A stretch of 60,844 nucleotides of DNA from NCBI GenBank assembly GCA_017471965.1, contig JAFURF010000076.1, positions 1-60,844 on the forward strand, given 5' to 3'. The notes beneath the pieces are model-generated. The model saw only the letters and a list, made by a program, of their open reading frames with translations, was not told where the DNA came from and searched no databases. This document shows, piece by piece, positions 1 through 60,844 of this stretch; position 1 is the first letter of the stretch, and each line of letters starts with the position of its first letter. The position numbers and the translations under genes are program-made. The DNA is from Bacteroidales bacterium. GTDB taxonomy: Bacteria; Bacteroidota; Bacteroidia; Bacteroidales; UBA932.

Positions 1-87
1 CAAATCCACAACGGAAATCAAAATCTCAAAGGGTTATTCATATATCAAAATCTCAGGCACTTTAAAAGTTGCGACCTTTTTCAGTGG

Positions 88-150
88 CCTCGCCTCGTGA
101 ACGGGAGGGGCCCACGAAGTGGGAGGGATGGAGTCGGAACTTGTTCCGAC
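88..150. repeat. G-rich structured intergenic element
   Basis: This non-coding stretch carries two small inverted repeats: CCCAC-GAA-GTGGG at 111-123 and GTCGGAAC-TT-GTTCCGAC at 133-150, with a run of GGGAGGG-type sequence between them. Its layout (CCAC hairpin, G-rich run, then a GAG-type word) resembles the core of the element at 10651-10720. I infer that both may belong to one repeat family. The rest of 1-196 shows no gene or promoter that I can support. Confidence 0.35.
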
Positions 151-196
151 GGAACTGAGCCAAACTTACCCTACCACCTCTACTCCGAAATAATAC

Positions 197-254
197 AAAA
201 AAACGACAGGCACTGTGCAAGGGGTCACCTATAAACAATGCCTGTCGTTTTTTT
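197..254. terminator. Bidirectional terminator hairpin after the M28 peptidase gene
   Basis: A perfect 16-bp inverted repeat (197-212 with 239-254) encloses a 26-nt loop. It has A/T runs at both outer ends, so either strand would give a stem followed by a U-run. It lies 10 nt past the stop codon of the minus-strand operon that ends at 265. Confidence 0.8.
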
Positions 255-264
255 ATGGAACGTC

Positions 265-1989
265 CTACTTCTTCTTTCCGGTATTCAGAAGATAAAGGTC
301 AGCAAGCGGAATCAACACCATGATGTCGAAGAACGCAAGCATCGCCACTGCTCCGAATGCACCGATGGTCAATGCCATTGTAAGCGCATAGAGGAATGAT
401 AATGCATGCAGGAGGATCACGACTATCGAAGCCACCAGCCAGAATTTCAGCGATGTGAGATGGTACAGGATCATCGCGGCCACAGCACAGAAGAGAGGGA
501 TGAAGAACATCAGATTCTCTCCAAGAGCGATCACAAGCACCAGACTCAGGACGAACATCAGGAAGAGGGTCCCATACAGATTCTCGTAGGCATGATGCGC
601 AGCGGCATTGGCTGCGGCATTCTTTCTCATCGATCCGGCCACCTGACGCACCGCCTTGGCTCTTCCCACGCAATATACCGCAACGACGGAAGCCGCTATT
701 ACAACCATGGACACTATCATCGCCGCATTGTCAAACGGAATTCCTCCAATGATTCCGAAAGCCTCGAAATCGGCCCCTGCGATCGTAGAGCAGATGTAGG
801 CCACAAGTTCGCCAGAAGCCAGCACCAGGATTCCTGCCAGAAGCACTATTGCGGTATTTCTGAATGCCTTGCCAACCTTGAGTCTTCCGCGTACGACCTC
901 CAGCATGAACAGCAGAACGAAGAACACATACACAATGATGTTGATGATCATCCACCATGTCTTGCTGAAGTTGAAGAGTCCGAGGGCTGGAACTGTGAAA
1001 TTGACAGTATCCTTGTCTGACCTGAAATAGTCCTTGTCGGCATATTTCGCATCAGTGAGATATTCCATCACCACAGGAAGCACCTGCGCCCCATAATGCT
1101 GAAGGGACTTGGGACTCACGTTGCTGAAGTTGTCAAGGTCTGTATGGTAATGATTGATGTCGGCGATGGTGGAAAAGTTCATGCCCGGTATCTCATCCTT
1201 CACGATGGTGAAGTCGGTGAAGTTAGGCATGAATTCATATACCACAGTCGTGAGAGAATAGGTGAAAGGATATCGTGCTGCATCAGCATAAAGATCCATC
1301 ACCTTTTCATTTCCCGCGCTCGTCTCGAAAAGAAGACACGGTCCCCAAGGTCCGCGGGCCTCAAGGTTTATCATAAGGCCTACATTGTCGAATGCCTGCC
1401 TGTCGTTCTCCCACATTGTAGTCATTCCCATCATCAGGACCTCCTCTGCATCGGTAAAGAGGACCTTCAGACCCTGTTTCCAATGCTCTCTCTGCTTAAG
1501 CGCCTGAGAAACTGTCTCAAGAATGACACTTACTCCGTATCCGTCATCTGCAGCACCATATGACCAGACCGTATCCTTCGGCATAGCCTGAGCGAAGCGC
1601 GAATCGTAGTGGGCGACCATCATGAGCCATGTGGTGTCCTCAGAGGCCTGCAGAGGAGCGAAATCAGCGACCAGGTTCACAGCATCAAATACACCGATGT
1701 AAGGTCTGTTCCTTGGGTCTCTCAAAGAATCATACTCAAAGGTCATAACAGTATCTGCCCCCAGTCCTTCAAGTCTGGAGATCAGATATTCTCGCACTTC
1801 CGCCCTTTCCTGAGGATGGGCTACGGAGTGATGTTCACGCGAAATCACTTCGATATCCTTCACTACACGCTCGGCAGAAAAACCCGGAGCATCGGCAGGC
1901 TGAGGGCTCGGAACCGTCCACAGTCCATATGCAAGAAAAGCCGTGAATATGATCACGGCTGTCAGAATCAATGGTCTGAATCTGTTCAT
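265..1989 (-). CDS. M28 family membrane metallopeptidase
   Basis: This is a 574-aa zinc aminopeptidase-like protein with an N-terminal membrane anchor or signal segment (about residues 7-25). A catalytic M28 domain spans about residues 35-315, and a hydrophobic C-terminal half holds several membrane helices (about 345-570), as in ER-metallopeptidase-1-like proteins. All M28 metal and catalytic positions are visible: His127 in AHYDS, Asp in GAADDG near 148, Glu182-Glu183 in DAEE, Glu210 in NLEARG, and His282 in HTDLDN. The domain probably faces the periplasm and trims peptides; the substrate is unknown. It starts 2 nt after nagB ends, so it is the last gene of the nagB operon, though its link to amino-sugar use is unclear. 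Confidence 0.85.
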   Translation of the reverse strand: MNRFRPLILTAVIIFTAFLAYGLWTVPSPQPADAPGFSAERVVKDIEVISREHHSVAHPQERAEVREYLISRLEGLGADTVMTFEYDSLRDPRNRPYIGVFDAVNLVADFAPLQASEDTTWLMMVAHYDSRFAQAMPKDTVWSYGAADDGYGVSVILETVSQALKQREHWKQGLKVLFTDAEEVLMMGMTTMWENDRQAFDNVGLMINLEARGPWGPCLLFETSAGNEKVMDLYADAARYPFTYSLTTVVYEFMPNFTDFTIVKDEIPGMNFSTIADINHYHTDLDNFSNVSPKSLQHYGAQVLPVVMEYLTDAKYADKDYFRSDKDTVNFTVPALGLFNFSKTWWMIINIIVYVFFVLLFMLEVVRGRLKVGKAFRNTAIVLLAGILVLASGELVAYICSTIAGADFEAFGIIGGIPFDNAAMIVSMVVIAASVVAVYCVGRAKAVRQVAGSMRKNAAANAAAHHAYENLYGTLFLMFVLSLVLVIALGENLMFFIPLFCAVAAMILYHLTSLKFWLVASIVVILLHALSFLYALTMALTIGAFGAVAMLAFFDIMVLIPLADLYLLNTGKKK

Positions 1990-1991
1990 CC

Positions 1992-2786
1992 TTATAGAAG
2001 ATTATCCTTTTCGATATCCTTGAAATATCTGTATGTATTCACTTTAAGTTCACCGACAGCGAGTTCGTCAGCAACGATGATTCCGTGAGGATGTGCCTGA
2101 AGTGCCGAAAGTGTGCAAGCCTGTGAGTATGCACCTTCGATCGCTGCCTTGAGGGCATTGGCCTTCTTGTGGCCGAATGCAAGAACGAGGACTTCCTTTG
2201 CATCCATCACTGTGCCTACACCCACTGTGAGGGCTGTAGTCGGCACCTTGCTGATGTCACCGTCGAAGAAACGTGAGTTCACAAGGATGGTGTCATAGGT
2301 AAGGCTCTTGATGCGGGTGCGGGAGACGAGCGATGAGAACGGCTCGTTGAAAGCAAGGTGTCCGTCCTCGCCTACACCACCCATGAAGAGGTCGATTCCG
2401 CCTGCCGCCTTGATCTTCTCCTCATATGCAGCACACTCGGCAACGAGGTCCTCGGCATTTCCGTTGAGGATGTTGATGTTTTCCTTCGGCACGTCCACAT
2501 GGTCGAAGAAGGTGCGGGCCATGAATGAATGATAACTCTCAGGATGCTCCTCAGGGAGTCCCACATACTCGTCCATATTGAAGGTGATGACGTTCTTGAA
2601 AGACACTTCACCTGCCTTGTACATGCGGATGAGTTCATTGTATGTGCCTACAGGTGTTCCTCCTGTAGGGAGACCGAGTACGAACGGCTTGTCTGTAACC
2701 GCTGCCTTCGCCTTGATCCTTGACACTATGTAACGCGCTGCCCATACCGAGCCGTTTGCGCTGTTCTGTTCGATTATTACTCTCAT
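1992..2786 (-). CDS. nagB: Glucosamine-6-phosphate deaminase
   Basis: Converts glucosamine-6-phosphate to fructose-6-phosphate and ammonia in the cytoplasm, feeding amino sugars into glycolysis. At 264 aa it has the family's usual length and aligns without gaps to E. coli NagB over the active site. Asp72 (FNMDEYVGL), Asp141, His143 and Glu148 (in [11 protein letters not shown]) are all present, as is the LPTGGTP phosphate-binding loop near residue 40. It lies 11 nt downstream of the NagB-like/PIG-L fusion and 2 nt upstream of the M28 peptidase gene, all on the minus strand. This is the catalytically complete deaminase of the pair. Confidence 0.96.
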
Positions 2787-2797
2787 TTGATATGATG

Positions 2798-4714
2798 TTA
2801 AAACAATTTTACAAATACTTCGATTGCCTGATACTCGGCCATACCCAGTTCGTCATACAGACGTGCGGTGTTGCCGGTCCTTTCTTCAGCCCTCTGCCAG
2901 AATTCGCGAGGATCTTCGCCCGGGAACGGAACTATGTCCTTCTGAGAAAGGTGACGATAGATCGCATGACGCTTCTTGATCACTTCGTCAGGACTGAGCG
3001 GAACCGCCATATCGACCTTTCCGAGTTCCCATTCCATCCATGCGCCCCTGTAGAGCCACACATGACACTCCTTGAGCCACTCCTCACCCTTAAGTTGGTT
3101 GATGGCCTCGAGGACAGCCTCAGTACATACACGGTGGGTTCCGTGTGGATCGGCGAGATCACCTGCAAGGTAAATCTGATGAGGCTGCACCTTCTGAAGA
3201 AGGTCCTTGATGATGTCGATATCCGCCTGAGTACGCTCACCTTTCTTGATGCCTCCGGTCTCATAGAACGGAAGATTGAGGAAGTGGCAGTTGGTCTCGT
3301 CATTCAGTCCGAACGACCGCACTGCACTCTTGGCCTCACTGCGGCGGATGGCACCCTTGAGGTTGAGAAGTGCCCTTGGCTCAGGTTCACCCGGCTTTTT
3401 GGATGCGATGATCGCCTTGACCTCGTCGAATCTGTCACCGAATCCGAGTTCGCGTGCCGCATCCATATGCTGGAGCACGACATCATCGTGAACTGCAACG
3501 TTTCCGGATGTCTCGTAGGCCACATGCACGTCATGTCCCTGCTCGGCAAGACGGATGAAGGTTCCTCCCATGGAGATCACGTCATCGTCAGGATGCGGAG
3601 AGAAGATGATCACCTTCTTAGGGAACGGCGATGAAGGCACCGGTCTTGTGCTGTCATCCGCATTCGGCTTTCCGCCAGGCCATCCGGTGATAGTATGCTG
3701 AAGGTCATTGAAAATCTTTATGTTGATCTGGTCATAAGGTCCATGCTGCTCGAGAAGTTCACCAAGTCCATTGCTCAGATAATCCTTCTGGGTAAGTTTG
3801 AGAATAGGCTTACCTACCTGCTCACACAGCCATACCACTGCCTTTCTGATGAACTTTGGAGTCCATTCGCATGGGCCTACCAGCCATGGAGCGACATTTC
3901 TGGTCAGAAGGGATGCCGAATTATCGTCTACATAGAAAGATATGTTGTCATGCTTCTGCAGAAGTGATGCAGGACATGTAGGATCCATCTTGTCTTCAGC
4001 CACTCTCTTCACTACTTCAGCCTTGTCCTCACCCCATGCAATGAGATGAATCTTCTTTGCGCTCATCATGGTAGAGATACCCATGGCGATTGCTGAATTA
4101 GGGGTCTCATTCACGTTACCGGCAAAATTCTTCGCCTGTCTCTTACGTGAACCATATGGAAGCAGAACTGTCCTCGTACGGCTTTGCTCGGAAACACCGG
4201 CCTCGTTGAAGCCTACCTGACCTTTTTCGCCCATTCCCATTACAAGGAGGTCGAGATTGCGTGCCAGGGCATCATAACGGGCACAGAAGTCCGTAACGTA
4301 GGCACTGTCGTGAATTTCAGACAACTTAGGGACATGAACGTTTTCCGGCTTGACGTCGATATGAGCCACAAGGTCTTCATAAAGTCTGCGGTTCCTGCTG
4401 TAATGATCGGCAGGAGCAGGATAATATTCATCGATACTGAAGATCTGGACATTCCTGAATGACACTTCCTTTGCCTCATATCGTCTCACCAGAGACTTGT
4501 AAAGCGCAACCGGTGAAGAACCTGTAGTGAGACCGAGTCTGTAGACGCCGTTGTTGGCGTTGATAGCCTCTACAATCTTTTCAGCGAGACGCTCACTTGC
4601 CGCTTCTTCGTCTTCAAAGATGTGGGCAGGAATCCTTTCGTAAGTGTGCTTTATACCATTGGGAAGACCGGCCTCGATCAGACCGCCGTCTTTTGGTAAT
4701 GAGAACTTCTTCAT
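2798..4714 (-). CDS. NagB-like domain fused to PIG-L/LmbE deacetylase
   Basis: This 638-aa protein has a NagB-like isomerase fold at about residues 25-280, a linker, and a PIG-L/LmbE zinc deacetylase domain from about 365 to the end. The PIG-L motif HPDDD (372-376) and a late DPHGTH motif are intact. In the NagB part, the positions equal to E. coli Asp141 and His143 are Lys164 and Gln166; only Asp95 and Glu171 remain. Annotation pipelines usually call this Bacteroidota family glucosamine-6-phosphate deaminase, but the sequence argues against that reaction. I infer an amino-sugar N-deacetylase with a sensory or binding NagB-like domain, supplying GlcN-type substrate to the adjacent true NagB. 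A promoter precedes it at 4744-4774. Confidence 0.85.
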
Positions 4715-4742
4715 TGCTATTGGTTATTTTAAAATACAACAA

Positions 4743-4783
4743 ACAAAGTTATGCATAAAATTTCTTTTAAACAATAACTTTGT
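4743..4783 (-). promoter_or_regulatory. Promoter of the PIG-L/nagB operon inside an inverted repeat
   Basis: On the minus strand a -7 box TAACTTTG (4744-4751) is preceded, after a 20-nt spacer, by TTG (4772-4774). The -7 region and the segment just beyond the -33 are arms of a perfect 10-bp inverted repeat (ACAAAGTTAT at 4743-4752, ATAACTTTGT at 4774-4783). The repeat may be an operator, or it may reflect a second promoter on the plus strand. Confidence 0.65.
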
Positions 4784-4815
4784 CTGTGTATACAATTGCA
4801 ATATGTAAGAAGGAA

Positions 4816-6309
4816 CTACAGTGTCACACCGGATTTGAATATCGCTATTTCACTATATCCTGACTTCTCATTATTGACCTGTCCGCCTGATGCCGCAGCA
4901 AGGACAAAGTCGATGAATGCCTTGTCAACTTCCTCCGCAGGGCGCCCGTCCACAATCTCTCCGGCATTGAAATCTATCCACTTAGGCTTGTTGGCTGCAA
5001 GCACACTGTTAGTCGAAATCTTTGCTGTAGGTACAAAGGTCCCGAACGGCGTGCCACGGCCTGTAGTGAAGAGCACTATCTGACATCCGGCTGCAGCAAG
5101 AGCAGTGGAAGCCACCAGGTCATTGCCAGGAGCACTTAGAAGATTCAGTCCTTTCGTCGTGAGTCTGTCACCATAAAGCAGGACATCACGTACTATCGAG
5201 TTTCCGGACTTCTGTGTACACCCGAGGGATTTTTCTTCAAGGGTCGATATTCCACCCGCCTTGTTGCCTGGAGAAGGGTTCTCATAGACAGGCTGATCAT
5301 TCTTCATGAAATAAGCCTTGAAATCATTTATCAGGTGTACCGTCTTGTCGAATGTAACTTCGTCCTGACAACGTGACATGAGAATGGTCTCGGCGCCGAA
5401 CATTTCCGGAACCTCTGTAAGGACGGTCGTTCCTCCCTGAGCCACGATCCAGTCCGAGAACCTGCCGAGGAGAGGATTGGCCGTAATGCCAGAGAATCCG
5501 TCAGAACCGCCGCATTTCAAACCCACCTTGAGTTCGCTTACAGGAACATCCTCGCGTCTGTCATTCTTTGCCACTTCGGCAATCTCACGCAAGAGGTTCA
5601 GTCCGTATTCCACCTCGTCTCCAGCAATCTTCTGAGACTCCATGAACTTGATGCGGCTTTCATCAACAGGCCCTACAAGTTCGCGGAAGGCCCCGAGCTG
5701 GTTGTTTTCACATCCGAGGGCGACCACGAGCACTCCTGCCGCATTCGGATGATGCACCATGTCGGCAAGAATCTTTCTGGTGTTTTCATGGTCACCGCCC
5801 AACTGCGAGCATCCGTAGTTATGAGGAAATGCAATGACCTTCTCCACTCCAGGATAGGCATCCAGTTCCTTCTCGAACTGCTTCATGATGTTCTGAGCCA
5901 CTCCGTTCACGCAACCTACTGTAGGGATTATCCAGAGTTCATTGCGGATTCCGGCACGGCCGTCTGCCCTGCGGTAACCTTTGAAGGTCGCCTTCACCGG
6001 AGCGGGCGCCGTTTCTGTCAGGTCCGGAAGGTATGTATACTCCAGAAGTCCTTCAAGATTGGTCTTGAGATTGGTATGGTCCACCAGACCGCCCTGAGGG
6101 ACGGCATTAAGAAGATGTCCTATCGGGAAACCGTACTTTACGACATCCTCCCCCTCGGAAAGATCCTTCAAGGCCATCTTATGGCCGGCCGGAATCCTTA
6201 CCAGTGAGGATATCTGTACACCATCGATATCGAAGCAGGTTCCTGCCTCGACATCATGTATCGCCACCGCCACATTGTCGGCGGCATTTATCTTTATGAA
6301 TTCAGCCAT
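4816..6309 (-). CDS. uxaA: Altronate dehydratase
   Basis: Dehydrates D-altronate to 2-keto-3-deoxygluconate in the galacturonate branch of hexuronate catabolism; the family is a cytoplasmic iron-dependent enzyme. At 497 aa it has an N-terminal SAF domain (about 1-90) and the large UxaA C-terminal domain (from about 110), with conserved glycine/cysteine-rich stretches such as GCSQLGGDHENT and KCGGSDGFSGITANP. It starts 4 nt after uxaB stops, so the two are cotranscribed from the uxaB promoter. The 101-nt gap after its stop carries the promoter of the next operon. Confidence 0.94.
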   Translation of the reverse strand: MAEFIKINAADNVAVAIHDVEAGTCFDIDGVQISSLVRIPAGHKMALKDLSEGEDVVKYGFPIGHLLNAVPQGGLVDHTNLKTNLEGLLEYTYLPDLTETAPAPVKATFKGYRRADGRAGIRNELWIIPTVGCVNGVAQNIMKQFEKELDAYPGVEKVIAFPHNYGCSQLGGDHENTRKILADMVHHPNAAGVLVVALGCENNQLGAFRELVGPVDESRIKFMESQKIAGDEVEYGLNLLREIAEVAKNDRREDVPVSELKVGLKCGGSDGFSGITANPLLGRFSDWIVAQGGTTVLTEVPEMFGAETILMSRCQDEVTFDKTVHLINDFKAYFMKNDQPVYENPSPGNKAGGISTLEEKSLGCTQKSGNSIVRDVLLYGDRLTTKGLNLLSAPGNDLVASTALAAAGCQIVLFTTGRGTPFGTFVPTAKISTNSVLAANKPKWIDFNAGEIVDGRPAEEVDKAFIDFVLAAASGGQVNNEKSGYSEIAIFKSGVTL

Positions 6310-6313
6310 AGCA

Positions 6314-7750
6314 TTATATTACCATTCTTACCGCAGCACGCATACCGTTTTTCTGAATGACATCCAGATAAGAAGCAAGGAGGTCTGTAAGTCCCGGAAC
6401 AGCGTTAAGGTCCTCGCCCCATATCATCTCACTTGCAAGAACGCCTTCCGCGACAGTGCGCACACATCCTGTTGACCAAAGTTCCTTGAGAAGAGCCATG
6501 ATGGCCGCATCATCATTAGGAACGATCTCCACATCTCCCCTCTTGCCACCTTTATAATATGTGATGATGCCGGCAAGACCGAGAACGAGGCCTTTAGGAA
6601 GTTCTCCCTTTCTTTCAAGATAAGTCTTGAGGCCAGGAAGGTCGCGTGTCTTGTATTTAGGGAACGAGTTGAGCATGATGCTTGTCACGAAATGCTTCAC
6701 ATAAGGATTGACAAAGCGCTCCACCACTGAATCAGCAAAAGCCTCAAGTTCAGGCTTAGGCAGATTGAGGGTCTCCAGAAGTTCGCCATACATCACCTTG
6801 CGGACGAACTTGCCTACTTCAGGATCTTCTACACACTCCTTGACTGTATCAAGTCCCGAAAGATAACCTACAGGGGACAGTACTGTATGAGGGCCGTTCA
6901 GAAGAGTCACTTTTCTTTCATGATAAGGCGCCTCGCTAGGTACGAAAAGTACGTTCAGACCAGCCTTGTCCGCAGGGAATTCCTTTGCAACGGACTCCGG
7001 TGCCTCGATAACCCATAGGTGGAAGATCTCACCCTTCACCACAAGGTTGTCCTTATAGCCGATGCGCTCATGGATCTGGTCGATGGTATCCTTCGGATAG
7101 CCTGGAACGATACGGTCAACGAGGGTACAGTACACACCGCATGCCTGCTCGAACCATGTCTTGAAGCCTTCTCCAAGATTCCATAGGTCGATATACTGAT
7201 AGATGCACTTCTTGAGTTCCTTTCCGTTCAGGAAGATAAGTTCACATGGAAGGATGATGAATCCTTTGTCGAGGGCACCGTTGAAATGCTGATACCTGCG
7301 ATACAGGAGTTGTGTAAGTTTGCCAGGATATGAAGACGCCGGCTTATCATCGAGCCTGCATGCAGGATCGAAGGCGATGCCGGCCTCGGTCGTATTGGAA
7401 ATCACAAAACGGATATTCGGATCTTCTGCAAGAGCCATGAACTGATCGAATTCACGATACGGATTCAGACCGCGGTTGATCACATCGATCATCTGGATGG
7501 AGTCGACAGGCTCTCCCTTGTCAATTCCCTGAAGGTTGACATGATAGAGACCATCCTGGCTGTTGAGCATATCTACCATTCCCCTGTCGATAGGCTGCAC
7601 CACGACAACGCCCGCATTGAAGTCAGTCTTCTGGTTCGTATTCCATACGATCCAATCCACAAACGCTCTGAGGAAATTACCCTCACCGAACTGAATGATC
7701 TTGTCCGGATACTGATTGGCCTTTGCCGTCTTTCTGTTTAATGCTTCCAT
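6314..7750 (-). CDS. uxaB: Tagaturonate reductase (altronate oxidoreductase)
   Basis: NAD(H)-dependent reduction of D-tagaturonate to D-altronate, the step between UxaC and UxaA. The 478-aa protein belongs to the mannitol dehydrogenase/polyol dehydrogenase family: the N-terminal nucleotide-binding start GEGNFLRAF (about 22-30) and the long helical C-terminal domain are visible. It is the first gene of the uxaB-uxaA pair and is divergent from uxaC across a 172-nt gap. That gap holds a palindrome next to a -7 box, which suggests substrate-responsive repression. Confidence 0.93.
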   Translation of the reverse strand: MEALNRKTAKANQYPDKIIQFGEGNFLRAFVDWIVWNTNQKTDFNAGVVVVQPIDRGMVDMLNSQDGLYHVNLQGIDKGEPVDSIQMIDVINRGLNPYREFDQFMALAEDPNIRFVISNTTEAGIAFDPACRLDDKPASSYPGKLTQLLYRRYQHFNGALDKGFIILPCELIFLNGKELKKCIYQYIDLWNLGEGFKTWFEQACGVYCTLVDRIVPGYPKDTIDQIHERIGYKDNLVVKGEIFHLWVIEAPESVAKEFPADKAGLNVLFVPSEAPYHERKVTLLNGPHTVLSPVGYLSGLDTVKECVEDPEVGKFVRKVMYGELLETLNLPKPELEAFADSVVERFVNPYVKHFVTSIMLNSFPKYKTRDLPGLKTYLERKGELPKGLVLGLAGIITYYKGGKRGDVEIVPNDDAAIMALLKELWSTGCVRTVAEGVLASEMIWGEDLNAVPGLTDLLASYLDVIQKNGMRAAVRMVI

Positions 7751-7802
7751 AATTACGATTAGATTTTATTGTTATTTTTCAGTGTTTTATCATGATTTTT
7801 CA

Positions 7803-7840
7803 CAAATATATAAAATTTCCGTGTCCGTTCACGGAAATTT
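7803..7840. promoter_or_regulatory. uxaB -7 box with adjacent operator-like palindrome
   Basis: The minus-strand -7 box TATATTTG (7803-7810) for uxaB is immediately followed by a perfect palindrome with 11-bp arms, AAATTTCCGTG (7813-7823) and CACGGAAATTT (7830-7840), separated by 6 nt. The core has the form GTG-N2-CG-N2-CAC, which resembles LacI-family operators; that assignment is inference. Its position over the -33 region would block uxaB and could also affect the divergent uxaC. No clear -33/-7 pair was found for uxaC in the same gap. Confidence 0.6.
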
Positions 7841-7922
7841 ATGTATATTTATCCCCCGATGACGATTTTTCACATTCTTTTGGAAAATTTTCACTAAATG
7901 GAACATCAAACAAAACATTGAC

Positions 7923-9362
7923 ATGGATATAATTTCAAAACTTGACAGCCTCATGAAGGAAAAGCCGTTCATACACGACGACTTCATGCTCACAAACGAT
8001 TTCGCCCGCGAACTCTACCACCAGAGTGCAGAGAAGATGCCGATCATCGACTATCACTGCCACCTCGTGCCTAAGATGATTGCAGACAACTACCAGTTCC
8101 GCGACCTTACAGAGGTATGGCTCGGAGGCGACCACTACAAATGGAGGGCTATGCGTGGCAACGGAGTTCCTGAAGAATTCATCACAGGAGCCCGCGGAAG
8201 TTACGAGAAGTTCGAGAAATGGGCAGAGACTGTACCATACACAATGCGCAATCCTCTCTATCACTGGACCCACCTTGAACTCGCCCGCATCTTCGGAGTG
8301 TACGACCTTCTGAGCCCGAAGACAGCACGCGCCATCTATGACGAATGTACAGCAAAACTTCAGACCGAGGAATTCAGAGGTCAGGCCCTGATGAAGAGAT
8401 TCGACGTCAGAGTAGTATGTACCACCGATGACCCTGCAGACACTCTCGAATACCACAAGAAGATCAAGGACAATCCTTTCGGAGTGAAGGTCCTGCCTAC
8501 ATGGCGTCCGGACAAGGCCATGGTGGTCGAGAAGCCGGAGCAGTACAAGGAATACATAAAGAAACTCGGATGGGCTGCAGGAATGGAGATAAACTCATAT
8601 CAGGATCTTCTTGATGCACTCCGCAAACGCCAGGACTTCTTCCATGAAATGGGCTGCCGCATCTCTGACCACGGACTTGAGAACTTCTACGCAGAGGATT
8701 TCGAGATCGAGGAGATCGACAAGATATTCCGCAACACACTCAAGGGGAAGAGACCTACGGCAGAAGAAACACTCAAGTTCAAGAGCGCAATCCTTCTGGA
8801 TTTCGCACGCATGGACCACGAGAAAGGCTGGGCACAACAGTTCCATATCGGAGCGATCCGCGACAACAATACCCGTATGTTCGACATCCTCGGACCTGAC
8901 ACCGGATACGATGCCATCCACGACGTGCCTTGCGCTGCGGCAGGACACAAGTTCCTCAACAGACTTGCAATGGAGGATAAACTCACCAAGACCATCCTCT
9001 ACAACCTCAACCCGAAGGACAACGAAGTACTCGCCACCATGGCCTATACATTCAATGACGGCACGACTCCAGGCAAGATCCAACTCGGATCAGGCTGGTG
9101 GTTCCTCGATCAGGAAGACGGCATGAGAAAACAGATGAACGCCCTGTCATCACTCGGCCTGCTGAGCAGATTCGTCGGAATGCTTACAGACTCGCGCAGT
9201 TTCCTTTCATATCCTCGTCACGAGTATTTCCGCCGCATCCTCTGCAGCGTTCTCGGAGAAGATCTTGAAAAGGGCAAACTGCCTAAGAGCGAGATGGAGT
9301 TCATCCATCAGATGGTCAAGGACATCTCATACTGCAATGCAGAAAGATACTTCAACTTCTAG
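7923..9362 (+). CDS. uxaC: Uronate (glucuronate/galacturonate) isomerase
   Basis: Interconverts D-glucuronate with D-fructuronate and D-galacturonate with D-tagaturonate, the entry step of the hexuronate pathway. The 479-aa protein has the amidohydrolase-fold metal motif DYHCHL near residues 43-48 and full-length similarity to the UxaC family through the C-terminal region (GSGWWFLDQEDGM, DSRSFLSYPRHEYFRR). It is divergent from uxaB-uxaA, completing a three-gene galacturonate route to 2-keto-3-deoxygluconate. No KDG kinase or aldolase gene is in the window, so the lower pathway must be elsewhere. Confidence 0.96.
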   Translation: MDIISKLDSLMKEKPFIHDDFMLTNDFARELYHQSAEKMPIIDYHCHLVPKMIADNYQFRDLTEVWLGGDHYKWRAMRGNGVPEEFITGARGSYEKFEKWAETVPYTMRNPLYHWTHLELARIFGVYDLLSPKTARAIYDECTAKLQTEEFRGQALMKRFDVRVVCTTDDPADTLEYHKKIKDNPFGVKVLPTWRPDKAMVVEKPEQYKEYIKKLGWAAGMEINSYQDLLDALRKRQDFFHEMGCRISDHGLENFYAEDFEIEEIDKIFRNTLKGKRPTAEETLKFKSAILLDFARMDHEKGWAQQFHIGAIRDNNTRMFDILGPDTGYDAIHDVPCAAAGHKFLNRLAMEDKLTKTILYNLNPKDNEVLATMAYTFNDGTTPGKIQLGSGWWFLDQEDGMRKQMNALSSLGLLSRFVGMLTDSRSFLSYPRHEYFRRILCSVLGEDLEKGKLPKSEMEFIHQMVKDISYCNAERYFNF

Positions 9363-9372
9363 AATCACTGTT

Positions 9373-9422
9373 GAGATAAAGAAAATCCGGTCAGATCTCT
9401 CTGACCGGATTTTCTTTATCTC
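9373..9422. terminator. Perfect 23-bp terminator hairpin between convergent genes
   Basis: Arms 9373-9395 and 9400-9422 are perfectly complementary with a 4-nt loop. The structure follows uxaC by 10 nt and extends 7 nt into the end of the convergent hydrolase gene, including its stop codon. It probably terminates both transcripts. Confidence 0.8.
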
Positions 9423-10567
9423 AGATATGTATCGAAGAACCGGACCGTAAGGGCCTGGACTTCCTTGCCGCAGTGATGTCCCCCGTCAAAGAACACAGTC
9501 TCAAGCGGCGAGAAAGGAGGCTCGACCTGTCTCCGGCCATGCCTCTCATTCCAAACCGAATAATGCTTACGCAGTTTGCCGAAGGCAGTCTGAACCTTTC
9601 CCATAGGGAAAAGATGGTCTGACGCACCATTCAGAAACAACATCGGCTTTGGGGCCAGATATTGACCGATGTCGCCGAAATCCATCCTTTCACGCATTGG
9701 CATCACGGCCATTGAGAAATCTGAAGGCTTCATCCTCTCTTCCCTGTCGAGAGATGTCATCCATGAAAGAGCCACACCGCATCTGACATCCCGGCAGAAA
9801 GCAGCAAGCATCCAGCACCTGTGCGCGCCCATGGAGAATCCGAATGCTCCCACATTGCGCTTGTCCACATATGGCAATGACTTCAAGAGCCTCACAGAAG
9901 CGACATCATCCCGCAGCATCTTCTCCGCCCATATGACATCTTTATCCAAAAGATTGTCATACAACTGTTTCTGTCCATCATAGACCCTGTTCTTCAGAGC
10001 CTTGACAGTATCTTTCCGCGCCTTCCTTTCCAGCAACCTGTCATCAGGACAAGACAGATCATCAGAATCACCATAGGTCAGTTCCGACCACCTCTGGGCA
10101 TCCGGACAGGACCTTTCACCCCAGTAAAGCGCATCAGTCACAAACACGACATATCCGAGCGATGCAAGAGAGTCAGCAAGATACACCCCGTCGAAATTCT
10201 TGTCTATCCACTGGCGCGAAGAACGCATGACGTGGTCATTCTCCCCCTCAGGAAGCACCGAAGTCATCGGACGCACCAGTTTCTCCTTGCCGATATCAAA
10301 CCTGGCTCCATGGTCATGAAGCATAAGCACTGCCGGACACTTCTGCGTCCGGGACGCCCCGTCCGGCACCATCAGATATCCCTTCACCCTTTCATCCTTC
10401 TCCACAGAAAACTCCACATACCTGCACTCATACGCACCTCTGTCCTCCTTCGCCACCACCTTCATCCTAGGCCTGACGCTCCTTCCGACTTCCGGAACAT
10501 ATTCCTCCCCCGCCGCTGTAACACCCAGCGACACAAGCATTAAAAGAAACAAAACATATCTTTTCAT
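9416..10567 (-). CDS. Secreted alpha/beta hydrolase (dienelactone hydrolase/acetyl-esterase-like)
   Basis: This 383-aa protein has a signal peptide (about residues 1-19, ending TAAGEE). The alpha/beta-hydrolase fold shows LMLHDHG near the oxyanion-hole strand, nucleophile elbow GFSMG, a probable acid in NGASDHLFP and a catalytic His in DGGHH near the C-terminus. The family includes carbohydrate acyl esterases and dienelactone hydrolase-like enzymes; the substrate cannot be read from the sequence. The neighbouring uronate genes make a sugar-ester substrate plausible but unproven. It has its own promoter at 10589-10620 and shares a terminator with uxaC. Confidence 0.75.
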   Translation of the reverse strand: MKRYVLFLLMLVSLGVTAAGEEYVPEVGRSVRPRMKVVAKEDRGAYECRYVEFSVEKDERVKGYLMVPDGASRTQKCPAVLMLHDHGARFDIGKEKLVRPMTSVLPEGENDHVMRSSRQWIDKNFDGVYLADSLASLGYVVFVTDALYWGERSCPDAQRWSELTYGDSDDLSCPDDRLLERKARKDTVKALKNRVYDGQKQLYDNLLDKDVIWAEKMLRDDVASVRLLKSLPYVDKRNVGAFGFSMGAHRCWMLAAFCRDVRCGVALSWMTSLDREERMKPSDFSMAVMPMRERMDFGDIGQYLAPKPMLFLNGASDHLFPMGKVQTAFGKLRKHYSVWNERHGRRQVEPPFSPLETVFFDGGHHCGKEVQALTVRFFDTYLR

Positions 10568-10588
10568 AAAATCAGATTACCATAACCA

Positions 10589-10620
10589 CAAAATTAAAGG
10601 ATTTACCTTTCATTCCCAAA
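10589..10620 (-). promoter_or_regulatory. Promoter of the alpha/beta hydrolase gene
   Basis: On the minus strand TTTG (10617-10620), a 20-nt spacer and TAATTTTG (10589-10596) give a full Bacteroidota promoter 22 nt before the start codon. The large inverted repeat at 10623 begins two bases upstream of the -33 box. Confidence 0.75.
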
Positions 10621-10622
10621 TC

Positions 10623-10749
10623 TGTTTGCTGTGGCTGGTAATATCCCGGACCGTGCCACCCGCGGCACGGAAGCGGGGGGACCACAAGCGAAGCGCAGTG
10701 GTGGGGTGAGCGAAGCGAACGTCCGGGATATTACCAGCCACAGCAAACA
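10623..10749. repeat. Long inverted-repeat element with structured GC-rich centre
   Basis: A perfect 29-bp inverted repeat (10623-10651 with 10721-10749) encloses 69 nt. That core contains a further 7-bp inverted repeat (CCGTGCC/GGCACGG, 10651-10670), an ACCAC/GTGGT pair, and repeated AGCGAAGCG words. It does not encode a protein and has no TAnnTTTG box inside. It could be a MITE-like or REP-like repeat, or a structured RNA. It lies between the ettA terminator and the hydrolase promoter. Confidence 0.7.
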
Positions 10750-10752
10750 AAA

Positions 10753-10778
10753 AGACCGGAATGTGATGAATCCGGTCT
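10753..10778 (-). terminator. Terminator of ettA
   Basis: An 8-bp stem (AGACCGGA with TCCGGTCT, 10-nt loop) is followed on the minus strand by a T-run. It lies 27 nt past the ettA stop codon. Confidence 0.75.
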
Positions 10779-10804
10779 CTTTATAATAATGAAAACAAAT
10801 AGTA

Positions 10805-12481
10805 TTACTCCATAAGTTTCTTGTACTTGAACCTCTTAGGCTCCTCATTGCCCAGACGACGCTTCTTGTTCTCCTCATACTCCGAATATGTTCCCTCGAA
10901 GAAATACACCTGCGAATCGCCCTCGAAGGCAAGGATATGAGTGGCAATACGGTCAAGGAACCAACGGTCGTGGGAAATCACAACTGCACAACCCGCGAAA
11001 TTCTCAAGACCCTCCTCAAGAGCACGGATAGTGTTCACATCCACATCATTGGTAGGCTCGTCAAGAAGAAGTACGTTTCCTTCATCCTTGAGGGTCAGGG
11101 CAAGATGCAGACGGTTCCTCTCACCGCCTGAAAGAATGCCGCAGAGTTTCTCCTGATCCGCACCCGAGAAATTGAAACGCGACACATATGCCCTCGCATT
11201 GACCTCCCTCTTTCCGAGTTTCACGAACTCCGAATTCTCAGCGATGGTCTCATATACTGTCTTGTCCGGATCTATGCTCCTGTGCTGCTGGTCGACATAT
11301 GCCAGTTTGACGGTCTCACCGATGGTGATCTCACCGGTATCCGGAGTGTCAAGTCCCATGATAAGGCGGAAAAGAGTGGTCTTACCCGCTCCGTTAGGAC
11401 CAATCACACCGACAATACCTGCAGGCGGCAGGACAAAGTTCAGATTTTCATAAAGAAGTTTGTCACCATAAGCCTTTGACACATTCTTGAATTCGATCAC
11501 CTTGTTTCCGAGGCGAGGACCGTTAGGGATGTAGATTTCAAGATTTGCTTCCTTCTCACGTCCGTCATCAGCAGCAAGTTTCTCATATGCACCCAGACGG
11601 GCCTTTGACTTGGCATGACGGGCCTTAGGAGCCATACGCACCCACTCGAGTTCTCTCTCAAGAGCCTTTCTGCGCTTGCTCTCCTGCTTCTCTTCCTGAG
11701 CAAGGCGGGTACTCTTCTGATCGAGCCAAGATGAATAGTTGCCCTTCCATGGAATACCCTCTCCCCTGTCGAGTTCGAGAATCCATCCTGCCACATTGTC
11801 CAGGAAATAACGGTCATGGGTCACAGCAATGACGGTTCCCTTATACTGCTGGAGGTGAGCCTCGAGCCACTGGATACTCTCAGTATCAAGGTGGTTGGTA
11901 GGCTCGTCAAGGAGGAGCACGTCAGGCTGTCTCAGGAGCAGACGGCAAAGAGCCACACGACGGCGCTCACCACCACTTAGAGTCGACACCTTTGCATCTG
12001 ACGGAGGGCACTGAAGGGCATCCATAGCCCTCTCAAGTTTGGAATCGATCTCCCATCCGCCGCAGTTCTCGATCTTCTCGGTAAGTTCTCCCTGGCGTTC
12101 GATGAGGGCAGCCATCTCGTCATCAGACATCGGCTCGCAGAACTTCATGTTCACCTCTTCATATTCCTTGAGAATGTCCATCACCTCCTGCACACCTTCC
12201 TGGACTACTTCGATCACCGTCTTGTCCGGATCCATCTGAGGCTCCTGCTCAAGATATCCTACAGAATAGCCCGGAGCCCATACGACCTCGCCCTGATAGC
12301 CGGTCTCGATTCCTGCTATTATCTTCATGAGAGTGGACTTTCCGGAGCCGTTGAGACCCACGATACCGATCTTTGCTCCATAGAAGAATGACAGGTAGAT
12401 ATCCTTGAGGATAACCCTATTGTTGTGAGGCAGGATCTTCCCCACCCCGTTCATCGAAAAAATAATCTTCTCGTCAGCCAT
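10805..12481 (-). CDS. ettA: Energy-dependent translational throttle ABC-F protein
   Basis: A cytoplasmic ABC-F ATPase that binds the ribosomal E site and gates early elongation according to ATP/ADP level. The 558-aa protein has two ABC domains: Walker A GLNGSGKST near residue 41 with signature LSGGERRR, and Walker A GPNGAGKTT near 355 with signature LSGGERNR. A linker with charged arm and P-site tRNA-interaction segments separates them. Length and architecture match EttA rather than Uup. A -7 box at 12519-12526 overlaps the end of the upstream AraC-type gene, so ettA has its own promoter. Confidence 0.93.
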   Translation of the reverse strand: MADEKIIFSMNGVGKILPHNNRVILKDIYLSFFYGAKIGIVGLNGSGKSTLMKIIAGIETGYQGEVVWAPGYSVGYLEQEPQMDPDKTVIEVVQEGVQEVMDILKEYEEVNMKFCEPMSDDEMAALIERQGELTEKIENCGGWEIDSKLERAMDALQCPPSDAKVSTLSGGERRRVALCRLLLRQPDVLLLDEPTNHLDTESIQWLEAHLQQYKGTVIAVTHDRYFLDNVAGWILELDRGEGIPWKGNYSSWLDQKSTRLAQEEKQESKRRKALERELEWVRMAPKARHAKSKARLGAYEKLAADDGREKEANLEIYIPNGPRLGNKVIEFKNVSKAYGDKLLYENLNFVLPPAGIVGVIGPNGAGKTTLFRLIMGLDTPDTGEITIGETVKLAYVDQQHRSIDPDKTVYETIAENSEFVKLGKREVNARAYVSRFNFSGADQEKLCGILSGGERNRLHLALTLKDEGNVLLLDEPTNDVDVNTIRALEEGLENFAGCAVVISHDRWFLDRIATHILAFEGDSQVYFFEGTYSEYEENKKRRLGNEEPKRFKYKKLME

Positions 12482-12518
12482 ATATGCACTGTTTAATTGT
12501 CAATAAATCAAATTTGTG

Positions 12519-12526
12519 CAAAGATA
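12519..12526 (-). promoter_or_regulatory. ettA -7 box
   Basis: The minus-strand TATCTTTG box lies 37 nt before the ettA start, just after the stop codon of the upstream regulator gene. No clear -33 TTG was found at the usual distance. Confidence 0.5.
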
Positions 12527-12528
12527 AT

Positions 12529-13629
12529 CTAATTTTTCGTCTTTACGATTCTGGTCTTCTCCTTCCTGCACCATTCGCTAGGAGTTTCGTTCATGAAAAG
12601 CCTGAATGCGGAAGTAAAGGACACGACAGAATTGAATCCGCTAAGATTTGCCAGTTCCGCAACCTTCAGAGACGGATTGCGGCGGAATACATCCATGGAA
12701 TGTATCACACGATGATAGTTCACAAACTGGCGGAAATTGCGTCCTGTGAAATGGCTTATCGCTCTCGATATATAGACTTTATTGGAATATACGACCTTCA
12801 CTACATCATTGATCGTCAGTTCGCTGTCAAGGAAAGGCTTGTGCATCTCAAAATAAAGAACGATCCGTTCATAGACCTCCTTATACATATCATCCAGTTT
12901 CATATTGCTTCCTGCAACCTCTCCATGGGAAATCTTCATGGACTCTACAATTACCCTTTCATGCTTCTGAAGCAGCACAAAAGCAGAATCAAGCACAATC
13001 CTGAAACTGGCTGCAAGCAATTCTGCTGCAATGATTACAACGGCAAAACCCATCGTCAGACGGACAGATCCGGTCAGACAGTACACGAACGCCGCAAAAA
13101 TAACGGTCATGATCGGAGCCAGGACATACACGGCATCGACGCTCAGGTTAAGGAACGACCAAACGGTGCCTGACTTGAGAAGAGCCTTTATCTCATATAT
13201 CCTCTTCCATATCATCCACAGGAAGAGAAGCCCGATGGACATGACCACACCGGCAGCAGACATTATGAAGACAGCATTATCTGCCTGAGGCATGACATTC
13301 AGTGTGCAGAGCACATAATAAAAGGAAAGCGCCAGTTCAAAGGACAGAATAATTTTCATTATGACAGACACTGCAGACTCTTTCAGGGGGACTGAGAAAT
13401 TAAGCATAAGTACAGATAACAGCATGACCGACAGATCAACGGCAAATCTGAAGAAGACATCACCGCCAAGAATGATATCAGTAACAGACATGACAATTCC
13501 TGCAACCAGAATTTTGGGCAGATGGCCGGACCTCGGTGTAACCAATGCCTCATATCGGACATTTCTGACAGTCTGCACGATTACCAGGAAAGCGATAGCA
13601 ATGACAATAGCAATAATGATCAGATTCAT
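12529..13629 (-). CDS. Membrane-bound AraC-family regulator
   Basis: A 366-aa protein with about six to seven membrane helices in the first 220 residues and a C-terminal AraC/HTH_18 DNA-binding domain (TINDVVKVVYSNKVYISRAIS, then VAELANLSGFNSVVSFTSAF), ending in a KTRIVKTKN tail. No ligand-binding cupin domain is present, so the membrane part probably senses the signal. I chose the ATG at 13629. The longer frame (from 13707) runs through a complete promoter, TTTG-N20-TATTTTTG at 13653-13684, that would start transcription inside it. Targets are unknown; neighbours are ettA and two YitT genes. Confidence 0.8.
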   Translation of the reverse strand: MNLIIIAIVIAIAFLVIVQTVRNVRYEALVTPRSGHLPKILVAGIVMSVTDIILGGDVFFRFAVDLSVMLLSVLMLNFSVPLKESAVSVIMKIILSFELALSFYYVLCTLNVMPQADNAVFIMSAAGVVMSIGLLFLWMIWKRIYEIKALLKSGTVWSFLNLSVDAVYVLAPIMTVIFAAFVYCLTGSVRLTMGFAVVIIAAELLAASFRIVLDSAFVLLQKHERVIVESMKISHGEVAGSNMKLDDMYKEVYERIVLYFEMHKPFLDSELTINDVVKVVYSNKVYISRAISHFTGRNFRQFVNYHRVIHSMDVFRRNPSLKVAELANLSGFNSVVSFTSAFRLFMNETPSEWCRKEKTRIVKTKN

Positions 13630-13652
13630 AGAAACAAAAGAATTAGGTTTAA

Positions 13653-13684
13653 CAAAAATAAGAAAAGCCACTTCCCCGAACAAA
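13653..13684 (-). promoter_or_regulatory. Promoter of the AraC-family regulator
   Basis: On the minus strand TTTG (13681-13684), a 20-nt spacer and TATTTTTG (13653-13660) match the Bacteroidota consensus. The box lies 23 nt before ATG 13629 and fixes that start. Confidence 0.75.
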
Positions 13685-13772
13685 ATCAGGAAAGTGGCAT
13701 TCGTCACATTTTTCTTTTTTTTATTACTTTTTCCGTTTTTTAGCCTGTTTCTGTCAGTTTTGAAACATCATG

Positions 13773-14708
13773 TCATTTTTTTGTCTTGACTTTTATGGAA
13801 TCAAAACCCTGTCCATAAACGCCCATCACATTCGAAACGGAAAGGAAAGCATCTGGATCTATTGACTTCACGCACCTGAGCAGCAGATTGAGATCATCTT
13901 TTCTGGTTACTACCATGATGACCTGTTTGTCCTCCTTGGAATACCATCCTTTTGCCGGAAGTACAGTGACGCCACGCTTCATGTCAAAGGCAATTGCGTC
14001 TGCCATAGCATCCACATTCTTCGTGAAGATGAAGGCCTGTACCGACTGTTTTGAACCGGACAGATACAGGTCTATCGCATAGCCGCATACCGTCACCTGG
14101 ATAAGACCATACACAACTACAGCCAACTTTTCCGTAAACGGCAGAAGGTCTCCCGCCTCAGTATATGAAGGAAACAGAAGAGACGAAAGAATGATCCCGA
14201 CATCAATGATAAGGATAACTCTTCCCGGCGATGCCGGATAGAATTTGCACCAGACAAGAGCCACGATGTCCGTACCTCCTGTACTGCCACCCTGAGAGAT
14301 GGAAAGGCCGATACCGAAACCAGCAATGATACCGCCAAGGAATGTACAGATCAGCTTGCCGTTAGAAAGAGCGAATTCATGGATGAAGTCAACCGGGATG
14401 AGTTTCGGCATCAGTCCCAGCATGAACGACGTCATGAAGATTGCATAAATGGTCTTCCCTCCGAAACCGGTACCCAATATCTTTGTTCCTATCAGCAGCA
14501 GGAGCACGTTCAGTACAAAATAGGTTATTCCCATCGGAAGCCCTGTCGCATAATACAGGATCGAAGCGAAACCTGACACGCCTCCTCCAATAAGGTTGTT
14601 TGGGAGAAGGAAGATGGTCCATCCCAAGGCATATGAAACAACGCCGAAGGTGACCAGAGCGTACTCCTTGATAACAGTTGCAGCAGATGTCTTCAAAGTC
14701 TTTGTCAT
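13773..14708 (-). CDS. YitT family membrane protein
   Basis: A 311-aa protein with the YitT_membrane (DUF161) region of about five helices (residues 15-210) and a C-terminal DUF2179 domain (about 225-300, MKRGVTVLPAKGWYSKEDKQVIMVVTR). The molecular function of this widespread family is unknown; the DUF2179 part is thought to be a cytoplasmic ligand-binding or regulatory domain. The start ATG overlaps the stop of the upstream paralogue by 4 nt, so the pair is translationally coupled. Confidence 0.88.
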   Translation of the reverse strand: MTKTLKTSAATVIKEYALVTFGVVSYALGWTIFLLPNNLIGGGVSGFASILYYATGLPMGITYFVLNVLLLLIGTKILGTGFGGKTIYAIFMTSFMLGLMPKLIPVDFIHEFALSNGKLICTFLGGIIAGFGIGLSISQGGSTGGTDIVALVWCKFYPASPGRVILIIDVGIILSSLLFPSYTEAGDLLPFTEKLAVVVYGLIQVTVCGYAIDLYLSGSKQSVQAFIFTKNVDAMADAIAFDMKRGVTVLPAKGWYSKEDKQVIMVVTRKDDLNLLLRCVKSIDPDAFLSVSNVMGVYGQGFDSIKVKTKK

Positions 14709-15616
14709 TGCTTAACCTCCTCTATTTCATTATTCTTCTTTATCTTGATTCCTGTCTTGACTTCCTCAAAGCCCTCTCCATATACACTCATGGCTGTCGA
14801 CACTGAGATAAATGCCTTACGGTCGATTCTCTTGATTTCATTCACGACCTCATTCATCTGATACTTGCGTACAAGGATAAGAAGCACCTTGCTTTCCTTC
14901 TGTGTATACCAGCCGACAGACTGAAGAGCAGTCACACCTCTGTGGATATCGTGTATGATATGGTCAGCGATCTCCTGATACTTGGATGAAAACACAAGTA
15001 TCTGGACCGAAGACTTGTTTCCGAGGAGAACGAAGTCCACTCCGAAGGAGAAGCCCAGCATGATGACATATGCATATATCATATCCACAAGCCCCTTGTC
15101 AGGGACGATGAGAAGACATGCGATGATGAAAACATCGGTCACGAGATAGACGCGTCCGGGAGAAACCGGCCAGTACTTGTTGACGATCATGGCAATGATA
15201 TCTGTACCTCCGGCGCTTCCGCCACGCATCAGGACAAGACCCAGTCCGACCGACTCCATGGCTGCGCCTACCAGTGCAACCAGAAGTTTCTCATCCATCA
15301 TGACCACAAGTTGCGGAAATTTCGGAAGGACCTCAAAGAAGAGAGAGGTCATGGCTATCATATATATGGTCTTGAATCCGAATCCTTTTCCTAAGGCAAA
15401 GAAAGCCAGGATCAGAAGCATGACGTTTATCACAGGATACGACAAACCGATAGGTATGCCGGTCGCAAACTGGATGATCGTACATAATCCGGTAAGTCCT
15501 CCACTGGAAAGTCCGTTCGGAATGATGAACGATGTCCATGCCAGACAGAAAATCAAGCCTCCCAAAGTCATCAGGAAATAATCCCATATGACAGATAAGA
15601 TCTTTTGTTTCTTCAT
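14705..15616 (-). CDS. YitT family membrane protein, tandem paralogue
   Basis: A 303-aa paralogue of the next gene with the same order: membrane region (about 10-205), then DUF2179 (about 220-290, IHRGVTALQSVGWYTQKESKVLLILVRK). The shared phrases PxGLSSGG/PNNLIGGG, GGSxGGTDI and YGEGFEEVKT/YGQGFDSIKV show a tandem duplication. It follows leuS by 11 nt and overlaps the second copy by 4 nt, suggesting a leuS-yitT-yitT transcript and possibly a hetero-oligomer. Confidence 0.88.
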   Translation of the reverse strand: MKKQKILSVIWDYFLMTLGGLIFCLAWTSFIIPNGLSSGGLTGLCTIIQFATGIPIGLSYPVINVMLLILAFFALGKGFGFKTIYMIAMTSLFFEVLPKFPQLVVMMDEKLLVALVGAAMESVGLGLVLMRGGSAGGTDIIAMIVNKYWPVSPGRVYLVTDVFIIACLLIVPDKGLVDMIYAYVIMLGFSFGVDFVLLGNKSSVQILVFSSKYQEIADHIIHDIHRGVTALQSVGWYTQKESKVLLILVRKYQMNEVVNEIKRIDRKAFISVSTAMSVYGEGFEEVKTGIKIKKNNEIEEVKQ

Positions 15617-15627
15617 ATGAAAGAGTC

Positions 15628-18393
15628 TTATTTCACCACTATGTTTACAATCTTGCCATGAACGACTATGACCTTCACAATATTACCTCCGGCCACATAC
15701 TTTGAAGTCTGCTCCAGATCCCGTACATATGCATCGACTTCTTCACGCGGCATGTCAAGCGGAAGATCCACTGTGAAACGGGTCTTTCCGTTGAATGATA
15801 CCGCATAGGTGCAGGTATTTTCGATGGTGTATGCTTCGACATATTCAGGGAAAGCCGCATATGAGATACTTTCAGCATGGCCGAGAGCCTCCCAGAGTTC
15901 CTCCGAGATATGAGGAGCAAAAGGAGACAGGAGGACGATCAGTGGTTCAAGTATCTCCCTCTTGTTGCATTTGAGGTCATAGAGTTCATTGACAGCGATC
16001 ATGAATGCGCTGACCGCGGTATTGTAAGAGAACGCCTCTATATCCGTACGGACTTTACCTATCAGCTTGTGCAGGGACTTGAGTTCTTCCGCAGTAGCCT
16101 TTTCATCTGTAACGATGAAGCCGTCACGGTCATAGAACATCCTCCACACCCTCTTGAGGAAACGGTTCACTCCGTCAATTCCCTTGGTATCCCATGGCTT
16201 GGACTGCTCGAGAGGACCGAGGAACATCTCATACAACCTGAGGGTATCCGCACCATAGGTATCGCAGATCATGTCAGGATTCACGACATTGAACATTGAC
16301 TTGGACATCTTCTCTATAGCCCAGCCGCAGATGTATTCCCCATCCTCAAGAATGAATTCCGCATTTGCGAAATCCGGCATCCATGCCTTGAACGCCTCAA
16401 GATCGAGACGGTCGTTGCGCACAATGTTGACATCTACATGAATCTCTGTAGTATCATACTGATCCTTAAGGCCACAGGATACGAAAGTATTGGTATTCTT
16501 GATACGGTATACAAAGTTCGAGCGTCCCTGGATCATTCCCTGGTTGATCAGTTTTCTGAACGGCTCCTTTTCACATACATATCCAAGGTCATACAGGAAC
16601 TTGTTCCAGAAGCGCGAATAGATAAGATGACCTGTCGCATGCTCGGTTCCTCCGATATAAAGGTCGACATCGCGCCAGTACTCATCTGCCTCACGGCTCA
16701 CCAGTGCTTCTGAATTGTGAGGATCCATATAACGAAGATAATATGCGCTGCTGCCGGCAAATCCAGGCATGGTGCTCTTTTCGATAGGATATCCGTCAAT
16801 TGTCCAGCCCGAAGCACGTCCGAGAGGTGGCTCACCCGTCTCTGTAGGAAGGAACTTGTCCACCTCAGGGAGTTCGAGCGGAAGGTTCTCAAACGGCATC
16901 GGGGTCGCGATTCCGTCCTTGAAATACATAGGGAACGGCTCACCCCAATATCTCTGACGCGAGAAGATGGCATCGCGGAGGCGATAGTTCACCTTTCTGT
17001 GTCCGATTCCGTGCTGCTCCACATAGTCAATTGCTGCAGGGATAGCCTCCTTGACAGTAAGCCCGTTCAGGAAGCCTGAGTTGCACATCACTCCTTCCTT
17101 GGCGTCAAAACTTGATTCGCTCACATCACAGCCTTCGATCAGAGGAATCACCGGAAGGTTGAAGGTCCTGGCAAACGCATAGTCTCTGCTGTCATGAGCA
17201 GGAACGGCCATGATGGCACCTGTTCCATATCCCGCAAGAACATATTCCGATATCCATACCGGCACCTTGTCTCCAGTAAGAGGATTGACTGCATATGAAC
17301 CCGAGAAGACACCGGTCACCTTTCTGGTTTCCGTCATTCTTTCGCGCTCTGTCTTCTTCTTGGCCATCTGAAGATATGCCTCCACTTCCTCCTTCTGCTC
17401 AGGAGCAGTGAGTTTCTCAACCCATTCGCTCTCTGGAGCGAGCACCATGAAGGTAACACCGAACACAGTATCTGCACGGGTCGTGAATATGGTCATGTCA
17501 TATTCCTGATCTCCGTTCGACACCTTGAAGTTCATCTCGGCTCCCTGGCTCTTTCCTATCCAGTTGCGCTGCATATCCTTGAGCGAATCTGTCCAGTCAA
17601 GGTCATCAAGGTCATCAAGAAGACGGCCTGCATATGCAGAAACGCGGAGTTGCCACTGGGTCATCTTCTTCTGCTCCACAGGATGACCTCCACGCACCGA
17701 ATAGCCCTCCTTCACCTCATCATTGGCGAGTACCGTTCCCAAGGCCGGACACCAGTTCACAGCAGTCTCTCCCTGATATGCAATACGATACTGCATCAGG
17801 ATATCCGACTTCTCCTTTTCAGAGAAAGAAGCCCAGTCTGACGCTGTGAAAGGATCCACTTCTCCGCATGCCGCATCTACAGAAGCAGACCCGCCTTCAG
17901 CAAAAGCATTCTCAAGTTCCGAAATCGGACGAGCCTTCTGCTGTACATTGTCATACCAACTGTCGAACATCTTCAGGAATGCCCACTGAGTCCATTTGTA
18001 ATACTCAGGATCACAGGTCCTCACCTCACGGGACCAGTCGTACGAGAAACCGATACGGTCCATCTGTTCGCGATATCTTGCGATATTCTTCTCTGTCGTC
18101 ACAGCGGGATGCTGGCCTGTCTGGATCGCATACTGTTCTGCAGGAAGTCCGAATGCATCGTATCCCATCGGATGAAGCACATTGAATCCGCATAGACGCT
18201 TGTATCTGCTGTATATGTCACTGGCAATATATCCTAGAGGGTGACCGACATGAAGTCCGGCACCAGAAGGATATGGGAACATGTCCAGCACATAATATTT
18301 AGGCTTGGACGGATCCACCTCTGCCTTGAATGTCTGATTGGCAGCCCAATATGCCTGCCATTTCCTTTCGATTTCCTTAAAATTATATTCCAT
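15628..18393 (-). CDS. leuS: Leucyl-tRNA synthetase
   Basis: Charges tRNA-Leu in the cytoplasm. The 921-aa class Ia synthetase has the HIGH-type motif HVGH (48-51), an inserted CP1 editing domain in the middle, the KMSKS motif near residue 698 ([14 protein letters not shown]), and an anticodon-binding C-terminal region ending in the usual [21 protein letters not shown] segment. Length is normal for Bacteroidota. It sits 28 nt after the M28/TonB fusion gene and 11 nt before the YitT pair, so it probably lies in the middle of a five-gene transcript starting at the SPOR lipoprotein. Confidence 0.97.
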
Positions 18394-18421
18394 AGGTATA
18401 TATTGAACTTACAAACCTTAT

Positions 18422-19783
18422 TTACTTCTTTATTCCGAAACTGCCCTTGCCCCCTTTCTTCTCCAGGCGGAACTCTACGGGAATCTGCATCGATGTCCTC
18501 ACCTTCTCCCCCTTGAGCCTGCCGGGCTTCCATTTCGGTGACGCACTCACCACCTTCACGGCCTCGGCATCCAACTCAGGTGACACGCCCTTGGCAACTC
18601 TGACATCCGTAACCTTACCGTCCTTTTCGATGATGAAATCCACCATCACCCGCCCCTGGATGCCGTTAATCACCGCCTCGTCAGGATACTTCAGATACTG
18701 GTAGACCCAACTCTCCAGAAACTTTCGAGGATCTGCACTGTTTAGGAACATCGGCCTCTGGTCGCAATCATAGTAAGCAACCACATCCTCGTACGACACT
18801 CCTTTCGGAACCGACTGCTGTGGAGCAAAGGATGGTGCACTCTGAAGATTGGCTAAGGCAAGGAGATAATTATACACATACTCCAGTTCCTTCTCCATCA
18901 TTTCATAGTCAAGTACAGACTGGGTATCCCTGTCCGTATTATGTTCAGGATAGCGTCCCGTTGTGAACAATACTGACGGTATTTCCTTGGCATAGAATGC
19001 CCTGTGGTCGGAAGGATAGGCTTCAACCGCAGTCACCTCAGGATGGACCGGCTGAAGTTCACCGCTTAGCGTGCGCACAATGGCATTCAGGTCTGCATTC
19101 GATGAAGTATATGCATAGAAACCGTTATATCCTGTACCCACCATATCAAGATTGACCATGGCATCGATTTCATCCACACCTGAAAACGAACGGTTGAGGA
19201 AATACCAGGCACCTGCATAGGTCTCATTGGATGCACCGAAAGCCATGAAGATGACCGACCGGCGGAACATGATGGAATTGGTCTGGACCATTCTGGCAAG
19301 TTCCAGAAGCATGGCCAGTCCGGAAGCATTTCCGTTCGCACCGCAGAAGACCCTCTCTACTGGCACTCCGTCCACGGTCATTGTCATGGTACCGATATTG
19401 TCCAGTCTTGCACCTACAACAATATACCTGTCCCGAAGTTTACGATCGTAACCGGGGACATATGCAACCACATTCCTGGAAGTAAGGGTATCACCGTTTT
19501 CCTTTCTTATTCCGAAGACATCACCACCTGAAGGAGAAATAAGGTCAATCCCGTATTCCTTGAAGACACCCTCCACATATGCGGCCGCATCCTTCTCTCC
19601 TTCAGACCCGGCCTTACGGCCTTCAAGGTGGGCAGCGGAAAGAGTGCGGACATGGCTCTTCATAGCGGCAACGGTCTCGCTGTCGTACAGATCATCATAC
19701 GAAGGACCTCCGTCACGATATTGTGCGGTAGCCGACAGGCCCGACAGGGCCAGAAGCAGAACATACAGAAACTTCAACTTCAT
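18422..19783 (-). CDS. Inactive-looking M28 peptidase domain fused to a TonB C-terminal domain
   Basis: This is a 453-aa exported protein: signal peptide (about 1-20, LSATAQ), M28-like domain (about 40-310), TonB C-terminal domain (about 352-442, YPDEAVINGIQGRVMVDF and PKWKPGRLKG). Relative to active M28 enzymes, the first zinc His is Arg126 (GARLD), the bridging Asp is Gly151 (GANGNASG), and the catalytic Glu pair is Ser185-Asn186 (FGASNE). Asp213 (NLDMVG) and His281 are kept. I therefore read it as a non-catalytic binding domain. There is no TonB N-terminal membrane anchor and no proline-rich spacer. I chose the ATG at 19783, 5 nt after the previous stop, because it gives a proper signal peptide. 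Confidence 0.85.
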   Translation of the reverse strand: MKLKFLYVLLLALSGLSATAQYRDGGPSYDDLYDSETVAAMKSHVRTLSAAHLEGRKAGSEGEKDAAAYVEGVFKEYGIDLISPSGGDVFGIRKENGDTLTSRNVVAYVPGYDRKLRDRYIVVGARLDNIGTMTMTVDGVPVERVFCGANGNASGLAMLLELARMVQTNSIMFRRSVIFMAFGASNETYAGAWYFLNRSFSGVDEIDAMVNLDMVGTGYNGFYAYTSSNADLNAIVRTLSGELQPVHPEVTAVEAYPSDHRAFYAKEIPSVLFTTGRYPEHNTDRDTQSVLDYEMMEKELEYVYNYLLALANLQSAPSFAPQQSVPKGVSYEDVVAYYDCDQRPMFLNSADPRKFLESWVYQYLKYPDEAVINGIQGRVMVDFIIEKDGKVTDVRVAKGVSPELDAEAVKVVSASPKWKPGRLKGEKVRTSMQIPVEFRLEKKGGKGSFGIKK

Positions 19784-19788
19784 ACAAT

Positions 19789-20310
19789 CTATTCGTTGAC
19801 AAGTATCCACACGTCCTTAGGACAGAATGTCTCCTTCTTGACCTCATGCAGGGCGGAAAGCGCATCCTGAAGTCTGTTTACAGGGCTGACTCCGACAGCA
19901 ATCAGGCCACCTTTCCCAAAACTTATCAGAGCAGGTCTGTAGCCGGCGTTCTTGGCGGTATTGAAAAGATTTTCAGCATTGGACCTGGCCCTGAAAGAGC
20001 CCAGGATTATATAGTATCTGGCCTCCAGTTTCGTAGCAAACAGTCCACCCATGGCGGCTGGATTAAGAATCGAACCTCCAAGTTGCCGTATGGAATCAAG
20101 GGCCTCAAGGGAATCACGCATCATCTTCTGCTCCACCTGACGGAGAGAATCCAGGCGTGCCATCAGAGCAGCCTCTTCCTCCAGCAGAATTTCTATCCTC
20201 CTGTTCTCGATATCCTCACTTGTAGGACGTCCGGCTACCTTGCGCATGAAGTCGCAGCCGGTGAACATCATCAGCGCAAGAAGCGCAATCATAATATGTA
20301 TACTTCTCAT
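19789..20310 (-). CDS. SPOR-domain lipoprotein
   Basis: A 173-aa lipoprotein with lipobox MFTGC (Cys19) and a charged, helical, probably coiled-coil middle (about 33-75, with RRIEILLEEEAALMARLDSLRQ). A C-terminal SPOR-like domain covers about 95-173 (YYIILGSFRARSNAENLFNTA). SPOR domains bind denuded peptidoglycan at division sites, so a cell-wall or division role is likely. It is the first gene of the transcript that continues 5 nt later into the M28/TonB fusion and then leuS. A promoter TTTG-N19-TAAATTTG lies upstream. Confidence 0.8.
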   Translation of the reverse strand: MRSIHIMIALLALMMFTGCDFMRKVAGRPTSEDIENRRIEILLEEEAALMARLDSLRQVEQKMMRDSLEALDSIRQLGGSILNPAAMGGLFATKLEARYYIILGSFRARSNAENLFNTAKNAGYRPALISFGKGGLIAVGVSPVNRLQDALSALHEVKKETFCPKDVWILVNE

Positions 20311-20336
20311 ATTCTGACAAATTGGGCATATTCGTG

Positions 20337-20367
20337 CAAATTTAACGAATTAATGGACTGAGACAAA
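20337..20367 (-). promoter_or_regulatory. Promoter of the SPOR-lipoprotein/leuS operon
   Basis: On the minus strand TTTG (20364-20367), a 19-nt spacer and TAAATTTG (20337-20344) lie 27 nt before the start codon. The region overlaps the divergent capA promoter. Confidence 0.65.
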
Positions 20368-20378
20368 AATTTCTTTGA

Positions 20379-20386
20379 TATATTTG
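20379..20386 (+). promoter_or_regulatory. capA -7 box abutting the start codon
   Basis: The plus-strand TATATTTG ends two bases before the first possible ATG of capA (20389). A transcript starting at the usual distance would be leaderless or would begin at the ATG at 20395. Confidence 0.45.
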
Positions 20387-20388
20387 CA

Positions 20389-21549
20389 ATGGAAATGACC
20401 TGTTGCGCATTGAGGAAGAAGCATATCCACATATTATCGGCAATATCTGCCGCCATATGCATGTCAGCACATGGCGGACATGTCGCTGATGCGCAGGAAA
20501 TAATGATGAAGGAGGCATGGAAGAACGCCATCTCATGCGTCCCTGACCTATACATGACAGACACGCTTTCCTTATGCTTCCTTGGAGATGTGATGATGCA
20601 TACCACACAGATTGTGGAGGCACAAAGCAACGGCAGATATGACTTCAGTTCCTATTTCGAACTGATTGAAGACAGGATTTCGTCTGCAGACCTCGCAATA
20701 GCAAACATGGAGTTCACCTTAGGCGGCGAGCCATACACAGGATACCCATGCTTCTCCGCTCCCGATTCTTTCGCAGACTATCTGGCTGATGTCGGATTCG
20801 ACGTTTTCCTTGCAGCGAACAATCACATATTCGACAGAGGGAGCAGCGGTGCTGCAAGAACCCTTGACATATACAGAAGATCAGGAGAAGAAAAGGGAAT
20901 ACTTTTCACCGGACTTGCCGGAAACGAGAAGGAAAGAAATGCAAACACGCCGCTCATCATATTGAGGAAAGGTATACGGATCGGACTCATCAACATGACC
21001 TATGGAACCAATCTGGGACGGGATGAAAGTTGGCCGAGAACAAACTACATCGGGGAAAGGGATTTCCTGAAAGAGGCTTTCGAACGCGCCAGAAACAAAG
21101 GAGCAGACCTGGTCATCGCCCTTCCGCACTGGGGACCGGAATACGTCCTGAGGCACTCCAGCGCACAGGAAGAGACGGCATCATCTCTGGCAGACTACGG
21201 AGCAGACGTGATCATCGGGGCACATCCCCATGTAGTACAGGACACATCCTCGATAAAGGGCGTCCCTGTGGCATATTCCTTGGGGAATGCGGTTTCAAAC
21301 ATGAGCGCTCCGAACACCCAGCTGGAACTGATGGTTACGCTGAAGATAGTCAGGCACAAAAACGGCGACATCGAAGTCCTGCCTCTAGAACTGACTTGGC
21401 TCTGGTGCTCAAGACCAGGAGGATTCCGCAAGTCCTACACAGTCATTCCGGTTGAAGAGTACATAGGAAGCAAGGAAACCTGGATGGGCACATGGGAATA
21501 TGAAAAGATGATAACAACATACGAAAGAGTTAAAAACCACATCAAATGA
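20389..21549 (+). CDS. CapA-family (PGA_cap) metallophosphatase-like protein
   Basis: A 386-aa protein with a short signal-like N-terminus (KK followed by a hydrophobic stretch to about residue 28) and a PGA_cap domain. That domain shows the metallophosphoesterase-like motifs GDVMMH (about residue 66), NMEFTLGG, NNHIFDRG, LPHWGPEY and IIGAHPHVVQ. The family is named for the poly-gamma-glutamate capsule protein CapA, but most members have no proven role. It overlaps phoH by 4 nt (ATGA). The first two codons sit within a few bases of a -7 box, so the true start may be the ATG at 20395. Confidence 0.82.
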   Translation: MEMTCCALRKKHIHILSAISAAICMSAHGGHVADAQEIMMKEAWKNAISCVPDLYMTDTLSLCFLGDVMMHTTQIVEAQSNGRYDFSSYFELIEDRISSADLAIANMEFTLGGEPYTGYPCFSAPDSFADYLADVGFDVFLAANNHIFDRGSSGAARTLDIYRRSGEEKGILFTGLAGNEKERNANTPLIILRKGIRIGLINMTYGTNLGRDESWPRTNYIGERDFLKEAFERARNKGADLVIALPHWGPEYVLRHSSAQEETASSLADYGADVIIGAHPHVVQDTSSIKGVPVAYSLGNAVSNMSAPNTQLELMVTLKIVRHKNGDIEVLPLELTWLWCSRPGGFRKSYTVIPVEEYIGSKETWMGTWEYEKMITTYERVKNHIK

Positions 21550-22493
21550 GCAGACAATCAATAAAACTTGAAGCCATAGACCCGCTGGAAATCTACGGTC
21601 CGGGCAACAGGAATCTTGAAGCACTGAGAAGTTATTTTCCTGAACTTAAAGTAATCGCCAGAGGAAATGAAATCATTCTCGATGGAAAGGATACCGATGT
21701 GGAAAACTTCACAAAGAAACTCGGGATGCTTATCGAAAGACGAGAGCATAAGACAAGCGTCACACCATATGACGTCGAAGACCTGTTCGACGGAGAATCC
21801 ACGCCAGACAGATTCCGTCTCAGCGGAGATTCGGTCATAGTCCATGGCAATGACGGCAAACCGATAAAGGCCAGAAACAGGACCCAGCAGGAAATGGTGA
21901 AGGCCTACTTCGAAAACGACCTCATCTTTGCTGTCGGTCCTGCAGGAACAGGAAAGACATACATAGCCATCGCACTCGCCGTCAGAGCCCTGAAGAACAG
22001 GGAAATAAAGAGAATCATCCTCACCCGTCCTGCCGTCGAGGCAGGCGAACGTCTAGGTTTTCTCCCCGGAGACCTCAAGGACAAACTGGACCCGTATCTC
22101 CAGCCTCTGTACGATGCATTGGGAGACATGATCCCGGCCAAACGCCTGCAGGAATTCATGGCGGAAGGTACAATCCAGATCGCACCTCTTGCATATATGA
22201 GAGGACGAACTTTGGACAGGGCATGCGTCATATTGGACGAGGCCCAGAACACCAATCTCGGACAGTTGAAGATGTTCCTGACCAGAATGGGATGCGATGC
22301 AAAGTTCATAGTGACAGGAGATGCAAGTCAGATAGACCTGCCTAACAGGAAGGACTCCGGACTTCTCAAAGGAATCGAACTGACAAAAGACATCAAGGGA
22401 ATAAGGACAATCACATTCAGGAATGAAGACATCGTCCGGCACCCGCTCGTCGCAAAGATAGTGAAGGCATTCGAAAAAGGGGAAACGGTCTGA
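21546..22493 (+). CDS. phoH: PhoH family ATPase
   Basis: A 315-aa cytoplasmic P-loop NTPase of the PhoH/YbeZ type, associated in other bacteria with RNA metabolism together with YbeY. A small N-terminal KH-like region precedes Walker A GPAGTGKT (about 130-137). Walker B ILDEAQN and the sensor-like TGDASQIDLP follow. Length is typical. The start overlaps the capA stop, so the two are coupled. A terminator hairpin covers its stop codon. Confidence 0.92.
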   Translation: MSRQSIKLEAIDPLEIYGPGNRNLEALRSYFPELKVIARGNEIILDGKDTDVENFTKKLGMLIERREHKTSVTPYDVEDLFDGESTPDRFRLSGDSVIVHGNDGKPIKARNRTQQEMVKAYFENDLIFAVGPAGTGKTYIAIALAVRALKNREIKRIILTRPAVEAGERLGFLPGDLKDKLDPYLQPLYDALGDMIPAKRLQEFMAEGTIQIAPLAYMRGRTLDRACVILDEAQNTNLGQLKMFLTRMGCDAKFIVTGDASQIDLPNRKDSGLLKGIELTKDIKGIRTITFRNEDIVRHPLVAKIVKAFEKGETV

Positions 22494-22509
22494 CCGTCTC
22501 CCCTTTTTC
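22473..22509. terminator. Terminator overlapping the phoH stop codon
   Basis: Arms 22473-22483 and 22499-22509 pair over 11 bp (GAAAAAGGGGA with TCCCCTTTTTC), and an inner ACGG/CCGT pair extends the stem after one mismatch. The T-run gives plus-strand termination after phoH. The A-run on the other side would also serve the convergent TPR gene ending at 22531. Confidence 0.7.
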
Positions 22510-22530
22510 AACATATCCTCTTAGTTATGA

Positions 22531-23853
22531 CTAGTTGGCCTGGCCTGTCTTTACGACCTCGTCATACTTCTTATATCCAGCCTCATACTCAGCACCATTA
22601 CTGATGAATCTGTAATAGATGTTCTTGAGATACTCAGCGATGTTCACCTTGAGTTCATTGTCCTTAGACACCGCATATGCCTTTTCGAATGGCTCAAGAG
22701 CATTCTTGAGGGACTGCTCGAACTGAGATACGAGAGCCTCATACTTCTTGTCATCGAACTCGTTCGAAGCCTCCTCTGAAAGTTTCACTGCCTGCTCATA
22801 GTAAAGAATACCGGCACCGATATAGCCGAACTCATATGCAGGGTTGATCTCAGCACACTTGTAGTATGACTCGATAGCCTTCTCCATATTTCCGAGTTCC
22901 TTATAGATGTTTCCTTCAACATAATAGAGGGAAGCGTTGTTAGGCTCATTCTTCTTTGCGCCGTCGATGAGCACGAAGAGTCTGTCTGCATTCTCGCCGC
23001 TCTCGATGTAATAGTTGATCAGACCGATAAGGATGCTCTGGCTCTGAGGGAACTTCACGAATCCTTCCTCAAGGATTTCAGCACCTTTCTTTGCGTCTCC
23101 GCTTTTTGCATATATGTCGCCGAGCTTAGCATATACCTCACCGCCTTCATAGTAGTAGCCGGCCTTGAGGCACTCTTCGAAGAATGCCTTAGCCCTGTCA
23201 TAATCCTGAAGAGCCCACGCAGTATAACCTGCATTGTAGAGGGCTGTTGTATCAACCTTTGAAAGAGGTGCTGTGGCAGCGGCATCAGCAGCCTTTTCAA
23301 AAAGCGCACTTGCAGCCTGCATGTCGCCGAGCTGGTACTTGGTCATACCCTCGTCAAGATATTTTCTTGAAATATTGTCAAGACCTGCGCAGATATCCTT
23401 TACCTTAGACTGCTTCGCATCAACTTCAAAAGCCTTTGAATATGCAGCAACTGCATTTGAAAGAGGATCCTCGAACACCGGCTGTGTCACATTGATTATT
23501 GCAACCTGGCCGTTTACGTTGTAGTAATACTCTTTTGTAGGATAGATTTCCTTGAGATACGGCTCACCGCCTACAACTACCTCTTCAGAACCTGTCGGCT
23601 TGTCGTTAGCCATGATGAGTTGAAGTTCCTGCTTTGTAGCACCGAGCCATGCAGCACCTGCCGGAGCCGAGTAAGCATCGACATAAGCCTCTGCCAACTT
23701 CATCCATGTACCTACCTTAAGGGCCTTCTTCTCGTTCTTAGCAGCCTCTTCAGCAGATTCTACCGCCTTCTTTGCCGCATCCGGAGTCTTTACCTGTGCA
23801 TCAGCCACCTGTACTGAAAGCAGCACTGCCAATGCGATCAAAATTCTTTTCAT
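22531..23853 (-). CDS. Exported TPR-repeat protein
   Basis: A 440-aa protein with a signal peptide (about 1-19, VQVADAQ), an alanine- and lysine-rich segment, and a series of tetratricopeptide repeats from about residue 140 to 400 (for example DYDRAKAFFEECLKAGYYY and NMEKAIESYYKCAEINPAYEF). TPR arrays scaffold protein complexes; the partner is unknown. It starts 21 nt after gyrA, and I infer cotranscription. It ends near a shared terminator with phoH. Confidence 0.85.
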   Translation of the reverse strand: MKRILIALAVLLSVQVADAQVKTPDAAKKAVESAEEAAKNEKKALKVGTWMKLAEAYVDAYSAPAGAAWLGATKQELQLIMANDKPTGSEEVVVGGEPYLKEIYPTKEYYYNVNGQVAIINVTQPVFEDPLSNAVAAYSKAFEVDAKQSKVKDICAGLDNISRKYLDEGMTKYQLGDMQAASALFEKAADAAATAPLSKVDTTALYNAGYTAWALQDYDRAKAFFEECLKAGYYYEGGEVYAKLGDIYAKSGDAKKGAEILEEGFVKFPQSQSILIGLINYYIESGENADRLFVLIDGAKKNEPNNASLYYVEGNIYKELGNMEKAIESYYKCAEINPAYEFGYIGAGILYYEQAVKLSEEASNEFDDKKYEALVSQFEQSLKNALEPFEKAYAVSKDNELKVNIAEYLKNIYYRFISNGAEYEAGYKKYDEVVKTGQAN

Positions 23854-23874
23854 AACTTTTGGTGTATTAAGTGA

Positions 23875-26397
23875 TTATTCGTTAGTCTGTTCTGATATGT
23901 TTTCCACCGGGCTCTCATTCTGCGTCTGCTCCTCCTCTGATTTATTGACTGCAGAAACAGCAGCAATTGAATCTCCGTCCTTGATGTTGATCAGGCGCAC
24001 GCCCTGAGTTGCACGTCCGGCTACCTTGATGCCGGAAACCGCCATCCTTATCGTGAGACCCGAACGGTTGATGATCATAAGATCATTTTCATCCGTGACA
24101 TTCCTGATGGACACAAGGTCACCTGTCTTTTCGGTAATGTTCAGCGTCTTGACTCCCTTTCCGCCTCTGTTTGTCTTGCGGTATTCATCGAAATCTGAAC
24201 GCTTTCCATATCCATGCTCACTGACAACCAGAATGCTATGTGCCGATGCATCCTCTGCTGTAGGATCATAAGTTATCATTCCTACAACCTCATCATCTTC
24301 ATCAATATTTATGCCGCGGACTCCGGAAGCCGTCCTTCCGAGTGCCCTTGCATCAGACTCGTCGAACCTGCAGCATCTTCCCTTGCGGCCTGCGAGGAGA
24401 ATCTCGCTATGGCCGTTGGTCATCACTGCCTCGAGGAGTTCGTCTCCCTCACGTACGGTGATTGCTATGACACCGTTTGTGCGTGGACGCGAATATGCCT
24501 CAAGAGATGTCTTCTTGATGATACCCTTCTTTGTTCCGAGGACAATATAGTTGTTGTTGATATAATCTTCGTCCTTGAGGTTGCGTACATTGATGTACGC
24601 CTTGATCTTATCATCCGGTTCGATGTTGATGACATTCTGGATGGCACGTCCCTTTGAAGCACGAGAGCCCTCAGGTATCTCGTAGACCTTGAGCCAGTAG
24701 CACTTTCCGTTCTGTGTGAAGAGAAGCATAGTGCTGTGCATGTTGGCAACATAAATATGCTCTATGAAGTCCTCGTCACGGGTCGCACTGCCCTTCATTC
24801 CTACACCACCCCTGTTCTGGAGACGGTATTCGGTAAGAGAAGTCCTCTTGATGTAACCGAGGTGCGAGATGGTGATCACGACATCCTCGTCAGCATAGAA
24901 GTCCTCCGGATTGAATTCCTCGGCAGAGAGGGCGATCTCAGTCCTTCTTGCGTCACCGTACTTCTCCTTCATCTCCCTTGTCTCGTCCTTGATGATGCCG
25001 AACTGGAGTTTCTCGTCTGCGAGGACATCCTGGCAGTACTTCACGAACTTCATCAGTTCATCATACTCGCTCTGGAGTTTCTCACGCTCGAGTCCAGTGA
25101 GCTGACGCAGACGCATCTCGACGATCGCTGTGGCCTGAACATCTGTAAATCCGAATGTCGCCATGAGTTCCGCCTTGGCATCCTCGACACTCTTGGAAGA
25201 ACGTATGATATTGATTATCTGGTCGATCACATCCAGAGCCTTGAGAAGACCTTCGAGGATATGTGCCCTCTTCTGAGCCTTGTCGAGGTCGAACTTTGTC
25301 CTTCTGATGATCACCTCATGCCTGTGCCTTACGAAGTACTTTATGAGTTGCTTCAGGTTGAGAGTACGAGGGCGTCCGTTCACAAGAGCCACATTGTTCA
25401 CAGAGAAACTTGACTGGAGCGGAGAATACTTGTAAAGCATGTTCAGGACCACATTGGCATTGGCATCCTTCTTCAGGCGGATGACGATGCGCACTCCCTT
25501 CATTGTGGTCTCATCGTTGATATATGCGATACCGTCGATCTTCTTGGTCTCGACAAGTTCGGCGATCTTCTCGATCATCTCGCGTTTGTTGACCATGTAA
25601 GGGATCTCGGTCACCACGATGGTCTCACGACCGGAATCACTTACCTCGATCTCCGTCTTTGAACGTATGACGATGCGGCCACGTCCTGTCTCGAACGCAT
25701 CCTTGATGCCCTGACGGCCCTGGATGATGCCTCCGGTAGGAAAATCCGGACCCTTCACATACTGCATCAGTTCCTCGACAGTGATGTCAGGATTGTCCAC
25801 ATAGGCACATATGGCATCACAGCACTCGCTGAGATTGTGCGGAGCCATGTTTGTAGCCATTCCGACAGCAATACCGGACGAACCGTTCAGAAGAAGGAGC
25901 GGCACCTTGGTAGGGAGTACCGTAGGCTCCTGGTGAGAGTCGTCGAAGTTGTTCTGAAAATCAACCGTATCCTTTTCAAGGTCTGCAAGGACCTCGTCCG
26001 AAAGTTTCGAAAGTTTGGCTTCGGTATAACGCATCGCAGCCACCGGGTCACCGTCCATAGATCCGAAATTACCCTGTCCGAACACGAGAGGATACCTCAG
26101 GCTCCAGTCCTGAGCCATTCTGGCCATTGCGTCATACACGCTGCAATCTCCATGCGGATGGAACTTACCGAGCACCTCACCGACAATACGGGCAGATTTC
26201 TTTGTCTGACTCGTATGTCTCAGACCGAGGCCGTCCATTCCGAACAGCACCCTCCTGTGCACCGGCTTGAAGCCGTCGCGCACATCCGGAAGCGCTCTGG
26301 AAACAATCACCGACATCGAATAGTCGATGTAAGCGCTTCTCATCTGCTGGTCGATGTTAACCTGCTCGATCCTACCTGTCTTTACCTCATTTTCCAT
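23875..26397 (-). CDS. gyrA: DNA gyrase subunit A
   Basis: The breakage-reunion subunit of gyrase, which introduces negative supercoils. The 840-aa protein has the N-terminal catalytic region with Tyr124 in [10 protein letters not shown] and the six-bladed C-terminal DNA-wrapping domain. A GyrA-box-like TNRGGKG supports gyrase rather than topoisomerase IV. In the quinolone-resistance region the position equal to E. coli Ser83 is Cys85 ([10 protein letters not shown]), followed by Ser86 and Asp89; many relatives have Ser there. A -7 box lies upstream, divergent from the clp gene. Confidence 0.97.
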
Positions 26398-26436
26398 ATT
26401 TGATTTTATCTTTATATACTTTTATGCATATCCCCG

Positions 26437-26464
26437 CAAAGTTACAATTTTTTTAGTAATTTTG
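26437..26464. promoter_or_regulatory. Divergent gyrA and clp -7 boxes
   Basis: The minus-strand TAACTTTG (26437-26444) serves gyrA and the plus-strand TAATTTTG (26457-26464) serves the Clp gene. The boxes are only 12 nt apart, so the two polymerases would compete for the same DNA. -33 elements are weak (TTG for gyrA at 26467-26469, spacer 22). Confidence 0.6.
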
Positions 26465-26486
26465 TGCAATCAAGAGGAATTTAATT

Positions 26487-28826
26487 ATGGAAATAAGCAT
26501 ATCTGACGAACTCAATTCGATAATCAGTTATTCCCGCGAGGAAGCCATGAGGACCGGAAGTTACGGAATCGCTCCGGACCACATGTTCCTTGGCATCATA
26601 AGGCATAGGGAAAACACCGCTGCAGATGCATTGAAAGGCCTTGCTGTCGATCTTGAGGAGATGAAGCAGTTCATCGACAACTACATCTTCACCAACGAGC
26701 ATATCCCATACTCGGAGATTGACAATGTAAGTTTCTCGCGAGGAGCGCAGAACGTCTTGAGTTACACCATCCTGGAAGCGACGAAACTGCGGAGCGCACA
26801 GGCTTCGTCACAGCATCTTCTCCTTGCTTTGTGCAGGGCCGGAAGTTCATACGGCAGCACTTACCTCCGTGATCTGGGAGTCGAGTACGGCAATATATTC
26901 AAGTATCTGGACAGGAACGACATGCTTGACAGGAACACCGCTCAGAAGGAGGAAGAATCTGACGGCAACGAAGAAGAACCTCCACAGATACACATAAGAC
27001 AGGCAAAGGAGGAAGAGAAGAAGGTCTCCCCTCTTGAAGAATTCGGATATGACATCACAAAGGCCGCTCGTGAGGGCAGACTGGATCCTCTGGTCGGAAG
27101 GGATGACGAGATACAGCGTGTGATACAGATACTGGGCCGCAGAAGGAAGAACAACCCGATGCTGGTAGGAGATCCGGGAGTCGGGAAATCTGCCATAGTA
27201 GAAGGAATCGCCATCAAGATAGTGACGGGAGACATCCCGCCCTCACTAGCCCAGAAGAGACTGATTTCCTTGGACTTAGGCTCCATTGTAGCAGGTACGA
27301 AATATCGCGGTGACTTTGAAAAAAGACTCAAGTCGATAATCACCGAGGTGGCGGAAAATCCGGATGTCATCCTCTTCATCGACGAGTTCCACACAATAGT
27401 CGGAGCAGGCGGGGCTTCCGGAAGTCTGGATGCGGCAAACATGCTGAAGCCGGCATTGGCAAGAGGAGACATCCAATGCATAGGTGCCACGACCTTGGAT
27501 GAATTCCGCAAGATCGTGGAAAAGGACGGAGCACTCGACAGAAGATTCCAGAAAATCATCGTCGAACATACTGACATTCCGCATTCCATTTCCATTCTGG
27601 ACAGGCTCAAGACAAATTACGAGAAGCATCATAATGTAATATATACAGACGAAGCCATCGAAGCATGTGTCAGAATGTCAGAACGATACATCACAGACCG
27701 ATGCCTGCCGGACAAGGCTATCGACGCCATGGACGAGGCAGGTTCGATGGTGCGCCTGAAGAACCCGAAGAAGACCGGGCATGTCAATGCAGAAGATGTG
27801 GCATGCGTAATTTCAAAGATGACCGGAATACCTTCAGGCAAGGTGGCGGAAAACGAAGGAAGCAGACTCATGAAGATGCAGGATGCCCTGCAGAAACGCA
27901 TCATCGGGCAGGATGAGGCCATAGGAAAGGTGGTCAGAGCCATAAGGCGCAACCGTGCCGGGATCAAGGATCCGGGAAAGCCTATCGGCACATTCCTCTT
28001 TTTCGGCCCTACAGGAGTCGGAAAGACGCAACTGGCGAAGTCGCTGGCAGAGTATCTGTTTGATTCAGAAGACAATATGATAAGGCTGGACATGAGTGAA
28101 TACATGGAGAAGTTCAACGTATCCAGACTCATAGGAGCCCCTCCGGGCTATGTCGGATTCGAGGAAGGAGGACAACTGAGCGAAAGGGTGAGGCGGAAAC
28201 CGTACTGCGTAGTCCTTCTTGACGAGATCGAAAAGGCCCATCCTGATGTATTCAACCTGCTCCTGCAGGTACTGGATGAAGGCCGGATGACAGACAGTAA
28301 CGGCAGGACGGTGAGTTTCAGAAATACGATCGTCATCATGACATCCAATGTCGGCAGCAGGGAACTGGAGGAATACGGAAACGGCATGGGTTTCAGCACT
28401 TCGGGAAGGAATGTGTCAGGCAACAGGAAATCTGTCGTCGAAAAGGCTGTAAGAAAAGCATTTCCACCAGAATTCATCAACAGGGTGGACGAACAGGTTT
28501 TCTTCAATCCGCTCGACAAGGAAGACATCGAGAAGATAATCGACATCGAACTAAGGAGCCTGAAACGAAGAGTGAAGGAGGCTGGCTTCGATCTTGTAGT
28601 GACGGCATCGGCCAAGAGGTTTGTGGCAGAGGCAGGATATGACCCAAGTTATGGTGCAAGACCGCTCAAGAGAGCCATCCAGCAATATATAGAAGACCCT
28701 GTTTCGGAACGCATAATCGAAGACAGGATGCTCCACGGAACCGGTCGAGGAGGCAAACTGAGGGTGAGCCTAAGCAAGACTGACATCCACCAGTTGAAGG
28801 TCCATTTCGTCGATCATGTCGACTAA
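26487..28826 (+). CDS. ClpA/ClpC-type AAA+ unfoldase lacking the middle domain
   Basis: A 779-aa cytoplasmic ATPase that unfolds substrates for ClpP. It has a Clp N-domain (about 1-145), an acidic linker (EEESDGNEEEPP), AAA-1 (GDPGVGKS, about 230) and AAA-2 (GPTGVGKT, about 510). Between the end of AAA-1 (DEAGSMVRLKN) and the VNAEDV segment only about six residues remain, so the coiled-coil M-domain of true ClpC and ClpB is missing, as in ClpA. An MGF tripeptide in AAA-2 (GMGFSTSG) sits where the ClpP-docking IGF/LGF loop is found. It would probably be annotated clpC by similarity; I leave the symbol open. Confidence 0.9.
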   Translation: MEISISDELNSIISYSREEAMRTGSYGIAPDHMFLGIIRHRENTAADALKGLAVDLEEMKQFIDNYIFTNEHIPYSEIDNVSFSRGAQNVLSYTILEATKLRSAQASSQHLLLALCRAGSSYGSTYLRDLGVEYGNIFKYLDRNDMLDRNTAQKEEESDGNEEEPPQIHIRQAKEEEKKVSPLEEFGYDITKAAREGRLDPLVGRDDEIQRVIQILGRRRKNNPMLVGDPGVGKSAIVEGIAIKIVTGDIPPSLAQKRLISLDLGSIVAGTKYRGDFEKRLKSIITEVAENPDVILFIDEFHTIVGAGGASGSLDAANMLKPALARGDIQCIGATTLDEFRKIVEKDGALDRRFQKIIVEHTDIPHSISILDRLKTNYEKHHNVIYTDEAIEACVRMSERYITDRCLPDKAIDAMDEAGSMVRLKNPKKTGHVNAEDVACVISKMTGIPSGKVAENEGSRLMKMQDALQKRIIGQDEAIGKVVRAIRRNRAGIKDPGKPIGTFLFFGPTGVGKTQLAKSLAEYLFDSEDNMIRLDMSEYMEKFNVSRLIGAPPGYVGFEEGGQLSERVRRKPYCVVLLDEIEKAHPDVFNLLLQVLDEGRMTDSNGRTVSFRNTIVIMTSNVGSRELEEYGNGMGFSTSGRNVSGNRKSVVEKAVRKAFPPEFINRVDEQVFFNPLDKEDIEKIIDIELRSLKRRVKEAGFDLVVTASAKRFVAEAGYDPSYGARPLKRAIQQYIEDPVSERIIEDRMLHGTGRGGKLRVSLSKTDIHQLKVHFVDHVD

Positions 28827-28897
28827 GGTCTTATACGAAGGATCGGATGCGATTACTGAACTGAAGAAAGCAAGTGTGTTGTCTGTATTCATAACCA
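28769..28897 (-). CDS. Possible small protein antisense to the clp 3' end
   Basis: A 42-codon frame (MVMNTDNTLAFFSSVIASDP at its start, ending LVDVSLA) begins at 28897. Its last 58 nt lie opposite the end of the Clp gene. It is preceded by an A-rich initiation region (AACAAAAACAA) and, 16 nt upstream, by a TATCTTTG -7 box (28914-28921), as for genuine genes in this genome. No homologue is recognised. An alternative start is the second Met, two codons in. The 3' end has no obvious terminator. Confidence 0.5.
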
Positions 28898-28913
28898 TTT
28901 GTTTTTGTTAATG

Positions 28914-28921
28914 CAAAGATA
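28914..28921 (-). promoter_or_regulatory. -7 box upstream of the small ORF
   Basis: A minus-strand TATCTTTG lies 16 nt before the 42-codon ORF. The nearest TTG is 14 nt upstream, shorter than the usual spacing, so the promoter is plausible but not complete. Confidence 0.45.
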
Positions 28922-28975
28922 GAGCGACATTGTGCCAATCTATAGCACAATATAACATTTTAAGAAAAAAGTGAC

Positions 28976-30151
28976 ATGGAACAGAATGAAAGATATGTAT
29001 ACAAACTGGCGAAATACATACTGCTTGCAGCAGGTATCGCCATCGTCGGCACATTATGCTGGTACTTCCGGAGCGTGCTGGTGTACATACTCATCGCAGT
29101 GGTGGTATCATTGATAGCAAAACCGGTGATGGGACTCCTGCAGAAGATGCAGATCAAGGGGAGAAAGGCCCCTGACTGGTTTCTGGCAGTGATTTCCCTG
29201 ACCATCGTACTGGGTGCAGCAATGGCGGTGATCGTCGGGATCATCCCTATAGTCGGAAGCATTCTCAAGGACATATCACTGGTAAATATCGAAAACGCCG
29301 CACGAAGCATCTCCGTACCTCTAGCAGACCTGAACACCTTCCTCAGACAAAGTTTTCCTAACCTTGGAGAGGGATTCCGCCTGGAAGTTGCCGTACTTCA
29401 GGAGGTTCAGAAACTGGTCAATGTATCCATGTTCTCGACCATGCTCGGATCGGCAGCATCATTCGTCACCAGCCTCGGAGTCGGACTTTTTTCAGTGGTG
29501 TTCATCGGCTTCTTCTTCATCAAGGATGATGGTCTGTTCACAAACATCATATGCGCCTTGGTTCCCGACAAGCATGAAAAGACCACAGAAAAGGCCATTG
29601 CCGACATCGGACACCTGCTTTCAAGATATTTCATCGGTGTCATGATTGAAATCATGGGAGTCGCCCTCATCAACTTCCTTGGCCTATGGCTCATCGCCCG
29701 TCTTGGATTCAATGCTGCCATCGGAATTGCCTTCCTCACCGGCATCCTGAACATAATACCATACGTAGGACCTCTACTCGGAGGAGCACTAGGCACATTA
29801 CTGGGCCTCATCATAAAGTACAGCAGCATAGTCCCTATAGGTCTGGACGTCAACTTCTGGCTTTTCACCGGCATCCTCATAGCGATATTCTGCTTCACAC
29901 AACTCATTGACAACTTCCTTTATCAGCCTGTCATCTACTCGACAAGCATCAAGTCAAAGCCTCTGGAGATATTCATCGTCCTTCTCATCGTAGGACACAT
30001 CGGAGGTCCGGTCGGCATGATCGTGGCGATTCCATGCTATACGGTTGTCCGTGTGATTGCCTTCCGCTTCTTCCGCCATATAAAGGCCATCCGCAGGCTC
30101 ATTCCTTCTGAAAAACTCATAACTGACGATAAAGACGACACAGATGAATAA
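28976..30151 (+). CDS. AI-2E family transporter (UPF0118/PerM-like)
   Basis: A 391-aa inner-membrane protein with about eight helices: pairs near residues 15-60 and 70-95, a periplasmic or soluble segment (about 100-155), then helices from 155 to 360. The conserved signature FFLLxxG-type region and LIDNFLYQPVIYSTSIKSKPLEIFIVLL near 310-335 match the family. Members export small molecules or act as ion antiporters; the name from autoinducer-2 export is not proof of that role. It overlaps the next gene by 8 nt. Confidence 0.88.
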   Translation: MEQNERYVYKLAKYILLAAGIAIVGTLCWYFRSVLVYILIAVVVSLIAKPVMGLLQKMQIKGRKAPDWFLAVISLTIVLGAAMAVIVGIIPIVGSILKDISLVNIENAARSISVPLADLNTFLRQSFPNLGEGFRLEVAVLQEVQKLVNVSMFSTMLGSAASFVTSLGVGLFSVVFIGFFFIKDDGLFTNIICALVPDKHEKTTEKAIADIGHLLSRYFIGVMIEIMGVALINFLGLWLIARLGFNAAIGIAFLTGILNIIPYVGPLLGGALGTLLGLIIKYSSIVPIGLDVNFWLFTGILIAIFCFTQLIDNFLYQPVIYSTSIKSKPLEIFIVLLIVGHIGGPVGMIVAIPCYTVVRVIAFRFFRHIKAIRRLIPSEKLITDDKDDTDE

Positions 30152-31094
30152 TAAGATACTCCTCATCGGAACATTGTTCCTTCTTGCTGCTGCAAAAGTA
30201 TGCGCACAGTCAGAAAGCATCACTCCAGACGGAACATACATGTACGAACGTCGTGACACCTGCGACCTGTTCCTTGACGTGTACAATCCGGCAAAAGGCA
30301 GCGAAACCACATTTAACGGAATTGAAAAGCCGACAATAGTCTTCATGTTCGGCGGCGGCTTCGTATCAGGCACGCGCGATGACTCCGGCTACCACCAATG
30401 GTTCAGGACCATGACCGCAAACGGCTACAGAGTCATCTCCATCGACTATCGCCTCGGGCTGAAAGGGACTTCAAAAGTCGGTGTGGCGCAGGTAAATGTC
30501 CTCGACAATGCCATTCACATGGCAGTAGAAGACCTGTTCAGCGCCACGAACTTCATCCTTGACAACGCAGACCAGTTCGGGGTCTCACCGGACAACATCG
30601 TCATAAGCGGCTCGTCAGCCGGCGCCATCACAGTCATGCAGGCAGAATACGAACTGGCAAACAGGACATCATGGGCCTCGGTCCTTCCTGAGGGATTCAA
30701 TTATGCCGGAGTGATGTCGTTTGCCGGGGCGATACTTTCTCGCGAAGGCTTTGTCGACTACGCCACTGCCCCATGCCCTACCATGATGCTTCATGGGACA
30801 GAAGACAAAGTGGTCCCATACAAGCAGATAAAGTTGTTCAAACTCGGATTCTTCGGCGGCGGAAAACTGATAAAACGTTTCCAGAAATTCGGATACAACT
30901 ACAACATGTATCACTTTGTCGATTATGGCCATGAAATTGCAGGAACAATGGCACAGACCATTGATCTGCAGACAAAGTTCATGGAGTGCAACGTAATGCA
31001 GAAACAGATGCGACTTGTCGAAGCATGGATTTCAGACCCTGCGATTGCCAAAGGAAGTACCGTAAAATCCCGTAAGGACATATACGGAAGATAA
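30144..31094 (+). CDS. Secreted alpha/beta hydrolase (carboxylesterase-like)
   Basis: A 316-aa protein with a signal peptide (about 1-22, AKVCAQ). The fold resembles hormone-sensitive-lipase/BD-FAE esterases: oxyanion segment MFGGGF (the usual His is Phe), nucleophile GSSAG near residue 153, acid in HGTEDKVVP, and His in DYGHEIAG. The substrate is unknown. Its start overlaps the end of the transporter gene by 8 nt, so they are translationally coupled. A strong terminator follows. Confidence 0.82.
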   Translation: MNNKILLIGTLFLLAAAKVCAQSESITPDGTYMYERRDTCDLFLDVYNPAKGSETTFNGIEKPTIVFMFGGGFVSGTRDDSGYHQWFRTMTANGYRVISIDYRLGLKGTSKVGVAQVNVLDNAIHMAVEDLFSATNFILDNADQFGVSPDNIVISGSSAGAITVMQAEYELANRTSWASVLPEGFNYAGVMSFAGAILSREGFVDYATAPCPTMMLHGTEDKVVPYKQIKLFKLGFFGGGKLIKRFQKFGYNYNMYHFVDYGHEIAGTMAQTIDLQTKFMECNVMQKQMRLVEAWISDPAIAKGSTVKSRKDIYGR

Positions 31095-31107
31095 CACGTG
31101 TATATAA

Positions 31108-31171
31108 GACGGTCCCTGCCAGTAGGAAAGCAGAAATTAAAGGAAACGCTTTCCTACTGGCAGGGACCGTC
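31108..31171. terminator. Perfect 24-bp terminator hairpin
   Basis: Arms 31108-31131 and 31148-31171 are exactly complementary, with a 16-nt A-rich loop. It lies between convergent genes (esterase ending 31094, phosphorylase ending 31189). TATATA-type flanks replace a classical long U-run, so it may also protect transcript ends. Confidence 0.75.
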
Positions 31172-31188
31172 ATATATGGAAGACTGAA

Positions 31189-32058
31189 CTATTCAGCCAT
31201 TTTGTCAAGACAGAGTTCAATGAGCTTGCGGACCTGAGCCTTGTAGTCAGGATTCGACGCCTTATGGTGGCGATGTGCGATGATGCAGCATACGGTACCG
31301 GCATTGTGGCCAAGGTGCGCTGCTGTTCCGGCGATGGCCGATCCTTCCATCTCGAAGTTGGTCACCTTGAGGTCGCCGAAACGGAAACTCTCGAAGGTAT
31401 CGAGCATATCCGGCATAGCCAACGGCATACGGAGAACACGTCCCTGAGGGCCGTAGAAACCTGACGCGGCAATGGTCATTCCGGGGTAAGTACAGTCGCG
31501 GAACTTCTCGGACATCTTCTCTCCTGCCCTCACAAAATACGGATCAGGAAGATGTCTGTTCCATCCCGTATGTTTCTTGAATGCCTCTTCTATGTCTGCC
31601 ATCACTATCTTGTCACGGTCAGCATACCAGTTCATGAGCCCGTCACAGCCCACGGAAATATGCGAGAAGACAAAGCCACCCAACGGAATCTCCGGCTGGA
31701 TGGCACCGGATGTACCGATTCTGAGTATATTGAGGCTGCGATGCTCTGACTTCACTTCGCGTGTAGCGAAATCAATATTGGCAAGGGCATCGAGTTCGTT
31801 CATGACTATATCGATATTGTCAGTACCGATGCCGGTAGAAAGCACTGTCATGCGCACACCTTTGTATTTTCCCGTCACAGATACGAATTCGCGCGATTCG
31901 TGTCTGAATTCCTTTTCGTCAAGATATTCGGCAATCATATCCACACGACCGGGATCTCCTACCAGAATCACATTGTCTGCAAGTTCTTCAGGACGAAGGT
32001 GAAGGTGGAATACCGAGCCGTCGCCATTGATTATAAGTTCTGATTCTGCTATTCTCAT
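31189..32058 (-). CDS. Nucleoside phosphorylase (uridine/purine phosphorylase family)
   Basis: A 289-aa cytoplasmic enzyme of the PNP_UDP family, which splits nucleosides with phosphate to give base and ribose-1-phosphate. Visible features are the phosphate-binding VGDPGRVDMIAEYL near residue 33, STGIGTDNI near 95, RIGTSGAI near 132, and the nucleoside-binding TNFEMEGSAI near 233. The size and sequence resemble uridine phosphorylase-type proteins of Bacteroidales, but specificity cannot be fixed. It is divergent from the DUF4293 gene across a gap with a 14-bp palindrome. Confidence 0.87.
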   Translation of the reverse strand: MRIAESELIINGDGSVFHLHLRPEELADNVILVGDPGRVDMIAEYLDEKEFRHESREFVSVTGKYKGVRMTVLSTGIGTDNIDIVMNELDALANIDFATREVKSEHRSLNILRIGTSGAIQPEIPLGGFVFSHISVGCDGLMNWYADRDKIVMADIEEAFKKHTGWNRHLPDPYFVRAGEKMSEKFRDCTYPGMTIAASGFYGPQGRVLRMPLAMPDMLDTFESFRFGDLKVTNFEMEGSAIAGTAAHLGHNAGTVCCIIAHRHHKASNPDYKAQVRKLIELCLDKMAE

Positions 32059-32096
32059 ATTCTTATGGTTTAATTCCTTAAATCATTATCACACAA

Positions 32097-32133
32097 CAAA
32101 TATACTTTTTTATTAGGAAATTTCCTATTTTTG
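32097..32133. promoter_or_regulatory. Divergent -7 boxes around a perfect 14-bp palindrome
   Basis: The minus-strand TATATTTG (32097-32104) faces the phosphorylase gene and the plus-strand TATTTTTG (32126-32133) faces the DUF4293 gene. Between them is the palindrome TAGGAAATTTCCTA (32114-32127), whose end overlaps the plus -7 box. Neither promoter has a good -33 element, which fits a regulated promoter pair. Confidence 0.6.
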
Positions 32134-32157
32134 CGGTCTTACTTAAAACCGAATCAT

Positions 32158-32592
32158 ATGTGGCAAAGAATACAGACCCTTTACCTCGGCTTGGCAGCCG
32201 CAATTGTCTTCGCGATGTTCTTCTGTACATTCGCTACCATAATCGGGCCTGACGGCACGAAAATCACCATAGTTTATTCTGAAAAGATCGCATATCTGTC
32301 ACTGATGATCATGATGTTCATTGCTCAGGTGGCCGCTGCAGCAAGTTTCAAGGCATTCTTCCTCCAGGCCAGAGTCGCTGTAATAGCGGGACTTCTGGCA
32401 ATCGGTTTCCAGATATGGCTTGGAATCGACATCCTAAGAAACATGGACGGAATGTCATTCAACGTCACTGCCCTCTTCCCTCTCGTTGCCGCAGCACTTG
32501 ACTTCATGGCGGCCCAAAGATCAATGGTAGATGAAATGACCCTTCAGGCAGTAAAGAGTACCAGGAAGAACCGCCGTAAAAGACAGAAATGA
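32158..32592 (+). CDS. DUF4293 family membrane protein
   Basis: A 144-aa protein with four membrane helices (about 8-30, 45-65, 73-95, 102-122) and a basic C-terminal tail (STRKNRRKRQK). The opening MWQRIQTLYL is typical of the Bacteroidota-specific DUF4293 family, whose function is unknown. I placed the start at ATG 32158. An earlier TTG at 32131 lies inside the -7 box and cannot be used by that promoter. The leader would be short, about 20 nt. Confidence 0.82.
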   Translation: MWQRIQTLYLGLAAAIVFAMFFCTFATIIGPDGTKITIVYSEKIAYLSLMIMMFIAQVAAAASFKAFFLQARVAVIAGLLAIGFQIWLGIDILRNMDGMSFNVTALFPLVAAALDFMAAQRSMVDEMTLQAVKSTRKNRRKRQK

Positions 32593-32605
32593 CACATATA
32601 TGAAC

Positions 32606-32680
32606 AAGTGAAATCCGGTATTGAATCGAGAAACAGGAAAACAGGGAAATGTTTCTCTCCTTCAATACCGGATTTCACTT
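32606..32680. terminator. Perfect 20-bp bidirectional terminator
   Basis: Arms 32606-32625 and 32661-32680 are perfectly complementary. An inner GAGAAAC/GTTTCTC stem (32628-32634 with 32651-32657) extends the hairpin. It separates the DUF4293 gene from the convergent fabZ. Confidence 0.75.
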
Positions 32681-32690
32681 TCAGGAAGTG

Positions 32691-33101
32691 CTATACCAAG
32701 GCGAACGAAAGGTCGCCTTTACAGCATAGGTTTCCGTCCACATGCAACCGGGCCTCACAGAAGAAGAGGTTGCCCCTCTTGGCCTTTAGCCTTGCCGTCA
32801 CCTCGCAAAGGTCTCCGGGCTTTACAACATGCTTGAACCTCACATTATCTATCCCACTGTATAACGTGGTATGCCCCACTATCTCGTCCTTTACAAGAAG
32901 CGCGCAACTCTGCGCCATTATCTCGCACTGGATCACTCCAGGCACTATCGGATTGCCGGGGAAATGTCCCTTGCAGAAAAACTCATCTTCCTTTATGCGA
33001 TATCTGGCATGCGCAATGCCATCCGTATCTATATCGATTTCATCCACAAGAAGCATCGGCTCGCGGTGTGGCAGATATTTCTTCAATTCGTCTCTGTCCA
33101 T
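32691..33101 (-). CDS. fabZ: 3-hydroxyacyl-ACP dehydratase, FabZ type
   Basis: Dehydrates 3-hydroxyacyl-ACP in fatty-acid elongation. The 136-aa hot-dog-fold protein has the active-site His46 in GHFPGNPIVPG and Glu60 in IQCEIMAQ, close to the usual 140-150 aa. It is the last gene of the fabH-fabK-fabF-fabZ series on the minus strand, 58 nt after fabF. A separate bifunctional LpxC/FabZ may exist elsewhere in such genomes, so this copy could be specialised. Confidence 0.88.
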   Translation of the reverse strand: MDRDELKKYLPHREPMLLVDEIDIDTDGIAHARYRIKEDEFFCKGHFPGNPIVPGVIQCEIMAQSCALLVKDEIVGHTTLYSGIDNVRFKHVVKPGDLCEVTARLKAKRGNLFFCEARLHVDGNLCCKGDLSFALV

Positions 33102-33159
33102 TTGTGTGCAGGTTTAGTCGGTTAAAGTACAATGATGGTCAAGTTCAGGCCAGAGAGGA

Positions 33160-34410
33160 CTATCCGTTATATTTTCTGAAGGCAACGCATCCGTTGTGCC
33201 CACCGAATCCGAGAGAATCAGATATGGCGATGGTCAGCGGTGCCTCCACAGCATGATTCGGAGTATAGTCAAGATCACATTCCGGATCTGTTTCGTCAAG
33301 ATTTGCTGTCGGAGGCACGACTCCGTTCTTCAGAGATAGAACTGCAGCGACAGCCTCTGCTGCACCTGCAGCCCCGAGCATATGACCGGTCGAGCCTTTT
33401 GTAGAACTGATATGGGCCTTATATGCATCTTCGCCGAGCGCAAGTTTGAACGCTGCGGTCTCAGACACGTCATTCAAGGCAGTTCCGGTACCATGAGCAT
33501 TGATATACAGCACATCATCGGATGTATAACAAGCTTCGTCGAGAGCCTGACGGATAGCCGCCGCCTGAGTGACGCCGTCCGGCCTTGGGGCTGTGACGTG
33601 GTGCGCATCACAGGTATTGCCATATCCGCACACTTCAGCAATGATTTCAGCACCGCGGGCAACGGCATGTTCATATTCTTCAAGAACAAGGATAGCTGCA
33701 CCTTCAGCCATCACGAAACCTCCACGGTTCCTGTTGAATGGCAATGAAGCATACTTCGGATCCTCAGACCTGGAAAGAGCCTTCGCATTGGCAAAACCGG
33801 CGATTCCCAGAGGTATGATGACCGCTTCTGTACCGCCGGCGATTATAGCATCGGCATAGCCATGCTTGATGGCACGATATGCTTCTCCTATCGCATGAGT
33901 GGATGTGGCACAGGCAGTGACCACAGGAAGACATGGGCCGCAAGCGTTGTTGCGGATGGCTATGTTTCCCGCAGCGATGTTCGCTATCATAGTAGGGATG
34001 AAAAGCGGAGACACCCATTTCGCTCCCTCGTTCAGTATTTTCTCTGTTTCGCGGGCCTGAGTGGTGAATCCACCGATGCCGGACCCCACATATACTCCGA
34101 ACCTGAAAGGATCTATATTGCCCTCATCACCGGAGACAAGGCCCGCCTGCCTTACCGCCTGCCATGCTGCAGCAACGGCATACACCGTAAACTTATCCTG
34201 TTTCCTTGCGAACGGAGGCTCTATGCCATAATCCGCAGGTGAGAAATCCTTGACCTCTCCGGCGATCTTCACCGGAAGGTCATCCGTAGGGATAGAAGTT
34301 ATGAAATCAATGCCGCAGACTCCTTCCAGCAGGTTCTTCCAATATGTCCCGACATCATTTCCGACAGGGGTGATGACACCTGTTCCTGTCACTACGACTC
34401 TTTTATTCAT
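33160..34410 (-). CDS. fabF: 3-oxoacyl-ACP synthase II
   Basis: Condenses acyl-ACP with malonyl-ACP. The 416-aa KAS II protein has the Cys-His-His triad: Cys near residue 165 in VTACATSTHAIGEAY, His in NAHGTGTALND, and His in STKGSTGHMLGAAG. Length matches FabF. It lies 29 nt downstream of fabK with no visible promoter in the gap, so it is probably cotranscribed. Confidence 0.95.
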   Translation of the reverse strand: MNKRVVVTGTGVITPVGNDVGTYWKNLLEGVCGIDFITSIPTDDLPVKIAGEVKDFSPADYGIEPPFARKQDKFTVYAVAAAWQAVRQAGLVSGDEGNIDPFRFGVYVGSGIGGFTTQARETEKILNEGAKWVSPLFIPTMIANIAAGNIAIRNNACGPCLPVVTACATSTHAIGEAYRAIKHGYADAIIAGGTEAVIIPLGIAGFANAKALSRSEDPKYASLPFNRNRGGFVMAEGAAILVLEEYEHAVARGAEIIAEVCGYGNTCDAHHVTAPRPDGVTQAAAIRQALDEACYTSDDVLYINAHGTGTALNDVSETAAFKLALGEDAYKAHISSTKGSTGHMLGAAGAAEAVAAVLSLKNGVVPPTANLDETDPECDLDYTPNHAVEAPLTIAISDSLGFGGHNGCVAFRKYNG

Positions 34411-34439
34411 ATTTTTTCAATCAGTTAAGGTCCTACTTA

Positions 34440-35381
34440 TTACATCCTTGCAGAAAATCCAGTGATGATCTTCTCCGCTCCAAGAATCAGATCCTCGACG
34501 ATATCTTTCGCCGGTTCGATCTTCTTCACCATGCCGGCACACTCTCCTGCCATATATGTACCGTTCCTGTCCCCTTCCTTCACCGCCTTGCGGAGTGCTC
34601 CGGTTCCTAAAGCCAGAATATCTTCCTTATTCACAGACGGGTCAGACTCCATCCTAGCAAAGTTCTTGGAGAAAGGAGTCTTTAGAGACCTGACAGGATG
34701 TCCCAGAGACTTACCTGTCACAATAGTGGAAATATCAGTAGCCTTCAGGATCTTATCCTTATATTCCTGATGAACTGTACATTCCTCTGCCGAGAGGAAA
34801 CGTGTTCCGACCTGAACGGCATCTGCGCCTAGCATGAAAGCTGCTGCCACACCTCTTCCGTCACATATACCGCCTGCAGCGACTACAGGAATGTCAAGTG
34901 CGTCGACAACCTGAGGAATAAGAGGCATAGTGTGCAGTTCGCCGACATGCCCACCGGATTCTGCACCTTCGGCAACCACGGCATCAGCACCTGCCGCCTG
35001 CATCTTGAGAGCAAGGGCCACTGATGCTACTACAGGAATGACCTTGATTCCTGCCTCCTTCCACATAGCCATATACTGTGACGGTGATCCTGCACCGGTC
35101 GTAAGTATCTTTACGCCTTCCTCCACTACCATCTGAGCGATCTCTCCTGCATTCGGAGCCTGGAGCATTATGTTCACACCGAAAGGCTTATCAGTCAACT
35201 CACGACATTTCCTTATCTCATTACGCACTGCCTCGGTACCAGCATTGATTGAGGAAACAAGCCCGAGGCCACCAGCATTTGAAACAGCAGCAGCAAGGGA
35301 GGCGTCAGCCACCCATGCCATTCCACCTTGAAACACCGGATACTTTATTCCGAGCATTTCACATATTCTGCTTCTGATCAT
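34440..35381 (-). CDS. fabK: FMN-dependent enoyl-ACP reductase II
   Basis: Reduces enoyl-ACP in the last step of each elongation cycle. The 313-aa TIM-barrel protein of the nitronate monooxygenase/FabK family begins MLGIKYPVFQGGMAW and has the FMN-binding stretches TTGAGSPSQY, EGAESGGHVG and AAGGICDGRG. The flanking fabH and fabF favour FabK over a stand-alone nitronate monooxygenase. Two TAAATTTG boxes (35402-35409 and 35411-35418) lie just upstream. Confidence 0.9.
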   Translation of the reverse strand: MIRSRICEMLGIKYPVFQGGMAWVADASLAAAVSNAGGLGLVSSINAGTEAVRNEIRKCRELTDKPFGVNIMLQAPNAGEIAQMVVEEGVKILTTGAGSPSQYMAMWKEAGIKVIPVVASVALALKMQAAGADAVVAEGAESGGHVGELHTMPLIPQVVDALDIPVVAAGGICDGRGVAAAFMLGADAVQVGTRFLSAEECTVHQEYKDKILKATDISTIVTGKSLGHPVRSLKTPFSKNFARMESDPSVNKEDILALGTGALRKAVKEGDRNGTYMAGECAGMVKKIEPAKDIVEDLILGAEKIITGFSARM

Positions 35382-35401
35382 TTTCTATCGATTAAAGTTT
35401 A

Positions 35402-35418
35402 CAAATTTAGCAAATTTA
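35402..35418 (-). promoter_or_regulatory. Duplicated -7 box upstream of fabK
   Basis: Two minus-strand copies of TAAATTTG (35402-35409 and 35411-35418) lie 21 and 30 nt before the fabK start. A TTTG (35443-35446) is 24 nt upstream of the first, longer than usual, so only one weak promoter is certain. Confidence 0.4.
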
Positions 35419-35434
35419 TCCTAATTATGCATTT

Positions 35435-36382
35435 CTACCACTCAAAGAGGACAGCACCCGACACAAATCCCGCACCGAATGCGCTCATTGCAATCAGATC
35501 GCCTCTCTTGAGACGCCCGCTTCTGTTGCATTCGTCAAGAAGTATCGGGCAGCAGGAACTCGACGAATTTCCATGATCTTCTATATTGACCGGAAACTTG
35601 TCCGAAGGCTGCTCCAGGTACTCCTGAATGGCATTTATTATACGGATATTTGCCTGATGAAGCATGAAATGGTCCACCTCATCGGCTGTGACTCCGGTTT
35701 CCTTCAGCGTCCTGGCAATATCCCTGCTTGCAGCCTTGACAGCAAACTTGAATACATCCTGGCCTTTCATCTGGAGAGGAACATCCACCTCTTCCTTTGT
35801 AATATATGGAGTATGATGAAGGAGCCTGTACTGCCAGAGTTTGTCCGTAGCACTGGATGCCGAAAGTTTGATGCTCCTGATGTTGTCTCCCGGAGTAAGA
35901 ACCGCGGCACCCGCTCCGTCACCGAAAAGCACGCAGGTCCTTCGGTCGTTCCAGTCAGTCATCCTCGTAGGTTCTTCAGCACACACGACCAGCACATTGC
36001 CGACTCGTCCTGCCTTATAGAATGATTCAGCAATTTCCAGTGCATGTATGAATCCTGCACAGGCGCAGTTTATGTCGATGCATGGGCAGGTAGCACCGAT
36101 TCCTCCCTGGATGATGCAACTCAACTGAGGCGTCACATATTCGTTCACTACATTTGAACAGATGATGAAGTCAAGTTCATCTGCATTCATTCCTGCATCT
36201 GCAAGAGCCTTGAGGGAGGCCTCTATAGCCATGTCTTCAAGTTTCTCATCTGAAATGACACGTCTGCTCTTCACGCCGGTCCTCGTCGTGATCCACTGGT
36301 CACTCGTATCAAGGAACTGTGAAAGCATTTCGTTTGTAACAACTTTTCTGGGAAGCACACTTCCCGTACCTGAAATTTTCAT
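35435..36382 (-). CDS. fabH: 3-oxoacyl-ACP synthase III
   Basis: Starts fatty-acid synthesis by condensing acyl-CoA with malonyl-ACP. The 315-aa KAS III protein has catalytic Cys108 in CACAGF, His in HQANIRIINA and Asn in HGNSSSS. The longer frame from 36412 begins with TTG inside a TAATTTTG promoter box (36410-36417), so I use the ATG at 36382, which gives the family's standard MKISGTGS-type start. It is the first gene of the fab series. Confidence 0.94.
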   Translation of the reverse strand: MKISGTGSVLPRKVVTNEMLSQFLDTSDQWITTRTGVKSRRVISDEKLEDMAIEASLKALADAGMNADELDFIICSNVVNEYVTPQLSCIIQGGIGATCPCIDINCACAGFIHALEIAESFYKAGRVGNVLVVCAEEPTRMTDWNDRRTCVLFGDGAGAAVLTPGDNIRSIKLSASSATDKLWQYRLLHHTPYITKEEVDVPLQMKGQDVFKFAVKAASRDIARTLKETGVTADEVDHFMLHQANIRIINAIQEYLEQPSDKFPVNIEDHGNSSSSCCPILLDECNRSGRLKRGDLIAMSAFGAGFVSGAVLFEW

Positions 36383-36409
36383 CTGATGAATTTTTTTATT
36401 CGTCGGATG

Positions 36410-36417
36410 CAAAATTA
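36410..36417 (-). promoter_or_regulatory. fabH -7 box
   Basis: The minus-strand TAATTTTG lies 27 nt before the chosen fabH start. It has no clear -33 TTG at the normal spacing. Confidence 0.5.
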
Positions 36418-36507
36418 CAGCGGCTGCAAACGTCCGGAAAATTAATGTGGTGAGGTATGGAGGTAATTGGTGGAACGTCGGAAGAACTTGTCCGTTCGTG
36501 GTGATTT

Positions 36508-36539
36508 TTTGTTATTTGGGGCAAAATTTTCTACATTTG
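36508..36539 (+). promoter_or_regulatory. Promoter of the LytTR regulator
   Basis: TTTG (36508-36511), a 20-nt spacer and TACATTTG (36532-36539) form a complete Bacteroidota promoter, 23 nt before ATG 36563. Confidence 0.75.
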
Positions 36540-36562
36540 CCCCGCTAAAACCGAAAACTAAG

Positions 36563-37459
36563 ATGATTCTTGACCAAAAGATCCCAGGCTATCTGCTTGG
36601 AAAATACCAGTTGATAGGTACGGTGACTTTCTCCGTACTTTTTGCTGTGGTATTCCTGAACATATACATACCGTTCTCCGACACGGCATGGTTCGGACTC
36701 GGAGATTCCACTATGTTTCTGAACACCATCGTATTCATAGCGGCGGCCATATTCACCTTGATATGCAGCAGGACACTCATGTACAAGAGCAGGCATCTGT
36801 TCGAAATGAATTTCCTGACCTACATAATCTGGTGCATCATGGAAATCGTATGCATATGCGTATTCTACACCGGACTGACTCTGGACATTCCGTCACTGAA
36901 GGAAGAGCCTACTCTTACGATATTCGGAAGATCACTTCTTTATGGTGCGATAGCACTTGGAGTCCCATACATAATAGCGGGAATGTATTTTGCCATCATC
37001 GACAAGAACAACACCATCCGTCTGATGAACTACGACAATGTAGTTACCGACGAACCCATCAGGACCGGGACACAGAACAACCATAAGATAACGCTGTTCG
37101 ACAACAGCGGCGCATTGAAACTGTCGTTGAGTCTGGACAATCTCTATTACATCGAGTCTGATGACAACTACATCAAGGTGTGGTATACCGACAGCAAGGG
37201 AGAACTCAAGCAGTATATGCTCAGATGTCGTCTCAAGACTGTGGAGGAAAGTTTCAAGGGAAGCGGACTGATGCGGTGCCACAGAAAATACATCGTCAAT
37301 ATCAACAAGGTGAGCATGCTCCGCAAGGAGAGCGAAGGATATATCCTTGACCTGGACAAGGAAGGCATTCCACCTATCTCAGTAACAAAGACTTATACAG
37401 ACTCGATACTGAGTCATTTCACAGAGCAGTCCCCTCTTCTCGAACCGATGGACGAATAG
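36563..37459 (+). CDS. Membrane-anchored LytTR-family DNA-binding regulator
   Basis: A 298-aa protein with four predicted membrane helices (about residues 15-140) and a C-terminal LytTR DNA-binding domain (about 180-285: LDNLYYIESDDNYIKVWY, MRCHRKYIVNINKV). It has no receiver domain, so the membrane part may sense a signal directly. The start at 36563 is chosen because a strong promoter lies inside the longer frame from 36467. It converges on the SusC/SusD operon with only 3 nt between stop codons; control of that operon is possible but not shown. Confidence 0.85.
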   Translation: MILDQKIPGYLLGKYQLIGTVTFSVLFAVVFLNIYIPFSDTAWFGLGDSTMFLNTIVFIAAAIFTLICSRTLMYKSRHLFEMNFLTYIIWCIMEIVCICVFYTGLTLDIPSLKEEPTLTIFGRSLLYGAIALGVPYIIAGMYFAIIDKNNTIRLMNYDNVVTDEPIRTGTQNNHKITLFDNSGALKLSLSLDNLYYIESDDNYIKVWYTDSKGELKQYMLRCRLKTVEESFKGSGLMRCHRKYIVNINKVSMLRKESEGYILDLDKEGIPPISVTKTYTDSILSHFTEQSPLLEPMDE

Positions 37460-37462
37460 AAT

Positions 37463-37912
37463 CTATTCTACAGGAATATTGTCGATTCTGACGAATTTCT
37501 GGACGAATGATTCATCATCCTTGGCAATCCAGGTCATTTCTGTTGCAGTAAGGTCCTTGATGATGTATCGGTGGGCCCAGTCTCCGGAATCATGATCGTA
37601 ATTGCCTCTGATGATCGCGCCAAGTTCCGGATCAGTCTCGAGAAAATATGAGCCTGTCACAGTATGCGGAACATTCAAGAAGGAATCCAGATTCTGATAC
37701 ATAGTGTATGTCCGATCATTGCGGACTATGTCCAGATACACATAAGTTCCGTCCATAAGGCCGGCGCCGTTCCACTCGGACAGTTCCCATTGCCCGGAGA
37801 TATTGTTTGCATTGACCTCAAGATATTCGACTTTCAGTTCCGTGTCTTTCTCACATGACGCCACAAACGAAGACACCATCAAAATTGCAATCAGATATTT
37901 TATATATTTCAT
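37463..37912 (-). CDS. Small lipoprotein with lipocalin-like domain
   Basis: A 149-aa lipoprotein with lipobox VASC (Cys20) followed by acidic residues (EKDTE), which favours surface export in Bacteroidetes. A beta-rich body begins NNISGQWELSEWNG and includes YTMYQNL, resembling the lipocalin-like/DUF5004-type lipoproteins of this phylum. Ligand unknown. It is the last gene of the SusC operon, 43 nt after the DUF1573 gene, and its stop lies next to that of the convergent LytTR gene. Confidence 0.7.
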   Translation of the reverse strand: MKYIKYLIAILMVSSFVASCEKDTELKVEYLEVNANNISGQWELSEWNGAGLMDGTYVYLDIVRNDRTYTMYQNLDSFLNVPHTVTGSYFLETDPELGAIIRGNYDHDSGDWAHRYIIKDLTATEMTWIAKDDESFVQKFVRIDNIPVE

Positions 37913-37955
37913 AACTTCAGTTGTTTTCTATATAGTTCAGATTTCCCGACTTACT

Positions 37956-38741
37956 TCAGTCGCCCGGGAATATGCTCACTGTTATTGACGACCTGCTCGG
38001 AGGCAGTCCCAGTCCTTTGAGGATCACCTTCATATATTTTCCGGGGGGCCTTGCCTGCGGGTCATATATTATCACTATCTCACCTTCCTGTCCGCTCAAG
38101 ACCGTCTGGGGCCTCGCTTCAAATGAAAGACATTCCGGAAGAAAAGCCTCTTCACATCCCAGTGTCAACGGCTTGTTGCCGACATTGATGAAGCGCAGTT
38201 TCTCCACCGCCCTCAGTCCTTCAGCAAAGGCCACCTCAGACCTGCGCAGACGGATCGCACCCATCTGGACCGGCCACTCACCTGCCATATCGGCTCCCGC
38301 AGAGACATCTACGCTCAGTCTCAGGACTGCAGCAGGTTCGTTTCCCTCACGGGTATATACGAAAATCCTTCGTTCAAACTTGCCCGGATGGCCTTTGGGA
38401 TCATATCTGACAGATATCTCAGTATTGTCCCCAGGCTCAAGCGACTGCTTCCCAGCCGTTGCTGTCAGGCAGGAACAGGTAGTCCTCAATGCCCTTATCT
38501 CAAGCCTTTCCGTACCAATGTTCTCCAGTTCATAGACAAATACCGACGGTGCATCGTCCTCATTCATCTTCGGAGCGACAATATGTCTGACATGGAATCC
38601 AAGAGACGCAGAGTCACAAGAAAGTCTTGGGGAAACCACTGCATCGAGCATGTCTTTCGGAACAATCCTGATCTGTGAGTATGAAATACAGGAAAGTCCG
38701 AAGAATATACAGCACCCGGATATGAATCCACGGAACGTCAT
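37956..38741 (-). CDS. DUF1573 domain protein
   Basis: A 261-aa exported protein (signal segment about 1-22). An Ig-like DUF1573 domain is visible: YELENIGTERLEIRALRTTCSCLTA followed by LEPGDNTEISVRYDPKGHPGKFERRIFVYT. A second, weaker copy is at about 165-250 (LRFINVGNKPLTLG, EIVIIYDPQARPPGKYMKVI). The function of the domain is unknown, and it often occurs beside surface or envelope systems. The gene starts 3 nt after the subtilisin gene ends. Confidence 0.8.
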   Translation of the reverse strand: MTFRGFISGCCIFFGLSCISYSQIRIVPKDMLDAVVSPRLSCDSASLGFHVRHIVAPKMNEDDAPSVFVYELENIGTERLEIRALRTTCSCLTATAGKQSLEPGDNTEISVRYDPKGHPGKFERRIFVYTREGNEPAAVLRLSVDVSAGADMAGEWPVQMGAIRLRRSEVAFAEGLRAVEKLRFINVGNKPLTLGCEEAFLPECLSFEARPQTVLSGQEGEIVIIYDPQARPPGKYMKVILKGLGLPPSRSSITVSIFPGD

Positions 38742-38744
38742 ATC

Positions 38745-40766
38745 CTAAAGCCAGCCATTTCCATTCGCACTCTCACGCACCGTGATGACAAAACGGTCTG
38801 TACGTGTTCCTGTGACAGATGCCTCGGTCTGTCCGGCCTTTATACCTTTTATCACCATCCGTCCGTCGACAATCGATGCTGTCGCGATACTGTTGTCAGC
38901 AACACTTACAGTGAAGGTATCTCCATCCATATAAATCGACGGCAAGACGGTCACTTGTCCGCCTTCCTGCATATATATATTCGGGAAAGTCATATCTACC
39001 CCGGCTCCCTCGATTGCCTTCAGAAGAGCATAGGCATTCACCTGTCCGTGTCCCATTCCGCCCTTGAAGGGTCTGAGGTCCAGTTTCTGCATAGGCGCAG
39101 AGAGTTCAAGATCTGCCACATATCTCTTGTACTGCTTGTCACCGGTCATGTATTCATCAATCGGCGTAGCGGTCTCATAGAGAAGATTCTTGAATTCTTC
39201 TGCCTTGAAATGCTTCCTGAGTCTGACTGCATAGGACAATCCCAATGCTGCAACTCCTGAAACATGAGGACAGGCCATCGAGGTTCCCTCCATATATCCG
39301 TAACCCGTACCGCTGATATGTTCCGGCAGGGTGGAAAGGATACAGCCTATGGCACCGTAATGATGTGTCTCATCCACATAGTTCCAGTAATAATCCTGAT
39401 CTCCGCCAGGAGCCGAAATCGTGGTGCCAGGACCATAGTTGCTGTATACTGCAGGGGTAAAGTCGCCTGCTGTCGCTGCAACCGCCACAAAATCCGGATA
39501 TGCGCCAGGATAACTTGCAGCAGGGGCGGCCTCATTTCCACCGGCAAAAACAGCAATACCTCCATCAATCACTCCATCAGGAGAACCTGCATTATGAATG
39601 AAGTAGTCAAGCGCCTTCTTCTCGATTACATTATATGTCTCCCATTCTTCGTCAGTAGCATATTGAGGAGTCCACTCATATGGATTTGCAGCACCGGAGA
39701 TATATCCCCAACTGCATTGAAGTATCACTGCACCATTATCGGCAGCGTACTTGATCGCTCTTACCTCGTCGAGAACAGTGCCGGCATATGCTCCTGAAAA
39801 TATCTGGCAGGACATGATCCTGACCCCGGGAACTTGCTCTCCATTACCTCCAGCAATCGAAGAGATACCTATACCGTTGTTGTTGACAGCAGCAATAACT
39901 CCTGCCACATGGGTTCCATGCCCTGTATCATTGATATCATCAGCACTCACAACACCGTGACCTTTCACAAAGTTATAGCCATGATAATCACCTGCATAAC
40001 CATTACCGTCATTATCCTCATGCGATCTCCATATCTCATCCTCATTCACCCACATGCTTGCCTTGAGGTCCGGATGCGAAACATCCACTCCTTCATCAAG
40101 AACTGCGACAATGATTGAAGGATCACCTGTAGACATAGACCATGCATCCTTGACCTGAACATCTGCCCCTTTTATGAACTTGTCAGGGCGCAGGTTACCG
40201 TCGTTAACCATATTCCACTGCTCTGAGAAATATGGGTCATCAAATACCTGAGAGGTACCTGAAACCATCTGACCGATCATTTCAGGAGTAAGAGGGACAG
40301 GCTTGTCATTCTCCCTTTTCAGTACCCTGTTGTATTCGACTCCTCTGACTTCTCCTAGTTCTGAAAGCCTTGCAGCAACATCCTCGACAGAATATTCTTC
40401 AGAAAAACTTACCACATACCACAGATGCAGTCCTTCTTCACGGGCCCTATCTTCAGTACGCGAATCTATAGGAAACACTCTCTCGATCCTATAGCCTTTG
40501 ACTCTGTCCAGTATCTCGTCAACGCTGAGGACACCGGAACGTGTCATCGGACGTGCAGGGCCACTCTTGGTTACAGCGGCCTTATCCAATATATCACTTA
40601 CACGAGGATCAAACCGGACAAGTATCTGTCCATCGACCACATCTTCAGACATCTGCGGCAATTTCTCTTCCTGAACAGGAGACATTCCTGGCCTGTCAAC
40701 AGAACAAGAAGCCATGACAGCCATAAAAGACACCGTCGTCAGCAACATTAATTTTCTTACTGTCAT
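38745..40766 (-). CDS. Surface subtilisin-like serine protease (S8 family lipoprotein)
   Basis: A 673-aa lipoprotein: lipobox VMASC (Cys21), a propeptide-like region (about 45-150, GQILVRFDP), an S8 catalytic domain (about 175-570) and a C-terminal Ig-like domain (about 595-665). The triad is complete: Asp224 (VAVLDEGVD), His283 (GHGTHVAG), Ser496 (GTSMACPHVSG), with oxyanion Asn411 (AGGNEA). It would act at the cell surface or in the periplasm on proteins. Only 2 nt separate it from the LRR/BACON gene upstream and 3 nt from DUF1573 downstream. It is the only recognisable enzyme of the SusC/SusD operon. Confidence 0.92.
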   Translation of the reverse strand: MTVRKLMLLTTVSFMAVMASCSVDRPGMSPVQEEKLPQMSEDVVDGQILVRFDPRVSDILDKAAVTKSGPARPMTRSGVLSVDEILDRVKGYRIERVFPIDSRTEDRAREEGLHLWYVVSFSEEYSVEDVAARLSELGEVRGVEYNRVLKRENDKPVPLTPEMIGQMVSGTSQVFDDPYFSEQWNMVNDGNLRPDKFIKGADVQVKDAWSMSTGDPSIIVAVLDEGVDVSHPDLKASMWVNEDEIWRSHEDNDGNGYAGDYHGYNFVKGHGVVSADDINDTGHGTHVAGVIAAVNNNGIGISSIAGGNGEQVPGVRIMSCQIFSGAYAGTVLDEVRAIKYAADNGAVILQCSWGYISGAANPYEWTPQYATDEEWETYNVIEKKALDYFIHNAGSPDGVIDGGIAVFAGGNEAAPAASYPGAYPDFVAVAATAGDFTPAVYSNYGPGTTISAPGGDQDYYWNYVDETHHYGAIGCILSTLPEHISGTGYGYMEGTSMACPHVSGVAALGLSYAVRLRKHFKAEEFKNLLYETATPIDEYMTGDKQYKRYVADLELSAPMQKLDLRPFKGGMGHGQVNAYALLKAIEGAGVDMTFPNIYMQEGGQVTVLPSIYMDGDTFTVSVADNSIATASIVDGRMVIKGIKAGQTEASVTGTRTDRFVITVRESANGNGWL

Positions 40767-40768
40767 AT

Positions 40769-42412
40769 CTATTCCTGAGTATTATTCGGGTTATACTTCT
40801 TGTTCACATAATGTTCATAATAATAGTCCAGACTTACAGGTTCGTTCGTGAAACCTGCATTCTGACCGTCTGATGTCTTTCCTTCCTGAGAAAAGATCAG
40901 GGAATAAGGAAGCCACAGATCCAGTTTCGGATGGAAAAGCAGCCAGTCAGGAAGTTCGCCGGTAAGACGGTTGAAATTGATGGCAAAGAAGTTTGCATCA
41001 GGCAGGACCTTCGGCAGACCTATCAGGACATCAGGCAAGGTATCGTTTGCATGTACCTCCTCTGCAGTCCACTTAGGAATATCCGGTTCATACTTCAGAT
41101 CCGGAATTTCTCCATGCAGATAGTTCACTGATAGCCTGATAGTATCAAGATTGCTCCATTTGAGAATCCTGACAGGGAAAGAAGGCTCATCTATCAGGCC
41201 ACCCACGTTCTTTCTCTTGTCATTGCTCAGGTCATATATGGTATGACGCTGGTTTGCGTTCATCACCAGAGCATGGAGATTAGGGAAATTCTCCTGAGTG
41301 AGTATGTCTGGAATGGTCTGGAAACAGTTGGAACTCAAATCAAGATATTCCAGATTCTTCAGATTCACAAAATCCGGATGCAGACTGACCAGACCATATG
41401 CTCCTATCGTCAGACGCTTGAGTTGAGTAAGTTTCGTTATGTATTCTCCAGTATCTATGCTCTTAAGGAACTGATTGGCATTGGAATAGAACACGATCTC
41501 CTCTGCCGCTGTCAGATACTGCACCTCGTAAGGGAGAGGTTCCTTCGTATTGAACATGAAGAACTGGACATATTTTACCCTTCCCTTGTTCGGGCCATCC
41601 TTCCAGACATGGACATTAGTCCAATGCTCAAGTCTTTCAGATGTGTCATATTCCATATAGCCGTTGAGTGCCCTGTTGATGGCCAGAATGGCGAGGGAAT
41701 CACCAGCCACAGTGTTTTCAGGGATAGGCATTGCCGCCTTCTGGACAATCTTCAATCCATCGTGAACTCCCATCTGCACCGGATGCTTAGGCTGGAACAC
41801 AATATCAGCGATCCTTTCCTTATCACGCGAATTGACCTTCCATTCAAACCGGACCACAGTGTTGCGTGGGCGCTCCTTTCTATCAAGATCGAGTTTTGCC
41901 TTCTCAAAGGTCAGCCATGAATCTGCACCTTCAGGGAGAACAACATCAAAGTCAATGTTTGCCTTGATCTTGACTTCGAAATAGCGTGAACCATATTCGG
42001 CAAAATCCTCTACATCAACCGTTGTCCGGTCAACTCTTATCTGATAATCATATCCATCCTGAACAATCGAGAAGTCATGTTTATCTTCGTCCGCATCAAG
42101 ACTTTGTATACGGACATCACCTGTACGAGGCTCGACATACAAGGTCGAATCCACAGAAATATGGCATACTGCATTTCCTCTGCCGTTTGCAGGCGATACG
42201 GAAATCCAAGGTACCTCTGTAACAACGACCCAATCGCCGTCAGATTCCACCTTGACCTCCAATGTACCTCCATCAGGACCTACAGGAAGTCTGTCATCCC
42301 CTGCACCAGTCTGTACATTGAATCCAAGACCGGAGTCATCAGGGCCACATGCACTGACTGCCGTAACGACTGAAATCATAAAAAATCTGATGAATCTCTT
42401 CATAATCGTCAA
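40769..42412 (-). CDS. BACON/LRR surface lipoprotein
   Basis: A 547-aa lipoprotein with lipobox VSAC followed by GPDDS, an acidic surface-export-like start. Two BACON-like Ig domains lie at about 40-235 (GDWVVVTEVPWISVSPANGRG; VLPEGADSWLTFEKAKLDL). A leucine-rich-repeat region covers about 325-500 (LKNLEYLDLSSNCFQTIPDIL, SNLDTIRLSVNYLHGEIPDL). BACON domains occur on carbohydrate- or mucin-binding proteins and LRRs bind proteins or glycans. I infer a ligand-binding role for the importer. An alternative start is the Met at codon 4. Confidence 0.82.
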   Translation of the reverse strand: MTIMKRFIRFFMISVVTAVSACGPDDSGLGFNVQTGAGDDRLPVGPDGGTLEVKVESDGDWVVVTEVPWISVSPANGRGNAVCHISVDSTLYVEPRTGDVRIQSLDADEDKHDFSIVQDGYDYQIRVDRTTVDVEDFAEYGSRYFEVKIKANIDFDVVLPEGADSWLTFEKAKLDLDRKERPRNTVVRFEWKVNSRDKERIADIVFQPKHPVQMGVHDGLKIVQKAAMPIPENTVAGDSLAILAINRALNGYMEYDTSERLEHWTNVHVWKDGPNKGRVKYVQFFMFNTKEPLPYEVQYLTAAEEIVFYSNANQFLKSIDTGEYITKLTQLKRLTIGAYGLVSLHPDFVNLKNLEYLDLSSNCFQTIPDILTQENFPNLHALVMNANQRHTIYDLSNDKRKNVGGLIDEPSFPVRILKWSNLDTIRLSVNYLHGEIPDLKYEPDIPKWTAEEVHANDTLPDVLIGLPKVLPDANFFAINFNRLTGELPDWLLFHPKLDLWLPYSLIFSQEGKTSDGQNAGFTNEPVSLDYYYEHYVNKKYNPNNTQE

Positions 42413-42418
42413 TTATCT

Positions 42419-45046
42419 TTAATTCAACATATAGTCACAGTTTCTGATGTCCTGAGTCTTGTCATAGATCAGATAGTATGCACCAACCTGATGGGCGTAG
42501 CAGATATCCGAGGCATCAAAAATGATTTCGGGATTATCGCTGATATCAAGATAGTATATGAGGGTGGAGATAGTATCCTCGATCTTTCCAAGGTTGTTGG
42601 ATCCGATATAGAATCCCCTCAATCCTCTGTGATTATACAGACCGGTAGGCCACTCGGACAGGCATCTTTCACCGTTCTCGTCCCTCTGTCCTCTGATAGC
42701 GAATACAGTCAGATACTGGCTGTCCAGAGGTTCCCAAGGGAAGGAAGAGAACCTGTTGTATGAAAGTTCCACTCCATACAGATACGGCATGTTGCCCGCA
42801 TGCATTTCCCACGGAAGATCGTCGAGGTCATTATATGAAAGGTCCAATGAAGACAACTGGATGGCGTTCTCATATTCAAACGAGCCTTCAGGGATGGCAT
42901 TGATGTTACATCCTCTGAAATTGATGTTCATGATCTTCGAATTGGACTTCGCCAACTCGACAGGATATGCTGTCAACTCAGGATTGTTGGCTATGGTAAG
43001 CGTCTGGACAAATATGCCATTGAAGTCTTCAGGGAATGATCCTATATGATTGTATGAGAAATCCACCGACACGATGGCGAACATGGATTTCGCATCGAAT
43101 ATATTCGGGAATTCCGTGAACTCATTGTTCCTTACAGAAAAGGTTTCTGCATCTTCCAGATAGCAGAACACACCGTCATCGCCTACAGGGAACTCCGAAA
43201 GCATGTTATTGTCAAGATACAGTTGCACAGGCTTGATATCTCTGCCCCATGCCGTCTCTATCTTTCTTATCTTATTGGACGAGAAGTCCATCATACCTAT
43301 CTTCTTCATGTTCGTGATCTCGGCCGGGATGACCTCAAGATTATTCTCGTTCAGATAAAGTATCTGGATCTTTTCACGTGAAGGTCCTGTGGCAAGTGCC
43401 TTGAATCCCTTCAGGATCTCTTCGGAACTCCACTGCCTGTTGTTTGCAAGATTTGCAGTTATAAGTCCCGGCATCTTCGCCAATGCCATAGGGAATTCCT
43501 TCATCTTCGGACAATTATATATCTCGACATCAGTACATGAAACAAGATTTGAAAGTTCGTCAGGCAGACTTTCGATCTCGCTGTTCGCTATGAAAAGTTG
43601 CTCAAGGTTGATAAGATTGCCTATCTCGGCAGGAAGACTCTTCAGACCATTGTTGACCTTGCCTGAAATCATGTCCATAGGACGTATCTTCATTCTTCCT
43701 GTACCCTTGTCAATTATTTCATCCTCTGATAATTCATCATACAATGCCGTCTCAGGAATGGTCTTCCCATGCTCGGCGAACGCCCTTGCGATAGGTTCCG
43801 ACATCTGAGTCACCGGATGCATTCTCTCAAGATACCTCTTATGACGTCGTATACGGTCTGAAGTGCCCTTACCGGCAGCGGCAGTCGGGTCATAACCGGC
43901 AAGATTGGAATCATTATGCGAACCGAGATACAACTCCACCATCTCCGTAAGTTGTCCCAGAGCGGCAGGCATGTCACCGTAGAATCCGAAATCACTCAGA
44001 TTGACAAGGGCGACACGTCCGTTCGAATGCAGGGAAACGCCCGGCTGGTCTCCCCACAGGTCCGGGTCCTTGTTGAAGTTCCAGTTTGTACCGGCAGGAT
44101 AATTCTCTCCGACATAATACCACTCGGGGCCGTTCAGAGCAAGCCATATCTCACGCAAGGCATAATAGTCCTTGATGTATTCGTCTGCCTCATGAAGAGT
44201 GACAGGGACGTCAGCATCGGCAATCTCATTATCCTTCACGACAAAAGAATAATCCACCTGAGAATTTGTCTCAAGAGGAGTCCTGTCCTGGGCAAAGACA
44301 GAGTAAGAAACCACTCTGTATTCTCCAGCACGTAAAGATACGAGCGTATCGCATACACTTGACGAAGTCCTGTATCCGTCCTCCACGCCATCATCTGTAA
44401 AATGAAGGGAGAACTCTGCAGGCAACATTTCAAAGACTGTCGTCGTATTACCGGTCCTGACAGAAAGCGTAACAAAAGATATCTCGTCAAAAGTATACTC
44501 GCCAGTCTGCGACTTCACTTCCGGAAGTGCAGACATATCCTTGACAAGCCTGAACCGCACCTTGCCTCTCTCCACTGATTCCGCAACAAGATCATGTTGG
44601 CAAAGCCCTCCTGCAACGATTTCAAACGAAGAAAATCCTTCTGATGGCGTCCTTACATAAAGAGGCTGATCCTCTTTGTCAAAAAGCGTGAAGGTAAGTA
44701 TCCTGTATTCGCCTGTCAGAAGTTTCATCTTGTCACTTCTGAGACCATATTCAGCATTTTCTTCATCATAAGAATTCATGACAAGAGTCTGAGTGATGTC
44801 ATTGTCACCATACCTCAAGGTGACCTTGATCTTAGTCACATCCTTAAGATATTCAAGTTGCGGCACGAGAGCCTTTGTTCCCGGGTACGATGCCTCCTTG
44901 TACAACTTGAACTGCACATATCCATAGTCATGTTCACGATAGTCCGGTTCAACGATCTTTGAGCAGCCGGAAATCCCCATTATCATGAAACATGTCAGGA
45001 AAGCCAGAAATATATGTCTTAATGATTTCATAAACTTAACATTCAT
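42419..45046 (-). CDS. Large LRR surface lipoprotein (DUF4458-like N-terminus)
   Basis: An 875-aa lipoprotein with lipobox ISGC and two related beta-rich domains in the N-terminal 290 residues (YVQFKLYKEASYPG; GKVRFRLVKDMSALPEV), like the DUF4458 lipoproteins of Bacteroides. A long leucine-rich-repeat array follows from about residue 330 to the end (LPAEIGNLINLEQLFIANSEIESLPDEL and more). The repeats follow the LxxLxxLxLxxNxLxxIP pattern. It probably displays a protein- or glycan-binding solenoid outside the cell. The start may be the Met at codon 6. It is 11 nt downstream of the 795-aa lipoprotein gene. Confidence 0.82.
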   Translation of the reverse strand: MNVKFMKSLRHIFLAFLTCFMIMGISGCSKIVEPDYREHDYGYVQFKLYKEASYPGTKALVPQLEYLKDVTKIKVTLRYGDNDITQTLVMNSYDEENAEYGLRSDKMKLLTGEYRILTFTLFDKEDQPLYVRTPSEGFSSFEIVAGGLCQHDLVAESVERGKVRFRLVKDMSALPEVKSQTGEYTFDEISFVTLSVRTGNTTTVFEMLPAEFSLHFTDDGVEDGYRTSSSVCDTLVSLRAGEYRVVSYSVFAQDRTPLETNSQVDYSFVVKDNEIADADVPVTLHEADEYIKDYYALREIWLALNGPEWYYVGENYPAGTNWNFNKDPDLWGDQPGVSLHSNGRVALVNLSDFGFYGDMPAALGQLTEMVELYLGSHNDSNLAGYDPTAAAGKGTSDRIRRHKRYLERMHPVTQMSEPIARAFAEHGKTIPETALYDELSEDEIIDKGTGRMKIRPMDMISGKVNNGLKSLPAEIGNLINLEQLFIANSEIESLPDELSNLVSCTDVEIYNCPKMKEFPMALAKMPGLITANLANNRQWSSEEILKGFKALATGPSREKIQILYLNENNLEVIPAEITNMKKIGMMDFSSNKIRKIETAWGRDIKPVQLYLDNNMLSEFPVGDDGVFCYLEDAETFSVRNNEFTEFPNIFDAKSMFAIVSVDFSYNHIGSFPEDFNGIFVQTLTIANNPELTAYPVELAKSNSKIMNINFRGCNINAIPEGSFEYENAIQLSSLDLSYNDLDDLPWEMHAGNMPYLYGVELSYNRFSSFPWEPLDSQYLTVFAIRGQRDENGERCLSEWPTGLYNHRGLRGFYIGSNNLGKIEDTISTLIYYLDISDNPEIIFDASDICYAHQVGAYYLIYDKTQDIRNCDYMLN

Positions 45047-45057
45047 CTGTACATCGG

Positions 45058-47445
45058 TTACTCGGAAAGATCAAGAGTGCATACCAGCACAAAGACTATC
45101 GCATCAGACTTGTCCAGGAAATTTACCGATGCCATATATACATTCTCCGGAAGTGTGATACCGTCCGGCTGACTGACAGAGTCCGGCCTGTTCATGTATA
45201 TCTCCACAGCACCTTCGTCATCAAGCGCTACTTCGCCCAGAATATCTGAAGGTCCGAAATATTCATCATAAATGACATCGTTCACCCTGAAGAAAGACCT
45301 GTAGGCATAAGGATTGACATTATGCTTTCTGACAGACGACGGGATCCTGATCTTCAAAGGCATACCCTCCATCTTATACGTCAGATGATAAACTACATTC
45401 ATTCCTTCACTGAAGTGATCGAAAATATCTCCTTCGGTCAGATGCTCAAGAGTCGCACCTGTCATCTGAGCATATTGTGCTGCCATTTCAGTAAACTCAA
45501 CCACCACATCGTCAACTATGACAATCGGATCATATCTGCAATAAACAATGGCAAGCGTCGCTCCCGTTTCATCATAGAAGACGACATAACCTTCTGACAA
45601 CGATTCTGAAGGTGTCCGGTCCTTATACATGACGATAACACCGCTGGTCTTCGTATCATCTTCTGCCTCGAACTGAAGCCAGAAGTCAGAATTCTGTTCT
45701 TTTCTTGCAGCATTGAATACCTTCACCGATGCATAAGGCCTGGCAAGAGACATGCGTCCGGCATCACTAGCATATACATTATTGTATGTAAGTTCATAGA
45801 CATAATCTGTCTCGCCGAAATATGTAACAAGGCGAGGATTCGTCGATTCCTTGAAAGTCAGGCCGGCAGTCTCCATGTCAGAATCCGTACTGATCATGGT
45901 GATGTAATCCATGTCTGCCCCATATTGGGTAAGGCTGACCGCATAGCGGGCCATATCTTCCTTCAGGGTACCGTCACCATTGAAATAATCTTCAGGCGCA
46001 TATGCTGAAGCACAGAACAGGATATATGCATGGCGCTCCTTGGAAGCGTTCTTCTCAGGTCTAACGGTAACGGTCCTATGCTGAAGGACTTCCGCTCCTG
46101 ACACAAATGCCTGCACATCCATTGTCACCCATTCAGGATTATCTGTAACTCTCTTGCCGTCCGCCATCTCGACCGCAACAACATCAGAATCCTTTGTGCC
46201 GAGGAACCATGCAGTTGCCGACATATCCTGATATCCGACAGATGTCATCAGATGCGAATCTGAATTGAACTCCCACTCGGTCAAGGCCATATCAATGCCG
46301 AATGAGAACTTGTCGGCGACTCCCGGTATGGTGACATCAATCTCATGGATTGTCTCGCCCATAAATTTGAATATTATCTTTTCAGTCTTATCCTCTAGCG
46401 GATAATGCATAGGATCACCCATCAAAGTGAACATCACGGTACCGGCCTTGTTCTCAGGCGTTTCCTCTGAGTAGCGCGGATACAGCCATTCAGGACATTC
46501 CAAGGTCCAGTTGCATTTTGCCTCAACCTTGACAGGCATCCTGAAATCGCTTCCAGGCCATACAAGGGTAAGAGCATCTACGGGCTCGGCCGTATACAGA
46601 TAACCGCCGCCTTCACCGAAAGAAAATTCCCCTTTATCATCCAGTACCGTTGAATAAAGAGCGATCTCACCACATGCAGGGACAGAAACAGGCAATGTCT
46701 TCAATACTGTTTCTCCGACCATGAATCTGACTTCACCCTCAGCAGCATCTATAGAAGAACCGGTAAAGACCACTTCAATGCTGCCGACCTTTGACTCCGG
46801 CTCGTCCACTGACATCCACTGCGGAATGTCACTGGTCCATTCCGAATTGGACACTACCCTGACAGGTATCCTGAAATCAGCATCTGATTCAGACCAGATG
46901 AGGTCAAGCGACGTCGCTTCGGAAGCCTCATACTCATACCCGCCTGCCCCATTCGTAACATATGCGCCATTTTCGACTTTCGCTGCATATACAGAAAGAG
47001 TCCTCTCCTTTGCCGGAAGCATATATCTGGCAATCACTTTTGACTGGGAATTCATCTTCATGGTCACTTCACATGAATAATTCTTGTCAAAATCCTGATT
47101 CTCTGTAACTCCAATCTTGACAGTCACGGCACTTTCTGATGCCTTGCCCTTAAGTTCTGTCTTTGTAAACGACCCATCCTTAAGCCAGAACCACTCTCTG
47201 ACTTCAGTCGGGACTGAAATCTCCCAATCATAATTAGGGGTAAAGGTCAGGGTAAGTTCAGAACCTGGGGCAACATTGTTGTCTTCAACCAAAGATGGGA
47301 AATTCGGTGTTTCCTCCTCAGGCTTTGTACCACCTGATCCGGAACCTTCAGTTCCTTCAGGCTCTGCTTTTCCACATGAAAGAGCCACAACTACAGCAGT
47401 CACAGCAACTGCGCAAACCTTGAATATATAATTTACCTTTTTCAT
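45058..47445 (-). CDS. Multi-domain BACON-like lipoprotein
   Basis: A 795-aa lipoprotein with lipobox ALSC (Cys24) and a Gly/Glu/Pro-rich linker (EGTEGSGSGGTKPEEE). Three or more BACON-like modules follow (WEISVPTEVREWFWL; SNSEWTSDIPQWMSVDEP; AKCNWTLECPEWLYP). The C-terminal half, from about 385, is unassigned and may match Bacteroidota DUF5003-type proteins. The repeated modules share a Trp-containing core and conserved spacing, so they arose by internal duplication. Likely a surface binding protein of the SusC/SusD operon; the ligand is unknown. Confidence 0.72.
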   Translation of the reverse strand: MKKVNYIFKVCAVAVTAVVVALSCGKAEPEGTEGSGSGGTKPEEETPNFPSLVEDNNVAPGSELTLTFTPNYDWEISVPTEVREWFWLKDGSFTKTELKGKASESAVTVKIGVTENQDFDKNYSCEVTMKMNSQSKVIARYMLPAKERTLSVYAAKVENGAYVTNGAGGYEYEASEATSLDLIWSESDADFRIPVRVVSNSEWTSDIPQWMSVDEPESKVGSIEVVFTGSSIDAAEGEVRFMVGETVLKTLPVSVPACGEIALYSTVLDDKGEFSFGEGGGYLYTAEPVDALTLVWPGSDFRMPVKVEAKCNWTLECPEWLYPRYSEETPENKAGTVMFTLMGDPMHYPLEDKTEKIIFKFMGETIHEIDVTIPGVADKFSFGIDMALTEWEFNSDSHLMTSVGYQDMSATAWFLGTKDSDVVAVEMADGKRVTDNPEWVTMDVQAFVSGAEVLQHRTVTVRPEKNASKERHAYILFCASAYAPEDYFNGDGTLKEDMARYAVSLTQYGADMDYITMISTDSDMETAGLTFKESTNPRLVTYFGETDYVYELTYNNVYASDAGRMSLARPYASVKVFNAARKEQNSDFWLQFEAEDDTKTSGVIVMYKDRTPSESLSEGYVVFYDETGATLAIVYCRYDPIVIVDDVVVEFTEMAAQYAQMTGATLEHLTEGDIFDHFSEGMNVVYHLTYKMEGMPLKIRIPSSVRKHNVNPYAYRSFFRVNDVIYDEYFGPSDILGEVALDDEGAVEIYMNRPDSVSQPDGITLPENVYMASVNFLDKSDAIVFVLVCTLDLSE

Positions 47446-47462
47446 AAGCGTATCTGTTTATT

Positions 47463-48368
47463 TTACATTCCTTCCTCTATTCTGAGGCGCTCAGCCTCCT
47501 CGTCGCTGATCCACTCCATGATGTTATAGAAGTGACCTACGGTTCCTACAGGGGTACCAAGATTCTCCACATACATTTCCGTCCATATGTAAAGATAACT
47601 TCCGCAAGGGTAGAATACCGAATCATAGGCTGCACTGTTCCTGACGAGTATCTTGTCATCACCATGTGCAGTTCCGAAGAATGAAGCCTCGTCACTTGCG
47701 ATCTGGTCCGCATCCATGGTCACCAGAGGTGACATAGGGTCCTCCGGATGGAAGGTCATCGTCACATCATAACCGTCGTTGATCCAGTTGCGGCAGATGA
47801 TCATGTTTTCCTCTGTAGGATGCTTCTCCGTGAAGATAAGCCTCTGATAGGAACCGGTGACACTATAGTTGTACAGGAACATCGACGTCAGGACACAATA
47901 TCCGGTGAAGTCATTGATATCGAACGGACATATCTTCATCAGTACAGCCTTTGCGGTTTTTCCGTAGAGAGGCATCTCCAGTTTTTCATTCATGACCAGA
48001 CGGAGTTCGAATCCAAGAGAGTCGGTGTCTCCGATATTGTCATAGTAACCATGGACCATGACATCCGCCCGGTTTTCCCCGGCCTTGATGGTGATGGTAT
48101 TTGACTGAAGTCTGTAATGATAGTTCTCGATGGCATTGCTGCCCTTGTCGATGATCTCAACGCCGAAGGTCCTGTCGTAGTCCCTGATAACGGTAGAAAC
48201 CACCGGAATAGCGAACCATTCGACATCCTTCTGTACAGGATAAGTTGACAAGGTGTCGGCAAACATGACATATTCAGCATCTGAATAGGTCACATATCTT
48301 TCGTGGCAGGCGCTCAGGAGAATGACTGCTACGAAAGGAAGTGCAATATATTTCAATATCTGCTTCAT
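47463..48368 (-). CDS. SusCD-associated lipoprotein (DUF4984/DUF4843-like)
   Basis: A 301-aa lipoprotein with lipobox LSAC (Cys21). An N-terminal Ig-like part (about 30-140) contains the phrase VEWFAIPVVSTVIRDYDRTFGVEI, typical of a family that follows SusC/SusD genes. A C-terminal beta-rich domain (about 145-290) has conserved Trp and Tyr residues. Lipoproteins of this type sit on the SusD lid of peptide- or glycan-importing SusCD complexes in Bacteroides. Here it is 11 nt after susD and 17 nt before the BACON-like gene. Confidence 0.7.
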   Translation of the reverse strand: MKQILKYIALPFVAVILLSACHERYVTYSDAEYVMFADTLSTYPVQKDVEWFAIPVVSTVIRDYDRTFGVEIIDKGSNAIENYHYRLQSNTITIKAGENRADVMVHGYYDNIGDTDSLGFELRLVMNEKLEMPLYGKTAKAVLMKICPFDINDFTGYCVLTSMFLYNYSVTGSYQRLIFTEKHPTEENMIICRNWINDGYDVTMTFHPEDPMSPLVTMDADQIASDEASFFGTAHGDDKILVRNSAAYDSVFYPCGSYLYIWTEMYVENLGTPVGTVGHFYNIMEWISDEEAERLRIEEGM

Positions 48369-48379
48369 ATATCTTCGTT

Positions 48380-49903
48380 TTATCTGTTACTTTCATTCGG
48401 CTGGACCTGGGAACCAGGAGAAATCAGTTCATGGTTCGGAATCGGCCACACAAAGAGAGGGTCTCCAGATTCAATCCTGAGTGAACTTCCCTCGGACTGT
48501 GTGTGGGACTGCGGCGTCCTCTCGAATCCTTTTCCCCAACGCTTGAGGTCCTGAAGGCGGAAGCCTTCCATATAAAGTTCGCGCACACGCTCATCCGAAA
48601 TGGTCTCAAGCCAGTTAGAAGAATTGACCGTGATGTTTCCACCTGATGTGAAACGGGTCTGACGCAACGCCGTAAGGTCTGCGGAAGCAGCATTGTAGTC
48701 CGGAGATGCAAGATTGCAATATGCCTCCGCCCTTATAAGATACTGCTCAGCAAGTCTGAGAGGCTTAGGCATGTTCACATGGTAGATGAGTTTTGCCATC
48801 AGGGACTCATTACCGTAATACTTGACAAGAAGAGGCCATGTCAGAGAGTGCGGATATCCTGTCTGGAGGGTCGCGAAATATGCATTGTATCTCATGTCTC
48901 CGGAAGCATACAGGTCAAGCACCCACTGCGCAGGCACATAATCCGGATAATAATAGTAGAAGTCACTTGTGAAGTTAAGGAACACCGATCCCTGCGCACC
49001 TCCATATGATGTCTCTGTATATCCGATACGCCAGATGTTCTCATATGACGAATCGTTCGTCCATAGATAATCAAGGAAAGTCTGGGTCGAAGTGACATAA
49101 CTTCTTGACGTCGCCAGTTCGAAGATGTCTGATTCTATAAGTTTCGTAGACTCTGTAATCGCTGTCTGCCAGTCCTGCATATAAAGGGCAACCCTTGCAT
49201 GAATAGCATGCGCCGCGGCATTTGTAAAATATGCCGCATCAAAATAGTCGTAATCGGCATCAAGGAGTTCCTCCGCCCTTCCCAGATCATCCAGTACAAA
49301 CTTATAAGAATCATAAAGAGATGCACGCTGCTTAGGCTTTTCACCGAAGTACGTGTCGGCAAGGACCACACCAAGTTCATTTTCCGCAGTAGCAGGATCA
49401 TATGCCTTGCAGAAACACTTTATCAGTTCCGAGTATGCAAGCGCCCTTGCGCAATATACCTCGCCTGTATAGAAATCCAATGTCTGGATGGAATCTCCGT
49501 CAGTAAGGGACTTTCTGAGAGCATCAACCTGGTCAAGGAAGAAGTTGCACCTTCCTATGACAGCATAGAGAGAGGCATAAACCGCCTCGATTTCCCTATT
49601 TGTCGATCGGATATCCCACAACCACAATGTACCGTATGTATTTGAATTACCCTGAACAGCATAGACCAGATCGGACTGGATATCAGGACAAAGCGTAAGA
49701 TATCCGCTGTAGAGTCCGCTGCTCATGTAGGCAGTGTATATTCCTGTAAGGGTCTGTTCAGCATCATTGAGAGTCTTCATTCCGTCTTCCTCAAGGATAT
49801 AGTCTCCCGGAAGTTTCTCCAGACAGGATGAAAGACCGAAGGCAACAGCAATCAAAGCCGCCGTCTTCCATATTTTCATATATATATTCTTCATCATTTC
49901 CAT
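48380..49903 (-). CDS. SusD/RagB-family nutrient-binding lipoprotein
   Basis: A 507-aa outer-membrane lipoprotein with lipobox LSSC near residue 27. The SusD fold is shown by the N-terminal DAEQTLTGIYTAY segment, TPR-like helices in the middle, and the C-terminal signature (PLRLAEQYLIRAEAYCNLA, LTALRQTRF, ERVRELYMEGFRLQDLKRWG). It acts as the hinged lid of the SusC barrel and binds the incoming substrate. It follows susC by 3 nt. Confidence 0.95.
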   Translation of the reverse strand: MEMMKNIYMKIWKTAALIAVAFGLSSCLEKLPGDYILEEDGMKTLNDAEQTLTGIYTAYMSSGLYSGYLTLCPDIQSDLVYAVQGNSNTYGTLWLWDIRSTNREIEAVYASLYAVIGRCNFFLDQVDALRKSLTDGDSIQTLDFYTGEVYCARALAYSELIKCFCKAYDPATAENELGVVLADTYFGEKPKQRASLYDSYKFVLDDLGRAEELLDADYDYFDAAYFTNAAAHAIHARVALYMQDWQTAITESTKLIESDIFELATSRSYVTSTQTFLDYLWTNDSSYENIWRIGYTETSYGGAQGSVFLNFTSDFYYYYPDYVPAQWVLDLYASGDMRYNAYFATLQTGYPHSLTWPLLVKYYGNESLMAKLIYHVNMPKPLRLAEQYLIRAEAYCNLASPDYNAASADLTALRQTRFTSGGNITVNSSNWLETISDERVRELYMEGFRLQDLKRWGKGFERTPQSHTQSEGSSLRIESGDPLFVWPIPNHELISPGSQVQPNESNR

Positions 49904-49906
49904 AAT

Positions 49907-52849
49907 TTAGAACAGGATGTCAAGACCGAAGGTATACTGACGCGACATCGGATACTGTGCCGCATAAAGATTGGTGACACCTTCAGGATCAAGTCCGGAG
50001 AAGTTGGTGAAAGTCAAGAGGTTCTGGCCTTGGGCATAGAATCTGAGTCCTCTTATGAAGCCTGTCCTCTTCAGCAGGCCTGAAGGTAGTGAATAGGCCA
50101 GCATCACATTCTTCAGACGAAGGAATGAAGCATCCTCCAGAAGCCTGCTGTCAAACTCGGTATATTCACCATGACGAGGAATATCTGTTACATCCCCTGG
50201 CTGTTTCCAACGGTCAAGAAGACGGCTTGACTGGTTATAAGTCATGAAACGTCCGTTCGACTCATCGAAGTATCTGTCGTTGTTAAGCATCCATCTGTCA
50301 CCGACCCAACTGAACTGAGCGGTCACACTCAAGCCTTTCCATGACAGGCCTGTACCGAATCCGCCCTGCCATGGAGCATGGTATGTCTTTCCGATCATCA
50401 CCTTGTCCTCATCCCTGAGTTCGTTGGTGATGTTTCCGTTCCTGTCATACCAGAGTGCATCTCCGTTTGCAGGATTGACTCCGGCGTAACGGTTGATATA
50501 GCACTCGCCCACAGGATGTCCGACCACCAATTTCGTGCTTGTATTGGAGGTCTCGTATTCGTTGACGCCATTATAGAGTTCGGTAAGGCGGTTATGGTTA
50601 TAGCCGACATTGGCATTCACGCTCCACGTGAAGTCCTTGATCTGAAGGACTGTGGCATTGACATTGAGTTCCGCACCCATGTTGACCATGGCTCCTACAT
50701 TGTCCCACTTGTATCCGTAGCCGTTTGACTGGGAATAAGCCAACGGAACAGACATGAGCATGTCCGTAGTCTTCTTGCTGTAGAGTTCCAGGTCGACATT
50801 CAGACGGTTCCAGAATCCGAGATGGAAGGCGATGTTGCTTGTCCAAGTGCTCTCCCATGTGAGGTTCTCATTTCCCGGCTGAACAGGTGCTACCCCGGCA
50901 TCCCCCACATAGTCAGAGCCGCCTCCTATAAGAGCAAGATGCTCATAATTAGGGATTTCAGAGTTTCCGGATGTTCCTGAACTGATAGCGACCTGAGCCA
51001 GCGTAAGCCAGTTGCGTGTATCTGCCATGAACGATTCGTTGCGTATGTTCCACATGAATCCGACTGCGCCGAAAAGTCCCCATCTGTTGTTTTTACCGAA
51101 CCTTGACGAACCGTCGGTACGGACAGATACCTCAGCATAATAGCGGTCGCTGAAATTGTACTCTCCTCTTGCGAAGAAAGATACACGGGAATAATCCGAT
51201 GCTGACGTACTTGTCCATGACGTCGCCCTTGTTCCTGTCGATATATCGGTAAGCAGAGAATTATTCTGGCCGGCAGTGCTTACGCTGAAAGCCTCGAGAT
51301 GATAATCCTGCCACTCATGCCCCAGAAGGAAATTGAAATCATGTATATTGTCTATATCGAAACGGTATGTCAATGTATTTGACAACTGGAGGTTGAGTCC
51401 GTCGCTCGAACTTCTTGCGGCAGATCCCTCTCCAAGATTTGGAGCATAATCAGGGAAAGACTGGCTGAAGCCTGTAGTATGCGAAAAGTCCACACCGAAC
51501 TGCGACTTGAATACAAGATTCCTATAGAGGTTCAGTTCTGCATACACTGTAGAGAACACCTTGTACTTCTTGTATGTCAAAGGATTGTTCTCCAGCCACT
51601 CCAAAGGATTCTGACCGGAACCCATCCATGTGCCGTCATTGATCGAAGCGAGAGATCCGTCAGCCTTGTAAGGATTCCAGTACGGAAGCATGAAACGGGC
51701 GGCAGAAATAGGCGTCACAAGAGTATATGCGCCTTCGTCAGCCTGCTGGATACCCTGATAGTTGAACATGGTGTTCGTTCCCATCTTCAGCCATCTGGCC
51801 ATCTGCTGCTCCACATTGAACCTCATCGAATAGCGGGTGAACTGCGAACCGGGGGCGATACCCTGCTGATCATAGAAGCCACCTGAAAAATAATAGTTTG
51901 TGGTCTCAGTCGCTCCGGAAACGGAAAGTTCGTGACTCTGCAGCATGGCAGAATCATTGAACACAGCATTCATCCAGTTCACATCTGTCTTTGCAAGGAA
52001 GTCATAATTCTGACCGGCTGTCAGTCCGAGTTCCTTTTCATACTGTATACGCTCAGGAGTAGTCATCAGGTCCCAGTTTCCATGGGCAAGAGCAGACCAC
52101 CCCATCTGCATACGATAATTGACATTCGGCTTGTCCATGTTGCGGCCTCGCTTGGTGGTGATGACGATCACACCGTTGGCTGCACGCGCTCCGTAGATGG
52201 AAGTGGACGAAGCGTCCTTAAGTACAGACATGCTCTCGATGTCGGCTGGATTGATGGTATTGAAGTCCGATGCGGATATGGCGACTCCATCAAGAATATA
52301 AAGAGGCGCTGTACCCGAATTGATGGAATTGGTACCACGGATAGTCATGGTAGCGGACGAACTCGGCTCACCTGTACTTGAAAGCACTGTAAGTCCCGCC
52401 ACCTGTCCCTGCAGAGCCTGATCAAAGGCTGCAGTAGGAGTGTTCTCCAATTTTTCAGACTTCACGGTAGAAACGGAACCCGCTACGGTTCCCTTCTTTC
52501 TGACACCATAAGCGATCACCACAACATCGTCAAGTTTCAGACTCTCCGGCTGCATCACGACATTATGTGCGAATGACTCGACCTGAGGCACGACAACCTT
52601 TTCTTCATTGAATCCGATGCTGGAGAAGGTCAGTTCAGTACCGGGAGAAACGAATATCTCATAATCACCGTCAAGAGAGGTGATGACACCGTTACCCGAA
52701 CCGTCCATGACTGCGACTCCGATCATCGGAAGACCATCATCAGCAGATGTGACCACACCGCTGACCTTTACGGAAGTCTGCGCAGACAACGCTACTGCCG
52801 TGACGGCCGACAACAGAATTGTCAGAACCAGTTTTAATGATTTTTTCAT
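49907..52849 (-). CDS. SusC/RagA-family TonB-dependent outer-membrane transporter
   Basis: A 980-aa outer-membrane importer: signal peptide (about 1-23), carboxypeptidase-like regulatory domain (about 27-105, VKVSGVVTSADDGLPMIGV), plug (about 115-230, with ALQGQVAGLTV, SGTAPLYILDGV and SSTSIYGARAANGVIVITTKRG), then a 22-strand barrel ending in an aromatic residue (TFGLDILF). There is no N-terminal STN domain, so no built-in sigma/anti-sigma signalling. It opens the nine-gene operon. The promoter is TTG-N18-TATCTTTG at 52883-52911. Confidence 0.96.
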   Translation of the reverse strand: MKKSLKLVLTILLSAVTAVALSAQTSVKVSGVVTSADDGLPMIGVAVMDGSGNGVITSLDGDYEIFVSPGTELTFSSIGFNEEKVVVPQVESFAHNVVMQPESLKLDDVVVIAYGVRKKGTVAGSVSTVKSEKLENTPTAAFDQALQGQVAGLTVLSSTGEPSSSATMTIRGTNSINSGTAPLYILDGVAISASDFNTINPADIESMSVLKDASSTSIYGARAANGVIVITTKRGRNMDKPNVNYRMQMGWSALAHGNWDLMTTPERIQYEKELGLTAGQNYDFLAKTDVNWMNAVFNDSAMLQSHELSVSGATETTNYYFSGGFYDQQGIAPGSQFTRYSMRFNVEQQMARWLKMGTNTMFNYQGIQQADEGAYTLVTPISAARFMLPYWNPYKADGSLASINDGTWMGSGQNPLEWLENNPLTYKKYKVFSTVYAELNLYRNLVFKSQFGVDFSHTTGFSQSFPDYAPNLGEGSAARSSSDGLNLQLSNTLTYRFDIDNIHDFNFLLGHEWQDYHLEAFSVSTAGQNNSLLTDISTGTRATSWTSTSASDYSRVSFFARGEYNFSDRYYAEVSVRTDGSSRFGKNNRWGLFGAVGFMWNIRNESFMADTRNWLTLAQVAISSGTSGNSEIPNYEHLALIGGGSDYVGDAGVAPVQPGNENLTWESTWTSNIAFHLGFWNRLNVDLELYSKKTTDMLMSVPLAYSQSNGYGYKWDNVGAMVNMGAELNVNATVLQIKDFTWSVNANVGYNHNRLTELYNGVNEYETSNTSTKLVVGHPVGECYINRYAGVNPANGDALWYDRNGNITNELRDEDKVMIGKTYHAPWQGGFGTGLSWKGLSVTAQFSWVGDRWMLNNDRYFDESNGRFMTYNQSSRLLDRWKQPGDVTDIPRHGEYTEFDSRLLEDASFLRLKNVMLAYSLPSGLLKRTGFIRGLRFYAQGQNLLTFTNFSGLDPEGVTNLYAAQYPMSRQYTFGLDILF

Positions 52850-52882
52850 CTATTATATTTTAGTCTATATTTTTCCAATCTG

Positions 52883-52911
52883 CAAAGATACTGTTTTTTA
52901 TTGTATTTCAA
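52883..52911 (-). promoter_or_regulatory. Promoter of the SusC/SusD operon
   Basis: On the minus strand TTG (52909-52911), an 18-nt spacer and TATCTTTG (52883-52890) lie 33 nt before the susC start. Confidence 0.65.
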
Positions 52912-52935
52912 TCGAAGAAAACCAGTGTTTCACCG

Positions 52936-52966
52936 AAAAAGGGAACGGACCTCCCGGCCGGTTCCC
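52936..52966 (-). terminator. Terminator between the two lipoprotein operons
   Basis: GGGAAC (52941-52946) pairs with GTTCCC (52961-52966), and on the minus strand a T-run follows. Closer to the stop of the 777-aa gene, a 5-bp stem with a GAAA tetraloop and a short T-run (52991-53004) could terminate first. Both would isolate the upstream pair from the SusC operon. Confidence 0.65.
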
Positions 52967-53010
52967 TATCGTTCAAATTAATTAACCAAAACACGTTTCC
53001 GTGTCATTTT

Positions 53011-55344
53011 CTAATATCCTGCTGTCCAGATCCTGCTGTTGCAGTTGTAATCATAATATCTGTTCACGGTCTGGCCCCTTAATATGGTTGCAGGCATAGT
53101 AGATGTCACATTCACACCGGCAACAGTCCCGTTCTTCGAAGATGTCCATGAAGACCCGTCTGTCGAGGTCTGGTAGGTGAAAGGAACCGCTTCTTCCGTA
53201 AAATCCGCATAGATGACAACCATCTTGTAATTAAAGACTCCGGGACTTACATAGGTACTTCTGAATGTCGCTTCACGTACCCATTTCCCATATACGCTCG
53301 CCACGCTCGCAGACATTCCATCATACGTCGCGGTAAATGTGACAGACGTGACGCCCGTTGTCAGGGATTGCGTTCCCAAGACTTTCAATCCGGAATTCGG
53401 CGAATAAGTCACATATATATTGTCCGTCATCCATTGCGCGGATGCTGTCAGATTCCTTTCCGATCCATCAGAATACAGGCCATAAAGTCCTGGCCCCTCA
53501 CTGTTGTCATAGAACATGCTTGGTGCTGTTGCATACACACTTACCAGATATGCATCATTTACCGTAAGAGGCACAGTCTTTTCAAAGGAATTACCGCTCG
53601 AGTAACAATACACAGACACGGTTACGGCAGTCTTTCCGACCTTTCTGGCAGTGACTACGCCGTAGGTACTTATAGAGGCAATTTCATAATCTTCAACTGA
53701 AACATAGTTACAACTTGCCCAGACTCCGCTCCACAACTGATAACTGATGTACTGCGAGGCTGTCCCGTCATTGTACAGGACGCGATAACGTACAACAGGC
53801 GAATCCCCCAGAGAAACGTGATACTCAGACTGCTCGAATTCCACTCCCGCGACAGCAAATGCCTCGGTAACAACAGATAACACAGCACTGCATCCTTTAT
53901 AGACAGCCTCAACGACAGCCGTTCCCCGGTCGCGATGAGTCACAGCCCCAGGAGTCAAGACTGCAGCGGAGGACGAATTCGACGAATACGAACATGCATC
54001 AGTGACATCCATCTTCCTGCCGCTGGCGTATTCCGCGTACACGGCAAACTCCGAAATCTTCTCATTTCCATCAGATCCCAGAAAAGCCCTAACCTCCGAC
54101 TTGTCGAAAACTATTCCGGTCAACATGTCCTTCACCGTAATCTCACATTCTGCCAGGCAATCCGGACTGTCATTACTCACAACCCTGATGGTACAGGTAC
54201 CTTCTCCTTTTCCCTCTACAATCCCATCCTGTCCCACAGATGCCACATCAGGATCATCTGACGCCCAGTACACGGTGCCGTCTTCGGCATCGGACGGTGA
54301 AACTGAAGCATTCAGTTTCAATGTGCCGCCAATATGGATCTCCGCATCCGACCTGTCAAGCATTACCTCCGTGACATGCTGGACATAATCTGCAGTTATC
54401 TTCCAGGACCCCTTTACCTTAAGTCCGTCCGAAGTGAGTTTCAACGACACAGACAGCACGCGATTCCTCTGCACATCGAAATTGGTAGTCTCGTCTTCAC
54501 CAAGAAATATCCTATATGTGGCATTTCCATCACGGCCGGTCCCGGGAATAAAGCCGCATTCCACTTCAATATATGAACACAAGCCGGAGAGTTCGGACAC
54601 GCTGGAGGGCACCTTGTACATCGGGTCATCATTTGTCGGAAGCAGCGTACCCTGCATGTTTTCAAGCATATAGAAAACCACTCCTGAGCCAGAGGCAAGG
54701 GCCGCCAGGTCTGTATCAGAGGCCACGTCACCAGCGGCAATCATCCCTGCAGACGCCCGACTTCCTTCCGACGAGAAAGGATACACGTCCTGCGGCACCT
54801 GTCTCAATGACACCCCGGTCACCATAAGACCCGTATCTCCGCAATCCACATCCAGTACTATCTTTGAAACAAGCCGCACAAGATGCACATCCACAGGTTC
54901 ATCAAAAGACGGGACATAGTCATTCAGACTCCAGCACATGGGAAATGATTTCTTGAAAGCATCGGAGGCATCGGCATTCAAACGTATTCCAGGCACTTCG
55001 CTCTCCAGAACCGGAGGGACAAAATCTCCCACATTCGCCAAAGCATAAATATCATAAACGGCATCCCTGTAAAGATCAAGAACCATATCCTGACCGTTGT
55101 TCCAACTCCCGGATGCAACCAGAAGGCCTCCGGAATACGCCATTAAAGTAACATCCTCCACCTCCGTCTCGGAAGCGGTAAATCCGCTTCTGGTGAATCC
55201 TGTCATCTCATCCAGGACAAATTCAACCTTGGTTTCCACATCCTCCACCAGCGGTTCCCGGCACTCCTCCACACAAGACGTCAGAATCATGAAACCGAGA
55301 AAAAACACGGCAACAATATTGTCAAAGGAGTTTTCACTTCTCAT
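53011..55344 (-). CDS. Fimbrillin-like/Ig-like (BIG2) lipoprotein
   Basis: A 777-aa lipoprotein with lipobox LTSC (Cys24). The N-terminal 300 residues resemble the fimbrillin/DUF4906 family (DVTLMAYSGG, VYDIYALANVGD, VDVHLVRLVSKIVLDV). Ig-like BIG2-type domains follow (about 325-405, LKLNASVSPSDAEDGTVYWASDDPDVASV; more to the C-terminus, with PVVRYRVLYNDGTASQYI). The C-terminal strand-rich end resembles a cell-surface adhesin tip or binding protein. It overlaps the upstream DUF4493-like gene by 11 nt, so the two are translationally coupled. Confidence 0.75.
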   Translation of the reverse strand: MRSENSFDNIVAVFFLGFMILTSCVEECREPLVEDVETKVEFVLDEMTGFTRSGFTASETEVEDVTLMAYSGGLLVASGSWNNGQDMVLDLYRDAVYDIYALANVGDFVPPVLESEVPGIRLNADASDAFKKSFPMCWSLNDYVPSFDEPVDVHLVRLVSKIVLDVDCGDTGLMVTGVSLRQVPQDVYPFSSEGSRASAGMIAAGDVASDTDLAALASGSGVVFYMLENMQGTLLPTNDDPMYKVPSSVSELSGLCSYIEVECGFIPGTGRDGNATYRIFLGEDETTNFDVQRNRVLSVSLKLTSDGLKVKGSWKITADYVQHVTEVMLDRSDAEIHIGGTLKLNASVSPSDAEDGTVYWASDDPDVASVGQDGIVEGKGEGTCTIRVVSNDSPDCLAECEITVKDMLTGIVFDKSEVRAFLGSDGNEKISEFAVYAEYASGRKMDVTDACSYSSNSSSAAVLTPGAVTHRDRGTAVVEAVYKGCSAVLSVVTEAFAVAGVEFEQSEYHVSLGDSPVVRYRVLYNDGTASQYISYQLWSGVWASCNYVSVEDYEIASISTYGVVTARKVGKTAVTVSVYCYSSGNSFEKTVPLTVNDAYLVSVYATAPSMFYDNSEGPGLYGLYSDGSERNLTASAQWMTDNIYVTYSPNSGLKVLGTQSLTTGVTSVTFTATYDGMSASVASVYGKWVREATFRSTYVSPGVFNYKMVVIYADFTEEAVPFTYQTSTDGSSWTSSKNGTVAGVNVTSTMPATILRGQTVNRYYDYNCNSRIWTAGY

Positions 55345-56443
55345 AATCAGTAATATTTGTTATTCCCGGCAGTCCATAATAAGCCTCCACAATATCGCCC
55401 TTCAAATACACCTTACGTCCCAGCAGAGACGGATTGTCAACAAGATTCAAAGCATCCCTGACGGCACCTGACGGCAACTTGACGGACAGGCACGATGATC
55501 TGTCCGATGCTGTCGACCTTGACCCCAGCAATATGTTCGTACGGGAACTGAAAGGACCTTCAAACGAAGCAGACGTCGAGGTCAGGTCACCTCCCACGAC
55601 ATAGCCGCAAACCCAGACATCGGTCTCTCCAGACGACGCAACGGCCTGCTGGACGGTGAGAGCATCAGAGAAGCCGTCATCATCCGTTCCGCCACCGTTG
55701 CCACCACCGATGACATATTCTTCCGACAGCCAGTTTCTTGTAGTATCGACAGCAACCCGGATGGACTCGGAGGAAGAAGATGAAGAGGATGCCACGCTCA
55801 CCTTGATCCTTAACATATCCTGAGGCTGAAGGAGACGGGTCATGAGTATCCTGTCATTCCCTCCCTCGCTCAGCATGAGAGATACCGCTCCCGGGTGAAA
55901 ATAGGCGGCACGTCTTTCCGAATAGCCATACATCAGGCTACCCGAAGAAGACTTGAGGACCAGAGCCCCTCCAGGACATCCTGTCAGGAAACTCTCATCC
56001 ACACTCAGAATTACGCCGCAGTTCAACTGTCTGCATGTCAGCCTGACATTGGCAACCCCTCCGGACGGCACAACGACACACTGTTCATCACCGAACTGCG
56101 GCATAGCAAATGCAGGACGGACGAATTCACATGAACGCACCTTAACGGTATAACTGCCTGGCTTTACCATCATGGATTCGGGAGATGCACCATATGCACC
56201 TTCATATACGACCTTACCGTCCGGTCCCGTAACGGTAAGCAGAAAATCGCTGGTATCAGGAATATCCGGCGAAAACCGGGTCAACCTGCCGGCCTCACCC
56301 TCAAACGAAACCCGAAGTTCTCCTTCGGCTGAAGCATCTTCCGGATCTCCGAGCATACTGCAGGATTCCCAAGGCAGGACAGCCAATACTGAAAAACAGA
56401 AATACTTGAGCAGGAACAGACATCCTGCATGAATCTTTTTCAT
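55334..56443 (-). CDS. DUF4493-like lipoprotein with C-terminal OB-like DUF6359 domain
   Basis: A 369-aa exported protein with a hydrophobic N-terminus and an atypical lipobox (PWESC). The N-terminal domain (about 40-235: SGELRVSF-type start, DFLLTVTGPDGKVVYEGAY, PGSYTVKV) matches the DUF4493/fimbrillin-like pattern. A serine- and glycine-rich linker leads to a C-terminal domain (about 265-365: VWVCGYVVGG, GRKVYLKGDIVEAYYGLPGITNI) like the OB-fold DUF6359 module. Likely a surface or pilus-associated protein. It is the first gene of a two-gene operon with a -7 box at 56491-56498. Confidence 0.68.
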   Translation of the reverse strand: MKKIHAGCLFLLKYFCFSVLAVLPWESCSMLGDPEDASAEGELRVSFEGEAGRLTRFSPDIPDTSDFLLTVTGPDGKVVYEGAYGASPESMMVKPGSYTVKVRSCEFVRPAFAMPQFGDEQCVVVPSGGVANVRLTCRQLNCGVILSVDESFLTGCPGGALVLKSSSGSLMYGYSERRAAYFHPGAVSLMLSEGGNDRILMTRLLQPQDMLRIKVSVASSSSSSSESIRVAVDTTRNWLSEEYVIGGGNGGGTDDDGFSDALTVQQAVASSGETDVWVCGYVVGGDLTSTSASFEGPFSSRTNILLGSRSTASDRSSCLSVKLPSGAVRDALNLVDNPSLLGRKVYLKGDIVEAYYGLPGITNITDYEK

Positions 56444-56490
56444 TGTTCTTTCTCCTCATTCTTTTTTATGTCGCAACATCGCGACGGCAA

Positions 56491-56498
56491 CAAATGTA
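56491..56498 (-). promoter_or_regulatory. -7 box of the DUF4493-like operon
   Basis: The minus-strand TACATTTG lies 47 nt before the start codon. There is no -33 TTG at the usual spacing. A small GTCGC/GCGAC hairpin lies in the leader. Confidence 0.5.
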
Positions 56499-56520
56499 GA
56501 AGGGAGAAATGAAACCTTGA

Positions 56521-56580
56521 CTAAGAAAAAGAAAAAGATGATTTTTCCGTTTTTATATGCAAGTTTTTTCTTTTTCTTAG
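56521..56580. repeat. 16-bp A/T-rich inverted repeat
   Basis: CTAAGAAAAAGAAAAA (56521-56536) and its exact reverse complement (56565-56580) flank 28 nt. The repeat lies between the candidate small RNA and the DUF4493-like operon promoter. It may be a protein-binding site or a transcript hairpin. Confidence 0.55.
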
Positions 56581-56621
56581 CCTGTATGTCCGAAAAAATG
56601 TTATTGTCCCGATACGATTGA

Positions 56622-56697
56622 CACAAAAAATTCACGGGGCAGTCGCATTCACTGCGACAGCCCCGCTACTTAACCTAAACTTAAACTATGAAAAACT
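56622..56697 (-). ncRNA. Candidate ~75-nt small RNA or attenuated leader
   Basis: A strong promoter (56704-56733) is followed, at the expected start near 56697, by an A/T-rich stretch. A stable hairpin then pairs 56636-56647 with 56653-56664 (12-nt arms with one internal A-A mismatch, 5-nt loop), and a T-run follows on the minus strand (complement of 56625-56630). The transcript has no ORF of note. It may be a trans-acting RNA, a leader whose terminator controls the DUF4493-like operon 200 nt downstream, or simply the uvrD terminator preceded by a chance promoter. Confidence 0.5.
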
Positions 56698-56703
56698 TCA
56701 ATG

Positions 56704-56733
56704 CAAAGATACGAAAGATTAATCATTCTGCAA
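56704..56733 (-). promoter_or_regulatory. Promoter overlapping the uvrD 3' end
   Basis: On the minus strand TTG (56731-56733), a 19-nt spacer and TATCTTTG (56704-56711) match the consensus. The -33 box lies in the last codons of uvrD, and no protein gene starts nearby. Confidence 0.65.
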
Positions 56734-59190
56734 GGAAACGACCCTGATTTTTGCATATTTCAAAAGCAGAATCTTATCCCCATGCTCATCAAAGGCTATT
56801 TTTGCCTTGAGATCGGTCAGTTCCCCGGTGATTTCCATGATAACGCCGAAACCGAATCTGTTATGCTCGATTCTCTGCCCGACCTTGAGTTGAAGGATAG
56901 GTGTCGGCTCAAATTCAGCATCCGCCACCCTCTTAGGTACGGCTTGCGGACGATGAACGACAGTCGGAGCGCTTCTGCGCATCGGCTCCGGTTTCTGAAC
57001 GGATACCTGACGGCGTTCCGTCCTGACAGGCCCCGAACTGCCATAACTGTATCCGCTTCCTCCAAAACGTGTACGTGTTCCCGATGGTCTTCCCCACCCT
57101 GAAAAGGCTGGTTTGTCCGAAGCGTCATCATCCATCGCATCCGCAGTCAGCGGATTCGATATATACTTGGGATCAACCTCCCTGATGAATCTGCTCGGAG
57201 AATTTGACTCATGTTTTCCGTTCCTCATCCTCGTAGAAGCAAAAGAAAACTGAACAGCCTTCTTGGCACGTGTCATGGCCACATAAAACAAACGACGTTC
57301 TTCTTCGATTTCTGTCTCGGATGCAAGAAAGCCTCCAGACGGAAATATATTCTCTTCCATTCCTGCCACATACACGTAAGGGAATTCAAGTCCTTTCGAC
57401 GAATGGACCGTCATGAGGGTTACCTTATTGGACCCATCTTCATCGTCCTCCACGTCAACGGCGCTCAACAGTGAAACATTCTCCAGATAATCCCCAAGAG
57501 TCACCGTCGGCAGATCGGACTCGCTCAGTTCCACACCCTCTCCTACCTGACCGTCAGCCTGCATTTCCTCGAACATCTCGTTCTTCTTTTCCTCGATGTA
57601 TGTCTTTACACTATTAAGGAGTTCCTCGACATTGGCCGCACGGGCCTGTCCTTCTATGCTTGTATCGCTCCTGTAGAACATCAATAGCCCGGAATCCATG
57701 GCCAGAGCGGCCGCTACATTGTATGCATCTTCCTTCTGGGCACGCACACAAAGACGTCCCATCATCTCGCAGAATGCGCGGATCTTCTGAATGGCGGCAT
57801 TCTTCAGCCCGAAAGACTCCAGATCGTCAACAAATGCAGCCTTGAACAGAGAGGTCCTATTCTCCTGCGCTGCAGCGGAGAGAGCGGCAAGAGATGTGTC
57901 ACCGATTCCACGGGCCGGCTTGTTCACAATCCTCTTGAAAGATTCGTCGTCATTGAGATTTACCGCCAGTTTGAAATATGCCATCATATCCTTGACTTCA
58001 GCCCTTTCAAAAAAGGAATTGCCGGAATAGATCACATATGGGATATTTCGCTTACGGAGCGCCTCTTCGAGAGCACGTGACTGCGCGTTGGTCCTGTAAA
58101 GAATGGCAAAATCCTGATACTGTGCATGTTCGGACTGTATCCTCGACACGATCGATGACGCTATGAGAAGAGCCTCCTCCTGCTCGGTATATGCCTGTAT
58201 GAGACGGATCTTCTCACCCTGTTCACCCATTGAATAGCACTCCTTCGGTATACGTGCCGTATTCTTGGCGATCAACGAGTTGGCGGCATCGACGATGACC
58301 TTGGTGGACCTGTAGTTCTGCTCCAGACGGAAGATGTTGTGCTGCGGATAGTCCTTCTTGAAATTGAGGATGTTTTCGATCTTTGCCCCGCGGAACGCAT
58401 AGATGGACTGTGAATCATCACCGACCACGCAAAGGTTCTGATGGAACTGGCTCAACTTCTTCAGGATGACGTACTGCGCGAAATTTGTATCCTGATACTC
58501 GTCCACCATGATATATCTGAAACGTCCGGCAATAGACTCCAGAGCGGCAGGATTGTCTCGGAGAAGGATATTCATATTCAGCAGGATATCATCAAAATCC
58601 ATCACACCGGCCTGCTTGCATTTATAGGCGTACAACTGATAGATGTCACATATCCGCGGTTTCTTTGCCGCAGCATCATTCTGGACTGCAGTCGGATTAC
58701 GGCGATATGCCTCTGCAGTGACCAGATTGTTCTTGGCCATTGAAATACGGGAAAGGACATCCTTAGGCTTGTATACCTTTTCGTCCAGTTGCAGTTCCTT
58801 CAGACATGTCTTTATCGCACTTACGGAATCGCTGGTGTCATATATGGTAAATGACGGAGGATAACCGAGAGACTCTGCAAACTCCCTGAGAAATCTGATG
58901 AAAACCGAGTGGAATGTACCCATATACAGTCTTCTGGCCTTCCGCTCTCCTACCATCAGGGCTATCCTTTCCTTCATCTCGGAGGCCGCCTTCTTCGTAA
59001 ATGTCAAGGCCAGTATGCTCGAAGGATCACATTCCTTCTCTGCGAGGATATATGCTATCCTGCTGGTAAGCACTCTGGTCTTTCCTGATCCCGCACCCGC
59101 CACTATCAGCACCGGTCCGTCCACACAACTGACAGCAGCCTTCTGCTCGCTGTTCAGTCCTTCAAGTATATCTCTTCCGTTCTTTTCCAT
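56719..59190 (-). CDS. UvrD/PcrA-type DNA helicase
   Basis: An 823-aa SF1A 3'-5' helicase for repair and replication restart. Walker A is GAGSGKT (about 32-38); DEYQDTN, QNYRST and the C-terminal TVHSSKGLEFPYV and VAMTRAKK motifs are present. A PcrA-like Tudor domain ends the protein (VGQRIEHNRFGFGVIMEI), which interacts with RNA polymerase in other bacteria. I use the ATG at 59190 because the frame from 59268 runs through a promoter. A proline- and serine-rich, low-complexity segment precedes the Tudor domain. Confidence 0.93.
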   Translation of the reverse strand: MEKNGRDILEGLNSEQKAAVSCVDGPVLIVAGAGSGKTRVLTSRIAYILAEKECDPSSILALTFTKKAASEMKERIALMVGERKARRLYMGTFHSVFIRFLREFAESLGYPPSFTIYDTSDSVSAIKTCLKELQLDEKVYKPKDVLSRISMAKNNLVTAEAYRRNPTAVQNDAAAKKPRICDIYQLYAYKCKQAGVMDFDDILLNMNILLRDNPAALESIAGRFRYIMVDEYQDTNFAQYVILKKLSQFHQNLCVVGDDSQSIYAFRGAKIENILNFKKDYPQHNIFRLEQNYRSTKVIVDAANSLIAKNTARIPKECYSMGEQGEKIRLIQAYTEQEEALLIASSIVSRIQSEHAQYQDFAILYRTNAQSRALEEALRKRNIPYVIYSGNSFFERAEVKDMMAYFKLAVNLNDDESFKRIVNKPARGIGDTSLAALSAAAQENRTSLFKAAFVDDLESFGLKNAAIQKIRAFCEMMGRLCVRAQKEDAYNVAAALAMDSGLLMFYRSDTSIEGQARAANVEELLNSVKTYIEEKKNEMFEEMQADGQVGEGVELSESDLPTVTLGDYLENVSLLSAVDVEDDEDGSNKVTLMTVHSSKGLEFPYVYVAGMEENIFPSGGFLASETEIEEERRLFYVAMTRAKKAVQFSFASTRMRNGKHESNSPSRFIREVDPKYISNPLTADAMDDDASDKPAFSGWGRPSGTRTRFGGSGYSYGSSGPVRTERRQVSVQKPEPMRRSAPTVVHRPQAVPKRVADAEFEPTPILQLKVGQRIEHNRFGFGVIMEITGELTDLKAKIAFDEHGDKILLLKYAKIRVVSLQND

Positions 59191-59198
59191 AATCAAGA

Positions 59199-59228
59199 CA
59201 AAATTAGATAAAACCTTGCAATTACAAA
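59199..59228 (-). promoter_or_regulatory. uvrD promoter
   Basis: On the minus strand TTTG (59225-59228), an 18-nt spacer and TAATTTTG (59199-59206) lie 8 nt before the chosen ATG, so the leader is very short. Confidence 0.65.
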
Positions 59229-59286
59229 GAACTTTTGACAAAAACATTTCAACTGAGGAAAAAGACATCTTTTACTACGTAAATCC

Positions 59287-59317
59287 TTCGCAAATCGATA
59301 AAAATTGACTAACTTCG
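59287..59317 (+). promoter_or_regulatory. Probable nqr operon promoter
   Basis: TTCG (59287-59290), a 19-nt spacer and TAACTTCG (59310-59317) form a promoter in which both boxes carry the TTCG variant. It lies 42 nt before nqrA. Confidence 0.45.
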
Positions 59318-59359
59318 CGGGCGCATTTTGAATATACAATACTCAAAACGGTTTATATA

Positions 59360-60715
59360 ATGTCAAACAACATCTATTTGAAAAAGGGTCTCGACCTTCC
59401 GATAAGCGGAGTGGCGGCCCAGATCACCAAGAAGGTGATAGTTCCTGACGTTGTGGCCGTGAAGCCTACCGATTTCAGAGGTCTCGTACCGAAACTTCTG
59501 GTCAGGGAAGGCGACAAGGTCCTCGCAGGTACACCTGTATTGGCAGACAAGATGTCTCAGAACATCCTCTTCGCGTCTCCGGTAAGCGGAACAGTGGCAG
59601 AGGTTGTAAGAGGCGAAAAGAGAAAGTTGCTTGAGGTCCGCATCAAGGCGGATGAGAAACAGGAGTATGTGGACTTCGGAGTGAAGAAGGTTGCCGACAT
59701 GTCTGCCGAGCAGATCAAGGCCGCACTTCTCGAGGCAGGTCTCTGGCCGGCCCTCACTCAGAGGCCATACGGCATCATCGCCAACCCTGAGGCAAAGCCT
59801 AAGGCAATTTTCGTTTCAGCATTCTCTACAGCACCGCTCGCTGCAAACCCTGAGTATGCGCTCAGAGAGGACCTCGAGCACATCCAGACAGCGATCAACG
59901 CTCTTGCAAAACTCACTGACGGTGGAGTACACTTCTCACTCAACTCAGAGAATTACTCAGGCACACCTTTCCACAAGGTGGAGAATGTGATCCAGCACAC
60001 TTTCACCGGCAAGCATCCTGCAGGAAACGTCGGAGTGCAGATCCACCACATTTCTCCTATCCGCAAGGGTGAGACAGTATGGACTGTATCTCTCCTCATG
60101 CTCGCAGCGATCGGAAAACTATTCAACACCGGCAAGTACGACATGACAAGAAAGATTGCCGTTACCGGACCGAAGGCCATAAACCCTGCATATGTTACCG
60201 GATATCCAGGCATCGCCATCAAGGATCTCAAGGAGTTCTATGACGCTTCTGAAGACCTCCGTTTTGTAAGCGGTGACGTCCTCACCGGAACAAATGTAGG
60301 CGCCGACGGATTCATCGGATTCTTCGACAATCAGGTGACAATCCTTGAGGAAGGAGACAAATACGAACTCCTCGGATGGGCAAAGCCATTCAGACCGAAA
60401 CTCTTCAGTACCTCACGCACCTACTTCTCATGGCTTACTCCAAACAAGAAGTATGACATGGATACGAATCTCCACGGAGGACCACGCGCATTCGTCGTGA
60501 ACGACGTATACGGAAAGGTGCTTCCTATGGACCTCTATCCGGTATACCTTCTCAAGGCATGTCTTGCCAACGACATCGACAAGATGGAGAAGTTCGGCAT
60601 CTACGAAGTGCTTGAGGAAGACCTCGCACTCTGCGAATATGTATGCCCGTCAAAGATCTACATCCAGCAGATCATCACTGACGGTATCGCTCTCATGTTG
60701 AAAGAAATGTGCTAA
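59360..60715 (+). CDS. nqrA: Na+-translocating NADH:quinone reductase subunit A
   Basis: The cytoplasmic, quinone-site subunit of the NQR respiratory complex, which couples NADH oxidation to sodium export. The 451-aa protein begins with the NqrA N-terminal motif (KKGLDLPISGVAAQ) and has the conserved LVPKLLVREGDKVLAGTPVL lipoyl-like hairpin. The C-terminal segment ends in EYVCPSKIYIQQIITDGIALMLKE. Length is typical. nqrB begins 11 nt downstream, which is the standard gene order. Confidence 0.96.
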   Translation: MSNNIYLKKGLDLPISGVAAQITKKVIVPDVVAVKPTDFRGLVPKLLVREGDKVLAGTPVLADKMSQNILFASPVSGTVAEVVRGEKRKLLEVRIKADEKQEYVDFGVKKVADMSAEQIKAALLEAGLWPALTQRPYGIIANPEAKPKAIFVSAFSTAPLAANPEYALREDLEHIQTAINALAKLTDGGVHFSLNSENYSGTPFHKVENVIQHTFTGKHPAGNVGVQIHHISPIRKGETVWTVSLLMLAAIGKLFNTGKYDMTRKIAVTGPKAINPAYVTGYPGIAIKDLKEFYDASEDLRFVSGDVLTGTNVGADGFIGFFDNQVTILEEGDKYELLGWAKPFRPKLFSTSRTYFSWLTPNKKYDMDTNLHGGPRAFVVNDVYGKVLPMDLYPVYLLKACLANDIDKMEKFGIYEVLEEDLALCEYVCPSKIYIQQIITDGIALMLKEMC

Positions 60716-60726
60716 AGCCTAGAATT

Positions 60727-60844
60727 ATGAACGGATTAAGAAATTTTGTAGACAAGATAAAGCCGACCTTTGAGAAAGGCGGCAAACTCGGATTCCTTCA
60801 TTCGACATTCGACGCTTTTGAGACATTCCTCTTCGTTCCCAACA
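60727..60844 (+). CDS. nqrB: Na+-translocating NADH:quinone reductase subunit B (5' part)
   Basis: Only the first 39 codons are in the window. The start MNGLRNFVDKIKPTFEKGGK followed by LHSTFDAFETFLFVP matches the cytoplasmic N-terminus of NqrB, which carries FMN and quinone-binding helices further on. It lies 11 nt after nqrA and runs off the end. Confidence 0.9.
   Translation, partial: MNGLRNFVDKIKPTFEKGGKLGFLHSTFDAFETFLFVPN

What the first reader, a model, noticed from the sequence alone, without database searches (positions are those of the whole stretch)
37463..52849. Nine-gene SusC/SusD operon with a surface subtilisin and LRR lipoproteins but no carbohydrate-active enzyme
Seen: susC, susD, DUF4984-like, BACON-like, LRR, BACON/LRR, S8 protease, DUF1573 and lipocalin-like genes run on one strand. 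Gaps are 2-17 nt (43 nt before the last gene), there is one promoter, and no glycoside hydrolase, lyase, sulfatase, ECF sigma factor or hybrid two-component gene is present. Known: SusCD systems with peptide substrates exist (RagAB of Porphyromonas gingivalis; SusCD pairs of Bacteroides found with bound peptides and extra lipoproteins). Inference: a protein-utilisation or host-protein-targeting locus in which LRR/BACON lipoproteins capture substrate, the subtilisin cleaves it and SusCD imports the peptides.
Basis: partly seen in the sequence, partly recalled or inferred. Interest (0 to 1): 0.72.

Follow-up and report, generated by a model that had tools for sequence, protein, structure and literature searches.

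The report
Surface protease and peptide-uptake operon
A nine-gene operon in an uncultured gut bacterium appears to make a surface machine that captures proteins, cuts them with a subtilisin-type protease and imports the pieces through a peptide-type transporter; the same gene order recurs in related gut bacteria, and the protease gene usually has a small partner gene close by whose role is unknown.

Summary
In detail: nine genes on the - strand, one promoter-like site before susC, no carbohydrate-active enzyme in the operon, no ECF sigma factor or hybrid two-component gene among the flanking genes scanned. The order is conserved: of 60 loci read from whole genomes, 44 have all nine genes in order, 6 keep S8 with a changed tail, 6 lack S8 and lipocalin, 4 are cut. 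Peptide use is well supported, not proven. The S8 catalytic residues are invariant in 48 of 48 sequences. Of 30 SusC proteins in this genome three are RagA-like, and all three have a peptidase in their operon. DUF4984 and DUF4458 are rare in the order and occur together. Bacteroides thetaiotaomicron BT0207-08 and BT0211-13 carry matching annotations (PMC10434189), so the system is testable. New here: compact S8 genes are followed one-to-one by a lipocalin-like lipoprotein, also in a second operon family (30 of 31 S8 genes), suggesting a dedicated inhibitor or partner. One comparison shows a mosaic operon. Substrate, surface location and inhibition are inferred.

The parts
49907..52849 (-). SusC, RagA-clade TonB-dependent outer-membrane transporter (980 aa)
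   Evidence: TIGR04056 780 bits; best solved relative RagA, E=2e-169; RagA clade in trees
48380..49903 (-). SusD lid lipoprotein (507 aa)
   Evidence: SusD_RagB and SusD-like_3; RagB among PDB matches at about 8e-13, not the best
47463..48368 (-). DUF4984 lipoprotein (301 aa)
   Evidence: DUF4984 E=4.3e-46; partial correlation of identities with SusC 0.47
45058..47445 (-). 795-aa lipoprotein, loosely BACON-like, most variable member of the operon; proposed substrate-capture protein
   Evidence: mean pairwise identity 27% against 37-72% for the other genes; BACON only E=0.014
42419..45046 (-). DUF4458 + leucine-rich-repeat lipoprotein (875 aa)
   Evidence: DUF4458 E=8.8e-47, LRR_10 3.9e-37; near full-length match to solved structure 4ecn, E=3e-150
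40769..42412 (-). BACON + LRR lipoprotein (544-547 aa; ATG start likely at 42403)
   Evidence: BACON E=3.1e-7, LRR_4 2.8e-6
38745..40766 (-). S8 subtilase lipoprotein with S8_N prodomain (673 aa); D224, H286, N411, S496 intact
   Evidence: Peptidase_S8 3.4e-40, S8_N 7e-35; catalytic residues invariant in 48 of 48
37956..38741 (-). DUF1573 protein, no convincing lipobox, probably periplasmic (261 aa)
   Evidence: DUF1573 E=5.2e-22; lipobox pattern in only 5 of 55 homologues
37463..37912 (-). Lipocalin-like lipoprotein (149 aa); proposed dedicated partner, perhaps inhibitor, of the S8 protease
   Evidence: of 58 loci, with S8 in 52 and absent together with S8 in 6; next to S8 in a second operon family
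52883..52911 (-). Promoter-like motif TTG-N18-TATCTTTG upstream of susC
   Evidence: such a motif in 28 of 55 susC upstream regions, 1.4 expected
52941..52955 (-). Terminator-like hairpin with T run between the upstream gene and susC

Best explanation
The operon encodes a surface protein-utilisation machine. Seven lipoproteins are probably displayed on the cell surface around a RagA-type SusC with its SusD lid. The two LRR proteins and the rapidly varying 795-aa protein capture a protein substrate; the subtilisin, activated by loss of its S8_N prodomain, cuts it; the SusCD pair imports the peptides with TonB energy. DUF4984 works with the transporter, DUF1573 in the periplasm. The lipocalin-like lipoprotein is a dedicated partner of the protease, most likely restraining it. 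Shown here: gene order, domains, intact triad, RagA-clade membership, one promoter-like site, S8-lipocalin linkage. Inferred: surface location, binding roles, peptide substrate, inhibition.
For: Nine-gene order in 44 of 60 loci. DUF4984 in 7 of 393 and DUF4458 in 8 of 393 genomes of the order, seven genomes shared; DUF4984 in 89 of 400 same-genus genomes. A RagA chain gives 404 bits with the window SusC, 416 and 373 with two others; the other 27 of 30 own-genome SusCs reach at most 207; trees. The three RagA-clade SusCs of this genome lie with S8, S8 and BACON-M64 peptidases. A neighbouring SusC group has C10 peptidases in 3 loci, L286, L288, L295. Triad invariant in 48 of 48. A different SusC locus of the same genome has pectinesterase, acetyl xylan esterase and a hybrid two-component gene, which shows what an ordinary PUL looks like here.
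Against: No ligand, expression or localisation data. Six loci have the core without S8 or lipocalin. In the strict RagA clade outside this genome only 1 of 4 fetched non-operon loci has a peptidase beside it (L283). Two SusC loci outside the clade (L292, L294) have a gene of peptidase family S51, so such linkage is not special to the clade. The SusD is not especially RagB-like. BT_2264, another SusC reported with peptides (recalled), is distant (112 bits). Acidic residues after the lipid cysteine are modest (means 1.05-2.12 of 6 positions) and had no control set. Some relatives have regulators or a carbohydrate enzyme next to the operon: an AraC gene inside it in L214, a GH43 gene on the opposite strand 87 nt beyond it in L200.
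Confidence: 0.66

Rival explanations
1. The locus takes up glycopeptides or glycans from glycoproteins such as mucin: the protease exposes or trims a protein backbone and other loci supply glycosidases.
For: SusCD systems are mostly glycan importers; BACON domains are common in glycan-acting surface proteins (both recalled). This genome has 30 SusC genes over the cut-off, so other loci could supply glycosidases. One relative has a GH43 gene beside the operon, on the opposite strand (L200).
Against: No carbohydrate enzyme in the operon here and no extra ORF of 120 aa or more between the nine genes in the 44 in-order loci; SusC clusters with the peptide transporter RagA, not with the levan or dextran SusCs.
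Confidence: 0.18
2. The protease is not for feeding: it processes surface proteins or attacks host or competitor proteins, and SusCD serves another ligand or clears the products.
For: An S8-lipocalin pair also occurs without SusCD in the 20 kb read (own contig C70, L052); S8-less core operons exist; the operon is a mosaic in one comparison, as expected under host or phage pressure.
Against: S8 follows SusC in one gene run in 50 of 60 loci and SusC-SusD lie upstream on the same strand in 23 of 27 loci of the second operon family.
Confidence: 0.11
3. About the lipocalin alone: it is a small substrate-binding or assembly protein, not an inhibitor; its linkage to S8 reflects shared transport or folding needs.
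For: Lipocalin folds bind ligands (recalled); it has the lipoprotein signal of the binding proteins. S8 already has a prodomain that can act as chaperone and inhibitor (recalled for subtilases).
Against: One-to-one pairing even for tandem S8 copies (L056, L315, L316) and absence next to the longer or more distant S8 genes (0 of 23) fit a protease-specific partner better.
Confidence: 0.45

Closest known systems
BT_0206-BT_0214 region of Bacteroides thetaiotaomicron VPI-5482 (ends inferred)
   Same: A published table lists BT0207-08 as SusD and DUF4984 proteins and BT0211-13 as BACON, S8 serine peptidase and DUF1573 proteins (PMC10434189, passages read), matching this order. 4ecn, a near full-length relative of the LRR protein, is BT_0210 as I recall.
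   Different: My searches of the held library gave no functional study (listings). The table gives lower expression under iron depletion with P 0.084-0.57, not significant. A BT_0212 mutant kept EspB cleavage (PMC6282197, passages read).
RagAB of Porphyromonas gingivalis
   Same: RagA is the nearest solved relative of the SusC and lies in its clade; RagAB takes up gingipain-cleaved peptides and has four allele types (PMC11817032, abstract and passages read).
   Different: There the transporter is fed by proteases encoded elsewhere (recalled); here the protease and five lipoproteins besides SusD share the operon.
Levan and dextran utilisomes of B. thetaiotaomicron
   Same: SusCD with surface lipoproteins acting on one polymer (PMC7618045, listing and passages read; details recalled).
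   Different: Glycan substrates; their SusCs are only distantly related to this one.
Protease-inhibitor gene pairs such as staphopain-staphostatin and SpeB-Spi (recalled)
   Same: Small protein encoded beside its protease, one per protease.
   Different: Here the protease is a lipidated S8 and the small protein a lipocalin-like lipoprotein; inhibition is untested. C10 peptidases beside related SusCs carry a fused I69 Spi-type domain.

Membership tests
RagA-type SusC/D peptide transporter | SusC sequence clusters with RagA rather than glycan SusCs | tested here: met
   clade support 1.0 and 0.999; comparison with two glycan SusCs only (8aa4, 6zlt)
RagA-type SusC/D peptide transporter | Paired SusD resembling RagB | tested here: inconclusive
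   RagB matches at about 8e-13 but four other SusDs score better
RagA-type SusC/D peptide transporter | Peptides bound or transported | not testable with these tools
   needs purification and mass spectrometry
Polysaccharide utilisation locus | SusC/SusD pair | tested here: met
Polysaccharide utilisation locus | Carbohydrate-active enzyme in the locus | tested here: not met
   none among the nine proteins; 44 of 60 loci have the nine genes with no further ORF of 120 aa or more between them; next-door genes scanned in 10 of 60 loci gave one GH43 on the opposite strand and one cell-wall glucosaminidase
Polysaccharide utilisation locus | Linked hybrid two-component or ECF sigma/anti-sigma regulator | tested here: not met
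   flanking genes of the window scanned; in relatives not tested systematically (L209 has an unscanned opposite-strand neighbour that looks like one by eye)
Outer-membrane utilisome | Surface lipoproteins stably bound to SusCD | not testable with these tools
   lipobox pattern in most homologues of the seven lipoproteins (40 of 59 to 50 of 54); complex formation not testable
Active S8 subtilase | Asp, His, Ser and oxyanion Asn present | tested here: met
   48 of 48
Lipocalin-type protease inhibitor | Lipocalin-like fold and inhibition of the partner | not tested

The most novel reading that the evidence does not exclude
Compact lipidated S8 subtilisins of Bacteroidales come with a dedicated lipocalin-like surface lipoprotein, encoded next to the protease and duplicated with each protease copy, that acts as cognate inhibitor or immunity protein, keeping a cell-surface protease from digesting the transporter and binding proteins beside it. 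This would be a new kind of protease-inhibitor pair and would define a class of 'peptide utilisation loci'.
Probability: 0.33. Interest if true: 0.72.

Novelty: new variant of a known kind. Interest (0 to 1): 0.6.

Why it matters
SusCD systems are read by default as glycan importers. A conserved operon that couples a RagA-type SusCD to a surface protease and substrate-binding lipoproteins, with a counterpart in a genetically tractable species, would make protein foraging by gut Bacteroidales directly testable and give two simple markers (DUF4984, DUF4458) for it. The S8-lipocalin pairing gives a cheap biochemical test of a possible new inhibitor family.

Tried and rejected
LytTR regulator as part of the system: seen right beside the operon in some close relatives only, so not counted. 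Upstream genes: of 48 loci with an upstream ORF (40 on the same strand) 11 have a relative of the window's upstream gene P0011 and 8 form another group whose kinship I did not test; a terminator-like hairpin intervenes in the window; not counted. Downstream same-strand genes in relatives: a DUF4988 lipoprotein in 7 loci (3 of the 7 scanned), a TonB receptor in 4 (2 scanned), others single; none is in the window. Further mosaic pairs: apart from window-L058 I judged the extreme values to come from short BLAST pieces and do not use them. Partial correlations of gene identities show blocks SusC-SusD-DUF4984 and LRR-BACON/LRR-S8, but these are also neighbours on the DNA, so linkage alone could explain them. 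A C10 search of the own genome found nothing, but nothing rang in the controls either, so it is not evidence of absence. M64 genes of the own genome also occur away from SusC genes. Rfam and tRNA scans of the window were empty. Paper searches gave no description of this operon; one search was badly chosen and useless, one search returned mostly unrelated papers.
Full report
Observation. All nine genes exist as described. They lie on the - strand with gaps of 2-17 nt and one of 43 nt. The operon has no carbohydrate-active domain. A Bacteroidales-type promoter motif precedes susC in 28 of 55 loci with 1.4 expected, and occurs in 1 of 473 upstream regions of other operon genes. A terminator-like hairpin stands between the gene upstream and susC. 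The label 'BACON-like' for the 795-aa protein is weak (E=0.014).

Conservation. I read 60 loci from whole genomes. Fourteen were picked from the best S8 matches, leaving out four at contig ends, which favours S8; 11 of them have all nine in order and 3 are cut by contig or region ends. Forty-six were picked by the DUF4984 domain: 6 from the order survey and 40 of the 97 match places, chosen by me mostly for contig room, three deliberately as divergent low scorers. Of these 46, 33 have all nine in order, 6 keep S8 with the lipocalin before, or without, DUF1573, 6 lack S8 and lipocalin and carry a third LRR lipoprotein, 1 is cut. One search's count of 62 of 86 includes genomes fetched twice from a second collection. 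In L214 an AraC-type gene lies between lipocalin and DUF1573. Seven loci have a DUF4988-group lipoprotein next on the same strand. Of ten next-door genes scanned, L200 gave a GH43 on the opposite strand and L210 a cell-wall glucosaminidase on the same strand. Many named relatives are MAGs from cecum, colon or rectum of ruminants; some are labelled Alistipes, Tidjanibacter, Rikenellaceae or Bacteroides. In the order DUF4984 occurs in 7 of 393 genomes and DUF4458 in 8 of 393, the same seven plus one weak hit, the own genome included. In the same genus DUF4984 is in 89 of 400, many of them incomplete. The locus is an accessory system.

Transporter type. The nearest solved relative of the SusC is RagA. 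Among 30 own-genome SusCs over the cut-off, a RagA chain matches L262 (416 bits), the window SusC (404) and L250 (373); the next reaches 207. FastTree puts these with RagA at support 1.0 and 0.999 with more sequences. L262 lies in an operon with an S8 protease, L250 with a BACON-M64 peptidase. The fourth SusC by similarity to RagA, L249, also lies in an S8 operon. I did not scan the genes around all other own-genome SusCs. One that I scanned holds pectinesterase, acetyl xylan esterase and a hybrid two-component gene, an ordinary PUL.

Wider test. Of 22 further SusC matches in 148 genomes of the order I fetched 20. In the strict RagA clade one of four has a peptidase beside it (L283, two S8 with type IX tails and a PorV-like gene); in L282, L284 and L285 I saw none. 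In the next group (21 tips, support 0.947) three of eight have C10 peptidases with I69 domains (L286, L288, L295); in L287, L291 and L293 the genes scanned gave none; L289 ends and L299 is followed by an opposite-strand gene, so both are uninformative. Among eight outside loci, scanned in part, one has GH30 enzymes (L298) and two have genes of peptidase family S51 (L292, L294). So peptidase linkage is repeated in and near the RagA clade but neither universal nor special to it.

Protease. Asp224, His286, Asn411 and Ser496 are invariant in 48 of 48 aligned S8 proteins. A lipobox pattern is found in most homologues of the seven lipoproteins and in few DUF1573 (5 of 55) or SusC (7 of 58). Acidic residues follow the cysteine, as in surface export signals of Bacteroidota (recalled); no control set was measured.

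S8-lipocalin pairing. In 58 loci with at least seven operon genes S8 and lipocalin are both present in 52 and both absent in 6. The S8-less loci L147, L149 and L231 form one branch of the SusC tree but not, so this is one or two events. A second operon family gives independent support: 27 loci (20 fetched, 7 earlier), 23 of them with SusC and SusD upstream on the same strand. In them 31 S8 genes have a following gene; in 29 it is lipocalin-like by ORF calling (28 at E<=1e-5, L307 at 1.4e-5) and in one more (L304) by a frame search; L314 is the exception. I left out a low-scoring S8 frame in L316 and an S8 at the end of L321 with no following gene. Some of these loci are close relatives of each other. 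Gaps are mostly short or overlapping, and tandem S8 copies in L056, L315 and L316 each have their own lipocalin. An S8 on own contig C70 without SusCD in the stretch read, and one in another family (L322), also have it. Longer or more distant S8 genes in 15 loci have none: 0 of 23 S8 frames, one of them a fragment; L323 among them is compact with a lipobox but distant in sequence.

Mosaic. Against a sheep cecum MAG (L058) DUF4984 is 97%, lipocalin 99% and the second half of DUF1573 98-100% identical in DNA, slightly above the flanks (LytTR 94%, 581 nt beyond it 92%; two other parts of the window 85% and 93%), while SusC (416 codons seen), SusD, both LRR genes and S8 are 69-74% and the 795-aa gene 54%. 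This looks like allele replacement of the transporter and of the capture-cleavage genes. It is one pair. RagAB also has four allele types (PMC11817032, abstract).

Known homologue. A published transcriptome table lists BT0207-08 (SusD, DUF4984) and BT0211-13 (BACON, S8 peptidase, DUF1573) of B. thetaiotaomicron (PMC10434189), which fits the same order. That region's ends and BT_0210 as 4ecn are my inference and recall. A BT_0212 mutant has been made and kept EspB cleavage (PMC6282197). My searches found no functional study in the held library, which lacks most subscription papers.

Conclusion. The operon should be filed as a new variant of SusCD systems, RagA type, with its own protease; not as a polysaccharide utilisation locus.

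Noticed in passing
window 37463-52849 vs L058: Operon is a mosaic: DUF4984, lipocalin and the 3' half of DUF1573 near-identical, the rest about 70% identical in DNA (54% for the 795-aa gene).
   Followed up: partly
L147, L148, L149, L231, L232, L234: S8-less version of the operon with a third LRR lipoprotein and, where readable, a further lipoprotein-like gene of 347-363 aa; in L149 the gene there (399 aa) contains a withheld stretch.
   Followed up: partly
G000:C21:44340-61104 (L054, L278): Two divergent RagA-clade SusCD operons back to back, one with an S8, one with a BACON-M64 peptidase, and a resolvase-like gene between them (label from its sequence start, not from a domain search).
   Followed up: partly
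L330 (G303:C8:1225000-1244900) and L329: Tandem S8_N proteases (11 S8_N matches in one genome of 2.4 Mb, 8 in another of 2.2 Mb).
   Followed up: no
window 53011-56443: Two genes directly upstream (Big_2/DUF4906; DUF4493/DUF6359); relatives of the first precede the operon in 11 of 48 loci.
   Followed up: partly
L051 14412-17840 (G000:C9): A 1142-aa protein with six Big_2 stretches upstream of the SusCD-S8-lipocalin operon.
   Followed up: no
L145, L195, L196, L201, L213, L215, L218: A DUF4988-group lipoprotein follows the operon on the same strand, a possible tenth gene in part of the genus.
   Followed up: partly
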